NCBI GenBank assembly: GCA_951799425.1
Contig: OX637402.1
Coordinates: 33,819,492-33,883,491 of the forward strand
DNA length: 64,000 bases
Source: Ilex aquifolium
Lineage: Eukaryota; Streptophyta; Magnoliopsida; Aquifoliales; Aquifoliaceae
Direction of reading: 5' to 3'
This document shows, in pieces, positions 1 to 64,000 of this stretch. The position numbers were made by a program, and so were the translations under genes. Each line of letters begins with the position of its first letter. Position 1 is the stretch's first letter. Below the pieces are notes generated by a model. That model saw only the letters and a program-made list of their open reading frames with translations. It made no database searches and was not told where the DNA came from.

Positions 1-14
1 TTTCCTTCGTAAAT

Positions 15-908
15 TTAGGTAACACGAACTCCTTGGTATCTAAGAATCTCCCCTATAAGCTCTCCTTTACCAGAACCCACATACCTGCCACATATTTCAC
101 CATCTCTGATGAACAAAAATGTGGGAACTTCAACCACGTTCATGTCCTTCAAGAACTCCATGCAACTATCGTTCTCGTCGCCGTTCATCCTCGCAAACAC
201 CACCGAATCAGCCATCTGCTTCGACAACTTCACCACCGTCGGGTACACTTTAACGCACGGGCCACAATGCTTCAAACCCACGTCAAGAACAATCAACTTG
301 TGATCAATTTTGTGTTCTTCAATCAATTTATCTACATCCTCTCTGCAGTGAATCTGAACCACAGCTAAATGATTGTCACCGTAGTACAATACGTCTCCGA
401 CCAGCTGATCTGGGCCTATCCCTTCTTCTTCGTGGATCTTTTCCATGCTTTTGTAGAAGCTGAAATGTGGGACTTTCTCTATTTTCTCTCTCCTGCAAAG
501 TTCTTTGGTCTTTTCGGATTCATCACCCATAACCAGTAAAAAGTCTACGTCGTTACATGTCCGACTAAGGTCCACCATGAAAGGGTAGATTTTCTTGCTG
601 TGGTAGCTGTGGCTAGCTGCATATTCTACTACCACAAGCTTGTTTTTGGCCACGCGAAGGGCTTCGTCGAATTCATCTATGCTATGAACTTGCTGTACTC
701 TTTCATCAGTATCGACTTTTTTCACCCCTGGGGCAGCTGTGGCCTTTGGAATAAAGAGGGAACGTCTAGTTTCCAAATTTGTTACAAGGTGTCTGGGTGG
801 TTTAGTGGGTAAAGAAAGAGAGGGAAAATGGGACTGAAGGGGATTAATTTTAGTGATGGGTGCAAGATTTGGAGGTGGTTTAGCCAAGAAGTTTGTGATA
901 GTAGCCAT
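15..908 (-). CDS. CDSP32: Thioredoxin-like protein CDSP32, chloroplastic
   Basis: Single-exon gene of 297 aa when started at the ATG at 906-908. An upstream in-frame ATG at 1017-1019 would add 37 residues, but the internal start gives a typical transit peptide ([12 protein letters not shown], rich in S/P/T/K) and the usual family length of about 300 aa. Two thioredoxin folds follow. The first (about residues 65-170) has no CxxC: the active-site place reads ASHSYHSKK. The second (about 185-295) has HCGPC at 214-218 and a cis-proline motif VPTFLF near 261-266. This one-dead, one-active arrangement is characteristic of CDSP32, a drought- and oxidation-induced stromal protein known to reduce 2-Cys peroxiredoxin and methionine sulfoxide reductase B. 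Stop is TAA at 15-17, so the 3' UTR runs off the window. Identity is confident; the expression role is from the family. Confidence 0.93.
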
Positions 909-1275
909 TAGAGGGGTAAGAATGAGAGAGAGTATGTTTGAAGATGAGAGATGAACAGAGAAGATGGGAAGAGGAATGAAATTAAGATGAGATCTGAGTG
1001 GATCTAACATCATATCCACTCGTCAGGTTTGTGGCTCATATTATCCACTCGTTAGGGTTGATTTTTATCTCATTCCTTTTCGCCATTAGCATATTCTTCT
1101 GATTGGAAAGAGAAAATCATTTTATAGTGGGTCGTGGAGGCCCTTCTATCTGTTCCACGAAGTTTGAAAATTAGCTGGGCTTTTACGCCTAGGCTAACAA
1201 TAAGTGAGGCCCAGTAAAAACAAAAGCAGGGCAGATATCTCTTACATGAGTAATACCAAGTGGACTCGGTCTCCT
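909..1275. other. 5' flank of CDSP32
   Basis: About 370 bp upstream of the CDSP32 start. It must hold the 5' UTR and core promoter. I see no clear TATA box at a defined distance and no other gene. Confidence 0.4.
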
Positions 1276-1278
1276 TTA

Positions 1279-1664
1279 TAGCATCACTAACAACAAATTG
1301 TATTTTTACTACCCAAAAAATAATTTTTTCTATTTAACTACTCACTTTTTCAATACACACTCCAATAGATTCTCTATATTTTTAACTACTCCTTTTAAAT
1401 ATTTTTTCTCATTCCTTTTATATTAATTTTTTTGGGAATAATGAAAGGGAGAAAGAGAGAGAATGGAAGAAAGTAGAGGAAGAGAGAGAAAATAATATAG
1501 AATATGTTTACAAATTGGTGCAGTGATACTCTATATTTAGAGTATCACTGTAGCAAAAATCTATTTTAGAGTATCTTAAGAGCATCTGTTGGAGGATGAT
1601 TTTTTACTTTGGTTAGCTAAATTTTAACTATTTTTGTGCTTTACAGCATCTCTTGGAGATGCTC
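1279..1664. mobile_element. TIR element with TTA duplication (PIF/Harbinger-like MITE)
   Basis: The right end reads inward from the minus strand as GAGCATCTCCAAGAG and the left end as TAGCATCACTAACA, an imperfect terminal inverted repeat. TTA flanks both ends (1276-1278 and 1665-1667), the usual target duplication of PIF/Harbinger elements. A second inward-facing AGAGCATCTGTTGGAGG at about 1579 suggests a smaller copy nested at the right end. There is no coding capacity. The interior has an AG-rich tract at 1445-1495 and a small palindrome, ACTCTATATTTAGAGT, near 1530, both of which recur inverted at 34535-35215. Confidence 0.6.
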
Positions 1665-1739
1665 TTAGAGAGTCCTACGGGCTTGTTGCATTCATTTTCT
1701 CAAGGTTTAGCATTCCTCTCCACTCATATAGAGAGAAAG

Positions 1740-2045
1740 GGTTGCAAAGGTGGCAGTGGTTTGGAAGCGACAACAATGGTGGTGTTGGCGGCAATAGTTA
1801 TAATGGTAGGATGGTGATGTGTTGACGACAATAATGAGGAGTAGAGATAGTGGTGGTTGTGGTGGGTTGGAAGTTGTGGTTGAGATGGTGAGGGGTAATG
1901 GTGGCAATGGATGGTGGAGATGGTACATGCAGTTGTGATGGTGGAGATGGAGGTGGGATGATGGCAAAGGTGGTGCTGGAAGTCGTGGTAGTGGTTGCAA
2001 TGGTGGATGTGTGTGGTGGTGGATTGGGTGATGGCGTGGTTGTTA
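1740..2045. repeat. GGT/GTGG-rich low-complexity tract
   Basis: About 300 bp of degenerate GGTGGT, GATGGTGG and GTTGTGGT triplets. The long apparent reading frames on the minus strand (His/Thr/Pro-rich) come from this composition and are not genes. Confidence 0.85.
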
Positions 2046-2431
2046 CGAGAGTAGTATAAATGAAGGAAAAAAAAATCAACAGTTTTGAGGTATAAGAAAG
2101 ATACTATCTTCAAGTTGATATATGTCACAACTAATTAATAAAATTTAATGTCGGGTTTGTAACAAATCACTTATAGAAATACAGAAAAGTCACTAAATAT
2201 GTGCAAACATTAATTCTAATAATTTCTCTTAACGTCTTTGCGAAATACGTGCATGTCTATTATAAATCTAGTGCAAATTCTTCCAAGTTCTTCTTTCTGT
2301 GTATTTTTCAGTTTTCTTCTAAATTATGTAGTTGTATTTGTGTTCCTTTACATAGTAGCGGAAACACTCCATGTGAAACAAACCAAACATTAAAGAGTGC
2401 ATAAAACCATACACTGGACATTACAATTTAC

Positions 2432-2650
2432 CAACACAAATGATAACTCGAGTGATAAAAGATAATAGTTATAAATCCAAATGTTCTAAGTTCGAATCTT
2501 GACAATCTTTTAAGGCTAAGTCATGAAAAATTTATTTCTCATGAATATCCTAATTTTAACGTGAATGACTTACATTTGATCGAATTGAAAAGGGATTTAG
2601 TCAAAGTGCACGTAAACTAACATAACACGCCTGACCGTTGAAAAAAAACA
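2432..2650 (+). mobile_element. tRNA-derived SINE, full length with 15-bp TSD
   Basis: A short retroposon with a Pol III type promoter: a box-A-like TAACTCGAGTGATAAA at about 2443-2458 and a box-B-like AAGTTCGAATCTTG at about 2489. It ends in an A-run just before 2650. The 15-bp sequence GACATTACAATTTAC is repeated exactly at 2417-2431 and 2651-2665, which fixes the ends. Related copies lie at 14590, 15222, 17003, 24243, 24967 and 60447. Confidence 0.85.
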
Positions 2651-2665
2651 GACATTACAATTTAC

Positions 2666-3139
2666 TTAGCACATATGACAGCGGCGGTATCGTGGGATGG
2701 ATAGGCCGTGGGTGGTGAAGGATCAGGCCTTTTGGTTTCAATAGATTTGGATGTGTTACCAAATGGTTTGAGAATTGAGAATACTATCTTATATTTGGTA
2801 ATGACTAATCTGCGTTCTTGGTAATAGACATTCATTCCATAAAGATGAGATTAGGTTTTTGTATTATAAATGAAAAATGCATTACTTCTTTATTAGAATA
2901 AATAAATATATATATATATATGATGCGCATTCAATTTTCATATTTCACTACCAAGTATAACAAAAATGACAACAATGTTGCACAAAAATGAAATTATAAA
3001 GTTCATAAACGATTTATTTTCCAATCCCAACAGTAAGACCCAGATTTAACTCTTCTAAAATTCAAAAACAACTAGACCAAATAGAAAAATGAAATGACTA
3101 ACATTCGGATTTTTTTTTTTTATCATCATACAAACAACG
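2666..3139. other. Intergenic, 3' side of plastocyanin
   Basis: AT-rich DNA with a short TA run near 2910. It should contain the plastocyanin 3' UTR and polyadenylation site, since that gene reads leftwards. No other feature was seen. Confidence 0.4.
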
Positions 3140-3649
3140 TTAGTTGACTGTCACTTTGCCAGTCATGCCTGCTCCCTGGTGAGGTGAACAGTAGAATGAA
3201 TAAGTGCCTTTTTCAGTCAAGGTCACCGAGTAGGTCTCTCCTGGTGCATTGAGGAGGTCCTCCTCGCTCATGGAGATCTTCGCTACATCGACGCCGGCCG
3301 GAACATTGTCCTCGTCGAACACAACATTGTGAGGGAAACCAGCGTTGTTCTTGAACACAATCTTCTCTCCAGAAGCCACTGAAAAGTCGCCTGGAATGAA
3401 AAGCAAAGCTCCATCATCACCACCGAGCAAGATCTCCAGGGCCATGGCATTGCTGGCAAGCATTGCACTAGCTGCAGTAGCAACAATAACAGCACCCACT
3501 TCTTTCAGTGACGCCTTCACGGCGAGCCTCGGGACCGGAGACGCAGCCACCTTAGCGGTGGTGCTGCTAACTCTTGAAGTGGTCGCACCGGCAGCCTTAA
3601 GTCCGGTGAACGATGGGATGGCAACGGCAGCAGAGGTGACACTAGCCAT
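3140..3649 (-). CDS. PETE: Plastocyanin precursor, chloroplastic
   Basis: Intronless 169-aa precursor. Residues 1-45 or so form a Ser/Ala-rich stromal transit peptide. They are followed by a thylakoid lumen signal: a hydrophobic stretch at about 51-66 and an AMA cleavage motif ending at residue 70. The mature protein of 99 aa begins [10 protein letters not shown]. The type-1 copper ligands are visible as His107, Cys154, His157 and Met162, which are 37, 84, 87 and 92 in mature numbering and match the canonical sites. An acidic patch (DEDN, SEED) suits docking to cytochrome f. Plastocyanin carries electrons from cytochrome b6f to photosystem I in the thylakoid lumen. Stop TAA is at 3140-3142. 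No residue is missing and the gene looks functional. Confidence 0.98.
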
Positions 3650-3731
3650 TGATGAAGTTTAGTACTGCCTAGTGTGTGTTTAGAGTATATGTGAACCGAA
3701 AGTGGAGAAGAAAAAGAGAGGATGGATGGAG

Positions 3732-3905
3732 TTTAATACGTGGGTAAGGTAGAAATTTGAGGTGGGATTTGTGTGGTTCGTGTTTGTGGAGGGGTCTGGG
3801 ATTAGATAATGTATAGCAGGGCAAGGATGATGGTTAGAGAAACGGGTTATCTGCTAGGGATAGGTTTGATTGGTTAGATTGGATTCTATCCTATGACGTG
3901 GCATG
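3732..3905 (-). promoter_or_regulatory. Putative plastocyanin promoter
   Basis: Reading leftwards toward PETE, I see a G-box-like GCCACGTCA (3902-3894), two CCAAT motifs (3882-3878 and 3873-3869), a GATAA I-box (3851-3847), an ACGTA core and a TATTAAA (3738-3732) about 80 bp before the ATG. Such motifs are common in light-regulated plant promoters. Assignment is by motif only. Confidence 0.4.
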
Positions 3906-4089
3906 AATGTTTCTGATGTGAGGTGGAAAGTGGGAGAAGTATTAAACACAAATAATTAGTGGAAGAGAAAAAGTTTTGCAGGTGAAAAAGGGGAATTGCG
4001 GGCACTAGATCTTTTGTTTAACTGCCTGCCTTGCCTTCATTTGTTACACAGCTGTGGCCTGACCAATTTTAATACAGTTTCAGCGGTCA

Positions 4090-4634
4090 CTAACCAGTGA
4101 CCAAGAGGTTAACGGTTGGCCTACCGTCCCGCTGTAAACTCTTAGGCATGTTTGGTATGTATTTTGGGAGGGGTTTAAATTGAATTATCTAAACCCGGGT
4201 TTGATTTAAAAGTGGGATTCAACATTCAATTCTATTTATACCCATGTTTAGTATGAACATGGATATATGATTATTATGATAATATATTTGTATATAAATA
4301 ACTATTTTACCCCTTAACCAATTTGTATATATGAGGTATATATGATATATGAGGGTATAAATATTATTTGTATGTTAAACCCCTTAACCCCCATATGAAA
4401 CCCACTCTCCCTTGGGTTTCATGAAACCCAAGTATGTAGGTTTCATGGCCGGATCATCCAACGGGCTGGGTTTCCAAATCCTAGGCTAAATATGGATTAT
4501 CAAACATGGGTTTAAGGGGTTTATTCCCCAACTCACAATCCAAACCCCTCTCAAACTCTCATACCAAACAACCCCTTAAGGTCGCGGGTTAGAACATCGT
4601 CCTCTCTTTTTCCCCCAATGGTTGACCCAAAAAA
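4090..4634 (+). mobile_element. SINE-like sequence interrupted by a MITE
   Basis: The left part (4090-4144) has a box-A-like GACCAAGAGGTTAAC. The right part (from 4576) has a box-B-like GGTCGCGGGTTAGAAC and ends in a 12-A run at about 4631. Removing the MITE and one copy of its TTA duplication gives one continuous tRNA-like head. No target duplication of the SINE itself was found. Confidence 0.45.
4145..4575. mobile_element. MITE with TTA duplication and GTTTGGTATG termini
   Basis: The left end GGCATGTTTGGTATG and the inverted right end GGGGTTGTTTGGTATG form the terminal repeat. Both arms continue into GGGAGGGGTTT / GAGAGGGGTTT. TTA lies at 4142-4144 and 4576-4578. No ORF. It is probably Harbinger-derived, judged from the TTA target and termini. 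Confidence 0.6.
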
Positions 4635-4750
4635 AAAAAACAAGTGTCTGAGGTACAACACTTCACTGTGACATAGTAAAGTTAATAATATCTACAAAAT
4701 TATGCCTCCCAAACTAATATATGTATGTAGATGAAGACGATGAAGGCCAA

Positions 4751-5863
4751 TTTTTTTTTTTTTTGGTCATTCATAAACAGATAAACATAAGAATATACAT
4801 ACAAAAATCACAAGCACATGGAACTATCCAATGCCTTCGCGAACATCTTGCTGGATCAGCTGCAGCACTTGGAGGGGAGGATTCAAAAACCAGGCAGCAG
4901 GGAGACTCCCACAATTGGTGAGATGAGCAACCAAGTGGGCTAAATGATTAGCAGCTTGACAAAAAGAAAATGAGCCGAACAAAGCTGGGAAGAAACAGCC
5001 CAAATATCACGTTGAAATGGTTCAACTTCCCTCAAAGATTTAGAAGGCCCCATCACCAATGAATCAATGAGAGATTTTGAATCACTTTCAAAAAAAACAT
5101 ACCTCCAGCCTTCATGCTGGGCCAAAAAACAAGCTGCCCTAATCGCCCAAGCTTCCGCAGCCAACGAAGAAGCAACACACATCTTCCCCAACACCGCAGC
5201 CACAACCCTACCTGTATGATCTCTAGCCACAGCTGCATATGCACCGTGCTTCCTTGTTGCAGAAAAAGCACCATCACAATTAATCTTTACCCAGCCAGGT
5301 GGTGGGGCAGACCAAGTTGATGCATCCACCATCATACTAAGGTGAGTAGCCTCCTCCGCATGAAAATGATGCAATTCTGAAACTGCCATCTCTGCCTGTC
5401 GAACGACAACCACACTATCCACAGGCTTTGCATTAAAACACCAATTATTTCTGGCCTTCCAAATGAACCACAACAAAAAGGCAATGAAGGAGCGACTCAC
5501 TTTTACACTGCAGCCACCTCCCGGACCAGCTTGTAAATGATCCATCAACCAAATTTCCATCCTAGAAAGAGTGAACCTGTCCACTTGAATATCCAGTGGA
5601 GACATGCGCCAAACTGGCGCCACCCAAGGGCATAAGAGAAAGAGATGTTCCACTGTTTCCTCTTCCAATCCACATATTGGGCAAATGGGAGATTGACAAA
5701 TTCTCCTTCTCCACAGATTATGCCTTGTTGCAATAGCCCCCACTGCCACCTTCCATAGAAAGGAATTAATCTTAGGGGTTGCTTCAACTGCCCATATCAA
5801 CTTCCACAAAACTACTAATTTCAGAAGTAGAAAACTAGTGGTCCAAGTCCAACTCAAATCCAC
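4751..5863 (-). pseudogene. 5'-truncated LINE: zf-RVT plus RNase H domain
   Basis: The C-terminal part of a non-LTR retrotransposon ORF. The open frame (4940-5863) has no ATG at its left edge (GTG), so the 5' part is missing. Residues about 25-75 are the zinc-binding region after reverse transcriptase (CPICGLEEETVEHLFLLC). Residues about 185-300 are a plant-type RNase H (INCDGAF, AAEAWAIRAA, FESDSKSLIDSL). The frame stops early inside the RNase H C-terminus. A one-base slip near 4950 opens a second frame, with a conserved-looking C-terminus, that runs to a stop at 4824-4826. A T-run at 4751-4764 is the minus-strand poly(A) tail, about 60 bp past that stop. Target duplications were not found. 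It is dead. Confidence 0.8.
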
Positions 5864-6254
5864 GCGTTGGTGTTATCTCTTATAATTGACAAGAAGATGG
5901 CATCTGGGTCACGGTGCATATGTAGGCAGAACTAATTCAAGGTCATAATGTAGGAATAGAGCTAAGAGCAACCCAAAAATACAGAAATTAAAGAGCAAAA
6001 AAAGGTCATTTTAGGTGTTTGCAACTGAATATAGGAAACATTGTATGATATAATAAAGTACAATACAATTTAAATCTCAAAAGATAAACAAAATGACTTT
6101 TACTTTTCGCGGTCCAGATCGTTTTAAATTTTATTTTAAATTTAATCTGACGGCTAATATTAACTCCTCAAATTTAATAGGAATAATAGGCTTCCTAAAG
6201 GTGTGTTTGTGGTGACTTTTCAAAAATGCTTCTAATAAGCACTTAAAAAAAATA
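5864..6254. other. Intergenic, AT-rich
   Basis: Nothing recognisable. The missing 5' part of the LINE is not here in readable form. Confidence 0.4.
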
Positions 6255-6261
6255 GTGTTTG

Positions 6262-6815
6262 GAATGACCCTACCACCACCACCACCACCACCCCCACTGT
6301 CCCACCACCACCACCTTCACCGCCGCCGCCCCACCACTGCCCCACCGTTACCAACGCCACGCCACCACCACCGTTGCCGCCACCCCATCACCCCCATCGT
6401 CGTCACGACCAACGCTACTGCCACCCCACCACCCCCATCGTCGTCATGAAATGCTACTGCCACCCCACCACCATCTCTACCACCACCACCAACGCCACTG
6501 CCATAGCCACCACCCACCGCCACCCACTACCATACCCACCACCACCCGTTGCCCACTGCCAACCAGCACCGTCATCGCTCCACCACCACCGTCGCCCATC
6601 GTCACCCACTACCATAACTCACCACCACCCGTTACCCATCGCCACCCACTACCGTCGTAGCCCCATCCACCACCATCACTATCCCACCACCACCACTATC
6701 AACCACCATCATCATTGCCCACCACCATCACTATTGCCACCTACCACAACCATTACTGTCTCTCATCACCACCACTGTCGCACACCACCACTGCGTACCA
6801 CCGCGCACCCCCACT
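6262..6815. repeat. CCA/CCACC-rich low-complexity tract
   Basis: About 550 bp of degenerate CCACCACC, CCATCACC and CGCCACC units. All three forward frames and the reverse frames stay open for long stretches because of composition. The Pro/His/Thr-rich products are not credible proteins. Confidence 0.9.
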
Positions 6816-6829
6816 ACAATCGGTGCTTA

Positions 6830-8626
6830 AATTATTTTCTCTCTCCTCTATCTTTATAATTTGATTTTGAATGTGAATACAAATATGTTTATTATTGACC
6901 ATTTTTATTACTTCGTGCCTTCAGGCACGGAAAATAACTAGTTGTATGATAAATTACAACAAAGAGTCATTTCACCTCATCAAACAAAACATCCTAATGC
7001 TAGCAGCAAGTAGAAAACAATCAGCAAGGGTTTTTTTTGTGCAATGCAATACCAGTCATATTTCGTACAAATCTAGAATCTTCTCTATGACTGTATTTTC
7101 AAACTCCGATGTCACAGACTTTAGCAGTCAGAGAAAACTCAATACCTGATGGACATGGGCCACGACCTCAGGGAAGCTATGAAACAATAAGGCTGCAAGA
7201 TGGACGAGCTTGGCCGCAAAAAATTGTAACACAAACAAAAAAGAAGTGAAAAGGGAAACCTTAAGATCAATGAAATGATGCACTGAACACAGGTAATATG
7301 CTAAAACATATATTTAGTGGCATTGGTGCTTCTTTGGCAGAATTTCATAAAAGGCTCCATAACTGCAATTTAGAGCTCAGATTAACTACTGAAAAACATA
7401 GTAAATAGGGTGAGGTGAAGTTTTTTTTTTGGTTTCAAAACAGGCCTAAAAAGAAGGTAAAACTAAATTAACTACCCACACTGACGCGGGTTGCACCTCT
7501 GACTACTCGCTCAAAAATCTCCTGGACAAATACCAAACCAACTTTGAAACTCTTCTAAATTGCAGCCATTGGCAAAAATTGCTATGGCTACCAGTTCATT
7601 TTTTTACAGCCAAAAAGTTGTAAGCATTTTCTCTTGTATCAATCTGTCATTCCTATTTGTCACTCCTGTATTCTGGTGGAGGCCTGCGTTGGTCACCGTC
7701 CAAAATTCTCATAATCTCTAACTATTGCTATATTCACTGTGGAACAATGTCCATCAAGTGGCAGTCACACAATGAAATTAGCAGCTCCTGTATGATGAAT
7801 CTTCACAATCTATTCGTGCCATTGTGCAGCCATTCTACAATAAGGGATATAGCACCAAATTGATCATGCTTAACAAGAGGACAAACTGATGGTAAACTAA
7901 CAAGTAAAAGTTCTATCTGGTGTCCATGCAACTATCCATTGTTGAGCTTAGAGGTACAGACTGACGGTAGGTAGTCTCAAGTAGGCATTTGCACTACTGG
8001 GCTTTACACGCATACAAAAAAGATTATCTAAGATTCGAATAAGCAAATTTCTAGCTCATTGTACAGTCTTGTACATTACTTTATTGGGAATAAAATGGGT
8101 TTCGTCATCTTTCGATTGTAATTTCAAGAGAGAGTATTACGTTACGTAATGGTGCCTGCAATCAAATCAAGCAGGCACACACACGTACACACTAAGGGAT
8201 GCTCACTCAGAAACCATAACCCCACACACAGCCTAACCATAGGATTTTTCTGAGATCAGAAAATCAAACAAAAGAAAAGGTAAAAGCCTAAAATGTTATT
8301 TTGAGTACACTCTATAAGATGGTGAAAGAAGACATGGATTTCATTGGTCATTATGGAACCCGAAACCCCCAATACACATCAGCCACGCACAGAATTATTT
8401 GCAACAAAGCTGGCACTTGTAAATGGTAGTGAATAGAAGCAGTAACGAAAGATTTGAATTATGCTAAACATAGTGCCTTCCTGAGCACAATTCTGTGGGT
8501 GGAGAGAGAGAGAGAGTGGGTATGGGGGAAGAGAAAAAGGGAGACTTCTCATACTGTAAGAAACTTAAACTGAAGGAGACAACACCAAAAACAACCTTTA
8601 TAACTGACTGCTTTTTTTGGCCAGTA
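6830..8626. other. Intergenic, no gene recognised
   Basis: AT-rich sequence with short spurious ORFs only. There are no recognisable domains, splice-consistent exons or RNA genes. Confidence 0.4.
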
Positions 8627-8639
8627 ATTAACAGCCTTT

Positions 8640-8764
8640 TTTTTTTTTTTGATAGTGAAACGAGAGTCAACACCAAATCACCTCTTAAAAGAGGCAACCT
8701 GGTGAAGACTTATACACACACACACAACCCCAAGGCTATCCGATGTGGGATAGCCCCATCGGAT
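8640..8764 (-). mobile_element. Short retroposed sequence with 13-bp TSD
   Basis: ATTAACAGCCTTT is repeated exactly at 8627-8639 and 8765-8777. Between the copies, a T-run (minus-strand A-tail) is followed by about 110 bp that include a short (CA)n run and an inverted pair around TATCCGATGTGGGATA. This is the structure of a SINE or other L1-type retroposition product inserted on the minus strand. It does not resemble the SINE family at 2432. Confidence 0.65.
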
Positions 8765-8777
8765 ATTAACAGCCTTT

Positions 8778-9544
8778 AGATACCAAGAAATGTGGGATAT
8801 TGCAATCTTGCCCCAATGCAATTACTTCAACTGAATAAAACAATAGACGTCATATTCTGAAAAGCCACCAAAGGCCCAAGACGTTATGTGAAGGCCATTA
8901 AGTTTTCTGCAGGAAGTAACACTGATCAACCCAAGGAATTTTATCTGAGCGATATGGACCTATTCAGACTTCTATAACCGAATAGTTGCCAAAACATTTT
9001 GAATGGAGAGGAAGAAGGGAATGCCAGCCACAGGAAGAGGGATGTTGTGTTTGTGGCTGAAGAATTATTATAAACCAGTCCCAACACATGTTGAAGAGCA
9101 TTCCACCAATTCCGATGATGATTTTGTTTCGACAAGAACTATTCCATTTTCTCTAATTGCTAAGCAATCATTATCATGTACAAAGTCAGTAGTAGATAGA
9201 CAAATTGCGAAACTGGTCTCTGGGGTGCGCTACAATCAGATTCACACCTAAAATTGCAACTAGACAAATCACACACCAGACAGCAGTTCATCAACAACAT
9301 TACACAGAATCCTACACAACATAGAACATCACCACAAAATGCACACCAACAGAGATGTAATAAACTTCTTATACAAATAGACTAAAGCACATAAATATTT
9401 AAACGTTCCACATCAAAATGCTTCAATATAAAAATACACCAATTGTTGCAAACCTATTTACATGTACACAATTAGAAATGGTACTGTAGGTGTGAGCAAT
9501 AGAATGTACACTGCACTCAAATTCTTTTCAATCATCATTTCACC
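8778..9544. other. Intergenic, 3' side of the DNL zinc-finger gene
   Basis: It should include that gene's 3' UTR. No further gene was recognised. Confidence 0.4.
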
Positions 9545-10758
9545 TCATAAGAGGGGGAAAATATCATTGTTGTCATCATCCATGTCAAGATACTTGAAGC
9601 CAATGTCACCACCCTTCGGATTGAAGCTGGGATTCACATAGCATTTCATCTCATGAAACAGGTTTAAATTATCCACCAGCTTATGAAATATATTGCATCC
9701 ACAACACTACAATAAAAAAAAAAATACAAAAGAGCAAACAAATTATAACCAATGTGTGAAAGAAAGCAGTACAGAAGATAGGGCTGTTAGTCGAACGAGC
9801 CTGACTGTGCTTGAAAACTTGTTTCTTAATCGAGCCTAAAAAATTGTCCAAGTTCGGCTCGTTTAGGAAACGAGCCGAGCCTGAGCCAAAAACAAGTCAA
9901 GCCCGGGCATTTGCACATAAATAAGTCGAGTTTGAGCCGATGTTATTGGACTTATTTTCTAAACGAGTTTAAAAACTTGTTCAAGTTCGAGCTCGTTTAA
10001 AAAACAAACTGAGTTTGACGAGCTGAACCCAAACCGAACTCAAATCAAGCTAGAGTTTAGATTGATTAACAGCCCTAACAGAAGACACATTCTACATATG
10101 CGGGTACATATACCTGGACGAAAACGGTGCCATCGGTGTAGGCATGGGGATTGATGGCCCGAGTGGTTCTTTGACCACATACGTTGCAAGTGAACGCCAC
10201 GCGCATACGGCGACGAGGTGATTTGGTGAAGAGAGACCAGGGGAAGGTGGACGTCTGTTCTGCAATTGACCCCGACTCAGCACCGGCGGGGACTGAAGGG
10301 CCTTCCATGCCTGAACCTGTAGTCCAACCCCTCACGTTCGCAGCACTCAGAACCAAGCCCATCGCCGCATCCTGAAAATTCCCAAAAAAGCCCAATATCA
10401 AAAAAACCCTAGGTCACCATTTCGTCCTCTACGAAGAAAGGCTTAGGCAATAAATTGTTTGATTCAAATACCTGAGAGAGAGTGCGATTGCTGGGGCTTG
10501 GTACGATGCTTGAACCATTTGAGTCGGACCGGAGATCGGATTCGTTACCGTTATCTGAATCCAAAGAAGAGGTGTTAGAATTAGGAACGGATCAAAAGAT
10601 TGAGAATAAAAATGGAAATGAAAAGAATGAAGAGAGAACTTACTTTTGGGAGAGGTGGAGAATCGGAGGAGTCTTCTTGACGAAGGATCTTTGGATTTGG
10701 GAGAGAAGATGGGGAGGGAAGAAGGAGAAGAGACGATGGTTGAGGTTAGGGCTTCCAT
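9545..10758 (-). CDS. DNL-type (Zim17/HEP-like) zinc-finger protein, probably organellar
   Basis: Four exons on the minus strand: 10758-10644, 10554-10472, 10371-10114 and 9706-9545. All introns are GT-AG with matching phases (1, 0, 0), giving 205 aa. The N-terminus (MEALTSTIVSSPSS, Ser/Pro/Lys/Arg-rich) looks like a plastid or mitochondrial transit peptide. The zinc ribbon is formed by CNVC (128-131) and, across the last intron, CCGC (153-156). The DNL signature is VDNLNLF (163-169), followed by the family-typical YVNPSF. Zim17/HEP proteins keep organellar Hsp70 soluble and bind one zinc. The length of about 200 aa and a diverged middle (residues 39-115) fit the plant group that includes Arabidopsis At5g27280 (from memory). 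The last intron carries a hAT-like MITE. The exon model is confident; the compartment is inferred. Confidence 0.9.
9779..10077. mobile_element. hAT-like MITE in the last intron of the DNL gene
   Basis: 299 bp with ends TAGGGCTGTTAGTC and, inverted, TAGGGCTGTTAATC (13 of 14 match). The perfect 8-bp duplication ACAGAAGA lies at 9771-9778 and 10078-10085. The 8-bp target and TAGGG start fit the hAT superfamily. The interior is a long imperfect palindrome rich in CGAGC/GCTCG motifs. There is no transposase. Confidence 0.85.
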
Positions 10759-12590
10759 GGTTGGTGAATTGAGGAAGAAGAGAGAAACGGCCTTGGCTTT
10801 GATGATTGGGATTGTTGTTCAATCTTTACCGGGGATCACTGAATTGACTGTATATATATATACCATGAAATTTTTTTAGGCCTGGGGCTGGATAGCCCAA
10901 GACCTTACCCGGTGAGCTATTAGGTGGGTTGGGCTTTGGGTATGAGTAGACTATCTGTAACTCCATTTGTTACTCACTATACGAGTTTTTTTTATATATA
11001 TACATTTTTTAATATAGTATTTTTGTAAATTATATTTTTAAATTAAAAATAAATAATGAATAATTTTATTTGAGAAAAATTATTTAGTATTTAAGTAAAT
11101 AATAAATAATGAATAATATACTTAGATTACTCAACTTAATATTTAAGTAAATAAAAAAAAATTGGTAAAACTATTTTTTACCCCATAAATCTCCATTTTT
11201 CACCATATTTAATTTTCTATTATCAAACTATTAAGTCCACTTATTCTATTTCCACCCTATTAATAACTAAGTTCACCACATTCTATATACACCATTTTAA
11301 TAAATAAGTTTACTTTATATTTTCTCAAAATTAGAGTTTCAGACATTATCTCATCTCATATACTCACAAATCACTTTTTCAATATAGATTTCTGTAATGA
11401 GATACAAGTTACTATTACTTCTCGATTTAATTCTATGTTTGATTTCATGTGTGTTGTATAGATTTTTATTATTTTTGTTGTGTTTTGGTATCAATGTTAG
11501 GTTTAATAAATTTTTACTTAGGGTTTATATGTGTGTGTATAAAAGTTTATGTCATTTGTGAATTAGCTTTTGTGATATAGCCTTTGTGAATTAGAAATCT
11601 TGTTTAATTTTCTATTTTTCGGCAACATATATTATTCCTTTGTTTTCTTGATTTTGTCATTTCTTATTTGTTTTTGAGTTTTGATAGGTTTTACTTTCTT
11701 GTTTTCTTTTCTTACATATTAAAGGGCATATATACCATGCGGTGGATTTAGTTATTAATGAAGTGTGTAAAAAAGGGACGGACTTAGTAACTTGATAATA
11801 AAAAATTAAATTAGGTGATAATGAATATTTTTGGAGTGTGAATAGCCTCGTCTAAAAAAATGAGAGGAATATACCACTTAACTTTCAATGATTAATTTTT
11901 TATCAAACAAAGTGGGTGGACAAGCGGGTTAAGCGGGCTGAGGTAAGCTGGCGGGGCAGGTTTTTGGGCTGGGTATTAACGGATTTTTACGGGTGAACTA
12001 ATGGGCCTGATTTGTAGAAGGGATAATGGGCTTGGGAACAGGTCCAAGCTTCTTCTTGAAGGATATTAAGATCGAATTCAAACGGATCAACTATTAAATT
12101 TTGGGCCGAGAAACAGATCTTATGGGCCAACCTGACACACGGACACCCCCATATATACATAGCCACATAGGATATGTGAACGAGATTCCCTTCGCGAGGT
12201 TTTGCAGAGGTATGTTGTTACCAAAATAGCCTCTCAGCCCGTAGTTTAGTGGTGGGGGTGGATTTAAAACGAATCAAAAACTTGGATGACTTAAATTCAA
12301 ATTTTTTAGCCACCCTCCATTCTATTCTCTAACTCCTATTCAAATTTAAATTTAAGTAAAAATAACTTCCAATATTTTACTCAAATTCAAAAGAAACTTA
12401 AATTTTTATTAAAAATTTTAATGTCAGATTTCACTCTTTTAAAAGATGTAATGGTCGTATTTCACTTTTTTAATTTTTTTTTTTTTGATTTTATCTTTTT
12501 TTAATTTTGAATTTGTCTATTTAAGTATTTTGAATCAAATCAAACTTTTTTCTCAACTGTTAACTTAAATTTGAGTCAAGATTAGAGGTG
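10759..12590. other. Intergenic, 5' side of the DNL gene
   Basis: AT-rich, with a (TA)n run at about 10850-10862 and no recognisable gene. The DNL promoter should lie in the first few hundred bases; no clear TATA was assigned. Confidence 0.4.
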
Positions 12591-12603
12591 ATCTAATTAA
12601 TGA

Positions 12604-12703
12604 ATAACTATAGTTGTAGGTATGTTTTTTATACTTGTTTACAAAAATTAGCTCGACAAGCTCAGACTCAAACTTCTAAAACTTTGCTCGATTAACAGCC
12701 CTA
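12604..12703. mobile_element. Decayed copy of the TAGGGCTGTTAATC hAT-like family
   Basis: The right end ATTAACAGCCCTA matches the terminus at 10077. ATTAATGA is repeated at 12596-12603 and 12704-12711. The left terminus is not recognisable, so this is a truncated or diverged copy. The AT-rich duplication carries some risk of chance. Confidence 0.45.
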
Positions 12704-12711
12704 ATTAATGA

Positions 12712-13427
12712 TACACAACAGTAAAAAAAACTTTGAGGCTCCTATGACATCAAGTTTTCACTTTATGTAAAAGTATCTCTAACCTTTACTCAAATTTAAG
12801 TTTGAGTAAAAAAATTCAAAAAACTTGCTACAACCTTTAACTCAAACTTATATCAAATCAAGGAAGACTCAAATCTTTACCCAAATATTTAATGGTGAGA
12901 TTCCACAATCTTTTAAAGATCCAATAATCATATTTACTTTCTTTTAAATTTGAGTTTACCTACATATAAATTTAAGTTTCTCTTTCTTTAAATTTGAGTT
13001 TGCCCATTAGAATCATTTGTATCAAATCAAACTTTTTACTCAAATATTAATTTAAATTTGAGTAATGATTGAAGATGCTCTAACCAGCGATAATAGCTCT
13101 GACAATCTAACTAGTAACGATAAAATCTTATGAAAATCACGCTATAAATTCAAAAAATAAAATTTTTTAGTTGGCAATAAACATTCAAAATCGACTGGAA
13201 ACAATATCTAATCACAATTGAATGAGGGAATCTTGGTCTGACTGCATTAAGTAGAAGCAGACACACCTCTGTTTTTTTTTTGGGTAATTAAGACACACCT
13301 CTGTTGATAATGATAAATATATAGGTTTACAATTTATATCTTCACCAATGTAATTTGCTCTTCTTCTTATTAAATCTCTAAATTAGGTATACATGGTTTA
13401 TAAATTTGAAAAAATATGCCAAAAATC
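12712..13427. other. Intergenic, AT-rich
   Basis: No gene recognised. Repeated stretches such as ACTCAAATTTAAGTTTGAGT around 12790-13070 are self-complementary and suggest another degraded palindromic element without clear ends. Confidence 0.35.
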
Positions 13428-14177
13428 TAGGGCCGTTAATTTTCGATACGACACGTTAACACAATACGAACTGAACAAGAAATTAATCGTCGACACGAAA
13501 TTAAACGAGTCATTGGGTTAAAATGGGTCAATATGCTTAACACAAAAAAATAATGTCGGATTAATGTTAAAATCAAGTCAACTCGATTTTGACCTGATTT
13601 ACCTGTATATTTTAAATGGGTTGACATGATTCGGACACGAACCCGACCTAACCCATTTTAGACTCGTTTAACCCGTTTATGGTAGTATAATTTGTCTATT
13701 ATGTATGACTGATATGATCTTAACATTATTACTTATTAATTTTTGTTTCTACTATGGTAATTGGTAGTATAGTTCTTACTTTAATTTTTGGGTTGAAACT
13801 TGAATGCATTTTAGTTAATTTTATTGATGAGAAGTGACACGTTACTTGTGAAAAAATTATTTGAAATTTTGGATGAATAATTGAATGATATATTTAATAG
13901 TAATGAACAGGTGTAGAAACAAATTATGTGTGTTAAACATGTCTGTATTATGTGTGTTAAACAGATTAAATAAATCATGTTATGTGTGTTAACTCGAAAA
14001 CGATTTATTTATTAAACGTGTCAAATAGGTCGGATTCGGATAACCCGTTTAATGGTCATGTCATATTAGTGTTTAGACATCTCGACACGATTATTAAACA
14101 TATCAGGTTCGAATTTTAAAATTTTCAATATAAACTCAAAATCAATCCGATACAAAATGATCTAACCCAACACGTTA
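13428..14177. mobile_element. Decayed palindromic element with CGACACG motifs
   Basis: It starts TAGGGCCGTTAATTTTCG and is full of GACACG/CGTGTC and AACCCGTTTA/TAAACGGGT motifs on both halves. The flanks CAAAAATC (13420-13427) and CAAAATTC (14178-14185) match at 7 of 8. The right terminus has drifted. It is possibly hAT-derived. Confidence 0.4.
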
Positions 14178-14589
14178 CAAAATTCCCAGTTACACACATT
14201 TACTCTTCCTCAACTAACTTTTAAAGTATGCCTACTCCAGTGATCTTGATGTAACAGAAGGAAATAAATGTTATGTCTGTTGCACATACAAAATGAACAA
14301 ATGGGCTGGGCCCCGACGAGACTACTCATGCCAGTAGAATCTTACTGCATAATTCATTCTATTTTAATTTCTCCATTCCTATTTTTGTGTCATTGAGTCC
14401 CTTGGGGGGAGTTTTTCTTTTTTTTCAGGGTATTAAAGTTTCATTGATGTATATATATAACATTAATATACAAATTGATGCGCATGTCATTGTGATCTGA
14501 ACACCAACAGATTGTGTCCTGCAATATTAGCAAGGAGGGGCCACGCCTTTATTATAAAGATAACCAAAAAAATATGTATTTGAAAGGAG

Positions 14590-14775
14590 GCATGGAACTC
14601 CAAGAGTTAATTTTAGTGATAACATGATTTTGGGTTTAAATCTTGATAATCTTTTAGATTTATCTTTTATGAATACCCTAGTTCTGGCGTAAATGACTTG
14701 TCTTTGACCAAACCGAGAAAGAAATTAGTCAAAGTGCCCGTAAGTTGGCCCGAATATCCTTCCGTTGAAACAAAA
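14590..14775 (+). mobile_element. SINE copy, same family as 2432
   Basis: It shares with the 2432 copy the order: AATCTTGATAATC, then TTTATGAATACCCTA, then GTAAATGACTTG, then AATTAGTCAAAGTGC, then CCGTTGAAA and an A-run. The flanks AAGGAGGCATG and AAGGGGGCCATG may be a diverged duplication. Confidence 0.6.
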
Positions 14776-15221
14776 AATGTAAGGGGGCCATGTCTACAAC
14801 AGAGTCTGATTCTGAGCTCAAAGCTTAAACTTCAATAACGCAAGCCTGTCTCTGATAGTCTGCTTGGTGTGTTTCAAAAGAGAACTACTATATATCCTGA
14901 AGGAGTTTTACTTATTCCTACTTCTATTTGCATTTTTTTTTTTGAAACCGGATGTCATTTTGCTGTAGTGACCATCAATTACCAGCTAAGTAGTAAAACG
15001 GATTCAGAGACTAATTAATCCACTTTACCCATAATGAAAAATTGCATGTAATATTGGCAGGTTAAGATCACCTTGGCTATGCTGAGTATATGTCTAAGAA
15101 GTATTTAAGGAAGATTTGGGGCGTGCATAGGTTCAGTAGATAATAAAAGTGCTGCTCCGGTAACAAGTGAAGTGATGATATAATCTGCCAATTAGTCTAG
15201 TTCTTCTCCATCATCTTAACT

Positions 15222-15311
15222 ATTTTTTTTTTTTTTTGTGCAACGGTTATGGGTGTTCGAATCAGTTTACACTCACCTCGACTAATCCTCTCCCGGATCT
15301 AGTCAAAAACA
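15222..15311 (-). mobile_element. SINE fragment, same family
   Basis: A T-run at 15222-15237 (minus-strand tail) is followed by CTCACCTCGACTAATC and TCTAGTCAAA, which are 3'-part motifs of the family. The 5' half is absent. Confidence 0.5.
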
Positions 15312-15531
15312 AACCATCATCTAAACTTCTGCATACAATGAAGCCAACTTTCAGTAAATTAAAATTTTAAGCTAAGTAGAACAATAAATAAGAAATAAAA
15401 AATGACCCTAGAACGGTCAAAAACTCACCAAAATTAACATCTCCATCGGGAGAGTGTGTAAAACCAGGCGTTCTGTTGGTTGAAGATATTTTTCTGACAA
15501 AACCCTAGTTCAAACCTTTGTGATGGGTTGC

Positions 15532-15774
15532 CTAATGGGAGCTAGGGAGATCCATTGAAAGCAAAGTGGAGAGAAATGAAAAGGCACTAAGATATTGGCA
15601 CGGCTCAATCAAATTGTCAAACTCTTTACATGCACTTTTAAGCTTTCTTGCGTAAAAAGTGCATGTTTTTTCAACTTCTTGAGTGAACCGAGCCAACATC
15701 ACAGTGACTATTTCAAAGTTTGAAGCCAAGACCCTTTTTGCTGCTTCTTTTACTTCTCTAGTTTGTTCTTTCAT
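15532..15774 (-). CDS. Small hypothetical ORF, 80 aa
   Basis: An open frame starting MKEQTREVKEAAKRV, with a helical, charged composition (VKEAAKR, FTQEVEKT, ARKLKSACKEF), unlike the low-complexity frames elsewhere. I do not recognise a family. No neighbouring exon extends it convincingly. It could be a relic or a chance ORF. Confidence 0.2.
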   Translation of the reverse strand: MKEQTREVKEAAKRVLASNFEIVTVMLARFTQEVEKTCTFYARKLKSACKEFDNLIEPCQYLSAFSFLSTLLSMDLPSSH

Positions 15775-16329
15775 ACCACCAAAACGGACATTAAGAGAGA
15801 GAAAGAGAGAGTGGTGAAGGAATGGGAATGTCTGGTTGAATTTAAAAAGAAGGGAGTGTGCAGGTGCATTTAAAACCCTCGGCTACCTGACCCAAGAGAC
15901 AAGGACCAGACCATTAATGGTTAACCCAAGCCCCATAAATCCATAATATTCTCCTTTTCTCTCTCAACATTAAGAGGGGAATCCGCCATAACTTCTCTCC
16001 TGTTTTTTCTGTGAACTATGTGCACGTACATTAATTTCCACAAGGGAAAATCTCTCCTATCTAACGAGATGATGTTTTTTATATCTTCACCAGTTTGGTA
16101 CTGCCATAGATGAACTTCAGTGAGCCATTTTTATCGTTGGCATTGAAGCATGGGCTAAACCATGACATTGGATCATACACAAAAATATTTATGTAAAATC
16201 AATCAACTATGTAGTGGTGTATGTGATGGGGTATGCTCAACACAAAAAAAAAGACGCAGATTAAGTGGCTTGTTCTGAGTGACCTATTCCACAAAGAATT
16301 GTTACGGTGGCCGAAAAATCTTATTACTC

Positions 16330-16910
16330 AAGTTGTGTAGAGTGTTGAGATTTGGGTCATGTCCCCCATGTATAGGTGAGATTTACAATTTCTAGGTGAG
16401 TAGCATTTCACAAGGAATCTAAGGGAGCCTTGATTGAGGCACCATTACAGGGAACGGGGTGGTTCTGTGAGATCGGCGTTATCCTCGTAACGGGCGAGAT
16501 GATTGGCGATGCGCACCCCGAAGATTGCACTCCACGATTCCCTTTCTAAGATGGAGACTCCCACGTGCGCTAGTAATGGATTGATCTTCCAATGTGGTGT
16601 GTTTGGCCCAATTGACATTGTGATTAACTTTTGTTAGTCTGCATCTGTAACCTAGATTTGGCTTGTATTTGCGATTTGGGTCTGACCTGCATATGTGATC
16701 TAGGTTTGGTCCGATACGGATACATCAATATTAACCAAGTCTTTGGGGAAAAAAAATTAAAAATGGGTACTACTAGAATTATAGATTTACAATAATAGTA
16801 ATGAGGCCCAAAGTGTGGATCGGAATAGGCCCAATATCTTCTTTTGTTCCCACATAGAGGCTCCGATGCCATGACCAGGCCCCCATGCATCTTCTGCCTT
16901 GAACCTGAGG
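16330..16910. other. GC-richer unclassified segment
   Basis: About 580 bp, more GC-rich than its surroundings. On the minus strand a short open stretch ends in ARYEDNADLTEPPRSL at a TAA near 16459. It may be a degraded retroelement or gene piece. No family is recognised and no LTR or TIR boundaries were found. Confidence 0.25.
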
Positions 16911-17002
16911 TTATGATAAACTTGAGTGAAAAGAGAGAAAAGTGTGATATTTGAGGCCCAACTGAGAGTCAGTAAATATTTAAGGTAAATGTGAGGGTAC
17001 GG

Positions 17003-17200
17003 TTTTTTTTTTTTTTTATTTTATTTAACGGTCAAGGTATTCGGGTTATTTTATTCACACCTCGATTAATCTTCTCTTCGGCCTGATCAAAGGCAAGTCA
17101 TCGACGCCGGGACTAGAGTATGCACGAAATATTTACGAAAAATAAATCTCTCATGATTTGGGCCTAAGGAGTTGTCAAGATTTAAAACGTCTGAAATTCA
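17003..17200 (-). mobile_element. SINE copy, same family, minus strand
   Basis: A T-run at 17003-17017 is the tail. The body contains CACCTCGATTAATC, GATCAAAGGCAAGTCATC, ATAAATCTCTCATGA and TTGTCAAGATTTAAAAC, the reverse complement of the family consensus order seen at 2432. Confidence 0.6.
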
Positions 17201-17599
17201 ACTCACTTTTATTCCCACTTGAGTTACCCTTTTGGGTTACAGTGACTGCCTTTCAAGCTGTACAAAGTTGTTGATAATTTTGAGCAGAATATTTAAATCC
17301 GATTGCTATGTTAAACGGATCGAATTTAATCTAAACTCCGATCATAATCGGCCCGATCAACAACCTTATTGGGAAAATCATTGTGAGGGGAAAATATTGG
17401 GTTGGGCCGAACATGGCATGCCCAAGTTCTTTTTGTGCATGGACCTGCTACCTGCGGGTTGAGGCCCTTGAGGGTCCACTACTTCCTGTCTTTTTCCAAG
17501 TTTCAAAATTCAAACGCGGAACACCGAAAACGGCAAGGAAAATAAAAAAACATAATAACGACAAAATGGATACATTCGTTTTCATGTGATATGTTTACG

Positions 17600-18545
17600 T
17601 GTGTATATATATATATTATTCACTGCAACAATGATATTATATAATTATTGATATGTATAACTAATATTTTTTGCTAAATAAAGATAAAATTGAGTAATTG
17701 ATTTTCATTCGATCTATACAAATACTATTAACACGAGTACTATTTAATTCTATCATTCATGTTACAAGTTTGAATCATGGTTGAGATAATGTATAAATTT
17801 ATAATTATAATATTAAATTTATATTTGAATTTAGAATTATATATAGTACTAAATTAAAAATAATAAAATAAATATTAAGAGTAAGAGTTTGTAACTTTTA
17901 TATCAAGATGTGAATTTAAGTTTGCAAGAGTAATAAAATTTTTGTGTTTTTAATACTAAACTTGTTAAAAATAATAACACGTACCATATAGTATTCATTA
18001 ATACTTAATATTATGTATTAAATAAAATAGTAAATTGAGTCGAAATTAATAAAAATTTAATACCAATTTGTGATAACTAAATCTAAACTTAATATTATAT
18101 CATTATTAGATTAAATTAATTTAATCTAATCTCTTAATATCTAAACCAAAGTTGCCCTTATGTGTTTAACTTTAAACTCTTAAAATGACCTCAACCAATA
18201 TTTCTAGAGCGACACAAACTTTACACTTCTAAAAATATATTAGTATTTTGATCAAAAACTTCTAGACTAATAACACAATTATCTTATCTCAGCCTCGAAT
18301 TAAAATAAAAAATCTAATCTATGTAAAATATAGGACAAAAACTAATTTAAATTTAGATAATTGACCAAAATATTAATTCATATATGAGTTATAATATTTG
18401 ATTTTAGAACGTGTTTGGAGTCAAAATCGATCCAATTATCAAATTGAGGAATGGTATATTAGACATATTTATTAATTTAATTAATTAATATTAATTATTA
18501 ATTTAATAATTATGATAAATTAAATTAATAAATTATGTCAAAATA
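17600..18545. other. Very AT-rich intergenic DNA upstream of MSL
   Basis: Long A/T tracts with no gene or repeat family that I can name. Confidence 0.4.
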
Positions 18546-18852
18546 GATTTAGTGTTACACTATTATTCATCACAGCACAGCTCAGTAGCTTGGGGTATGT
18601 TGTTTGACACCTGTACGGCTCCGATCTCCGACATTGGAATCTCTGCCGTTGCAAACAGTCCAACCTTTTACACTGTTGTCTGTTCAAGCCCACGTCTCAT
18701 TGCGCTACAGGCGGTTCAGGCTCCGTCGATTGCGTTTCGTACTCCGAGACATCACACTCTTCAATGAAAAAGTGTGTTCTATTCTGGTTGAATCATCTGG
18801 GTCTTGAAACACTTTTTTTTTTGTTTTAGTTGAATCTATGTAAATTTCTTTC

Positions 18853-21800
18853 ATGGACAAACTCAAAAAATCCTTCAAATCTAGTCCTGATCAACGCCCT
18901 GAAGAACGCCAAATTCTCTTAAACCAAAGTGAAAATCCCATGGCATCCCAGTCCGATGATCAAGATGACCCTAAAGATCTGGTCATCAAAATCAATGGCA
19001 AAGAAAACACCAAAGAAACTGAGCTTGTTTCAAAGTCATCGTCGCCGTCGCTGTCTCCGTCTAACGGTCGTGGAAACGATACGACCAACACGATATGGCG
19101 AGACTCTAGCTATGATTTCTCGAACGATGCGACAGCAGCGAAAGTTGGGAAAGAGTTCGACTTTGTTAAGACGGATTCGCCGTTATCTCAACGTTCGCCA
19201 TTATCGCGAATTGCTGAGAGTCCAAACCACGGTCAGATTTCGGCAAGGGAAGTTAGGGTTTCGTTTAACGAGGCCACGACTGAACCGGTTCAAAGACGGT
19301 CCAATGCTAGCGGTGAACGCGTTGGTGGCGAACAAGGAGAGATTTTAGTGTGCAGTTCGAACTCGTCGTTTCGGCAAAAATCAAACTTATTGAGTACGAA
19401 GACTAAGTCGAGGTTGATGGACCCACCTGAAGATCAGAGGTCTCAGAGGCTCATGAAGTCTGGAATGATCGGAAAAGGTAGTGAACTTGACGAAGATGAC
19501 CCTTTCTTGGAGGAAGATCTACCGGAGGAGTACAAGAAGATGAAGTTCAGTACATTGACTGTGCTTCAATTGGTGAGCTTAATTTTGATAATTGCTACTT
19601 TGGTTTGTAGCCTTACGATCCCAATTTTAAGAAGGAAAATGATATTTGATCTTGAGTTGTGGAAATGGGAGGTTATGGTCTTGGTTTTGATCTGTGGAAG
19701 ACTGGTGTCGGGTTGGGGAATTCGGGTCGTTGTTTTCTTTATTGAGCGTAATTTCCTGCTGCGAAAGCGGGTTTTGTATTTCGTTTATGGGTTGAGGAAC
19801 GCTGTGCAGAACTGTATTTGGTTGGGTTTAGTTTTGATTGCTTGGCAATGCATTTTTGATAAGAGAGTTGAGAGGGTGACCAATGTGAATGTGTTGCCTT
19901 ATGTAACCAAGATTTGGGTCTGTCTTTTAGTGGGTACATTGATTTGGCTTCTGAAAACACTTCTTGTGAAGGTTCTTGCCTCATCTTTCCATGTTAGTAC
20001 GTTTTTTGATCGGATTCAGGAGTCTTTGTTTAATCAGTATGTGATTGAGACGCTCTCGGGTCCACCATTGATTGAAATTCAACAAGAACAGGAAGAGGAG
20101 GAGAGGGTCATGGCTGAGGTTCAAAATTTTCAGAATGCTGGGGTGACTGTTCCTGCAGACCTGAGGGCAAATGTTTTTCCAAAAAGTGGGAAAGTGATAG
20201 GGGGTGGAACACCTCGAAAGACCCCCAAGGCTTCTACTGCAAAGAGTCCTATATTTTCCAGGGTCATGTCTAAGAAGGAGAAGGAAGAGGAGGGAATTAC
20301 AATTGACCACTTACACAGATTGAATCAGAACAATATTTCAGCTTGGAATATGAAGAGGTTGATGAATATTGTCCGAAAAGGGACACTATCGACTTTAGAT
20401 GAGCAACTGCAAGACTCAACTAGGGAGGATGAGTCTACAGTGCAAATTACAAGTGAAAACCAGGCAAAAGCTGCAGCCAAGAAGATATTCTGCAATGTGA
20501 CTAAGAGAGGGTCTAAGTAAGTTCTTTGCCTATTTTGTTAACTGCACCTTTGTCTGCTTGATCGGTTGATCTGGGAGTTTCATGTTAACTTCATTTGTCG
20601 ATCACACTTGTAGAGATTGTTAATTAGATCTTAGTAAGCAGTTCAATTGTTTTATATTGATCCTTATTTCGTGTGCACAAGAAAGAACTGCATTATTGGA
20701 TTGATGGTATCCGTCATAAGATAGAGTAGGCACTAGGTACTGATAAAGAGGCAAGTGAGGCACTTCACATTAGCGTACACATTTACAGATAAGGTTTCCA
20801 ATATTATTTTCTGTTTGACGGACACAGATCAGAAATTTGTACCACTGTACCTGCAAGTCAGGTCACAAATTATAAAGCAAAATGGAGTCAGAGAACTGGT
20901 TGTAGTAGCTGGTATTGTTTTGTGGGGATCTCGAAGATTTTAATTTAGTGGGGATCTCGAAGATTTTAATTTCTTGTCCTATTACATTTATTTGTTGGTA
21001 TATATTTGAAGTGTCTATTGGGCTTTTTTTGTGGAGTCTAGTTTGTGTGTTGATCTGATGACCCCGACCCGACCCGAAATAGTGTTGCGTTTCTTTAATG
21101 AGATTTTTTCTGAGGCTTAGTCCATGGAGCGGAGGCTGGGGCCGATAGGCCCAAGCTGGATATCATTATGTTCGGTTATTAGGGTTCTTGTTGGATGTAA
21201 CGGCGGCCACACTTTGTACTCTCCTTCTTGAATATAGTGAAATCCCAGCAGTTTCGTGGAAGTAGACAAATTGCCGAACTACGTAAATATTGTCTTGCAC
21301 GTGTGTTTGTTTTCTTTGGCGTGTGTTTCTTCTATATTTTTGTTTCTCACAGGTTTGGGAACTTCGTAATTTTCCCTAACAGTGTCCTTCTGTGTCAGAC
21401 ACATACACCTGGAGGATCTGATGCGCTTTATGAGGGAGGATGAAGCATTGAAGACTATTCGTCTCTTTGAAGGAGCAAGCGAAAGCAAGGGCATAAGCAA
21501 GCGAGCTCTTAAAAATTGGGTGGTAAATTATATTTCCATGCTTTCCCCTCCTTTTTTCTTTTCCATATTGGTGGTTGATCAGATGTGCTTTACATAAACC
21601 TATAGTCTGACGTTTTGAACTTAATTGATCATTTCCCTATATGTCCATTGGTTGAATCATCGAGGCTTCTTACACAAAATATCAATGGTGGTGTGAGTGT
21701 ACTTCTATGCTTATTATTCTAAGGAGGCACATATCATTGATATCTGTGGTAAGGCTAGTCATCAAGAGAATGGAATTATAGTCAATTGTAAGATCTTATA

Positions 21801-23595
21801 TGACCATCTTAAATGAACAAATGAAAGGGGAGATTGGTGTACTCTATAAGACCAACTAGTTTTGTTTGGTAAAGCCTCATTTTTTTTCGGGAAATCTGAA
21901 AGATAAAAAAAATTCATACGTGCTGTATTCAGAATGCAGAAAATCAGTATAACAAAAAATGGTTCTCTCTTTCCAGTATTGATAATAACATGATCTGTAT
22001 CTATCTTTACATTCTTCAGAAACGGTAACCATATGGGGCTTGAACTTCCCATGTTTTGCTTGGATAATCTGCTTAGTGCTTAGGTTCCAATTCTCATGGT
22101 AACAAGATTCTGACCTTGATGTATGTTGGTTGTTATCTGGATTATCTAAGGCAAGCTGGCCTTGATTCATGGCCATCTTACTGAACGTCCTCAATTAGGC
22201 TTGAGAACTTGATAGGATGGCATTTTTCAAATCAATAGTCCCACCTCTATATCGGAGACTTCAGTATCCTGATCTTTCCCTTCCAGCCATATTACTTCCA
22301 CATCTGCTTAACTGAGTTGGATTAAGTTCGAACAATATATCCTTCCTTTCAATTTCAATATTTTGAACTGAAATGTTGTCTATGTATGTGTTATTCTTTG
22401 ACAGTACAAGGATACTACGATTTTCTTTTTTTCCAGGTCAATGCATTCCGAGAACGGAGAGCCCTTGCTTTGTCTCTCAACGACACAAAAACAGCTGTAA
22501 ACACACTCCACCATATGTTGAATGTCCTTGTGGGAATGGTCATAGTGGTTATCTGGCTTCTTATACTCAAGGTTACCACTACCCATTTCCTTATCTTTTT
22601 AAGCTCCCAGCTTCTTTTGGTGGTCTTCATGTTTGGAAACACATGCAAGACAACATTTGAGGCAATCATTTTCTTATTCGTAATGCACCCATTTGATGTG
22701 GGTGATCGCGTTGAAGTGGATGGAGTTCAGGTAAGACCTTACGCATTAAAGCTAAATCATGTCCTTTTTGCATACACGTGCGTTTAAGCATGTATTTCTA
22801 TCAAATGTTTGTGGCTGTAACTTCCATTTACTTTGAGTCTCAGATGATAATCGAAGAGATGAATATATTGACAACGGTTTTTCTGAGGTATGATAACCAG
22901 AAGATCATATATCCAAATGCAGTACTATCTACCAAACCCATCAGTAATTATTATCGCAGTCCAGATATGGGAGATGCAATTGACTTTTGTATCCATATCT
23001 CAACTCCCATGGAAAAGATTGCTATGATGAAAGAGAGAATAACGAGGTATTCATGAATAAGCTTATATTTTTCCTCTTTTGTTTTTCTCCCGTCTATGTA
23101 GCTTTTGCGGCATAATGTCAAAAGGTTGCTTCTGTTTACCTTACGAGGATGATAGCACAATGGCTTGGGTAGATTTGCAGAGAGCTACTGGCATACTTTG
23201 AGTTCTATGTTTTTAATAGTATTTTTCCGTCTTGTGTCAAGTCTATAAACTAACTAATAGATTTATGTCTCTCATCTACTGTATGATGTGGTTGCCTCGA
23301 TTTCAGGTATATTGAAAATAAGAGCGAGCACTGGTACCCAGCTCCGATGATAGTCCTGAGGGACGTGGAGGACATGAACAGGCTGAAAATATCATTGTGG
23401 CTTTCACACACGATGAACCACCAGGACATGGGTGAGAGGTGGGCAAGGAGAGCTCTTTTGATTGAGGAGATGATCAAAGTGTTCACGGAGCTTGATATTC
23501 AATACCGAATGCTGCCCTTTGACGTTAATGTGCGACAAATGCCAGCTCTGACTTCAAACAGGCTTCCCTCCAATTGGGCTCTTTGTGCTAGCTGA
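18853..23595 (+). CDS. MSL: Mechanosensitive channel of small conductance-like protein (MSL4-8 type)
   Basis: Five exons: 18853-20516, 21399-21522, 22437-22730, 22844-23046 and 23307-23595. All junctions are GT-AG and in phase, giving 857 aa, close to Arabidopsis MSL6 (about 856 aa from memory). The N-terminal 225 residues are soluble, Ser-rich and acidic (DEDDPFLEEDLPEEYKK). Membrane segments lie at about 234-258, 272-294, 320-336, 353-372, 623-640 and 646-665. The cytoplasmic loop (373-620) includes FDRIQESLFNQYV. The MscS region follows the last helix: HPFDVGDRVEVDGVQ, NILTTVFLRYDNQ, YPNAVLSTKPISNYYRSPDMGD. MSL proteins are tension-gated, anion-preferring channels. This subgroup is known in plasma or intracellular membranes. 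An alternative start at residue 30 is possible. Upstream AT-rich DNA supplies the promoter; intron 1 has a 26-bp tandem duplication. Confidence 0.95.
20922..20972. repeat. 26-bp tandem duplication in MSL intron 1
   Basis: GTGGGGATCTCGAAGATTTT recurs exactly 26 bp downstream. Two copies only; probably slippage. Confidence 0.9.
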
Positions 23596-24242
23596 TCATA
23601 CATGAAAAATGAGCAGCCTGCGATTTCATGTCAGATGTTGGACATGTAGCAGCAATGCTCGTTGGATCAGGAGGGGGAAGTACTAGGTATTGGGAGGTTT
23701 AGACAGCGAACCGTACATTGTGACCTTGATTAGAAAAGGGGCAATATCAATGTTGCATTCAGACATGCACATGAGTTTTCTAGCCTGGTAACATCATATA
23801 GCACATGTAGGATAGATTTATGTGGATATATCTGTGTGCGGGCAAAGTATTATTTTTTCTTATTCGAAGTTTTCTATGCTGAAGAGTGAATACATTCGAA
23901 ATTTGAGGTCAATTATCTAGAGTGTGAGATTTGTGGCGATATTAGTCATATACCTTAAAATAGGATAGACTGTATGGAACGATGTATCTGGTATACTATG
24001 TCATGTTTTAGGGTATTGAATATTGGACAATTAAGAAACAATATGTTCAGGAATTATATTGCAGAAATGAGAATAATAAATAAATTTGTGGTAAAATTAA
24101 GAAAAATAGAATTAAACAAATGAATTTGAGCTGGCTTTATGGTATAATAATGCATCATAAGTGTGACCTCTGAAGGCTTAACAACCTTTTTTAAAGAAGA
24201 AAAAGCTGTAAGAATTCATTTAATGTTACAGTTGGCTAGGGT
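23596..24242. other. 3' flank of MSL
   Basis: Expected 3' UTR and terminator region of MSL, then AT-rich DNA. No other gene. Confidence 0.4.
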
Positions 24243-24440
24243 TTTTTTTTTTTGGTTCGGTTTAACGGTGAGGGTTGTCGGGTCAGTTTACGCGCCTTTT
24301 GATTAATTCTTTCCTCAATCTGATCAAAGATAAATCATCCACGTTGAAATTAGAAAATTTACGCGGAATAAATCACTTATGACCTAGTTCAAAGAAATTG
24401 TCAAGATTTAAACTCAAGAGACTTGGTTATTGTCTGTTCA
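24243..24440 (-). mobile_element. SINE copy, same family, minus strand
   Basis: A T-run, then TTTAACGGTGAGGGTTG, TGATCAAAGATAAATCATCC, GGAATAAATCACTTATGA and TTGTCAAGATTTAAAC. It matches the reverse complement of the 2432 family throughout. Confidence 0.6.
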
Positions 24441-24965
24441 AAGATTTGCATTATCTTTGTACACAGATCAAGCCAAGCTTTTTAAGAAAAAAAATAATTT
24501 TTCATTTTTGATTTTATTTCAATAAATGATATAATAGAACATGAATTTTAGTTGAAAATTTTATTTTCTATTATGAATAATTTAGACCCCTTGTTAGATT
24601 TTTTAATTTTATTCTAATAGATGGTATAATTGTATACTAATTACAATTTTTAAGAAAAAAATTAAATTTTTATTTTTAATTTTATTTCAAGAAATGATAC
24701 AATAGAACATGAATTTTGATTGTAAAATTTAAAATATTTGATATTCTATATTTGATTGGAGTTTTTGTGGTCTAAGTATAATATTTTAAACTTGAAGGGT
24801 CTAAATATTATACACCTACAAAATTCAAGGGGTCTAAGTGTAATTTATTAACTAAAATGTTAGGCACGTACAAACTTTAAGGGGTTTGTCTATAATATTT
24901 TAAATGTCAGAAAATCTAAGTGATCATGTGACAAAACTCAGGAGGTTTAGGTGTAATTCTTTTTC
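24441..24965. other. AT-rich intergenic DNA
   Basis: It contains two similar stretches around 24490-24550 and 24650-24720 (TTTTTATTTTTAATTTTATTTCAA, then ATGATACAATAGAACATGAA with small variations), an old local duplication. No gene. Confidence 0.35.
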
Positions 24966-24966
24966 T

Positions 24967-25135
24967 TTTTTTTTTTGGTATTATAAGGTGTCTAAATCAA
25001 TTTACATTCACCTCGACTAATCTCCTATTCAATTCAGTTAAACTCAAGTCATCCACACCAGAACTAAAAAATTCATGAGAGATAAATTCATCATATTCAA
25101 ATTCCACTTTAAAAAAATTATCATGTTGCGAATTT
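24967..25135 (-). mobile_element. SINE copy, same family, minus strand, diverged
   Basis: A T-run, then CATTCACCTCGACTAATC, CTCAAGTCATCCACACC and GAGAGATAAATTCATCATA. It lies about 200 bp upstream of the GST start. Confidence 0.5.
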
Positions 25136-25331
25136 AGAATATTGAATTTTCAGCTCATCCTTGGGGTTAAATTGTGTAACTTTGAGGGACCCTATCGACA
25201 TCCTCTTGAAATAGAGGATAAAGTGTAAAGATTGCCCTCCCTCCACTGGATGGTTGTAAAGAGAACACAGAGACCAGACCAGCAACAAAATCCAAAGAAA
25301 ACTTACCCATCCTCCAACACCAACCACCTCA

Positions 25332-26251
25332 ATGGGCACGCCGGTGAAAGTGTACGGTCCACCATTGTCCACTGCTGTCTCCAGGGTTCTAGCCTGTCTC
25401 CTTGAGAAAGATGTCCCATTTCAGCTCATTTCCGTCAACATGTCCAAAGGCGAGCACAAAAAGCCAGACTACCTCAAGATACAGGTATTATATGTGTTCG
25501 ATCTATAGAGGTGTGTGTGTGTGTGTGTGTGTAAATTCCAGTGTCTGTTGATTTTATTTCCTGCTTGTTCTTTCTTAATTTTGACTGTAAACAGCCCTTT
25601 GGCCAAGTCCCAGCTTTTCAAGACGAAAGCATCTCTCTCTTTGGTAAAATTTCAAATTCCCTTCTTGTCTGTAATGTTTCAGAACTTCAATTCAGTTCAA
25701 GATTTTGTTAATCATCATTTGATCTGGAAAATTGGGGGTTTTGTTTTTCTGAATTGAAGTTCGTGTTTTTGATGAGACCAGAGTCGAGAGCAATATGTCG
25801 ATACATATGTGACAAGCACGCGAGCCAGGGAAACAAGGGTCTGTATGGAACAAACCCGTTGGAAAAAGCTTCAATTGATCAGTGGTTGGAGGCCGAGGGA
25901 CAAAGCTTCAACCCACCGAGCTCAGTCCTCGTGTTTCAGCTAGCTTTCGCACCGCGAATGAAGATCAAACAAGACGAAGCAATTATCAAGCAGAGTGAAG
26001 AGAAGCTGGCAAAAGTGCTCGATGTGTATGATAAGAGGCTCAGTGAGACTCGGTACCTGGCTGGCGATGAGTTCACGTTGGCTGATCTTTCTCACCTGCC
26101 TAATACACAGTACTTGGTGAGTGGGACTGATAGAGGAGAGCTCTTCACTTCGAGGAAGAATGTGGGAAGGTGGTGGGGTGAGATTTCGAGCCGAGAGCCA
26201 TGGAAGAAGGTGGTTGAAATGCAGAACACACCACCATCCGCAAAAGCTTGA
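25332..26251 (+). CDS. GSTF: Glutathione S-transferase, phi class
   Basis: Three exons: 25332-25484, 25595-25643 and 25782-26251. Introns are GT-AG, with phases 0 and 1, giving 223 aa (family usually 212-220). The three-exon structure with a tiny 49-bp second exon is the standard phi-class layout. The N-terminal thioredoxin fold has the catalytic Ser13 (PPLSTAVSRV). The glutathione site includes GEHKKPDYLKI, QVPAF and DESISLFESRAICRYI. The helical C-terminal domain includes YLAGDEFTLADLSHLPN (the folding motif) and NVGRWWGEISSR. Phi GSTs conjugate glutathione to electrophiles, reduce hydroperoxides and bind flavonoid-like ligands in the cytosol. All key residues are present. The gene runs in the same direction as MSL, but the two are independent. 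Confidence 0.96.
25511..25532. repeat. (GT)n microsatellite in GST intron 1
   Basis: About 11 uninterrupted GT units close to the 5' splice site of intron 1. Confidence 0.9.
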
Positions 26252-27499
26252 ATTGGGTTGGTGATTTCTAGGTGTACCCTTTTGAAATGGGCATGTTTGA
26301 GTTTTATGCTTCTTCATTCTAGTTTCAATTCTGCTTTGCTCGGTTTGTGATCTCTTTTGCTTGTAGCACCACGTTGTCGTTGTAATTGCTTCAAGTTCTG
26401 GAGACCCTTGTTATGCATCTCACCAGAAAGGTGTTCAATAATGAGATAGATTCATGTTATCAGTCATATATAAATGGGATACTTTTTTCTCAAAATTACC
26501 TTGTTCCATTTGAATATAACTCATACTACAAATAATAGGTGACACAGTACATGCCATATTGAGCCTTTTCCAAACATGTACATATATTCACACCAGCATG
26601 CACAAGTTCAATGTAAGAATTCAACAATACAGAAAGGCACACACGCGTGTGCGCTTGTTAAGAGCCAGATCCTTGTTCTTAAGAGCAAAATCTTCATTAT
26701 CCAACCCTTCTACCGGAGATCAAACTTTTTGGTTAAGAAAGGCAAACTCCTGGATGGTTCAAAAACAGATTTGAAACATTCCTAGCAGTCCTAAAAGTAA
26801 ATGAATATTAGAGTTGGGACAATTTCTCCATCAATCTGATGTACAAAAAAATTGTAGCTTTATGTGAAAGTTCAGAGTTGGCTGTCTATTTCTATAAGGG
26901 CCAGATTACCATCGATCAAGCTTGTTCCTCTTGTGTCAGCAAGCAGAGCCGTAGGTTCAGAGACTTGCCCTTTTATGGACTCTGAATGAGAAATAAGATT
27001 TTAAAATCATGCCCAAGACTGTTTCCAAGTCATGCAGATCATGATTTGGATTGAAACACCCGATTTCCTCTTTTACCTGATTTCCAAGCTTTTCATTTAA
27101 TTGATATTCATGTTCCTCGTTTTTAAGCACACACGCATAAACGGGGGGGGGGGGGGGGGATAGGAGGGCTGAAGTGCACAGATTTGACCGTACCTAGCAA
27201 TGGCACTTTGACACTGTTTATGCAGAATGAACTCAATGACTGCTATTTCAAGGAGCAATTAGATGAATTCCTTTTAGACAACAACACTACTGTTGCGAAA
27301 CACAACCCCAATTCCCAAATATCAGAAACAAATAGGTAAATAGGCATATCAAAACCATAAAAATATCAAACAAGCAGATGGTCGATTAGGCAAATACGGT
27401 ACAACTTATGTGTATTTAATTATTTACAGAATCTGGCAGATGAAAATAGGCACATTAAAGCTTAAAAACACAGCAATTTAAACAATTGCACTTACATGC
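26252..27499. other. Intergenic between convergent GSTF and F-box genes
   Basis: It holds both 3' UTRs. A run of 17 G lies at 27143-27159. No other gene was recognised. Confidence 0.45.
27143..27159. repeat. Poly(G) tract, 17 nt
   Basis: An uninterrupted G homopolymer between two 3' UTRs. Its exact length is prone to sequencing error. Confidence 0.8.
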
Positions 27500-28678
27500 T
27501 TAACACAAATTGGGAGAAACCCAAATTGGTGGAGAACAAAGAAATCCAGTCTGTGAATTGCGAGGAAAACCCAGCAATGCTTCAATACTACCATCTTCCA
27601 AGTAGTAAACACCCAAATCATGATCCCCACTACCACCATCATAATTAGCCTCCGAGTAATCATCTGCAAAATAGATACAATTCCCTTTACATCCCGGAAA
27701 ATTAGAAGACGACAACACCAAGGATAAACTTTCCCCCAAAAACAACACCCGATCACCCAAACTTGTCACCCTCTCCCACTTAGGTCCACTCAAATCCAGC
27801 CTAAACACTCGGAATTCGCTTGTCTTATATGCAATATCAAGGTAAACATCAAATTCAAGTTCTAAATACCGCGTTACCAATAATAATTCATCCATCCAAT
27901 TCACCAAATATTCCATATCCCCAACGGTATGTCTTGGTGTATCAATAAATGAAACCCTAGGTGAATCACCCTGTAAATCACAAACCGCAATGCCTCCAAA
28001 TTTGTTCACAGCATAGAACAGCCCATTGTAATAAATAACATCCTCACAATATGAATGCGCTTCATGTATAAATCTCCAAAATGGTTCACCATTTTTAAGG
28101 TAAGCAAGATCACCTGTTTGATTAAGTATCGCCACAGCAATGTAATTTGAATCATTCAGAGGACTCGAAGAAAGGATCATCTTTTTCACAAAGGAATCGC
28201 GCATTTCCTTTAAATTTCGAGTATAGACATCACCATCAGGATCACGAAGCTTATATTCACGACCCACATCGGAGAAATTGCAGTCAATGACATTCGGAAA
28301 CGCCGACAACGGAGGAAGATTAATCTTAGCTCTTGTGAGGAGATTGATAATGAAAATAGCCGGTGATTCTTCGAGGATTATGAGCCAACCGTGCGATGAA
28401 CCGCATAGGCGACGGCGGCGAGAGGCTTCGGGAAGATTGAGGGCATAGACCTTGTTGTCGGTGAGGCTATACAATGCTCGACAGCTACTTAGGTTGTACC
28501 GGTTATGAGGGAGCATGAGCCATGGGAGTTGGCAAGGAAGGTGCTTTGGGGTTTTTGGGGTTGACGATCCCCAATTGACACAGACGGCTCGGAACCGGAT
28601 GTAATCGCCGAGGACTGTGAGTTTTCTGGCGATGGTTTCGAGCAATTCTGGTCGGAGATCCGACCAGTCAACGGCCAT
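27500..28678 (-). CDS. F-box protein with DUF295 (KIB-type beta-propeller) domain
   Basis: Intronless, 392 aa. The F-box is at residues 4-45 (WSDLRPELLETIARKL, then GDYIRFRAVCVNW). It is followed by a DUF295 region from about 60 to 375, with the usual GSSHGWLIILEE, INLLTRAKINLPP, FWRFIHEAHSYCEDVIYYNGLFYAVNKFGGIAVCD and C-terminal NCIYFADDY / DLGVYYLEDGSIE. Such proteins are SCF ubiquitin-ligase adaptors: the F-box binds SKP1 (ASK) and the propeller is thought to bind the substrate. The target is unknown. Stop TAA is at 27500-27502. It is divergent from a paralogue without an F-box at 29395. It belongs to a large, fast-evolving family of the SKIP23-like or KIB group; a finer name is not justified. 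Confidence 0.92.
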   Translation of the reverse strand: MAVDWSDLRPELLETIARKLTVLGDYIRFRAVCVNWGSSTPKTPKHLPCQLPWLMLPHNRYNLSSCRALYSLTDNKVYALNLPEASRRRRLCGSSHGWLIILEESPAIFIINLLTRAKINLPPLSAFPNVIDCNFSDVGREYKLRDPDGDVYTRNLKEMRDSFVKKMILSSSPLNDSNYIAVAILNQTGDLAYLKNGEPFWRFIHEAHSYCEDVIYYNGLFYAVNKFGGIAVCDLQGDSPRVSFIDTPRHTVGDMEYLVNWMDELLLVTRYLELEFDVYLDIAYKTSEFRVFRLDLSGPKWERVTSLGDRVLFLGESLSLVLSSSNFPGCKGNCIYFADDYSEANYDGGSGDHDLGVYYLEDGSIEALLGFPRNSQTGFLCSPPIWVSPNLC

Positions 28679-29394
28679 GTTTGGGTGATTACCGGTTAAG
28701 CTATTAGCTTTACGGTTTTTTGTCAGAGTTTATATCATATATAATTTGTGTCTAATCCTAAAAAATATTTTTCTATTTATTAATTCGTGTTATACTCACT
28801 TCATATAATATATAAATTATATATAATGTTATATAAACGAATCGTATTATATTTTTTTTTATTAGTTTAAGAAAAATTCAAATTATTTAATTTTTTTTTT
28901 ATGTTTACGTCGTGTTAGTAAGTGGTGCTGATACCTCTACTTACACTAGACGGAGCCTACCCTAAAACGCTCTATCATGTCACATTCCAAGATGGGCCTC
29001 AAGTGGTGACCCAAGCCCAATGACCATTACTTTATACGATCCATACAATTTGTGTTCAACCATTTTTCAGACGAAATGTGACGGAGCCCAAAATCGAGAT
29101 TCTGAAGTCTAACCTCTAACAGATTATATGGCAAAGCCATGTCTTTGGTGGAAAGAAATAAATATAGTTTGACAAAAAAAATTAGTCTAGCAATGTTTAC
29201 TTGCCAAAGAAGCAAACGTGCCACCCAAGGAACTCTATTAATTATCAAGTCAAATACAAGGTTTTCACTTTCATACTCAAACAAGGATTCATAATAAATA
29301 TTGAAAGAGGATATCTGTGAACCAATTGTTTTTAAGTTTCTTTCAATGCTAAGAGATTAGTATTTTTCCGACGACGATCCAGAGAGTAGTTTTG
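28679..29394. other. Divergent intergenic region between two DUF295 genes
   Basis: 716 bp, AT-rich next to the left gene (TATATAAT runs near 28735-28830). It should hold promoters for both genes. No F-box coding remnant of the right gene was found on the plus strand. Confidence 0.4.
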
Positions 29395-30414
29395 ATGACG
29401 GAAATTTTTGAAGTTATTGAATCTGCAAAAAGATCACAAGCTCCAGACACCCCGTCACAGTTTATGGTTCCTCACTGCTGCCATTACAATAATAGCACCG
29501 AAGATTTCAGGTGCTGCTTCAATATTTCGAGCAACAAATTTCACCATTTGAGTCAACCAGATGCTCAAGGGAAGAGAATATGCGGATCATCAGGTGGATG
29601 GCTAATTATAGTCGGAAATAATTTTGAAATCTTTATGTTAAATCCTCTCACTAGAGCCCAAATCCAGCTTCCCTCAGTCTCTTCCTTGCTTGATCAAGAA
29701 GACACATCCATGCAAGTCTTGGGCAAAGCATCAACTGTTTTGATTCATAAAGCTATTCTAGTTTCGAATCCTGATAGCAACTTGGAAGGTTATAGTGTCA
29801 TGGTAATTTATGGAGACTGCAGAAAACTAGGGTTCCATAAAGAAGGAGACCATTCGTGGACTTCGCTTCAAGATGCTGGGTCTTTTTATGATGATGCTGT
29901 ACTCTGTGACCAGGTCTTGTATGCTGTAAACGAGTGTGGAAAAGTTATTGCCATTAGGGAACTGGGTAATTCCCCAGTGGTGGAAGAGATGGTGCCACCA
30001 TGGTTCTTTCAGGGTAACAAGGTTTATCTCGTGGAATTAGATGAGGAGCTCTACATAGTTATTCGGTTTCTGGAAGAGAGTACGGATTTTGGCTATAGAA
30101 CGCATAATTTTAAGGTTTATGAGGTTGATTTTTATGTGAAACTACATGACAGGATAAGAGGCATAGGCGAATGGGCAATTTTCCTAGGCCATAATCAATC
30201 AGCATCACTGTCGACTCGTCGTGTTGAAGGACTGAAAGAAAATTGCATCTATTTCACTGATGATAACACAGATGGATATAAGGATGGCGTTTTGGGGGGG
30301 CATGACACAGGTGTGTTTCACTTGGATGATGGGAGTATCGAGCCATTGCAGTGTTGTTCATCAGATTCGAGCTTTTTGCGACCACCCCCAATCTTGTTTA
30401 CACACAAGTCCTGA
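29395..30414 (+). CDS. DUF295 protein lacking an F-box
   Basis: Intronless, 339 aa from the ATG at 29395. From about residue 60 it is a clear paralogue of the gene at 27500: GSSGGWLIIVGNN, LNPLTRAQIQLPS, DHSWTSLQDAGSFYDDAVLCDQVLYAVNECGKVIA, NCIYFTDDN, HDTGVFHLDDGSIEPL. The N-terminal 55 residues contain no F-box, and none is readable just upstream. Without it the protein could not join an SCF complex in the usual way. It may be a functional propeller-only protein, a pseudogene, or a gene whose F-box exon was lost. The frame itself is undamaged. Confidence 0.75.
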   Translation: MTEIFEVIESAKRSQAPDTPSQFMVPHCCHYNNSTEDFRCCFNISSNKFHHLSQPDAQGKRICGSSGGWLIIVGNNFEIFMLNPLTRAQIQLPSVSSLLDQEDTSMQVLGKASTVLIHKAILVSNPDSNLEGYSVMVIYGDCRKLGFHKEGDHSWTSLQDAGSFYDDAVLCDQVLYAVNECGKVIAIRELGNSPVVEEMVPPWFFQGNKVYLVELDEELYIVIRFLEESTDFGYRTHNFKVYEVDFYVKLHDRIRGIGEWAIFLGHNQSASLSTRRVEGLKENCIYFTDDNTDGYKDGVLGGHDTGVFHLDDGSIEPLQCCSSDSSFLRPPPILFTHKS

Positions 30415-32190
30415 GAGATGAGATGATAAATTTGCAAGTAATCTCAGATTTTTTCATTTGTGTACATTCCAATTGAAATTCTTGTTACATAGAATGCGCA
30501 TAAGTTAGGATAAGATCTGTTTAAGTAGTACAAAGTCGGCAAGAATTGCCCTGAAATCTGCCAAATCAACATTATAGGGAAAGGTTTTTATGTATTTATA
30601 TACTTATATCTTTTATTTGGTAAAGGTAAACAATTATGTGTTACATGGTCTGAATTTGTTTTGGAAAAGCATTAATGTTCCCTAAACAAGATCATGGTTG
30701 ATGGGGTGGTACTCTAAACTACCCAGGTTCTTGGAATAACCAAAATTATAAATAAGTTTCAATTCATCCCCAACAATAACAAAAAAAAAAAAATGTCTCA
30801 AATAACTTAGAGCATTGCTAAGATCCCTTTCGCATCCCCAACCATTGAGTTATCAGATCACTATCTCCACCACAAGAAAAAAGTGTTTCACTTCCTTTGC
30901 TAGAAGCAATACTCTAAAAGCTTCACTCTACTAGGTCCGGTTATAAATTGTCAAAGTAATTTGTTCGCAGAGACCTGGAATTCACGAAACCTCCCTGTCA
31001 TCCCACAGACTTATTTCAGTACAGTCTTCACCCCATAATACCATCCTAGCATGATATCCCGCAGTTGCTATCAAAAATTCCAACAATCAAACTATAACCA
31101 ACCCTATCAATAGCCACAGAACTTTATAAATGCATAGAGTATGCTTCCATTATTTGCATACACTTGTGTCTCCATCATCCATCTCGATAGCAGAGGCATA
31201 ATACCACAAAACTAATATACTTCATTGTTCAATCTGCTGCACATAATCTGCCCTTGACAACCCTTCACACCAACAATAGGCATACCAATTGATAATAAAC
31301 TTAGCAAGTTTGTCCTTTGAAAATCAAAATTACACCTGCACATACTTTGCAAGGCCTGCTTGTTTAAAGCCAGGCCTTTCAACTTGAACAAACTAAAACC
31401 ATTCCAAGTTTTTCAACACCAAAAATCAATGGTTTGTAACCCATAAAAAACCATCTAAATTGTCATTCCTTTACCCAATTAAGTGTAGAATTGAAAACCA
31501 CAACCAGAAAGCCATAGATTTTGATTCTCAAATCAAATATCGTGAATAAAATCCTCCTCGATTTGATTGAACACCCTCCTAAAATTGAACAAATCACTAT
31601 TAGAATACAGGCACAATTTATGTCTGCAAGCCATAAACCAAGCATTGGCATCTCTCATCCGTGTTTTTGAAAATAGACTTCCATCGTTACCAGATGATCC
31701 AACTTACATGTGTGCAACTTACTATCTCTAATTTCGTAACTTTGACATTAAAAGTCCAACAATGCAACGGGCACACACAAAGTAAAATCTCCTTTCAGAT
31801 ACAAAAAAAAAATGTTTTCAAGAACAAGTCATGTCCATTATTTGAAAGGAAAAAAAAAACAAAAAATACATATTTAGAAGTATCACTGAACTACTGAAGA
31901 TGCAAACTACAAGACTTTCCAACTATTATTTCAAAACTTGACAATAAATAAAAAATAATGAAAAAAGATGCATTAGCAGAATTCAGAAATTGACTGATTC
32001 CAAGTTAGAGGTTGAGTATTAGTTGCATGTACTTAGCAGACAGCAATTTCCGGCTATATAACCAAAACCAATTATAGTTGTTATTTGCTACATTTTTCAA
32101 TAAAACATATAGAGAATTCATAGGAGAACATCAAGCATAAGAAAACACATCGAATAAGCAATGTCGAAAACCAGTAGCCTGCAAGACAAC
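30415..32190. other. Intergenic, no gene recognised
   Basis: 3' flank of the DUF295 gene, then AT-rich sequence with no domain-bearing ORF. Confidence 0.4.
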
Positions 32191-32193
32191 TTA

Positions 32194-32905
32194 CTACTCA
32201 GCCAAGGGATAAACTTCAGCACTCTTCATAATAGTCGTCCCCCCATTGCTGACAACACATAAATCAGGGTAATTCCGCTGGTTGAGAGAATGCAACAAAA
32301 GGGCCACAACTCCTTCCTTGTGTTCTGTTGATGCGAAATGAGAGTATATATACTACATCTTGAGGTCCTCTGCCCCCTCGGCTTAATCTTCCATAGACAG
32401 TTCTTCATAACTTACTTGCCATTTCTGGTTATATGATGCGAAAAGTCACTCATTCAGATATTGATTTCGTCAAGTGTGCTTCATCAGATTCGGAAGATGA
32501 TTGTTGCACCACAACTGAATCAGAATTCAGAATAGTGAATTCATTTTGGGCAGGTCCGTTTTCTAGCTCTTCACGGGGTTGGGATTGGTATTGTTATTAT
32601 CACCATTGTCCTTGGAAAGCATAGTATCTCCTCATTACCTTCCCCGTACGAAATAGCAGATCCAGTGTTCGATGAAATGTCAAACTGGGCTGACCGGCTG
32701 ATATTGCCCCAATATAAGTTATAGTTTCAAACCTACGTTTTTCCAATAACTCCGACGACATTACGCCCTCTCTCCGAGCACTCCAAACACTTTTTACCAA
32801 CTCATTTCCAGAACCCAAAGGAGGGCTATTGATGAGGTTCGACGTTTCAACGAATGCGAGTAAAGCCTTCATTCTTGACCACCTCAGTTGCGAGGCCGAT
32901 GGTAA
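32194..32905 (-). pseudogene. Decayed gene or gene fragment of unknown family
   Basis: On the minus strand, an open stretch from about 32905 (SASQLRWSRMKALLAFVE) runs to a cluster of three stops (TGA TAA TAA) at about 32599, with a possible splice donor GGTAATG just before it. The same frame then resumes with a Ser/Asp/Glu-rich stretch ending at 32450. A third stretch, with internal stops, contains HKEGVVALLLHSLNQ and CVVSNGGTT and ends at a TAG at 32194. The amino-acid texture is protein-like in all three parts, unlike the surrounding noise. I do not recognise the family. It may be a processed or broken gene, or exons of a gene whose introns I cannot place. Confidence 0.35.
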
Positions 32906-33302
32906 TTCCTATTTTTCCCATAAAGCCAAGGATTTGAAATGTATCTTAGCGTATCGAGAAGAGAGTAATTAAAGTGCACAAAAATTTTGAAAATTTAGTT
33001 ATTTTACATTAAAATTTTCCTCCGATACTATATTTTTAGAACATCTAAAACAGTATTTTGTTATGGTGAGTCAGTGACATTCTATGGTGGTATTTGATAA
33101 AACTGAAAGGTAAATACTAAAAATTGAATGCTGAATTTTAAGTGCTGAATACTGAATTTTTTAATTCGTAAAGGTATCAATTAAAATTTAAGTATTGAAT
33201 TTAATCAAAATGTTTGACAAATATAAAGAACTGAAATCTAAAAATTATTATTATTCTAATTTTACCCTTCTCTTTAAGCATCTCTCAACAACTGTCATAT
33301 TA

Positions 33303-33371
33303 ATGGTGGTGGTAGTGATGGCGGTGACGGTGGTGGTGGTGGTGGCGACAACGATGGTGATGGTGGTGGCG
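33303..33371. repeat. GGTGGTGGC-type microsatellite, left part
   Basis: GGTGGT, GGTGATGGC and GGCGACAAC units. The tract continues at 33957-34086 on the far side of the solo LTR, so it was split by that insertion. Confidence 0.85.
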
Positions 33372-33376
33372 ACAAC

Positions 33377-33951
33377 TGATGATACCTAGAAAGAATTCCA
33401 AGTACGAGCTCGGGAATGGAGGTCAGCCAAGGCATCCAGAGCTCAGAGGTTCAGACCTTGGACCTTCCTCAGTCGGTGCAAAGAGAGAAATGAGAAAGAA
33501 ACAGCTGGCTAACAGGACGCGTCCCCCACGACGACAGCAAGCTATTGTCAAGACACAAAACTCTCAACCACCCAAGATCATTTCCTAGAATCAAGGGAGA
33601 TCCTGCGAAAAGAAGGCTAAGATCTCGCCACAGATCTCATAGAGTGAGGAATTAGGTTATAAATATTGTACTACGGCCTCACTACGAGGCAGGCGATCAA
33701 ACAACCTAGAATTGTACCAAACATTCTGTATAATCTTCTCAAAAACATCAATAAAGATCTCAGTAGCAAGAGACTCTATTGCAGTATGGATTAGCCGAGC
33801 TCCCGAGTTGGTGAACTACTATAAATTCTTTGTGTAATCCATGCCCCCGAAAAAGAATCATCCCATCATCCCATCATTCCAACGAACCATGCAGCTCAGA
33901 TAAAACCCCATAGAAAGTATAATCTGCTCAAACACATTTTGAACACCATCA
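33377..33951 (+). mobile_element. Solo LTR, gypsy-type
   Basis: 575 bp from TGATGATACC to ACACCATCA, with the 5-bp duplication ACAAC at 33372-33376 and 33952-33956. These termini match those of the Tat-lineage LTRs at 38030 and 51037 in sense orientation (TGATGATACC at the start, ACACCATCA at the end), but the body differs. A TATA box (TTATAAATA, about 33658) and a polyadenylation signal (AATAAA, 33750-33755) lie in the expected order. No internal region is present, so it is the product of LTR-LTR recombination. Confidence 0.85.
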
Positions 33952-33956
33952 ACAAC

Positions 33957-34086
33957 GATGGCGATGGTGATGGTGGTGGTGCGCGGCAACACTGTGGTGG
34001 TGGTAGCAACAACATAATGGTAGTGGCGATTTTGGCAATGGTGGTGGCAACGTTAGTGGTGGTGGTGGCAATGACACAATGATGGT
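33957..34086. repeat. GGTGGT-type microsatellite, right part
   Basis: A continuation of the split tract: GGCGATGGTGATGGTGGTGG, then GGTAGTGGC and GGTGGCAA units. Confidence 0.85.
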
Positions 34087-34233
34087 GAGGATATATTTGT
34101 CTATTATAAAAAATTAATAAAATCCTTACTTACTAACATTTTTAGCATTAAATGATATGTATGTGGTTTGTTACTTAAAATTTTATCCTATTTTTAAGAA
34201 ATGTTTAAAATATTAAGTAGTATGAGTTTTAGG

Positions 34234-34455
34234 TACGAGTGTTAGCTCTGACCCGTTGACATAAACCCGACACAAACTCGCCACGAACGATTATAAAATT
34301 GGCATGATTATTAAATACGCATAATAAGTAATTTAGACTAATGTTTAATACTCACAACACACTAAATAAATTTTTTTTTCGTAGGTCTTGACAGGAACAT
34401 GACACGAATAACACGACATGTAGGTTACACAAACACGACATGATTGACACTCCTA
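34234..34455. mobile_element. Small hAT-like element, imperfect ends
   Basis: It starts TACGAGTGTTAGCTC and ends GATTGACACTCCTA. The flanks GTTTTAGG and ATTTTAGA share TTTTAG (6 of 8). It is rich in GACACGA/CCCGACAC motifs like the element at 13428. It sits in the right arm of the composite TIR element. Confidence 0.45.
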
Positions 34456-34534
34456 ATTTTAGATTATCAAATGAGTTTAATTTATTAAGTACTTAAAGTA
34501 TTCAATTTTAAACCTTAAGTGATATTATTAAACA

Positions 34535-35215
34535 GTCTCTATGTCACTCTATATTTAGAGTGTCAGTGTAGCAATATATTTAAATACTTTATAATATTTT
34601 CTCTCTCATCTTTTTCTTTCCTCCATTCTCTCTCTCTTCCCTCTCATTACTCCCAAATAAAAATAATACAAAAAAAAATGAGAAATAATATTTAAATAAA
34701 ATAGTTAAAGTGTTTGTTACGTTAGTGACAGTTTGATTTTATTAATTATAGAGATATAATAATAAATGTGTATAATAATACATTTGAGTTGGATCATAAT
34801 ACTACCTCTCCTGATAGTATTAAAATATTTTCATAATATAGGTCTATGGTATTAAAAATATACGATTAGTATATATTTTTTAAATTAATACGGAATCAAA
34901 TTTATCTACCAAATAACGAATTAGACCCGATTAAATAAATCATAATATAATAAAATATTTAATCCACTTATAATATATTCTCTCTCCTCCTGTCATTTTT
35001 CACCTCTTTTGTCCATTCTTTATTTTTTCCTACGTTCTTTCTCTCTCTTCTTCCAACAAATCTAACAATAATACAAAATATAATAAATAATATTTAAAAG
35101 AAGTAGTTAAAATATAAAAAATCTCTAAAATAATATATTAAAAAAGTGAGCAGTTAAAATAGAAAATGTGTAATTTTCGATAACTAAAATACAAAATTTT
35201 GTTAAAGATGCTGAC
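34535..35215. mobile_element. Elements related to the one at 1279, inverted
   Basis: ACTCTATATTTAGAGTGTCA with TGTAGCAA matches the palindrome near 1530. The CT-rich block CTCTCTCTTCCCTCTCATTACTCCC is the reverse complement of the AG-rich block at 1440-1490. A second CT-rich block at 34980-35055 suggests two related copies side by side. Ends are not defined. Confidence 0.4.
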
Positions 35216-35488
35216 AAGAAAAAGGTGAGTTATTGTACATCCGGGTATAACTACTCATTACACTATAGATAATCTCACGGAAATCTCCTCTAATATTTTT
35301 TTTTGGGCATACCATTCAACAACGTGCCTCACTTGAATAAATGATAGTTGAATTTTTTTTTTTAAAAAAATATTAGAGAGAAATTGTATCGAAAATAAAC
35401 CAACTAATATAATAATTCATATTAATTTGATATGCATAGTAATTTTTTTTTGGAACTCAAACGATAGGTACAAAGTAATGTATTTTTA

Positions 35489-35882
35489 AGGCGAGAGGTC
35501 CGTCTTAGACACTTTTAAGACAATGTCCATAAAATAAACAGTTGACAAAACTACATTAATGAATGAGGTTATTTAAAAACTTTCTCCATATCCCACCACT
35601 ACCCACCCACCCACCCCACCGACGATGAATTATCCCGACAATAAACTCAATGATAATGAATTAAAAGATAGTGAACTAAAAAATTCAATGTGTTTTGTTA
35701 TATATTGTGGATGAAAGAAGAGTTGAATTTTTTAGTTCATTGTCCGAGATGGAGGGGTGGTGATGGTAGTGGTGGTGAGCTGAATTTACTCAAAAGAAAG
35801 ACAACGGTTCTTGATTGGGTAAAATACAAGATACAAGCGGTAATATTGTTATATTAAAAAAAATTAATTTGAATCTCTCGCC
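35489..35882. mobile_element. Possible MITE with GGCGAGAG termini
   Basis: The left end AGGCGAGAGGTCC and inverted right end GGCGAGAGATTC are flanked by TTA on both sides (35486-35488 and 35883-35885). The terminal repeat is short, so a chance match cannot be excluded. The inside includes a small GGTGGTGATGG tract. Confidence 0.35.
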
Positions 35883-36380
35883 TTAAAAGTTCAGTTGAAT
35901 TGGACCTCACGTCTTAAAAAATATAAAGCTGGACTTATTTATAAATTAGGTGCCAACTTTATAATTTTCAACAATTATCTTCTTCTTTTTTTTTTTAGTC
36001 GAATAGCTTCATTTTTTGTTAACTAGTGACGGAAGCAGCTTTTGTTCAACAAGTAAGTAAGTAAGAATATCTTTGATAAAGGGATTTTTTTTTTTTGATT
36101 CTGACGGTCCATAGTCCATTATGAGTTCTCGGGAAAAACCCACCTACTTGAGTTTGGTTGAAGTCTTTTTTTCTTGTTCTGTTTGGTACTTAGAAAAATC
36201 TGCCTCTGTTTTTTATGGGCTGTGGCGTAGAAAAGCTTACCGCGATAGATTTTGCCTGTCATTGGTCTATGTTGTGCATATTTCAAATAAATGGGGCCCA
36301 ATGTGATATCACTTCCATGGCCCATTTGTAAAGAGAGACGGCTCCACCAGGACCACAACTACGACTTGACCTACGCACAG

Positions 36381-36416
<36 letters not shown>

Positions 36417-37020
36417 TTGTGTTGGAGAAAGAACCCTTTCCCATCACCATGACAACCATCAAACCATCTTCATCGGCTTCATGATTAATGTTTTGAAACT
36501 AAACACAAAGCTTTTCCCTGGCTACTCTCTCCCCTCTCTTTTTCTCTCTAGCCAAACAACAAAACCGTACTATCATTATCCTCTCCTCTCCTCTCACGTG
36601 ACACACTGTTTCAGGATCCATCATTTATCATTGAAGAAAGTTTAATCGAAATTTATCGTCAATGTTTAATCTTTTGTGTTCCAACTTCCAATTCCTGCCA
36701 TCTTCCTCATAAGTAATTACTAAACTTAGATAAGCTGCAAGCCATGTGCATTACCAGTGTCCCAATGATCCAATCATAGTTCTGACAGAAAGAGTTGTGA
36801 CAACTGGCTCTGCATCTCAAGGAGACTAATGAGAGGTAAAAGTGGTTAGATAAGAGAACAAATGTCAATCACGGTCCACGTGGGAATAAATAGGTATTGT
36901 TGAGAACAGTTTGAGAGCAATGAATGGACGTAACCACTGGGTTGTCACATTTAATACAGAGATACATATATATTGGTGGAGGTTCTGCATCGCAAGCCTG
37001 AGGGAGTTGTTGACTGTTTT
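35883..37020. other. Intergenic with (AG)n microsatellite
   Basis: An uninterrupted (AG)15-16 run at 36384-36414. No gene was recognised; nearby short ORFs have no family features. Confidence 0.45.
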
Positions 37021-37025
37021 GAATA

Positions 37026-37323
37026 CTCCTTCCGTTCCTAAATATCTGTCGTTTTTTTCATTTTTGTTTATTTCATAATATCTGTCGTTTCATGATACCA
37101 AAGCACATTTAATATTTTTTCTTCCAAATTTACCCTTAACTTTTCAATGCATTAAATTAGGTGTAGACTAAGTGTCTTTCATATTCATTTCATTCCCAAT
37201 ACGTATTGAATAAGGGTATTTTAGTCTTGTGCAATTATTTTTTACTCATATTAGAGCTATTTAATAGCTTCCTTAATCCCTGTGCAAAAACCTTAAACGA
37301 CAGATATTTAAGAACGGAGGGAG
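37026..37323. mobile_element. Stowaway MITE (Tc1/mariner)
   Basis: 298 bp with ends CTCCTTCCGTTCCTAAATAT and, inverted, CTCCCTCCGTTCTTAAATAT, followed on both sides by CTGTCGTTT. TA is duplicated at 37024-37025 and 37324-37325. The CTCCYTCCGT terminus is the Stowaway hallmark. No transposase. Confidence 0.92.
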
Positions 37324-37325
37324 TA

Positions 37326-38024
37326 TTAAATAAGGATACAGAACACAGAAGAAGAAACAGTGACATGGAGGGTGGGCTGTGGGAGTGATGAGTGCGACGT
37401 ATCACTCGACAAATGGGTAGATTTCGATTTCATCTCTCTCTCTCTCTCTTTTGGTCTTGGAAAAGGGGATGATAAGAGAGAACACTGGTATGAGTATAAT
37501 TGAAGCGATTTGACCTATGTTTCAACTTTCTAATGGCTTTTTAATCAAGTATTTCTTTCATTGGTCAAAGCTTATCTTTGAAGTTTTCAACTTCTTCCGG
37601 GGAAGAGAGAAGCTTACCTCGGATGCCATCCTCGAAGGAGGAAGAGTATTGTCCCATTCTCACATGAGAGTTGGCTCCTTATCCCCCAAAAAAATTGTTT
37701 AACGAAAAGACCACATATGGAAATATTTCTAATAATTTGGTGCTTAAAGATATTTTATAATACTAAAAATTAAGTATTGATCATATAACATTTATCTTTA
37801 AATAATAATTTTTTTAAAAATTAAAATTAAAGTGAATAAAGAAAAAATATAAGAGATATTAGGGGAGAGAGAGAGAGGGGTGGGTGTAGAATAGTGATGT
37901 TGCATGTCTGACTTCGTGTGTTGTTTGACATTAGAGATTGTAGAGAAAATAATATTTTTGAGCAAGAACCGTTATTGTGTTTTTATAATTTGAGAATTTA
38001 ATTTATTAGTCGTAATATTAGATA
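37326..38024. other. Intergenic left of the Tat element
   Basis: It includes a short CT run near 37433 and AT-rich DNA at 37740-37870 that resembles the sequence at 60940-61100. No gene. Confidence 0.4.
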
Positions 38025-38029
38025 GATAT

Positions 38030-38740
38030 TGATGGTGTAAACCTCCGGATACGAGCTAAGGAACCAGATTAATTGGCGTGAACAGTTTGCATGGGGACTA
38101 ATATGGCATCTGAGCTACAAGGCTCATGAAGTGGAGAATGAAAGCTCAAATTAGTCGTGTATAATGTGTGAAATACGGTGGAAATATAGTGGTTCACCGG
38201 CCAGTGAGCTCGGCTAGTCCACTCTCTAATGGAGGCTCTTGCTCCTTCTTCTTTATTGATGAATTGAAGGTGTTACAGTCGAATACTCAGGGAACTAGGG
38301 TTTCAAAAAATCTCCCTCCTCTAATGGGGGATATCTCTTTCTTTTTATAGCCTCATATTTACCTCTAATACGGGACTATCCTACATTGAAGGGATCGTGC
38401 CCTATCTTCATCCACAATTCCGGAGTTACCTAAATTCCTTATGGCTGGCTTTAAACGGAGAGATCTTTGCCTTCTTCTGTGGGATCCTCCTTAGTTTTAG
38501 GAGGAGATCATGGTTAAATACGGGTTTTCTGCCTCGGATTGGATTCTACCTCCTTAATAAGGGTATCCGAGTCATCTTGTTGTTCCCTCAGCATTTCTCC
38601 TCCCGCGCCTTCGACTAGGAGCTCTTAGTGCTGACTGGATGAGCTCTGCTCATGGCTAGGGGAGCTCAGCTTATTTTGCCTGAGCTCCCGAGCTGAGCTC
38701 TCTTACTGAGCACGTGCCAGTTTTATTTTGGGTATCATCA
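38030..38740 (-). repeat. 3' LTR of the Tat element
   Basis: 711 bp, same length as the partner at 51037. A TATAAAAAG promoter box is on the minus strand at 38349-38341. Short ORFs in it occur identically in both LTRs and are not genes. Confidence 0.97.
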
Positions 38741-38760
38741 GTTGCCCCCCAGCCCTTGCC
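38741..38760 (-). other. Polypurine tract of the Tat element
   Basis: Reading leftwards, GGGCTGGGGGGCAAC immediately precedes the LTR start TGATG. This is the expected place and composition for the plus-strand primer. Confidence 0.75.
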
Positions 38761-39389
38761 TTGAGTTAGCTCAGGCAGGGGATGACTTGTACAAGACGAG
38801 TTAGACGTGCGTGTGGCTGGCACGTGGCTGTAGGATTTCTGACGGTTTTATAGCCATCATGACTTTTCTCGATTCCCGCGCACGTCTCAGCCCATGTCTC
38901 CCAGGCTTTAAATGCTTAAAACGGCTATCTAAACTGCTTCTTCGCACTATTCATCTTCTTTACTGCCCTTCGTCTCCGCTCTCTCTGTGATTCCAGTCCT
39001 TCTTGCCTTGGTTTTTCTATTTTCTTGCCTGAAATCGAATTTTCGGACCTCGTTTCGAAGACTTGCGACGCCTCCTTTTCCGATTTCGTTCCAAGTTCCT
39101 GTTTGCCACTATCCCTGGGTTAGGTACGTCCTTTGCCCTTATTTCTTCCTTTTTTGCTCTGGATCCCTCGAGTTCGAGGTGGTTATTGCATTTTTGGGCT
39201 TTTCGGTTCTTTTATTTTTGGAATCGTGACCATTGTCTAGCCCCACTTCACCACTTCGTGGATTGGGGTTCTGTAGTTCATATCCTTGCTGTTGGGAGCC
39301 ACTGTGTTGATTCCCGGGTCATTAGAGAGTGCCTGACTAATCCCCCTTTGCTCTATCGCTCTTTCCATCTTCCTTTTTCTCTCCCTATC
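38761..39389 (+). promoter_or_regulatory. Leader and presumed promoter of antisense gene A
   Basis: On the plus strand, a TTTAAATG near 38906 and a pyrimidine-rich stretch around 38935-38990 could be a core promoter and transcription start for the gene at 39390. An open frame upstream of its ATG lacks domain features and is probably leader. Confidence 0.25.
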
Positions 39390-42019
39390 ATGTCTGCTTC
39401 TTCTGAAGCCACTCGCTCCTCTGTTTCACTTCTAGGATCTAGGTCAGCCGGGGAAGATACGGATTTAGGGGAAGTTGGTGATGAGATTGATAATTTTCCG
39501 GCTGTAGAGGCTGTAGAGGCTGAGGTCTACGCCGAGGAGCCTCCCTCCACCTCATCTTCCCTGCCCCCCAGACCTGACAAAGGCAAAGCTAAGATAAGTG
39601 GAGTCGGGGTGGAGGAAAAAACCTCGTATCTAGGGCTTGCCTTTAGGCATGCCGAATCTGTGGGCTGCAGTAAAGAGGCCCCTAGGCTAATGAAGTCTTA
39701 TAAAGTTCGGTATGGTTTTCCCCCTGGGGTCGAACCCTGGTGCCCAGATCGATCCGTTTGTTATGTAGAAAAAGTTCATAACAGAGTCTGCTTCTTTCTT
39801 GCTGCTTTTGACAACGGCCTTCGCTTTCCTTTGCATCCCTTCATCAAGGCTGTTCTGCAACATTTTCATGTGTGCCCTTCCCAGATCTCCCCCAACTTCT
39901 ATGGCGTCATGCTTGGTCTGTTAGTCCTGTTTAAGAAGCATAAACTTGGGATTCCTAGCATTCCTTTGTTCTTAGAGCTCTTCAATGTAAAACCGACCTC
40001 CGGAGGCTTCTTGTATGCCTCCAAGCGTGCCAGCGTTAGGCAGCTCATCTCTGACATTCCGACCTCCCATAAACACTGGAAGGAACATTTCTTCTTTGTC
40101 GGGGGCACCAATTGGGAGTACAACCCTGCTGATAAGACAGACACACTCGGTATCCCTACGGCCTGGGCTGAACCAGATAATTTACGTGAGTCCTTACTTG
40201 AGTTCGAGCTCTGATCTGGAACCTGCCGGCCTCTTATCTTTTTCTTATTTGCATACTTTCTTCCTCTTAGGTGAACGCTACGAGCTCAGCCCTGAGGACA
40301 AAAAGTTGCTAGCAAAGTTGGAGAAGATCAAGCCAGAGAAGTACGCCGACTTGATTGAGTCAAGGAACCTGGTACAGCTAGGTCTGAGTCTTCATGTGGC
40401 GACTTTAGCGATCCCCTTGTCTGTTTTAGGGGCTGACGAAGGTGATTTCAACGCCATTCTTTTTCCTTTCTTCATTATCTTTCCTTCCTTTCTCTTTTTC
40501 TTTACATTTTCCTACTTCTTCCAGATCTTCCAGGTCCTTCTACCATGAAGGTTATTCCAGAAGAGCTTCAAGCCAAAATTGCAGAGCTGATGGAGGGTGG
40601 CAGGTCTAGGAAACGCAAAGCTCGGGTAGGCTCTGGGAGCGGGCCAAACACTCGAGCTAAGATCCCCAGGCTGGAAGCATCTTCTCCCCCCTCTGCAGCT
40701 GAAGGACAGGCTCCAAGCAAGGCTCCGCCCTCCTCCTCTGGAACTCCACAAGCTGCAACCACCTCTTTTTCCCCTCCAGTGGCCCCTTCTAAGTTGGCGT
40801 CTGCTCAGGAGAGGGATCAGGCTTCCCCTTCTTCTTCTGAGGTCAAGGAGGCTTTGGAATTGGTTCCCGACCTTCAACCCGGGAAGTTCGAATACAGTGC
40901 TTCTGGGAAGGTGACTGAAAAAGAGAGAAAGTCTGAGGAGGAAGATGAGGACTCCTTTTTTGACAATATAGACCTTGCTGCTGGAGCTCTTTCCTCTATC
41001 TTTTCTGAATCTGATGTCCTGAAGGCCGCTTCCATGCCCCTGGAGGAATCCATCTCTTTGGCCCTTCAGGGAGCTGCTACTGTGAGTGTTAACCCCCTGT
41101 CTCTCTTTGCTTGTTTGTATTTCGTGGTCTGACATTATTTGCTGTACTTTCCTTATATTCTCAGGCTGCCCTTCATACGAAAGGTCTGCTGCACCGAGTT
41201 CGCTCTCAAGAGAGCTCTTTCCAGGTCTTAAAGAAATACAAGACCAAGGTTTCAGAATTGTCTCTTGAGAATGAAGACCTCAGAGCTCAGGTGGAGAGCC
41301 TTAAAGTGCAGATGGAGGGTCTCAACGAACAGATGGTGAAGCAAGCCTCCGATCTCAAACATACACTGACAGTCAAGGCCAGAGCTGAGGAAGGGGAAAA
41401 GAAGACTCGGGATGAGCTGAAGGCGGTTAAGGAAGACCTGCAGGCTAAGGTTGAGGCGTGGTCCAAGGCTAACCAGGAGGCCTTTGACGCTAAGAGGGAG
41501 CTCATCCAGGTTAATCAAGATTATCTTGCCCTCAGTGAGGCTAACGGCAAACTCTGTGAGGAGCTCGAGGAGCAGAAATATTTGGTTCAAGAGAGAGACA
41601 AAGAGTTTGCCGAGCTTAAGGATGAGGCCACCACTTCATGGGCTACTGGATGGCTTGCTTTTAGGCGTAAGGCTACCAAAGCATATCCAGACCTTGATTT
41701 CGATCTCCCTATCCCCACTGAGGAGGAAATGGAAGAATCTGGCACTGACAATGAGGGGGATATCTCAGACTCCCCAGCTGCTGCCTTAAGTCAAGACACA
41801 CCCGCCCCTGGGACCTCAGAAGCTATTATCGCGCTCCCTGAGCCTTCAACAACGATTCCTGAGCTTTCTGCTGCAGCTCCTGCTGTTCCTGTTTCTGCAT
41901 CCTTTTCAGCTGTCGTGGTGTCTGAAGCCCTTGTTCAAGGTGAGCCCTCAGCAACAGAAGCAAGGGACTCCTCTACTGAGCTGCGAGATCCTTCAATCCC
42001 TCTTCTTCCAGAATCCTAG
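39390..42019 (+). CDS. Antisense accessory gene A of the Tat element: putative gypsy-type transposase-domain protein
   Basis: Opposite in strand to gag-pol. Four exons: 39390-40185, 40271-40381, 40525-41081 and 41165-42019. All introns are GT-AG with phases 1, 1, 0, and the joined frame is 772 aa with no stops. Residues 1-95 are acidic and Ser-rich. Residues about 115-245 form a conserved globular domain (FDNGLRFPLHPFI, HVCPSQISPNFYGVM, HKLGIPSIPLFLELF, WKEHFFFVGGTNW). I place this with the Pfam family named putative gypsy type transposon (Transposase_28, PF04195) from memory. A basic SRKRKAR near 329-335 could be a nuclear signal. A coiled coil spans about 497-620, and the tail is Ser/Pro/Glu-rich. 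Function is unknown. It has a shorter paralogue at 43181. Confidence 0.8.
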
Positions 42020-43180
42020 GTCTTTTTAGTTGTAATTTCTCTGTAAAGAATTTTTCGTGATGTAGTCTTTGACTTCATTTATTGCTCTTTTGCTGGCTTA
42101 GTATATATATACATATCTTTCAATTTCAGCATATATGTATTTTTGGATTTTGATTCGACTTCGACTCGAACCGCAACGGTGCACTTATTTGCCTGGCTTT
42201 GCATGCACTCAACTTTGTATACTCCCCTTGCCCCCTTTTGCTTTGAGGGGTGCTGTGCACTTCTTGAAGCAAAATTACTAGGTTTGAAGAGTACAGGGGA
42301 CTTGGTGTTATGTTCGACTGCTTTTCCCGAGCCTTTTAAGCTCGGTAGTTGGTACCCTAGGGGTCCACTCCTTATTCTTCTTCGTCCTAAGCTGCTCAAC
42401 TCTATATTCTGAACTGGCGTGCTCCTTCAGAGTTGCATACCTCGTGCTTGTGAGCTTATAAATTCTTGCTGAGCTAAGACGGTTCTTTTTTCGAACTTGA
42501 GAGCTCTGAGCTCTTTGTCTTTTCTGTATGAACTGAAGAGCGCTTTCTGAGCTATTTGGCTCTGTTGTCTGATCTTAAAGTTTATTTCTGAGCTTCGTGG
42601 TTCTTTTGTCTGAATTTACGGGTTCTGTCTGAGCTTCATGATTCTTTAAACGAACCCTTCTCTAGATCAGATAATAAATTTCGTTGCTCCATTTCTCTAA
42701 GAGTAGAAGACCTTCTTCTACGTTTCACCTCTCTTTTCCCCACATCTTGCTTTGCGGAGTGCTTTAGGCCTTCCTTAAGCGAGGTTTTGAGCTTTCACAC
42801 CTCAAAGATTTGGTATACAAGTGCTCTGTTTTTTACTGGGCTGAGCTCAAATATGGAGGGTATATTGCTTGGTGGGGTCAGAATTTTCGTTGGTCGTTTT
42901 GAGTGCAAATAGGAGGGGTAGTATCTGGTTTCTTTTCCCGCGTTTTTCTCTCAACCGCTTCCCATAACCGCCACATCTTTCCCTTTTCCATAACCGCAAC
43001 CACTTTCCATAACCGTAGCCACTTTCCATAACTGCTGCTACCTTTATTAATTAAGAAACTGAACAGGCCACTTGATTCCCTCTTTCTTGGCTCTTAGTTT
43101 CCTGAAAAGCTCCCAAGTGCATGACCTATTCTTGACTTTCTTCCTGATTTCTTGCATCTTTTTCCTTACCAGCATTTTCG
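42020..43180. other. Spacer between antisense genes A and B
   Basis: Leader and promoter region of gene B. It contains loosely repeated TGAGCT-centred stretches at 42430-42660 and short tandem CACTTTCCATAACCG units near 42960-43030. No ORF with recognisable features. Confidence 0.45.
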
Positions 43181-44269
43181 ATGGCTGCCTCCGCTTCTTC
43201 TTTGTTCCAGGAACGATCCTCCTTTGGAATCGAACGGGAGTGGCATTGTCGCTATCTGTCCCCTTCAATACTTGAATCTTCTGACTTGGCGGGCATCAAG
43301 AAACGGTTTTTCCCTGATCTTGACTTGCCTATGCGAGTCTCTTCCTCCGACGAGCCTTGTAACTACCTTCCCCGAGGGGAAGTCTGTTTCTTTGAAGGTG
43401 CTATGGACATGGGACTTCGCCTTCCCATTCATCCGGCCATTGGGCGAGTTTTTGCCTATTATGGCCTGTGTCCTTCTCACCTTTCTCCACGAGGATGGGG
43501 TGCTATGGTAAGCTTCTTCTTGTTCTGCCGCCTGCATGCTCTTGGCAGGTTCCCCTTTGTCTCTGAGTTTCTATACTTCTTTGAGATTGAGGAAGATAAT
43601 GCCCCCTGCTTCAGTTTTTTCCGTTGGAGGGATTTCAATTTACGCCCTCTGGTTCTAGATCTTCCCTCCAACCCTGAAGGGTGGTCTGAGCGTTTCTTCT
43701 TCGCTTCTGGAGAGGCTTGGAGGTCTCCTGAGGATCGCTGTCGTAAAGCCAGGATTCCTCGGTCCTGGAAGAGCTTCTCTCGTATTGGTAAGCTCGATCA
43801 TGGCTCTTTTGAGTACTTTCCTTTTAAAAATATGCTCTGATTATGTCCTTGCTGTGTAGATCCACCTGATCTGGATTTACCAGGGATGGTGAATATCAAC
43901 GAGCTGTTGCTTGTGGAGTCTAAGACTTATTCCGAGCTGATGACGAGCGCAAACCTCTATTTGCTTGGGGCTGAGGCTACTGAGTTTGAGTTTTCCACTA
44001 TTCCTTACTCTTCCTGGACCTCTTTTTCTGATTCTGATGAGGATGGGGATTCTGACAAGGACGGAAACACCGTCACGAGTTCGAGGAAGCGTAAGAGGGA
44101 CGATTCCCCTTCTCCTGACTCTCTGTCCTCCATCTTCCTTACCTCTATTGGTCAGAAGCTCCTTAACTCGCTTCAAAAGGCTGAGCAGGAAAGGGATGAG
44201 CTGAAGAAAGAGAATGCTAGCCTGAAGGGAGAGGTTGCTGAGCTGAAATCTGAGCTTAAGAAAGACTAG
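43181..44269 (+). CDS. Antisense accessory gene B of the Tat element: paralogue of gene A
   Basis: Two exons: 43181-43787 and 43860-44269. The GT-AG intron is in phase 1, giving 338 aa. Residues about 55-180 align by eye with the gene A domain: CFFEGAMDMGLRLPIHPAI, GLCPSHLSPRGWGAM, HALGRFPFVSEFLYFF, WSERFFFASGEAW. After the intron it reads DPPDLDLPGM where gene A reads DLPGPSTM. An acidic stretch, a basic RKRKR and a C-terminal coiled coil (EQERDELKKENASLKGEVAELK split over two heptad runs) follow. It lacks gene A's exon 2 and long C-terminus. It looks intact, which is notable in an element whose integrase frame is broken. Function is unknown; DNA or RNA binding is only a guess from the basic stretch. 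Confidence 0.78.
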
Positions 44270-44657
44270 GATCTTTGTTTCCTTGTATCGTTCTTTCTTT
44301 TCTTAAGCGATATCAGACTATGACTCTTCTTGTATTTTTCTGAATATTTGCACTCTCGGATATTTCGAATGCCAGACTTTTCATTCATCTCGAATTCTGT
44401 TAGGTTATTTCAGCTTACGCAAAAAGTTCGAAACACGAACGTAGATGGAAAACAGAAGATCATGTCTGCTCTGACCTTGGTCTTTCACTGACCCCCTAGG
44501 TCGAACCACGGAGATCGATGGAGAACAGAAGATCATGTCTGCTCCGACCTTACTTCTCATCTGACCTCATAGGTGTTCTCTGTTGTTCTGGACCTTTCGA
44601 GGTCTTTGAGTGTGTAGGCAGTGCACAAGGGTATCCGGTCCTGGGGGGTGGACCATT
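44270..44657. other. Spacer with a short direct repeat
   Basis: ACAGAAGATCATGTCTGCTC occurs twice (about 44452 and 44526) in slightly varied surroundings. It includes the end of gene B's presumed 3' UTR. Confidence 0.5.
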
Positions 44658-45502
44658 GGTGTCTCCACGGAGCGTTCAGCCTTGAATTTGACTGTTGGTG
44701 TCTCCAAGAAGCATTCAGCCTTGAATTTGACTGTTGGTGTCTCCAAGAAGCGTTCAGCCTTGAATTTGGCTGTTGGTGTCTCCAAGAAGCGTTCAGCCTT
44801 GAATTTTGTACGAGCTGAAGAGCTCGTCTTTAATTTATAAACTTTGAAGCTTATCGTGTTTTTATGAGCTGAAGAGTTCATCTTTGATTTATAAGCTTTG
44901 AAGCTTATCGGGTTTCTATGAGCTGAAGAGCTCATCTTAAATTTATGGGCTGAAGAGCTCATCGTTTGTTTATGAGCTGAAGAGCTCATCTTGCATTTAT
45001 AAGCTTTGAAGCTTATCTTTTGTTTATGAGCTGAAGAGCTCATCTTGCATTTATAAGCTTTGAAGCTTATCGTTTGTTTATGAGCTGAAGAGCTCATCTT
45101 GCATTTATAAGCTTTGAAGCTTATCGTTTGTTTATGAGCTGAAAAGCTCATCTTGCATTTATAAGCTTTGAAGCTTATCATTTGTTTATGAGCTGAATAG
45201 CTCATCTTGCATTTATAAGCTTTGAAGCTTATCTTTTGTTTATGAGCTGAAGAGCTCATCTTGCATTTATAAGCTTTGAAGCTTATCGTTTGTTTATGAG
45301 CTGAACAGCTCATCTTGCATTTATAAGCTTTGAAGCTTATCGTTTGTTTATGAGCTGAAGAGCTCATCTTGCATTTATAAGCTTTGAAGCTTATCTTTTG
45401 TTTATGAGCTGAAGAGCTCATCTTGCTACTTTGGAGACCATTGGAGGGTGAATAAAAGGCTTGCTCTTTCTTATTTAAAAGTAGTTCTATTACAAGTAAC
45501 AC
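44567..45502 (-). CDS. Open frame across the tandem repeats, in the pol frame
   Basis: Directly after the pol stop (TAA at 45503-45505) the same frame stays open for 311 codons, with no ATG at its start (GTG). It would encode 18-residue repeats (ISFKAYKCKM, SSSAHKQT) and 13-residue repeats. Both periods, 54 and 39, are multiples of three. It could be translated only by readthrough or reinitiation. It may equally be a by-product of the repeat structure. Confidence 0.25.
   Translation of the reverse strand: MLLVIELLLNKKEQAFYSPSNGLQSSKMSSSAHKQKISFKAYKCKMSSSAHKQTISFKAYKCKMSCSAHKQTISFKAYKCKMSSSAHKQKISFKAYKCKMSYSAHKQMISFKAYKCKMSFSAHKQTISFKAYKCKMSSSAHKQTISFKAYKCKMSSSAHKQKISFKAYKCKMSSSAHKQTMSSSAHKFKMSSSAHRNPISFKAYKSKMNSSAHKNTISFKVYKLKTSSSARTKFKAERFLETPTAKFKAERFLETPTVKFKAECFLETPTVKFKAERSVETPMVHPPGPDTLVHCLHTQRPRKVQNNREHL
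44658..44813. repeat. 39-bp tandem repeat, 4 copies
   Basis: Units begin GGTGTCTCCAAGAAGCGTTC at 44658, 44697, 44736 and 44775. They are nearly identical apart from the edges. The array abuts the 54-bp array. Confidence 0.95.
44812..45426. repeat. 54-bp tandem repeat, 11 copies plus a partial
   Basis: Units start GAGCTGAAGAGCTCATC at 44812, 44866, 44920, 44974, 45028, 45082, 45136, 45190, 45244, 45298 and 45352, with a partial at 45406. The eight units from 44974 are almost identical; the three on the left have diverged. Each holds two small palindromes, TGAGCT-GAAG-AGCTCA and ATAAGCTT-TG-AAGCTTAT. Tandem arrays in this 3' position are known from Tat/Ogre elements and can seed satellite DNA. 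Confidence 0.97.
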
Positions 45503-46360
45503 TTACTGAAAAAACTTCTTAAGGTGCTCGGCATTCCACGAGTGAGGTAGAACCTTTCCTTCCTCTGTTTGCAACTCGTAATTCCCTGGTCTGATTATCC
45601 TTGACACGATATAGGGCCCCTCCCAATTGGGTCCCAATTTCCCATGCGTGGGATCCTTTCTCGCAAGCATAAGCCTCCTAAGTACCAAATCTCCAACCTT
45701 GAAACTTCTGTGTCTTACCCTCCTGTCATAGTACCTTGCAGTTTTCCTTTGGTATGTACGGACACGGTGCAGAGCTCTGTCCCTCTTTTCATCCAAGAGA
45801 TCGAGGTTTAGCAAGAGAGACTCATCATTGTGCTCGGAATCCGCAAACTCCACCCTTGGTGATTGGAGCCCTATCTCCACTGGGGCCACTGCCTCGGTCC
45901 CAAAGGCCAAAGCAAAGGGGGTTTCCTGAGTCGCAGATCTGGCGGTGGTCCTGTAGGCCCACAACACCTCCGGAATGTACTCCACCCACTTGCCTTTCAG
46001 GTTTTCTAGCTTGGTCTTCAAAGCTGACTTTATGGTTCTTATTGTGACCTCTGCCTGCCCATTAGACTGGGGATGGGCAGGAGCTGAGAAATAGTTCTTG
46101 ATTCCGAGCTCGGCACAAAAACTTTTGAACTTTGAATTATCAAACTGCTTTCCATTGTCAGACACGAATGCTCTGGGAACTCCAAACCTGCAAACTATCG
46201 ACTTCCAAACGAAGTTTTGAACTTTTTGCTCTGTGATCGTTGCCAAAGGTTCAACCTCCGCCCATTTAGTAAAGTAATCCACTCCTATGATGGCAAACTT
46301 GCACTGCCCCACACCGGTGGGAAGGGGTCCCAGAATGTCCAACCCCCACTGCTGAAAAGG
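45503..46360 (-). pseudogene. Integrase core and C-terminus, cut off by an in-frame TGA
   Basis: Same frame as the gag-pol ORF, separated from it only by the TGA at 46361-46363. The part after the stop holds the catalytic core: first Asp in IIGVDYFTKWAE, second Asp in FVSDNGKQF, and the Glu in PQSNGQAEVTIRTIK, with normal DDE spacing. The C-terminal region includes FKVGDLVLRR and GKLGPNWEGPYIV, the usual GPY/F-type module. The family normally has Trp where the TGA stands. Without suppression this copy makes no complete integrase, so its own mobility is doubtful although it could be helped in trans. Confidence 0.85.
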
Positions 46361-49300
46361 TCATGGGCTTACCACCGAGGTTAGGAGCTCGGGAGGACAG
46401 TGGGACATATTAGCATGCTCTTGGCAAGTTTTGCATTTTCTTACTAAGTCGGTGGCGCTTGTGAGCATGGTGGGCCAATAATATCCTTGCCTCAGTACTT
46501 TTCCTGCCAAGGCCCGAGCTCCTATGTGGTTGCCACATATCCCCTCATGTACTTCTCTGAGTATGTAGTTAGCATCTTCGTCTCCTACGCACTTAAGGAG
46601 AGGCATTGAAAATCCATGCTTGTACAGTTTCCCTTGCATCAGGGAAAATCTGGCTGACCTGGCCCTTAGCTTGGATGCCTCCTTGGCATTATTTGGCAAA
46701 GTTCCATTCTGAAGGTACTCTACGATGGGATCCATCCAGCTCGGCTGAGCTTCAATTGATAGAATTTCCTCTTCTTCGATGCTTACCGAGGGCTTTGGAA
46801 GGTGCTCTACTGGAATTAGCCTATCCAAATCCTCCTGCGAGGCAGTTGCTAACCTTGCCAGAGCATCTGCTCGTGAGTTCTCCACTCTAGGCACGTGTCT
46901 GACCTTAACCTGCACGAACTGTTTCATTAGTTCTCGTACCTTTTTGAGGTACAGGACCATCTTCTCGCCTCTTGCCTCGTAACATTCTTCTATCTGCTTC
47001 ACCACCAGTTGAGAATCGCTGCAGATCTCCAGCTGCTCTGCTTCCATAGAATAGGCAAGATTAAGCCCAGCGATGACGGCTTCATATTCTGCCTCATTAT
47101 TTGAAGCTTTGAACCCAAATCTGAGGGCATATTCGACGTCTATTCCTTCTGGGGAGGTCAGGATCATTCCTGCACCGCTTCCCTGAGCATTGGCAGCTCC
47201 ATCCACTGAAAGCTTCCATATGGGAAGGTCCGGTACTAAATCCGTGGTTTCCATAGGCGCTGCTGCTGTGAATTCTGCAATAAAATCTGCCAAAATTTGC
47301 CCTTTGATGGCAGCTCTTGGCTTGTACCTGATATCAAACTCGCTGAGCTCTACGGCCCATTTAACCAACCTCCCTGAGGATTCTGGCTTGTGTAGTACTT
47401 GCTTCATTGGCTGATCTGTTGGAACCTCAACAGTATGAGCCTGGAAATAAGGTCTAAGTCTCCTAGCTGTTGTAACCAGAGCTAGAACGAGTTTTTCCAT
47501 CCTTGGATATCTCTCCTCTGCCCCCCTCAGAGCTCTGCTACAGTAGTAGACTGGTTGCTGAGCTCTGTCTCGCTCCCTAACTAGCGCTGCACTTGTTGAA
47601 AAATCTGAAACTGCTAGGTAGAGGGTGAGAATTTCCCCTTCTAGAGGGCTCACCAGAACAGAGGGAGAGCTCATATATCTCTTTAGGTCTTCGAATGCTT
47701 CTTCACACTTGGCATCCCAGTGGAATGCCTTCTTCAAGATTTGAAAAAATGGCTGGCATTTATCGCTAGCCCTAGACACAAAACGGCTCAGTGCAGCTAT
47801 CCTGCCTGTCAAACGTTGCACCTCTTTCGTGTTGGATGGTGATTGCATTTCCATCATTGCTCTAACCTTTTCTGGATTGGCTTCAATCCCTCTGCTGTTG
47901 ACTATAAAGCCCAGAAATTTTCCTGCCGAGACCCCAAATGCGCATTTCGCAGGGTTTAACTTCATTTTGTATTCCCTTAGAATTCGGAATGACTCAGCTA
48001 AGTGCTCGATGTGGAGCTCTGCTTTCAGTGACTTCACTAGCATGTCATCAATGTAAACTTCCATGGATGCTCCTATTTGCTTCTGGAACATTTTATTTAC
48101 TAACCGCTGGTAAGTGGCTCCAGCGTTCTTCAATCCGAAGGGCATGACCTGATAACAATATGTTCCCTGTTCAGTCACAAAGGAGGTCTTCTCCTGATCG
48201 CTGGGATCCATCCTGATCTGGTTGTAGCCTGAGAAGGCGTCCATGAAGCTGAGGAGCTCGTGCCCTGCAGTGGCATCCACTATTAGGTCAATCCGAGGTA
48301 AAGGAAAACTGTCCTTGGGGCATGCTCGGTTGAGATCAGTGAAGTCGATGCACAATCGCCACTTCCCATTGGTTTTCTTTACAAGAACTACATTTGCTAA
48401 CCAAGTGGGGTAATGAACCTCCCTGATAGCCTTGGCATGGAGGAGTTTGCTGACCTCCTCATTGATTGCCTTTTGCCTTTCAGAAGCAAAGCTCCTCCTC
48501 TTCTGTTTGATGGGTTTGCAAGTTGGGTTAACGCATAGCTTGTGGGTAATAACCGATGGGTCAATCCCTTCCATGTCTTCTTGCTTCCAAGCGAACACTC
48601 CTATATTCTCTTTTAGGAATTGAATGAGGAGTCCTTTGAGCTCAGCGTTCAGTTTGGAACCCACATAAACGAGGTGTTCTGGCTTCTCATCAAGCTGAAC
48701 TGGTTCCAGCTCTTCCGATGGCATTGGTCTTGTCTCCATTTCATCTCTCATGTCGAGCTCATCCAGTTGGATGTTCTCAACCTCCTTCCTTTTTATAGAA
48801 GCCATGTAGCATTCCCGTGCTACGCGCTGGTCTCCTCGGACCACTCCGATTCCATTCTCTGTGGGGAACTTCACGACTAAATGATAGGCAGAAGGGATTG
48901 CCTTCATAGAATTTAAGGATGGCCTTCCAAGCAAGATGTTGTACGCAGATGGTGCATCGACTACTAGGAATTTGACAGTGGTAGTGGCTTGGCAAGGTGG
49001 GTCCCCCAGGGTGAGCACGAGCTGGATTGAACCCAGGGGGAGCACCCTTTCCCCGGAGAATCCTAGTAAGTGAGTGCTTACTGGTTCAAGCTTCTGCCTT
49101 CCTATGTCCATCTTGTCGAACGCAGGTGCGAAAATAATATCTGCCGAGCTCCCGTTATCAATTAGAACCCGATGAACGGTTCTATTTGCCACCACTGCTC
49201 GTACCACCAATGGATCATCATGGGGGTATTGGCACCCTTCTAAATCAGCATCTGAAAAAGTGATAGCTGTATCCAAACGTGGTGCTTTGGATACAGCATG

Positions 49301-50974
49301 CACTTCGAGAGCTTCTTCGGCTCTGATCCGTCGGAGGTGCGCCTTCCGAGCTGAGCTAGACTCTCCACCTCCGGCGAACCCTCCAGATATCACTCTGATT
49401 TCCCCTAGAGGCTGCTGGTGTGGTGCTGGTGCCTGCTGCCGGGGTGGCGGAGGCGGAAGAGCTCGGTTCTGGTCATCGTTGGCTATAAAACGACGCAGCT
49501 GACCTCGCTGGATCAAGAACTCGATTTCCTTCTTTAATTGAATGCAGTCATCAGTGTGGTGCCCATGATCCCGGTGATAATCACAGTACTTCGTGGGGTC
49601 TCTCTTTGCCGGGTCTGCCTTCATCCTAGGTGGCCATTTTAAAAATTTCTCGTTCTGGACCTCATACAGTACTTCTGACACAGCAGCGGTGAGTGGGGTA
49701 AACCGCTGAGGCCCATACCTGGGTTGTAGTTCAGGTTGCATGGGACCCAGCCGATCTCTGACATTTCCTCTCCTTTTTGGCGATCGGTCTCTGTCTCTCC
49801 TTGGGGACCTCTCTCGTCCTTTTTCCTTCCTAGGGCTTCTGTCCCTTTTCTTTTCTTCTTTTTCCTTTTCCTTTCGTGAAGTCGTACCGACCACCTTAGA
49901 AAGGAGTGCCTCTTCACCGTTTATATATTTCTCTGCCTTGGCTAACACTTCAGCCATACTTGCCTGAGGGTTTTTTGATATGGAGAACATCAAATCCTTT
50001 GATTGCACTCCCAATCCTGCAATGAAAGCAGTTATGGCGAATTTTTCATCCGGGACGTCTACTTTCAATGTCTCCAAGTTAAATCTTTGGACATAAGTCC
50101 TCAGGTTTTCCTGGGGACCTTGCTTCACATTCAGCAGGTGGTAGCTCGGCTTTCTGTGTATCCGGGCTCCTATAAAGTGAGAGACAAAAGCAATGGAGAG
50201 TTCTTTAAAGGATGAGATCGAGGCTGGTGGGAGCCTATGAAACCAGTTTAAGGCGGAGCCTTTCAGCGTGATGGCAAAAGCTCTGCAGCGTACAGGATCC
50301 TGGTACCCATGTAACTCCATCTGGTTCTTGTAAGTGTTGAGATGATCCACGGGATCTTTCGATCCGTCAAAGACCTCCATTTGGGGCATCCTGAACTTTG
50401 ATGGGAGAGGGAAATGTAGCACCCCCGTGGTGAATGGGGATTCGGTTTGCTGAACCAAAACATCCATTGTAACCGGGGCCTTACTCTTTACGGCATCTTT
50501 CATATGACTGAGCTCTTGCTGGAAGTCTTTGAAGCGTTGCTCCCAGTGCTGCTCTCTCCTGTCTTGCGGATAAGGGAGAAAATCACCTCTCTCACCCCGG
50601 TCGTTCCGACTTTGCACTTCGTCGTTATGGCCATTACCAGGGGGTACGTAAGGGACGTATCCCCTGGCCTGGCTGCCTTCTCCCCCCTCGCTGACCTCTC
50701 TAAGGGGGTCCCAGTATCGAGGTTCCCTATGAGGGGGATTATTCTGGCCTTCTTGGGCCGGTGGTGCCTCCCGTGGGCGTTGTACGAGTTTTGACAGCTC
50801 TTCGTTTTCCTTTAGCAAGCGTTGGTTGACGAGACGAAGGGCCTCCAACTCGTTATTAATGGGGGAATTCGCCTCCTGGATGTTCCCGGGTTGTCTGCCG
50901 TGGGCAGTTTCCGGCTGATCTTGCATTCGGGGTAGGTTCGTTTGACTTCTGCTCATATTTCGAGTTATTACCAT
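46361..50974 (-). CDS. Gag-Pol polyprotein of the Tat element (to the premature stop)
   Basis: 1537 aa from the ATG at 50972-50974, 42 bp inside the PBS. Order by approximate residue: Gag domain 190-300 (MEVFDGSKDPVDHLNTYK, GSALNWFHRLP); a CCHC-like knuckle CDYHRDHGHHTDDC near 463; aspartic protease with IDNGSSADI near 600; reverse transcriptase about 800-1010 with FMDAFSGYNQI and the YIDDM catalytic motif near 973; RNase H about 1060-1190; a second RNase H about 1240-1370 (LSVDGAANAQGSGAG, ASNNEAEYEAVIAGL, CSDSQLVVKQI); and the HHCC zinc domain of integrase about 1470-1525. It ends at TGA 46361-46363 before the integrase core. The protease, RT and RNase H motifs look undamaged. Transcription would start in the right LTR (TATAAAAAG at 51356-51348). 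Confidence 0.95.
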   Translation of the reverse strand: MVITRNMSRSQTNLPRMQDQPETAHGRQPGNIQEANSPINNELEALRLVNQRLLKENEELSKLVQRPREAPPAQEGQNNPPHREPRYWDPLREVSEGGEGSQARGYVPYVPPGNGHNDEVQSRNDRGERGDFLPYPQDRREQHWEQRFKDFQQELSHMKDAVKSKAPVTMDVLVQQTESPFTTGVLHFPLPSKFRMPQMEVFDGSKDPVDHLNTYKNQMELHGYQDPVRCRAFAITLKGSALNWFHRLPPASISSFKELSIAFVSHFIGARIHRKPSYHLLNVKQGPQENLRTYVQRFNLETLKVDVPDEKFAITAFIAGLGVQSKDLMFSISKNPQASMAEVLAKAEKYINGEEALLSKVVGTTSRKEKEKEEKKRDRSPRKEKGRERSPRRDRDRSPKRRGNVRDRLGPMQPELQPRYGPQRFTPLTAAVSEVLYEVQNEKFLKWPPRMKADPAKRDPTKYCDYHRDHGHHTDDCIQLKKEIEFLIQRGQLRRFIANDDQNRALPPPPPRQQAPAPHQQPLGEIRVISGGFAGGGESSSARKAHLRRIRAEEALEVHAVSKAPRLDTAITFSDADLEGCQYPHDDPLVVRAVVANRTVHRVLIDNGSSADIIFAPAFDKMDIGRQKLEPVSTHLLGFSGERVLPLGSIQLVLTLGDPPCQATTTVKFLVVDAPSAYNILLGRPSLNSMKAIPSAYHLVVKFPTENGIGVVRGDQRVARECYMASIKRKEVENIQLDELDMRDEMETRPMPSEELEPVQLDEKPEHLVYVGSKLNAELKGLLIQFLKENIGVFAWKQEDMEGIDPSVITHKLCVNPTCKPIKQKRRSFASERQKAINEEVSKLLHAKAIREVHYPTWLANVVLVKKTNGKWRLCIDFTDLNRACPKDSFPLPRIDLIVDATAGHELLSFMDAFSGYNQIRMDPSDQEKTSFVTEQGTYCYQVMPFGLKNAGATYQRLVNKMFQKQIGASMEVYIDDMLVKSLKAELHIEHLAESFRILREYKMKLNPAKCAFGVSAGKFLGFIVNSRGIEANPEKVRAMMEMQSPSNTKEVQRLTGRIAALSRFVSRASDKCQPFFQILKKAFHWDAKCEEAFEDLKRYMSSPSVLVSPLEGEILTLYLAVSDFSTSAALVRERDRAQQPVYYCSRALRGAEERYPRMEKLVLALVTTARRLRPYFQAHTVEVPTDQPMKQVLHKPESSGRLVKWAVELSEFDIRYKPRAAIKGQILADFIAEFTAAAPMETTDLVPDLPIWKLSVDGAANAQGSGAGMILTSPEGIDVEYALRFGFKASNNEAEYEAVIAGLNLAYSMEAEQLEICSDSQLVVKQIEECYEARGEKMVLYLKKVRELMKQFVQVKVRHVPRVENSRADALARLATASQEDLDRLIPVEHLPKPSVSIEEEEILSIEAQPSWMDPIVEYLQNGTLPNNAKEASKLRARSARFSLMQGKLYKHGFSMPLLKCVGDEDANYILREVHEGICGNHIGARALAGKVLRQGYYWPTMLTSATDLVRKCKTCQEHANMSHCPPELLTSVVSP

Positions 50975-51015
50975 CAGTCACTGAGGAATCAGCTTACTTG
51001 TAACAGGAACAGTCG

Positions 51016-51033
51016 TTCCCACAGACGGCGCCA
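51016..51033 (-). other. Primer binding site of the Tat element
   Basis: Three bases inside the 5' LTR the minus strand reads TGGCGCCGTCTGTGGGAA. The TGGCGCC start is complementary to tRNA 3' ends of the GGCGCCA type. Which tRNA is primed was not determined. Confidence 0.75.
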
Positions 51034-51036
51034 AAC

Positions 51037-51747
51037 TGATGGTGTAAACCTCCGGATACGAGCTAAGGAACCAGATTAATTGGCGTGAACAGTTTGCATG
51101 GGGACTAATATGGCATCTGAGCTACAAGACTCATGAAGTGGAGAATGAAAGCTCAAATTAGTCGTGTATAATGTGTGAAATACGGTGGAAATATAGTGGT
51201 TCACCGGCCAGTGAGCTCGGCTAGTCCACTCTCTAATGGAGGCTCTTGCTCCTTCTTCTTTATTGATGAATTGAAGGTGTTACAGTCGAATACTCAGGGA
51301 ACTAGGGTTTCAAAAAATCTCCCTCCTCTAATGGGGGATATCTCTTTCTTTTTATAGCCTCATATTTACCTCTAATACGGGACTATCCTACATTGAAGGG
51401 ATCGTGCCCTATCTTCATCCACAATTCCGGAGTTACCTAAATTCCTTATGGCTGGCTTTAAACGGAGAGATCTTTGCCTTCTTCTGTGGGATCCTCCTTA
51501 GTTTTAGGAGGAGATCATGGTTAAATACGGGTTTTCTGCCTCGGATTGGATTCTACCTCCTTAATAAGGGTATCCGAGTCATCTTGTTGTTCCCTCAGCA
51601 TTTCTCCTCTCGCGCCTTCGACTAGGAGCTCTTAGTGCTGACTGGATGAGCTCTGCTCATGGCTAGGGGAGCTCAGCTTATTTTGCCTGAGCTCCCGAGC
51701 TGAGCTCTCTTACTGAGCACGTGCCAGTTTTATTCTGGGTATCATCA
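51037..51747 (-). repeat. 5' LTR of the Tat element
   Basis: 711 bp, differing from the left LTR at three bases by my reading. TATA box on the minus strand at 51356-51348. Confidence 0.97.
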
Positions 51748-51752
51748 GATAT

Positions 51753-51907
51753 CATCAAGTTACAGTTTTAAAAAACTAAGTTATAATCTATCACTATATT
51801 TAAAATATTATCATTAATCATGAATAATCTCAATAAATTATAATTGAACTTTTAAAAAATTTATTTTTATAATCAATCATAAATATTTTATGATCAATCA
51901 TAATTAT
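51753..51907. other. AT-rich host DNA right of the Tat element
   Basis: A short interval between the retrotransposon and the next TIR element, without features. Confidence 0.4.
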
Positions 51908-52082
51908 TTAGAGTGCGTTTGGTAACGTTTTTCGTTTATATGTTTTTTTTATAAAAAAAAAAAAAAACAAAACTAATTTTTATTTTTCTGTGATAAAAAT
52001 TAAAAAATTATAAAACATGTTTGGTAGTTATTTATATTTAAAAAATTATGAAAAAAAAAATAAAAAACTTGTTTGGTATTTT

Positions 52083-52293
52083 ACCCAAAATCCACCACCC
52101 AACACCACCACCAACTACTCAACCCCACCAAAAACCCTCCCCCAAACTCCATGTAATTTATCACCCACCACCCTGAAAACCCACCCCCACCAACAACCAC
52201 CCACCCTCCCGGGAGAAACCCCTCAAACCCAACCCCAACACCCCCGAGATGCCCCCTGAAACCCACCACCACCCATCCTTACCACAAGCCTCG
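52083..52293. repeat. CCACCC/CCAACC-rich tract, left part
   Basis: Degenerate CCACCACCC, CCAACCCC and GAAACCC units. The tract continues at 56539-56850 beyond the nested element. Confidence 0.85.
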
Positions 52294-52298
52294 AAACC

Positions 52299-52826
52299 TG
52301 ATGATGCACAAAATTATCTCGTGCAAGATCAACAGTCGAGTATGTGAAGAGGTGTAATTAATAGATAATAAATAAAGCAATCAATGACAGTAATGTAAAT
52401 ATTGTATAGTGGTTCGGTCGGGTGACCTACTCCACTCTCGAAAACGGCAACGGTGGTTGGTGGCTCTTTATTGATGAATAAAATAAAAGAGAGAGCTCCG
52501 GGGAAGGTACAATAGTTAGGAGAAAGAAACTATGTGTAGAGAGGTGTGATGACATACCAAGGTGTGTCATCTCATGTGGAGAGGGCTTACAATTTATAGG
52601 TATGGTGAGGCATTGACGTGAGTGTGAGAGCACTAATTATTCGAGGAGGATAGTTACAAAAGGTAAGTACAATTAATTCTTGTGTATCCATTCCGATGAT
52701 CTCTCCCCACGTGCTCTTTTCTTCTTGGACTCCTTGGAATTTGGACTTCGCCGAATCCATGAATTGGGCTTGACCCGCCTTGTAGCTGATTTGCTGGGTT
52801 TGGCCCGGTTAGATTTGGGCTCATCA
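52299..52826 (-). repeat. 3' LTR of the LARD-like element
   Basis: 528 bp. A TATAAATT box is on the minus strand at 52598-52591. A purine-rich stretch on the minus strand (GGGGCATGGGGGGTAAA) borders it inside as the PPT. Confidence 0.88.
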
Positions 52827-53579
52827 TTTACCCCCCATGCCCCAAGCCCTAGTAGTGATTAGGGGTTGAGGGCATGAGTGAGCTCATTCCTTTAGGTAAA
52901 ACAGATGTCTTGTTCCATATGGTGGCTTCCCTTCCTCCTAGAAGGGGTGAGATCTGATGCCCCTAGTGTTTCTCGGTCAAGGTCCAATGGTTAGGTTGCT
53001 TCCCGAGAGATGGGACCCAGTGGTGCCCCCATTCCTTCCCAGACTGTGACTTCTGTGTGTATCAGAGCTAGCCCTTGTATCGTTGTAGGAGTTGACTTCA
53101 GTGCGGTCTTCTATGGGAACTTTAGCTCCACATAGCTGTCCTACATATAGTAGTGACTCGATGTCAATGCTTTGACTTGACTTTGGTCAAGGAGCGACTT
53201 TGGTGGTCTGTGACTCGTGGGGAAATCAGAGAGGTTGGATCTCGAGGTCCAAGGGGTATTACCAATACCGCCATGGAAGGGTCTTCCACGGTATGCCTCT
53301 CCTCTCAACTTTGACTTTGTTCTCGCCTTTTTTCCTTCATGTTTTGTTTTTTGAATGCTTGCAAGCGGCTGCCGCTTTTTCCTGCCTTTCCCAAGGACGA
53401 CCAAGCTTGGAGAGGCATTCAAGCATCTGGTAACATAGAGGCAGGCACGGGGGGCTGCTGAAAGCAGTTGAGGTTGGCTCATGAGAGAATAAGACCTCTT
53501 GAGGCCAGGCTTTTGACGACTCGCGAGAGGCGCTAAGCTGGAGATTGAGGCTGCCTGGGAGCAGAGATAGGATTAGACC
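52827..53579. other. Interior of the LARD-like element, left
   Basis: No domain-bearing ORF on either strand. Confidence 0.5.
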
Positions 53580-54260
53580 GAGCTTCTTGGCAACTCGCGA
53601 GAGAGCGCAAAGCTGGATACATAGACTGCTTAGGAGTAGAGGTAGGTTTAGGCCGAGCTTCTTGGCGACTCGCGAGAGAGCGCGAAGCTGGATACATAGA
53701 CTGCTTAGGAGCAGAGGTAGGAGTAGGCCGAGCTTCTTGGCGACTCACGAGAGAGTGCGAAGCTGGATACATAGGCTGCTTAGCAGCAAAGGTAGGATTA
53801 GGCCGAGCTCCTTAGCGACTCGCGAGAGAGTACGAAGTTGGATACATAGACTGCTTGGGAGCAAAGGTAAGATAAGACCGAGCTTCTTGGTGACTCGCGA
53901 GAGAGCGCAAAACTGGATACATAGACTGCTTGGGAGCAGAGATTGGATTAAGCCGAGCTTCTTGGCGACTCGTGAGAGAGTGCGAACCTGGATATTTAGA
54001 TTGTTTAGAAACAGCGGTAGGAATATGTCGAGCTTCTTGGCAACTCGCGAGAGAGTGCGAAGCTGGATACATAGACTGCTTGGGAGCAGAGGTAAGATAA
54101 GGTCGAGCTTCTTGCCGACTCGCGATAGAGCTAGATACATAGACTGTTTAGGAGTAGAGATTGGATTAGGCCAAGCTTCTTGGCGACTCGCGAGAGAGCT
54201 GGATACATAGACTGCTTGAGAGTAGAGATTGGATTAGGCCGAGCTTCTTGGCGACTTGTG
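53580..54260. repeat. 75-bp tandem repeat, about 9-10 units
   Basis: Units start GAGCTTCTTGGCGACTCGCG at 53580, 53655, 53730, 53805, 53880, 53955, 54030 and 54105, then two shortened 68-bp units and a partial at 54241. A plus-strand frame is open for 221 codons across it (25-residue repeats), as is a minus-strand frame. Composition and repeat structure explain both. Confidence 0.93.
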
Positions 54261-54309
54261 AGAAAATGCGAAGCTGGAGATTTAGGGTGCTTGCATGAGA
54301 GCACTGTTG

Positions 54310-54740
54310 GGCGCTTAGGTTAGGCACGAACGCCGAGGAGCGCTACTGGGCTTAGTGTCGGCTGGGCGCCAATAGGCACAGACGTCGAGGGGCACCGCTG
54401 GGTACGGACACTAAGGGGCGCTGGGCGCAGCTGGGCATGGACGCCGAGGGGTGCTGGACGCTACTGGACACGAACACCGAGGGGTGCTGGACGCCGCTGG
54501 ACACAAACGCCGAGGGGCGCCGCTAAGGCACGGACGCCGAGGTGCACTAGTAGGCAAGGCGGGGTGACACCGCATGGGCACAAGAACAGCTGCCGAGGAT
54601 TTTGGGCGACGCCAGACAATGGGCCTTGGTTCTGGGCGACACCAGGCAACTCCTTGGTGCTGGCCTTGGCATGGGCAACGCCTTGGACGCTAGGGCGCGG
54701 ACGACGTCGGGCGTTGAGGCGCAGACGACGCTGGGTCTTC
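54310..54740. repeat. Degenerate GGCGC/GACGCCGAGG repeats
   Basis: Imperfect units of roughly 30-35 bp (GGACGCCGAGGGGTGCTGG, GGGCACGGACGC) in an unusually GC-rich stretch of the LARD-like interior. No coding signal. Confidence 0.7.
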
Positions 54741-55400
54741 CCTGGTAGAATTCAAGGATTCCAACTAGCTCAAGGATTAGAATCAGTTCAACACTGCAAT
54801 CCATGTGAGGACAGATAACAGAAGTTTTAGAGGTTGATTCTTATTCTTGTTACCCGCTCGCTTTCGACCACCTTGTACGAACAAAGATGATGGCGGGAGA
54901 GTTTTGGTAAACCTGCAAGACAAGAGAAAATTTAGGTGAACCGATGGCCGGAGGCGGCCAAAGGGACTCCGATGCTTAAGTCAGTAAACAAGTCGAAGAA
55001 AAAGTATATGGTGAATAGGCTAGAATTCCATAACATACATGGTACTCGGAACATTTATTTATAATGGTATAGGAAGCGGTGTTCCATATGGACTTGAATT
55101 TCAGGTTGTCATAGGATAGACCTCATTACCAATCCCCTAGACATTCGAGGTAGAGTCGTATTAGGACGTTGAGTCCTAAATTATAGGATAAGATGTGCTC
55201 ACCAGGACGTGTTGTTTATCAACAATCCTTTGTTACTCAAAGTAGAGTTTCAATAGGTTTCTAGGTCCCGAGTCAATCCCTAGCCAAGTAACAAGTGGGT
55301 GCTACTGGACGAGGACGACGAGGGGAATGACGTGAGGGCTTGGGCAACACTAGGCTTGGATGACACCTTACTGGGTGGATTGGGTGACACCTTGGAGAAG
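54741..55400. other. Interior of the LARD-like element, middle
   Basis: No recognisable coding or repeat structure. Confidence 0.4.
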
Positions 55401-55404
55401 CGGT

Positions 55405-55625
55405 ATGGGCGATGCTAAGTGCTGCTTGGGCCGCTCTTGGGGTCACTTGGGCGATGTCTCGGGTTGCTTAGGTGACGCCTCGGGTCGCTTTGGCAACGTC
55501 TCGGGTTGTTTGGACGTTGGGCACTCGCGTTGATATTAACCATTGGACGCTGACGCTGGGTATTGACCATTGGGCGTTGGCGCTGGGTATTGACCATTGG
55601 ACGCTTGCGTTGGGTGGAGTACTAA
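55405..55625. repeat. Short degenerate tandem repeats in the LARD-like interior
   Basis: Units such as GGGTTGCTTAGGTGACGCCT, and two to three copies of a 27-bp unit around TGGGTATTGACCATTGG. Confidence 0.65.
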
Positions 55626-55941
55626 ACAATGGCAAAACTTCGGACGACCATAATTTTGAGTTCGGTTGTCCGTTTGAGACGAATATTTTTTTGAAGTCAT
55701 GTATTTTTTCGAGATCTACGATATATGGCACCAATTTTCTCCAAAAAATGTTTTTTTCTCACAAAAAATTGAGTTTTTTACCCCAAATTAGTGAAAAAAT
55801 AGATTTTGCATGTGTCTACTTTTCGCAGGTGGTGGCAGGACCTCGTTATGATGTGACAGGTCATCTTCTTCTTGGTGGTTCATGAATCTGGTTGTTCTTA
55901 CCATTAGAGGTAGAAAGACAATAAGGAGATAATCAAATCAG

Positions 55942-55959
55942 TTCCCACAGACAGTACCA
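55942..55959 (-). other. PBS-like site of the LARD-like element
   Basis: The minus strand reads TGGTACTGTCTGTGGGAA, three bases inside the right LTR. It matches the Tat PBS region except for the GCGCC/TACT difference at positions 4-8. Confidence 0.6.
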
Positions 55960-55962
55960 AAC

Positions 55963-56538
55963 TGATGATGCACAAAATTATCTCGTGTAAGATCAACAGT
56001 CGAGTATGTGAAGAGGTGTAATTAATGGACAATAAATAAAACAATCAATGACATTAATGTAAATATTGAGTCAACACACAGATATATAGTGGTTTGATCT
56101 AGGTGATCTACTCCATTCTCGAAAACGACAACAGTGTCTGGTGGCTCTTTATTGATGAATAAAGTAAGAGAGATAGCTCCAGTACAGGTATGCTCCGGGG
56201 AAGGTACAATAGCTAGGAGAGAGAAGCTATGTGTAGAGAGGTGTGATGAGATACCAAGGTGTGTCATCTCATGTGGAGAACGCTTACAATTTATAGGTAT
56301 GGTGAGACGGTGACGTGAGTGGGAGGGCACTAATTATTCGGGGAGGATAGTTACAAAAGGTAAGTACAATTAATTCTTGTGTATCCATCCCGATGATCTC
56401 TCCCCACGTGCTCTTTTCTTCTTGGACTCCTTGGAACTTGGACTGGGCTGAATCCATGAATTGAGCTTGACCTGCCTTGTAGCTGATTTTAGCCTGCTTG
56501 ATTTACTGGGTCTGGCCCGGTTAGATTTGAGCTCATCA
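55963..56538 (-). repeat. 5' LTR of the LARD-like element
   Basis: 576 bp. Relative to the left copy it has extra short segments near 56066-56090, 56165-56200 and 56485-56510. Confidence 0.88.
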
Positions 56539-56850
56539 AAACCCACCACCCAACCTCCCTTGCAAAACCCCCAAAACCCACCACCACCCCCCGAGACCCA
56601 CCACCCAACCCCTGCAAAACCCACCACCCACCCTCGAAATCACCCACCACTCAACCCCACCACCACTCCTGAAACTCACCACCCAATGTCCCCCTGCAAA
56701 ACCCATCACCTACCCTTGAAATCCACCATCACCCAACCCTACCACCACCCCCGAAACCCATCACCCAACCCCCTTGCCATTCACTAACCACCCAACCCCA
56801 CCACCTAACCCCCTGCCATCCACCACCCCCCAAAACCCACCACCACCACC
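56539..56850. repeat. CCACCC/CCAACC-rich tract, right part
   Basis: A continuation of the tract at 52083-52293. Confidence 0.85.
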
Positions 56851-57196
56851 AAGCAAAAAAAAAAAATAGAGATGGGAGAAAGAGAGAGAGAGGGATCTGA
56901 AAAAAAAAATGAGTGAAAGAGGGAAGAGAGGTTTTTATAATCAGGCAAAAAAATTCATTTTTTGTTGTTAAGGAGGATCAAAGTCTGGATCTCATTAAAT
57001 CCATTGTGAAGGCACATGTGTGTTTTGTTTTTCTTGGATGTTTTCAAAAACATCATTTTGAATGTTTCCATATTTTAGCCTTGTTTTCAAAATGGAACAG
57101 TAAAAAAAAATCAAAACATTCACCAAACCCCTTTTTGTTTTTTTTAGTCATAAAATGAAAAAAAAAACAAACTGTCAATTACCAAACGGCACCTTA

Positions 57197-57827
57197 AGTT
57201 ATGATTTGAACCATCACAATTATAAATTTAATTTTAAAACGTTATAATTTTGATACAGTGCCTAGTGGTCCTGTTTATTTAAAGGGCAAAAAAAAAGTTA
57301 AAAATGTATGTGGCCATCGGGTCATCTTCCATTTTTGCAGTAAAGGGTTGTACCGGTTGGCCACATTTTGTGTCAGTTGGCTCATTTTTCTTCACTTGGA
57401 CTTCTTTGTGAAATCATAATTCAAATTTTCTTTCATTAACATGTTGAACATTTGCTTAAATGGTGGAAAAAATTAATACAGGAAGAGAGAATTCCTTGCT
57501 ATTGGAGTAATTATTATCAAAATTTAAACTCAAAATATTTAAAGTTATAATCCCTCTTTATTATCAATTGAGTTAAATTGTGGTTGAGCCGGATGATTAC
57601 ACGAGGAAAAGAGCGGCAGCATCAAAAAGTCGGAGCTCAAAACTAAGACTTCCTCGATAAAAACCCAAGAAGTACTAAGACTTTCCTCAACTTTCCGAAG
57701 CAGCTTTTTTATAATCTGAAACTGGTTCTTGTACGTTCTAGTTTTGGCATTTTTGGTCAGTAAGGAACAAGTTTCCTCTTTTAACTAGTAGCTAAAACCC
57801 AAGAGCCTTTCTTCGATCTTTAGTTGT
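57197..57827. other. Upstream region of MIR394
   Basis: AT-rich, no ORF. It presumably holds upstream promoter elements of the miRNA gene. Confidence 0.35.
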
Positions 57828-57835
57828 TATAAATA
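57828..57835 (+). promoter_or_regulatory. TATA box, probably of MIR394
   Basis: TATAAATA followed by GGG is a textbook plant TATA box. It lies about 510 bp before the hairpin, a usual distance for plant primary miRNAs. Linkage to MIR394 is inferred from position. Confidence 0.55.
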
Positions 57836-58115
57836 GGGTGGAGGGAGAGGATAATCCACAGAGGAGAGACCGAGTTTTCAGATTTGTATGTGAATTCATA
57901 AACGAGGGTTTGAGGAAGGCAAGAAAAAAGACCGGGGGGTGGGAGGGAGGGTGAGGGTGTTTTTTTTTTTGCATCAGAATCGAGGGAGGGAGGGAGGAAT
58001 ATCTATGATGATCCTTTGCTTCTAAATATGCCCAAGGAATGAACCATCCAATCTGATTAATCTCTCTGTTTTCTGAAACCACCTCTCATCACCACCACCC
58101 ATCTTAATTAAATAC

Positions 58116-58118
<3 letters not shown>

Positions 58119-58149
<31 letters not shown>
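58119..58149. repeat. (CT)n microsatellite in the MIR394 leader
   Basis: About 15 CT units. CT-rich leaders are common just downstream of plant transcription starts. Confidence 0.9.
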
Positions 58150-58153
<4 letters not shown>

Positions 58154-58335
58154 ACTGTGCTACTCTGATCTTACCTCTTAAATAGCACCCAACCACCCCA
58201 CCTCTTCCCAACCCCTCATGGAGTGCTTGCCAGTTTAATATTATGAGAGTGTTTGTGAGTTTACATATGTGTGTCTTCAATGGTGAATGGAAGGATGCTC
58301 GTGGTTTTCATGGTGGTTTAACAAAGTGACTCTTA

Positions 58336-58460
58336 CAGAGTTTATTGGCATTCTGTCCACCTCCTACTAGAAAAAAGGAGCAAAAGACAGCTGAAACCTA
58401 ACTCTCTTTCTCTGTCTATCTCATATGGGAGGAGGTGGGCATACTGCCAAATGAGCTCTG
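58336..58460 (+). ncRNA. MIR394: MIR394 precursor hairpin
   Basis: The 20-nt mature sequence TTGGCATTCTGTCCACCTCC is at 58345-58364 and is identical to the conserved miR394 as I remember it. The star arm GGTGGGCATACTGCCAA lies at 58434-58450. The arms pair well: CAGAG with CTCTG at the base, UUGGCA with UGCCAA, and CCACCUCC with GGAGGUGG, with small mismatches in the middle. The loop of about 66 nt is typical of plant precursors. miR394 guides cleavage of the F-box mRNA LCR and acts in leaf shape and shoot meristem stem-cell identity. No ORF overlaps it. The two F-box genes in this window are of a different type and are not implied as targets. Confidence 0.95.
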
Positions 58461-59691
58461 TTTGTTTCTCTTTGTAAAACCCACGTGAGATGCTTCTCGG
58501 AACTGGTCCTCTATCTTTTCTCTTATATTCTTCTATTTGTAACGAAAGATGAAGGTAAAGAGCTTCACTGATCCTATTATTTGCTTCATCCCTATTTTCT
58601 CCACCCCTTGATTATGTTTTCCTTTTTATGTAATATATATATGTGACTCTGGGTATCTCCTTGATCAGGCTAACTTTTGTTTTTGTCTCAGTTTTAATAC
58701 TCGGAAATAGAAACAGCTCCCCGGTAAATCTTCGGTGACGCCGAGTTGGGAACCCTAGGTTTTCTTCCATTGAAAAGAAAATGAAGCCCTAGCTTCTTTT
58801 TTTTTTTGGGGGTAAAGAAGCCAGCCCTAGCTTTCAGATTCATCGTTATTTTTTCCTATTTCATCGTCTCTTCCGACATAAGATTGCCACGAGGGTTTCT
58901 TTCACCTCTCTAACGCATGCTGTTAAATCTGTTTAATGAAGTCTGTTGTGGGTTTGCCTTCTTTCTTTTCTAGAATCTACTTTAAGAAATTTGAAGGGGT
59001 ATAAAGCAAAGATCAAGAAAAATAAATGTTTTCTTTTCGGTATATTCTAACCGAGGAAAAAGTTGGTAATTTATAAGAAAGAAAAGGCTTGTGTAGTTGA
59101 ACAATCCCTTCAAGGCCTTATTCCAATTTCTGCAGAGATTTTCTTTAGTTTTGTTTGGACGATCATGATGACTATTAGGTTACAACCTAAAAAAAAGTAC
59201 TCCAATGTCTATGGCTTGGCTTCATGCATGTCTGATTCTCTGCCACCATTAATATGATTTAACGACATGTTAAGTGATAAAATCTTAAGATCATGTCACT
59301 GTTTTATTATTAGATTAATTTTTTTAGTCCCCATTTTCCTTTATTCAATTGTTATATGTACGTACACATGCACATGACAGATGGTAGGGCGTTAATGCAA
59401 TTAGGATAGCCCTGTCCAGAGTATTATACGATTTTATGCATCTTATTCCTGGTGATATGCGTAGGCTGATGATTGAAGACTGGCAAATTCCATTTAAGTA
59501 ATGAAAAATTGATTCTTCATACTCTCTCCCATTATTGAGCTTTTATGGAACATGAAAGCAACACATCAGTCTGGAGGATATGTAATTAGGTTAAACCCAG
59601 TTTCATTTAGCACTTACATTGTGGCTTCATTTAGTATTTACAACAGATTTTAATCAACTAATTATATGCTAGTGATGCAATTCATGGGATA
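58461..59691. other. Downstream part of the MIR394 transcript and intergenic DNA
   Basis: No further gene recognised. A T-run at about 58799 is flanked by related AGCCCTAGCTTC / AGCCCTAGCTTTC, perhaps a tiny retroposed insertion. Confidence 0.35.
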
Positions 59692-59699
59692 TTCAACCT

Positions 59700-59831
59700 T
59701 AGGGGTGTTAATCGAGCTGAATTCGAGCCTAATTCAAGCCTAATTTACACATAAACGAGCTAGCTCATTTGACTATTTACACATAAACGAGCTTAAAAAA
59801 ATGTTCAAGCTTGGCTTGATTAACAGTCCTA
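59700..59831. mobile_element. hAT-like MITE, same family as 9779
   Basis: 132 bp from TAGGGGTGTTAATCGAGC to GATTAACAGTCCTA, with a perfect 8-bp duplication TTCAACCT at 59692-59699 and 59832-59839. Termini and CGAGC-rich interior match the element in the DNL gene intron. Confidence 0.85.
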
Positions 59832-59839
59832 TTCAACCT

Positions 59840-60446
59840 CTTATTTTTCTTTGTCATCTTCCCTTTTTTTTTTTTTTCCATTCCTATCCTTTGAGAAGTT
59901 AATAAAAAATTATTGCGTTGTAAAAGTAGCTTTGAAATTAAATTAAATGCATTATAATATTTTTTTTTGTATGAAATTAGAAAGTAATGAGAGAAGCTTC
60001 GCATTCTAAGGCCTCTACAGCATTATTTATTTGCTAAAATAGTACAGAAGATATAAGATTTGGCTCGTGTCTATTATCCGGACTTGACGAGAATGATACA
60101 CAATATTAAAGAGCAATCAGCTCATAGTACCAATGGATGATACTATGCAAATCAGCGGACTTAGACAAGGGTTATTTGTTTTGCAAAGTTAATGAGTTTC
60201 CCGAAGGAGTTTGAGCTTTATCTAATCGCACCCAAAAAATTAAACGGGTTGGATTATGATACTAAAAAATTATTTTATGGTCTAATATTTTTTTTGGTGT
60301 AATAAGAATGTGGCCTGTAAATTGTTTTTACTTAATTTTATTCTATTATTTGTGTGATTTCTGTGTCACGTACAATTAAATCAGCAAAAGAATAAATGGT
60401 TGAAAATAATATTTTGATTTGATGCCTATGGCACTATCTTTTTAAA
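59840..60446. other. Intergenic, AT-rich
   Basis: No gene or repeat identified. Confidence 0.4.
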
Positions 60447-60633
60447 ACGATTATCTAAAATGGAGCAAGTGTTAAAATAGATGTTCAGAATTTGAATTTT
60501 GACAATTCTTTGGGATCAAGTTATAAGAAATTTATTTATCATAAATACTCGATAATCTGTCTTTGACGGAATCGAAAAGTGGATTAGTGTAAACTGTTTT
60601 GGATACTCCTAATTATTGAATTTAAAAAAAACA
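60447..60633 (+). mobile_element. SINE copy, same family as 2432, diverged
   Basis: AATTTGAATTTTGACAATTC (box B region), AGAAATTTATTTATCATAAA, CTTTGACGGAATCGAAAAG and GGATTAGTGTAAACTG, then an A-run, in the family order. Confidence 0.55.
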
Positions 60634-61390
60634 GAAGTATTTAGCATAAATCTACTGTCCCTAGTAGTTACAACCAACAACCCACCAAGACAAATGATGT
60701 TTGTTTCTATCTATTGTCAGCACATCTTGAGTGAGGTTATGACTACAACCAACACAGACAAATGATGATTACTCCTCTTTTCTAAACCTGATGATTCCCC
60801 CAGAAATAAACAGTAACCCAAGATGTTAGCATGTTTTTTTCTATATTCTATTATTTTTCATTTTTGAAGTGCAGAATTTATTTAGTTAAACTCACATATA
60901 CAAATATTAGCAATAATTTCATGCCTGAACACACTTTATAATATTAAAAATCAAACATTCATAAATAATTTTTATATTTTAAATAATAATTTACTTTTCC
61001 TTTTTTTTTTTTAATTACACTATTTAAAAATAAAATGAACATAAAGAAGAAAAATAAGGGAAAGAGAAGTACGTGTGAATGAGTTATTTGACATTAGAAA
61101 ATATGTAAGTTAAATTGTCTCAAATTGGGATAGCGCTTTTGAGCAAACAAAAAAAAATGGAATAAATTTTATACCATCAAATCAAAATAGATAAAAATTA
61201 GATCAATTTTGACTATTGTTGTATTTTTACAAGTAAGGAATTCAACTTCTTAACTGTAAGATCAGATATATATATATACAAAACAAGATAAATTTTAATA
61301 AATTTATTCGATTGTCTTAAATAAACTCATCAAACGGCCACCAATATCTCTCGCAAAATCATTCACATTACACCGTGCCTTCAGACATGA
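60634..61390. other. Intergenic, AT-rich
   Basis: It contains a stretch (60940-61100) resembling 37740-37930, probably two copies of one unnamed repeat. No gene. Confidence 0.35.
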
Positions 61391-61398
61391 GTTACCCA

Positions 61399-62048
61399 CT
61401 ATGAAGCACGGATACTTTGTTGAGGTCGGCGTATCCGTATCGGATACTTTATCGGATACGATACTTGTCGGATATTCGAGGATACGTATCGGATACACCT
61501 TCTACGTATCCGATAATAATTAAATATTATGATATTTCACGGATACTTTTGTGTTCAAGTAATATATATAATTTTTGAGTTGAATTTTTAACATTTCCTT
61601 TCAAATTCACATACCATACAATATATTTACAAAAATTCATACTACTTCAAAGGCACATGAGTATTTTTTAAGTATTATCTACAATTACATGTCAAAAGAG
61701 TATAAAATAAATCTATTACATTATAGTTTTAGCAAAAATTACTTCTAAATAAACCGACTCGATAAATGTGAACTTTGATTCTTTAATTAATCACTTCACT
61801 TTGTGAATATACCATAGTGATACGATATATATTTTCTTCAAACTAAAAAGAATTACTAATTTTTCTTATTGTGTTAAAGAACTACCAAAATATATAAGTA
61901 TTATACTGATTGAAAATAATAAAAATATTAAATATTTTTTATTATAACCGTATCTTGACCGTACCCATATCTTTTTTTAGATTTTGTCGTATCGCCGTAT
62001 TTGAATCATATCATACCCGTATCCCGTATCCATATCCATGCTTCATAG
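61399..62048. mobile_element. hAT-like non-autonomous element, 650 bp
   Basis: Ends CTATGAAGCACGGATACT and, inverted, CTATGAAGCATGGATATG. Perfect 8-bp duplication GTTACCCA at 61391-61398 and 62049-62056. The subterminal regions are packed with CGGATAC/GTATCCG repeats on both sides. There is no transposase frame. Confidence 0.85.
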
Positions 62049-62056
62049 GTTACCCA

Positions 62057-62531
62057 TAATAAAACTAATTACACAACTAACATGAAATTTCAATTCATAT
62101 TTTTTTGATGAACACGAGAGAATAAATCTATTTTTTAAATATATTTTATCCAACATAATACTGCAATCATAAGGATAATAAAACCAACAAGTATAAGTCC
62201 AAGTCCAAACACCACCTCTCAAAAAAACAAAAAAAAAGTCTAAACTTGGAGGAAAACCCACTGTTCGAACATGCCTGAATAAAAAAACCTTTAAATTATA
62301 ATTTTGACATTCGAACAAATTAAATAAAATATAATTTTAGCATTCAACCCCCCAAAACCTGATAATTGCTGTAATAAGCCTCTATCTTCAAGTCAACAGT
62401 CCCCAGGCATACCAATTGCCCCTAAACAAGTAAATGAGCCTTCTGATAGAATAGAACTCCATATAGTGCTGGAGAGAAGCGGCTGTCTTCATTTTGCCAC
62501 TGCCATCTTTTTCGCAACTGACCCACCTTTA
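62057..62531. other. Intergenic
   Basis: No gene recognised. Confidence 0.35.
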
Positions 62532-63517
62532 GAGCAACTCCAAGGAGGCTATGTAAACTAGCTAGTAAAAATATATTTTTTTATTACATTATCTACTTTA
62601 AATAACCACTTTTTCAAATTCACTCCAACAACGTTCTCTATTTTAGCTAACCACTTCAACTAACTTTAACTAACAACACCCAACTTCCACCAACAACTAG
62701 GAACTTGCAACATGAACCAAATTTGTGTATATTCAATCAACCCAAATCAAAGCCAACAAGAAGCAAATAGCCCACTCGAATATGATAGTCAGATTCTAGT
62801 AGTTAGCCCAAAGATCACTAGATTAGCACCACAAATCATAGCAGTTGCAAGACACAAAAATCGAAAGAAACCAAGCAAAACCAGAAAATAGTTGCCTACA
62901 ACCCAGTAAATCAACCTACAGAAAAGTAAAAGCAGCATTCAACCAAGCTAAACCAAGAAGAAACTATGAAAATATGCAACGCAGCAAGCCTATAAACCAA
63001 AGAGAAGCAGCAGCCAAGACAAAAGAAGGAAGAACAAGCAGCAAAGTGGGCAACGAACCAGAACAGGGAACACCCATAGGTCCAAAACTCAACCCAAATC
63101 CACTGCAACTATTTCGAGCCTCAAATTCAAAGAAATCCCTCAAAATTTTCAGATCGAAAAATTTCGACAAAAATTCTAGATGGCTACAAAATCAAAAACC
63201 GAAAACCGGAAACCAATTGAAGTTTGAAATCGAAAATCGAACAAAAGCATAACTCTACTAATTAGCAATATTACCTGAAGCAAACCGTATCTGCCTTCTG
63301 AAGATGATGAAGACGATCTTCAGCGATGAAGCCTATGGGGTGTTGTTGGCGCAAAAAAAAAAATAGCTAGCTTCTTTGCCCTAGCCAGGAGCAGCTAACC
63401 AAATGATGGTAATGGGAAATAGCTAGTGTGATAGCTAGTCCCTTGGAGACAATATTTAACCATTAGCAATGTAAAATAGATAAAAATGGTGTTTTATGGA
63501 GCCTTTTGGAGTTGCTC
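62532..63517. mobile_element. TIR element with TTA duplication, 986 bp
   Basis: The left end GAGCAACTCCAAGGAGGCT and inverted right end GAGCAACTCCAAAAGGCTCC are flanked by TTA at 62529-62531 and 63518-63520. The middle contains a 135-codon plus-strand ORF (62845-63252), Lys/Gln/Asn-rich, with no known domain. The termini fit PIF/Harbinger-derived elements. Confidence 0.65.
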
Positions 63518-63520
63518 TTA

Positions 63521-64000
63521 CGACGACATTTGATGAAATCTACGTAGCATAAGTGCCAATGATAATATCATGCCAGAGATCTTCCCAATATAGGCCTAGT
63601 ATACAACCTTCTTTGTCAATCCACGTACCACCAGTTCATATCCTGATTATCTTCATTTGACTACTATAATCAAGAGATCAAGTTTCATACACCAGTCTAC
63701 CATAACTCAAGAAGCAATTACGAGAAAAAGTCCCCCAAGAAATAAGTTAAAGTACCACATACTACACTTCTATTCAAACAGAATCAAAAACAAAACCACA
63801 AACATTTCCTCACCTAATTGCATTGCAACCCATTCATTGCACACATTTTTCAATCCCTCAATTATAATACAAGAGCCTACATGAATGAAAAAAACTGCAC
63901 AAACTAGTTTGCACTATAACATATGCCTTTACCTTGGTCAGTTTCACATTCTATCTTCCCTCTTCCGTGGAGCACAAGTGATGATATCATCAACTCGGAG
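63521..64000. other. Intergenic to the window end
   Basis: AT-rich, no gene recognised. It may be the 3' part of something beyond the window. Confidence 0.35.

Follow-up and report, generated by a model that had tools for sequence, protein, structure and literature searches.

The window, a 64,000-nt stretch of Ilex aquifolium contig OX637402.1, contains an LTR retrotransposon that carries two additional genes, here called A and B, on the strand opposite to gag-pol. Its features, with element coordinates given as window positions, are:

38025..38029 and 51748-51752: target site duplication GATAT, left and right
38030-51747: LTR retrotransposon, gag-pol on minus
38030..38740, minus: 3' LTR, 711 bp, TG..CA
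38619..38700: cluster of 5 GAGCTC palindromes, in LTR
38639..38653: LTR dyad ATGAGC-TCT-GCTCAT, with a second copy at 51646-51660
39390..42019, plus: gene A, 792 aa, between pol and 3' LTR, 4 exons (39390-40185, 40271-40441, 40525-41081, 41165-42019)
40186..40270, plus: gene A intron 1, phase 1, GT-AG in 19/20 copies
40442..40524, plus: gene A intron 2, phase 1, GT-AG in 19/20 copies
41082..41164, plus: gene A intron 3, phase 0, GT-AG in 20/20 copies
43181..44269, plus: gene B, 338 aa, between pol and 3' LTR, 2 exons (43181-43787, 43860-44269)
43788..43859, plus: gene B intron, 72 nt, phase 1, GT-AG
44656..44806: 39-bp tandem repeat, 3.9 copies
44807..45426: 54-bp tandem array, 11.4 copies, two 27-bp half-units, 23 palindromic sites
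45503..50974, minus: gag-pol, single frame, one in-frame stop
51037..51747, minus: 5' LTR, 711 bp, TG..CA, with putative primer binding site TTTGGCGCCG just inside it

The element belongs to Ty3/gypsy, as determined by its LTRs, target site duplication, gag, and the order RT-RNase H-integrase. Pfam matches in pol include RT_RNaseH (1117-1213), RVT_3/RNase_H (1257-1376) and zinc-binding integrase (1469-1520). INT is preceded by two RNase H domains, RH and a further one after it, the Ogre/Retand arrangement that marks the Tat clade (PMC6317226), in agreement with the Tat-lineage assignment of the preliminary description, and the PF04195 gene lying antisense between pol and the 3' LTR points to the Retand lineage. 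The internal region is 12,296 bp in length. The insertion is recent, as had been proposed: the LTRs (38030-38740 and 51037-51747) differ at 3 positions of 711 bp. A tRNA scan found none, a scan of viral contigs revealed no relative, and a plasmid search gave no match.

Of the 1824 gag-pol codons, number 1538 is a stop; it interrupts integrase after the zinc-binding match and before the core match. An integrase frameshift was considered and rejected, the defect being this one in-frame stop. The preliminary description had judged the condition of A and B to be better than that of integrase. That comparison has to be abandoned: the number of nonsense mutations expected at this age is 0.28 for A and B together (0.20 and 0.08) and 0.53 for gag-pol, so intact A and B beside one pol stop are uninformative and the stop is expected noise.

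Two antisense genes with GT-AG introns and no internal stops had been described, and the joined frames bear this out. Gene B has the 2 exons and 338 aa first assigned to it; gene A has the 4 exons described, with a length of 792 aa instead of 772. The introns of gene A are 85, 83 and 83 nt in phases 1, 1 and 0, all GT-AG under the predicted splicing, and its joined frame contains the final stop only. From base composition alone, a stop-free joined frame would be expected by chance with a probability of 1.6e-16 for gene A and 6e-7 for gene B. The suspected resemblance to PF04195 is supported by Pfam profile search, in which both proteins pass the gathering cut-off of 26.2 bits (A: 35.4 bits, aa 133-201; B: 38.5 bits, aa 68-136) and nothing else lies above cut-off. 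PF04195 is known as an antisense gene of Retand-lineage elements (Vicient 2025, PMC11963269). We hold it very probable that the element has in A and B two genuine accessory genes, spliced and antisense to its genomic RNA.

The two predicted proteins share a domain order: TRP28, then an NLS-like basic cluster (around RKRK in A; RKRKR at 278-282 in B), then a coiled-coil-like stretch, which in B is a leucine-zipper-like C-terminus starting at about 307. Gene B was also considered as a bZIP and rejected, as its basic region is not directly joined to the zipper and no Pfam bZIP is found at E up to 1. The proteins align with 31% identity over 179 aa (E 5e-24). Intron 1 of A and the intron of B split codons 266 and 203, both in phase 1 and both 7 codons past the Trp of IPxxW. 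Synonymous sites between the genes are saturated (pS 0.746, versus 0.757 with shuffled pairing), with pN 0.479 versus 0.735 (sd 0.023) when shuffled. By their sequences, A and B are old paralogues with a common intron.

The predicted mRNAs of A and B are spliced and of opposite sense to the genomic RNA, which would carry their introns as reverse complements only. Because of this orientation, splicing could not remove the introns in retrotransposition, and they would be inherited in every cycle. The 800-Mb genome was searched with 28-mers allowing up to 2 mismatches: the exon1-intron junction of gene B occurs 228 times and the exon-intron junction of gene A intron 3 occurs 121 times, with 0 occurrences of the three exon-exon junctions covered by the search (B, A2 and A3). 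The earlier claim that introns are retained through retrotransposition thus holds; the absence of these exon-exon junctions indicates that the introns are not lost and says nothing on whether splicing occurs.

Across families, most exons are conserved, introns have diverged and most splice sites are kept. Relative to 4 other-family loci, exons 1, 3 and 4 of gene A are 70-72, 62-65 and 63-66% identical (the last value covering about 40% of the exon length), versus 43-60% for the introns; exon 2, at 49-55%, is no better conserved than the introns. The GTGAGT donor of intron 1 is at the same codon in 8/8 other loci compared, and the donor of intron 2 fails to align in 4/4 other-family loci. Between the window and sister-family locus L059, the 1017 nt of gene B exon align without an indel and the intron is 73 nt in place of 72. 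Gene A looks swapped relative to the sister family, to which the element by sequence has a mosaic relation. Of the 20 copies fetched from the focal family, 8 have a disrupted gene A. For gene B, the best 150 of 6702 genome-wide candidates were scored; all are at least 95% identical, and 147 of the 150 have no stop in the stretch.

The preliminary description had tied its reading to the presence of these frames in other copies of the family, and A and B are indeed present elsewhere. That they are chance or captured host frames of one copy has next to no probability: nothing was found in its favour, all 150 PF04195 matches scored, from 5837 first-look candidates, are above cut-off, gene structure is conserved and selection is seen, and the occurrence of both genes beyond this copy and this family is refutation enough.

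Selection was estimated with codons containing gaps, N or stops set aside. For gene A exon 1, comparison with 8 other-family loci, which include close relatives (30 fetched and 150 scored from the 5837 candidates), gives dN/dS of 0.17-0.21 (dN 0.21-0.23; dS 1.04-1.34). Gene B has a ratio of 0.15 (0.08-0.27) resting on a single family pair, the window and one sister-family locus, which differ at 37 synonymous and 21 nonsynonymous sites. In that analysis an infinite dS in a bootstrap draw was entered as 0, so that no meaning attaches to the lower limits for exons 3 and 4. Variation among near-identical copies (20 of 39 other scored matches, from 1562 candidates) yields piN/piS of 0.67 (0.47-1.08) for A and 0.58 (0.29-1.31) for B in 20 rows that omit one outlier copy with a rearranged gene A start; the corresponding values in 21 rows including that copy are 0.82 (0.67-0.996) and 0.60 (0.30-1.37). 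The expectation of a low ratio is therefore borne out between families, where it is well below 1; among near-identical copies the ratio is weaker, with intervals near or over 1. A and B are under purifying selection between families, as judged from these comparisons, in line with the earlier suggestion that they are useful to the element. Since both appear to be kept working by evolution, the element probably needs them.

Roles for antisense RNA itself, through dsRNA, small RNAs or interference, have been discussed (PMC7264820, PMC12786077), and under such a role the frames of A and B would be passengers. We regard this as very improbable, given dN/dS of 0.15-0.21 on the encoded proteins and a frame-shifting length change in gene B that falls in the intron, with none in the exons.

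What the proteins do is a more tentative matter. DNA binding by TRP28 is a prediction taken from PMC11963269, since sequence comparison links the domain to no solved structure and its structure model (mean pLDDT 37) is too poor to use. We infer, as a possibility short of an even chance, that A and B act as nuclear dimers on the element's own DNA, binding palindromes of the array and LTR and controlling transcription or lifting silencing. Alternatively, they may work for the replication particle or help the integration complex into the nucleus, the palindromic array being a separate feature; basic clusters in both proteins are consistent with this, and both nuclear entry of that complex and a retroviral-accessory-like role have been discussed (PMC7264820). 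We consider import or particle service rather unlikely, as it has no need of the recurrence of the palindromes in the LTR.

This recurrence takes the form of a shared pattern: ATGAGCN{0,8}GCTCAT has 12 matches in the window, of which the array holds 10 and each LTR 1, where 0.01 are expected, and is present in 5 of 5000 LTR shuffles. None of 2000 dinucleotide shuffles of the LTR has even 3 GAGCTC sites in a stretch like that of the LTR cluster. GAGCTC alone is not array-specific, because its enrichment extends over much of the element and takes in pol (15 versus 2.1 expected). The exact LTR dyad is kept in 18 of 20 focal-family copies; L059 has an LTR end with 4 GAGCTC and without the exact dyad, an observation that argues against the LTR site being invariant. 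Derivation of the array as a copy of the LTR was tried and rejected: similarity to the 200-bp LTR end is not significant (reached in 45/300 shuffles), and the dyad alone is shared. On contig C1, at least 8 of 19 arrays have a gene B among the matches listed within 3 kb, a count that proves no linkage.

The array could also be a neutral satellite produced by slippage and unequal exchange, an explanation that we take seriously while placing it somewhat below even. Its length in 17 of 20 copies equals that in the window or is off by a multiple of 54, arrays are common in the Retand lineage (PMC11963269), and the array of locus L060 is a different one, of 41 bp, in which the dyad with 6-bp arms falls short of significance (216/2000 shuffled units). 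The latter array was considered as a second palindromic system and set aside as weak. Against neutrality, the palindrome arms are less variable than loops and linkers (7/308 versus 23/286 cells, Fisher 0.0013; 7 versus 17 distinct changes, Fisher 0.025), with the caveat that repeat units are not independent of one another; two changes in the arms have their counterpart on the opposite side, and the LTR has a related palindrome. A further suggestion is that the array is a boundary stopping or insulating convergent transcription units, perhaps via RNA hairpins. It does lie between such units (gene B ends at 44269 and pol at 45503), and folding of either strand is much stronger than that of shuffled sequence (z -14.5 and -10.7, 20 shuffles per strand). 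Any palindrome array folds well, however, so folding cannot separate a boundary from protein binding, and the LTR palindromes would be left unexplained; we hold the boundary role to be doubtful.

The binding of palindromes by A and B extends, in its fullest and least secure form, to self-recognition: nuclear TRP28 proteins would bind the dyads of array and LTR, lifting silencing or setting transcription as a counterpart of VANC, with gene A as a family-swappable module. We offer this as speculation that is much more apt to fail than to hold. If true, many published antisense ORFs listed as separate (TRP28, Smc-like coiled coil) would be exons of one gene. Palindromes common to array and LTR make the question of function a binding experiment. 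Antisense TRP28 genes have so far been catalogued as single ORFs of unassigned function; if they are spliced and selected, ORF-based surveys have cut them into pieces, and antisense placement lets retrotransposons carry intron-bearing genes indefinitely.

The element resembles Retand (PMC11963269) in that the region from pol to the 3' LTR holds a PF04195 gene in antisense orientation as well as tandem arrays, and its LTRs (711 bp) and internal region are inside the published ranges (315-1194 and 7380-12869). The published Retand ORFs come from ORF Finder, and the word "intron" is absent from the text of that article, whereas the models here have 4 and 2 exons; the present element also differs in carrying two paralogous TRP28 genes. 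Maize Grande gene23, rice RIRE2 and Silene Retand ORF4 are likewise antisense accessory genes in the same place (PMC7264820). That review describes the product of Grande as nuclear, with transcription starting from a promoter that lies upstream of the gene; it lacks the word "intron" and urges a search for antisense and spliced transcripts. Ogre and EVADE are plant LTR retrotransposons with introns as well, but theirs belong to the sense transcript, where they function in expressing gag-pol, in contrast to the introns in antisense genes here (PMC6317226, PMC12786077). Plant LTR elements are otherwise generally intron-less (PMC12786077). In the literature searched, we found no report of introns in antisense TRP28 genes or of two TRP28 genes per element, which is no proof of absence. 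VANDALs are DNA transposons. The Arabidopsis VANDAL/VANC system (PMC5735166, PMC10398659) pairs an element's own protein with short motifs in noncoding tandem arrays and is a works-like comparison only; PF04195 is the sole family above the Pfam cut-off in A and B. Sireviruses (PMC2829016) have palindromic repeated motifs in the LTRs and internal noncoding part; they are Ty1/copia with a mostly CGG-CCG core, whereas the present element is Ty3/gypsy with an AGCT/GAGCTC core, and most of its palindromes are in an array next to an antisense gene.

The element at 38030-51747 has LTRs of 711 bp that differ at 3 positions, and it is flanked by a 5-bp duplication (GATAT). With plant substitution rates between 7e-9 and 1.3e-8 per site per year, the LTR differences date the insertion to roughly 0.16-0.30 million years ago. 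The minus strand encodes gag, RT, two RNase H domains, and an integrase that is broken by one in-frame stop. The window lies at C12:33819492-33883491 of the 800 Mb genome (G000), and we take it to be plant DNA, judging by the host genes recognized; among these are two related-looking genes in opposite orientation (27500-28678 and 29392-30414), presumably of the F-box type. A second, older LTR element (52299-56538) lies approximately 550 bp from the young one, with LTRs approximately 87% identical, an apparent TSD (AAACC), and a 75-bp tandem array (53502-54278). It has no match to the young element's gag-pol, the two share the PBS-like sequence GTCTGTGGGAAC, and it is probably a non-autonomous relative.

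Three features lie between pol and the 3' LTR:

Gene A, plus strand: four exons, 792 amino acids
Gene B, plus strand: two exons, 338 amino acids, ending at 44269
44807-45426, in the interval where gene B (end at 44269) and pol (end at 45503) converge: tandem array, 11.4 copies of 54 bp with 27-bp halves

All four introns of the two genes are GT-AG, 72-85 nt in length, and T-rich (42-54% T, versus 23-34% in exons). Stop-free joined frames of this length are unexpected by chance (1.6e-16 for gene A and 6e-7 for gene B), in agreement with the intact structure, with predicted splicing, of the preliminary description. The proposed membership in PF04195 was likewise borne out, as both proteins score above the curated cut-off. 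Their common domain order is PF04195, an RKRK cluster, and a coiled-coil-like stretch (near residues 540-575 in A by a simple heptad count, and approximately 307-337 in B).

On the reverse complement the introns begin with CT and end with AC, and the genomic RNA therefore presents no standard splice sites there. In a search of the genome with 28-mers (up to 2 mismatches), exon-intron sequences, used as controls, were found 228 times for gene B and 121 times for gene A intron 3, and exon-exon sequences for the gene B junction and the joins across gene A introns 2 and 3 were found 0 times. The predicted introns of these antisense genes thus are not lost, as expected from the earlier argument that retrotransposition cannot splice them out.

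Other TRP28 (PF04195) loci in the genome have a plan much like that of gene A. Among the matches listed, gene A protein matches break near predicted introns 1-3 in most loci, and continue through intron 1 or beyond in two (L010 and L036). All 8 loci compared place the intron 1 donor GTGAGT at the same codon. DNA comparisons with four of these give identities of 70-72, 62-65, and 63-66% for gene A exons 1, 3, and 4 (the last over approximately 40% of exon length), versus 43-60% for the introns; introns 1 and 3 retain both splice sites in all four. Against this plan, exon 2 is just 49-55% identical and the intron 2 donor aligns in 0 of 4 loci. In locus L012, the exon 3 reading frame restarts with gene A's motif. 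Gene B has 0 indels in 1017 exon bases relative to a sister-family locus (L059), where the intron is one base longer (73 versus 72 nt). All four introns have GT-AG ends in 19 of 20 fetched same-family copies, the other being rearranged at introns 1 and 2. This looks like the conservation pattern of introns that are removed.

Gene A exon 1 was compared with 8 other-family loci (from 30 fetched, out of the best 150 scored of 5837 first-look candidates): dS is 1.04-1.34 and dN 0.21-0.23, with a ratio of 0.17-0.21 (bootstrap limits 0.09-0.32), although these are not 8 independent tests, since several loci are closely related to one another. Gene B and L059 differ by 37 synonymous and 21 nonsynonymous changes in 338 codons (ratio 0.15, 0.08-0.27). 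Gene A exon 4 versus L059 gives a dS of 1.89 and a ratio of 0.23 (upper limit 0.38); in exon 3 the comparison is saturated. These between-family ratios show selection on the predicted proteins A and B. The proposed dN/dS check across family copies gave a weak signal: among near-identical sequences (the window and 19 copies), piN/piS is 0.67 for A (0.47-1.08) and 0.58 for B (0.29-1.31), or 0.82 (0.67-0.996) and 0.60 (0.30-1.37) with the rearranged copy kept, as expected if most differences post-date insertion. Twelve of the 20 fetched copies carry a full-length, stop-free gene A. Gene B is stop-free and unchanged in length in 17 of them, and in frame but of a different length in two others; because these copies were selected for the closest match to gene B exon 1, they are biased toward intact B. 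The suggestion that both genes are in better condition than integrase fails as an argument for selection: the 3 LTR differences predict approximately 19 substitutions over A, B, and gag-pol together, and 0.20, 0.08, and 0.53 nonsense changes, respectively, so the none, none, and one observed are uninformative.

Proteins A and B align at 31% identity over 179 residues (E 5e-24), with synonymous sites saturated and nonsynonymous sites far from saturation, and by these comparisons the predicted genes are old duplicates. Gene A intron 1 and the gene B intron are both in phase 1, exactly 7 codons past the tryptophan of an IPxxW motif, and the protein stretch after them is still similar (equalled by 30 of 2000 shuffles). 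On the simplest reading, the shared intron predates the duplication and has survived many rounds of retrotransposition since.

The array contains 23 dyads, mainly ATGAGCT-GAAG-AGCTCAT and ATAAGCT-TTGA-AGCTTAT, of which 20 are perfect. The two main kinds are set apart by one change that is mirrored in the opposite arm; a third variant carries a different mirrored change. Dyad arms are less variable than the rest (7/308 versus 23/286 cells, Fisher 0.0013; 7 versus 17 distinct changes, Fisher 0.025), figures that are generous given that the units share a history of duplication. There are 12 matches in the window to the pattern ATGAGC-N0-8-GCTCAT (expected 0.01): 10 in the array, with a spacer of 6, and one per LTR, with a spacer of 3. 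The LTR has 5 GAGCTC within 82 bp; the equivalent part of the L059 LTR has 4 and lacks the exact LTR dyad. A G-box (CACGTG; 38711 and 51718) adjoins the GAGCTC cluster in each LTR. The genome contains 1322 occurrences of a 45-base array unit and none of its reversed control. Near 13.043-13.045 Mb of C1, array units lie approximately 2.2-2.5 kb from a gene A intron 3 site, versus 3.7-4.2 kb in other C1 matches listed; this element perhaps lacks gene B.

L059 is 94% identical to the window in gene B and approximately 92% in the array, versus 79% in the LTR and 43-80% (200-bp windows) in gene A. Identity steps up to approximately 90% directly past the gene A stop, near 42.05-42.14 kb, and is uneven beyond (down to 59% in one such 200-bp window ahead of gene B, and to 67-78% from gene B to the array). 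No integrase was found in the 1.2 kb past the L059 array, and a piece of L061, another locus of that family, contains pol and integrase sequences with 97-99% identity to those of the young element. Since gene A and LTR are diverged and the other parts close, gene A, its flank, and the LTR look to have been exchanged relative to the rest of the element. Another family (L060) has gene A, but the stretch from there to the integrase end contains no gene B. Its different, 41-bp array (5034-5424, reverse-complement coordinates) lies directly past gene A and matches window 42020-43180 at approximately 70%; an array of its own may follow each antisense gene. In the 41-bp unit, the dyad is not significant (216/2000 shuffles). 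Approximately 2.3 kb of other sequence (about 5572-7930, reverse-complement coordinates) splits the L060 integrase match, probably a later insertion. Some gene B loci in the genome have an open frame of 373 rather than 230 residues, pointing to a further subfamily.

Gene structure and selection are the results here; from transcription onward, we infer the following. A plus-strand promoter most likely lies upstream of each gene; such a promoter is reported for Grande gene23 (PMC7264820). The transcripts would be spliced, and the proteins would enter the nucleus via the basic cluster, dimerize via the coiled coil, and act on the element's DNA, with the palindromes as a candidate target. The outcome could be control of transcription or, by analogy with VANC, which lifts silencing of VANDAL elements (PMC5735166, PMC10398659), relief of silencing.

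Retand elements have already been described as carrying antisense TRP28 ORFs, which occur in 97% of clusters, all but two of the 63 analysed in detail (PMC11963269, using ORF Finder); an earlier survey (PMC6317226), which ran getorf with a minimum of 250 codons, detected the domain in 23% of these elements. The portions of these two papers available to us mention neither introns in these genes nor two TRP28 genes per element, and a 2020 review (PMC7264820) asks that spliced antisense transcripts be looked for; we therefore regard the introns and the paired TRP28 genes as apparently new, and the antisense ORFs as already known. Whereas both surveys worked with unjoined ORFs, the genes described here are predicted models of four and two exons.
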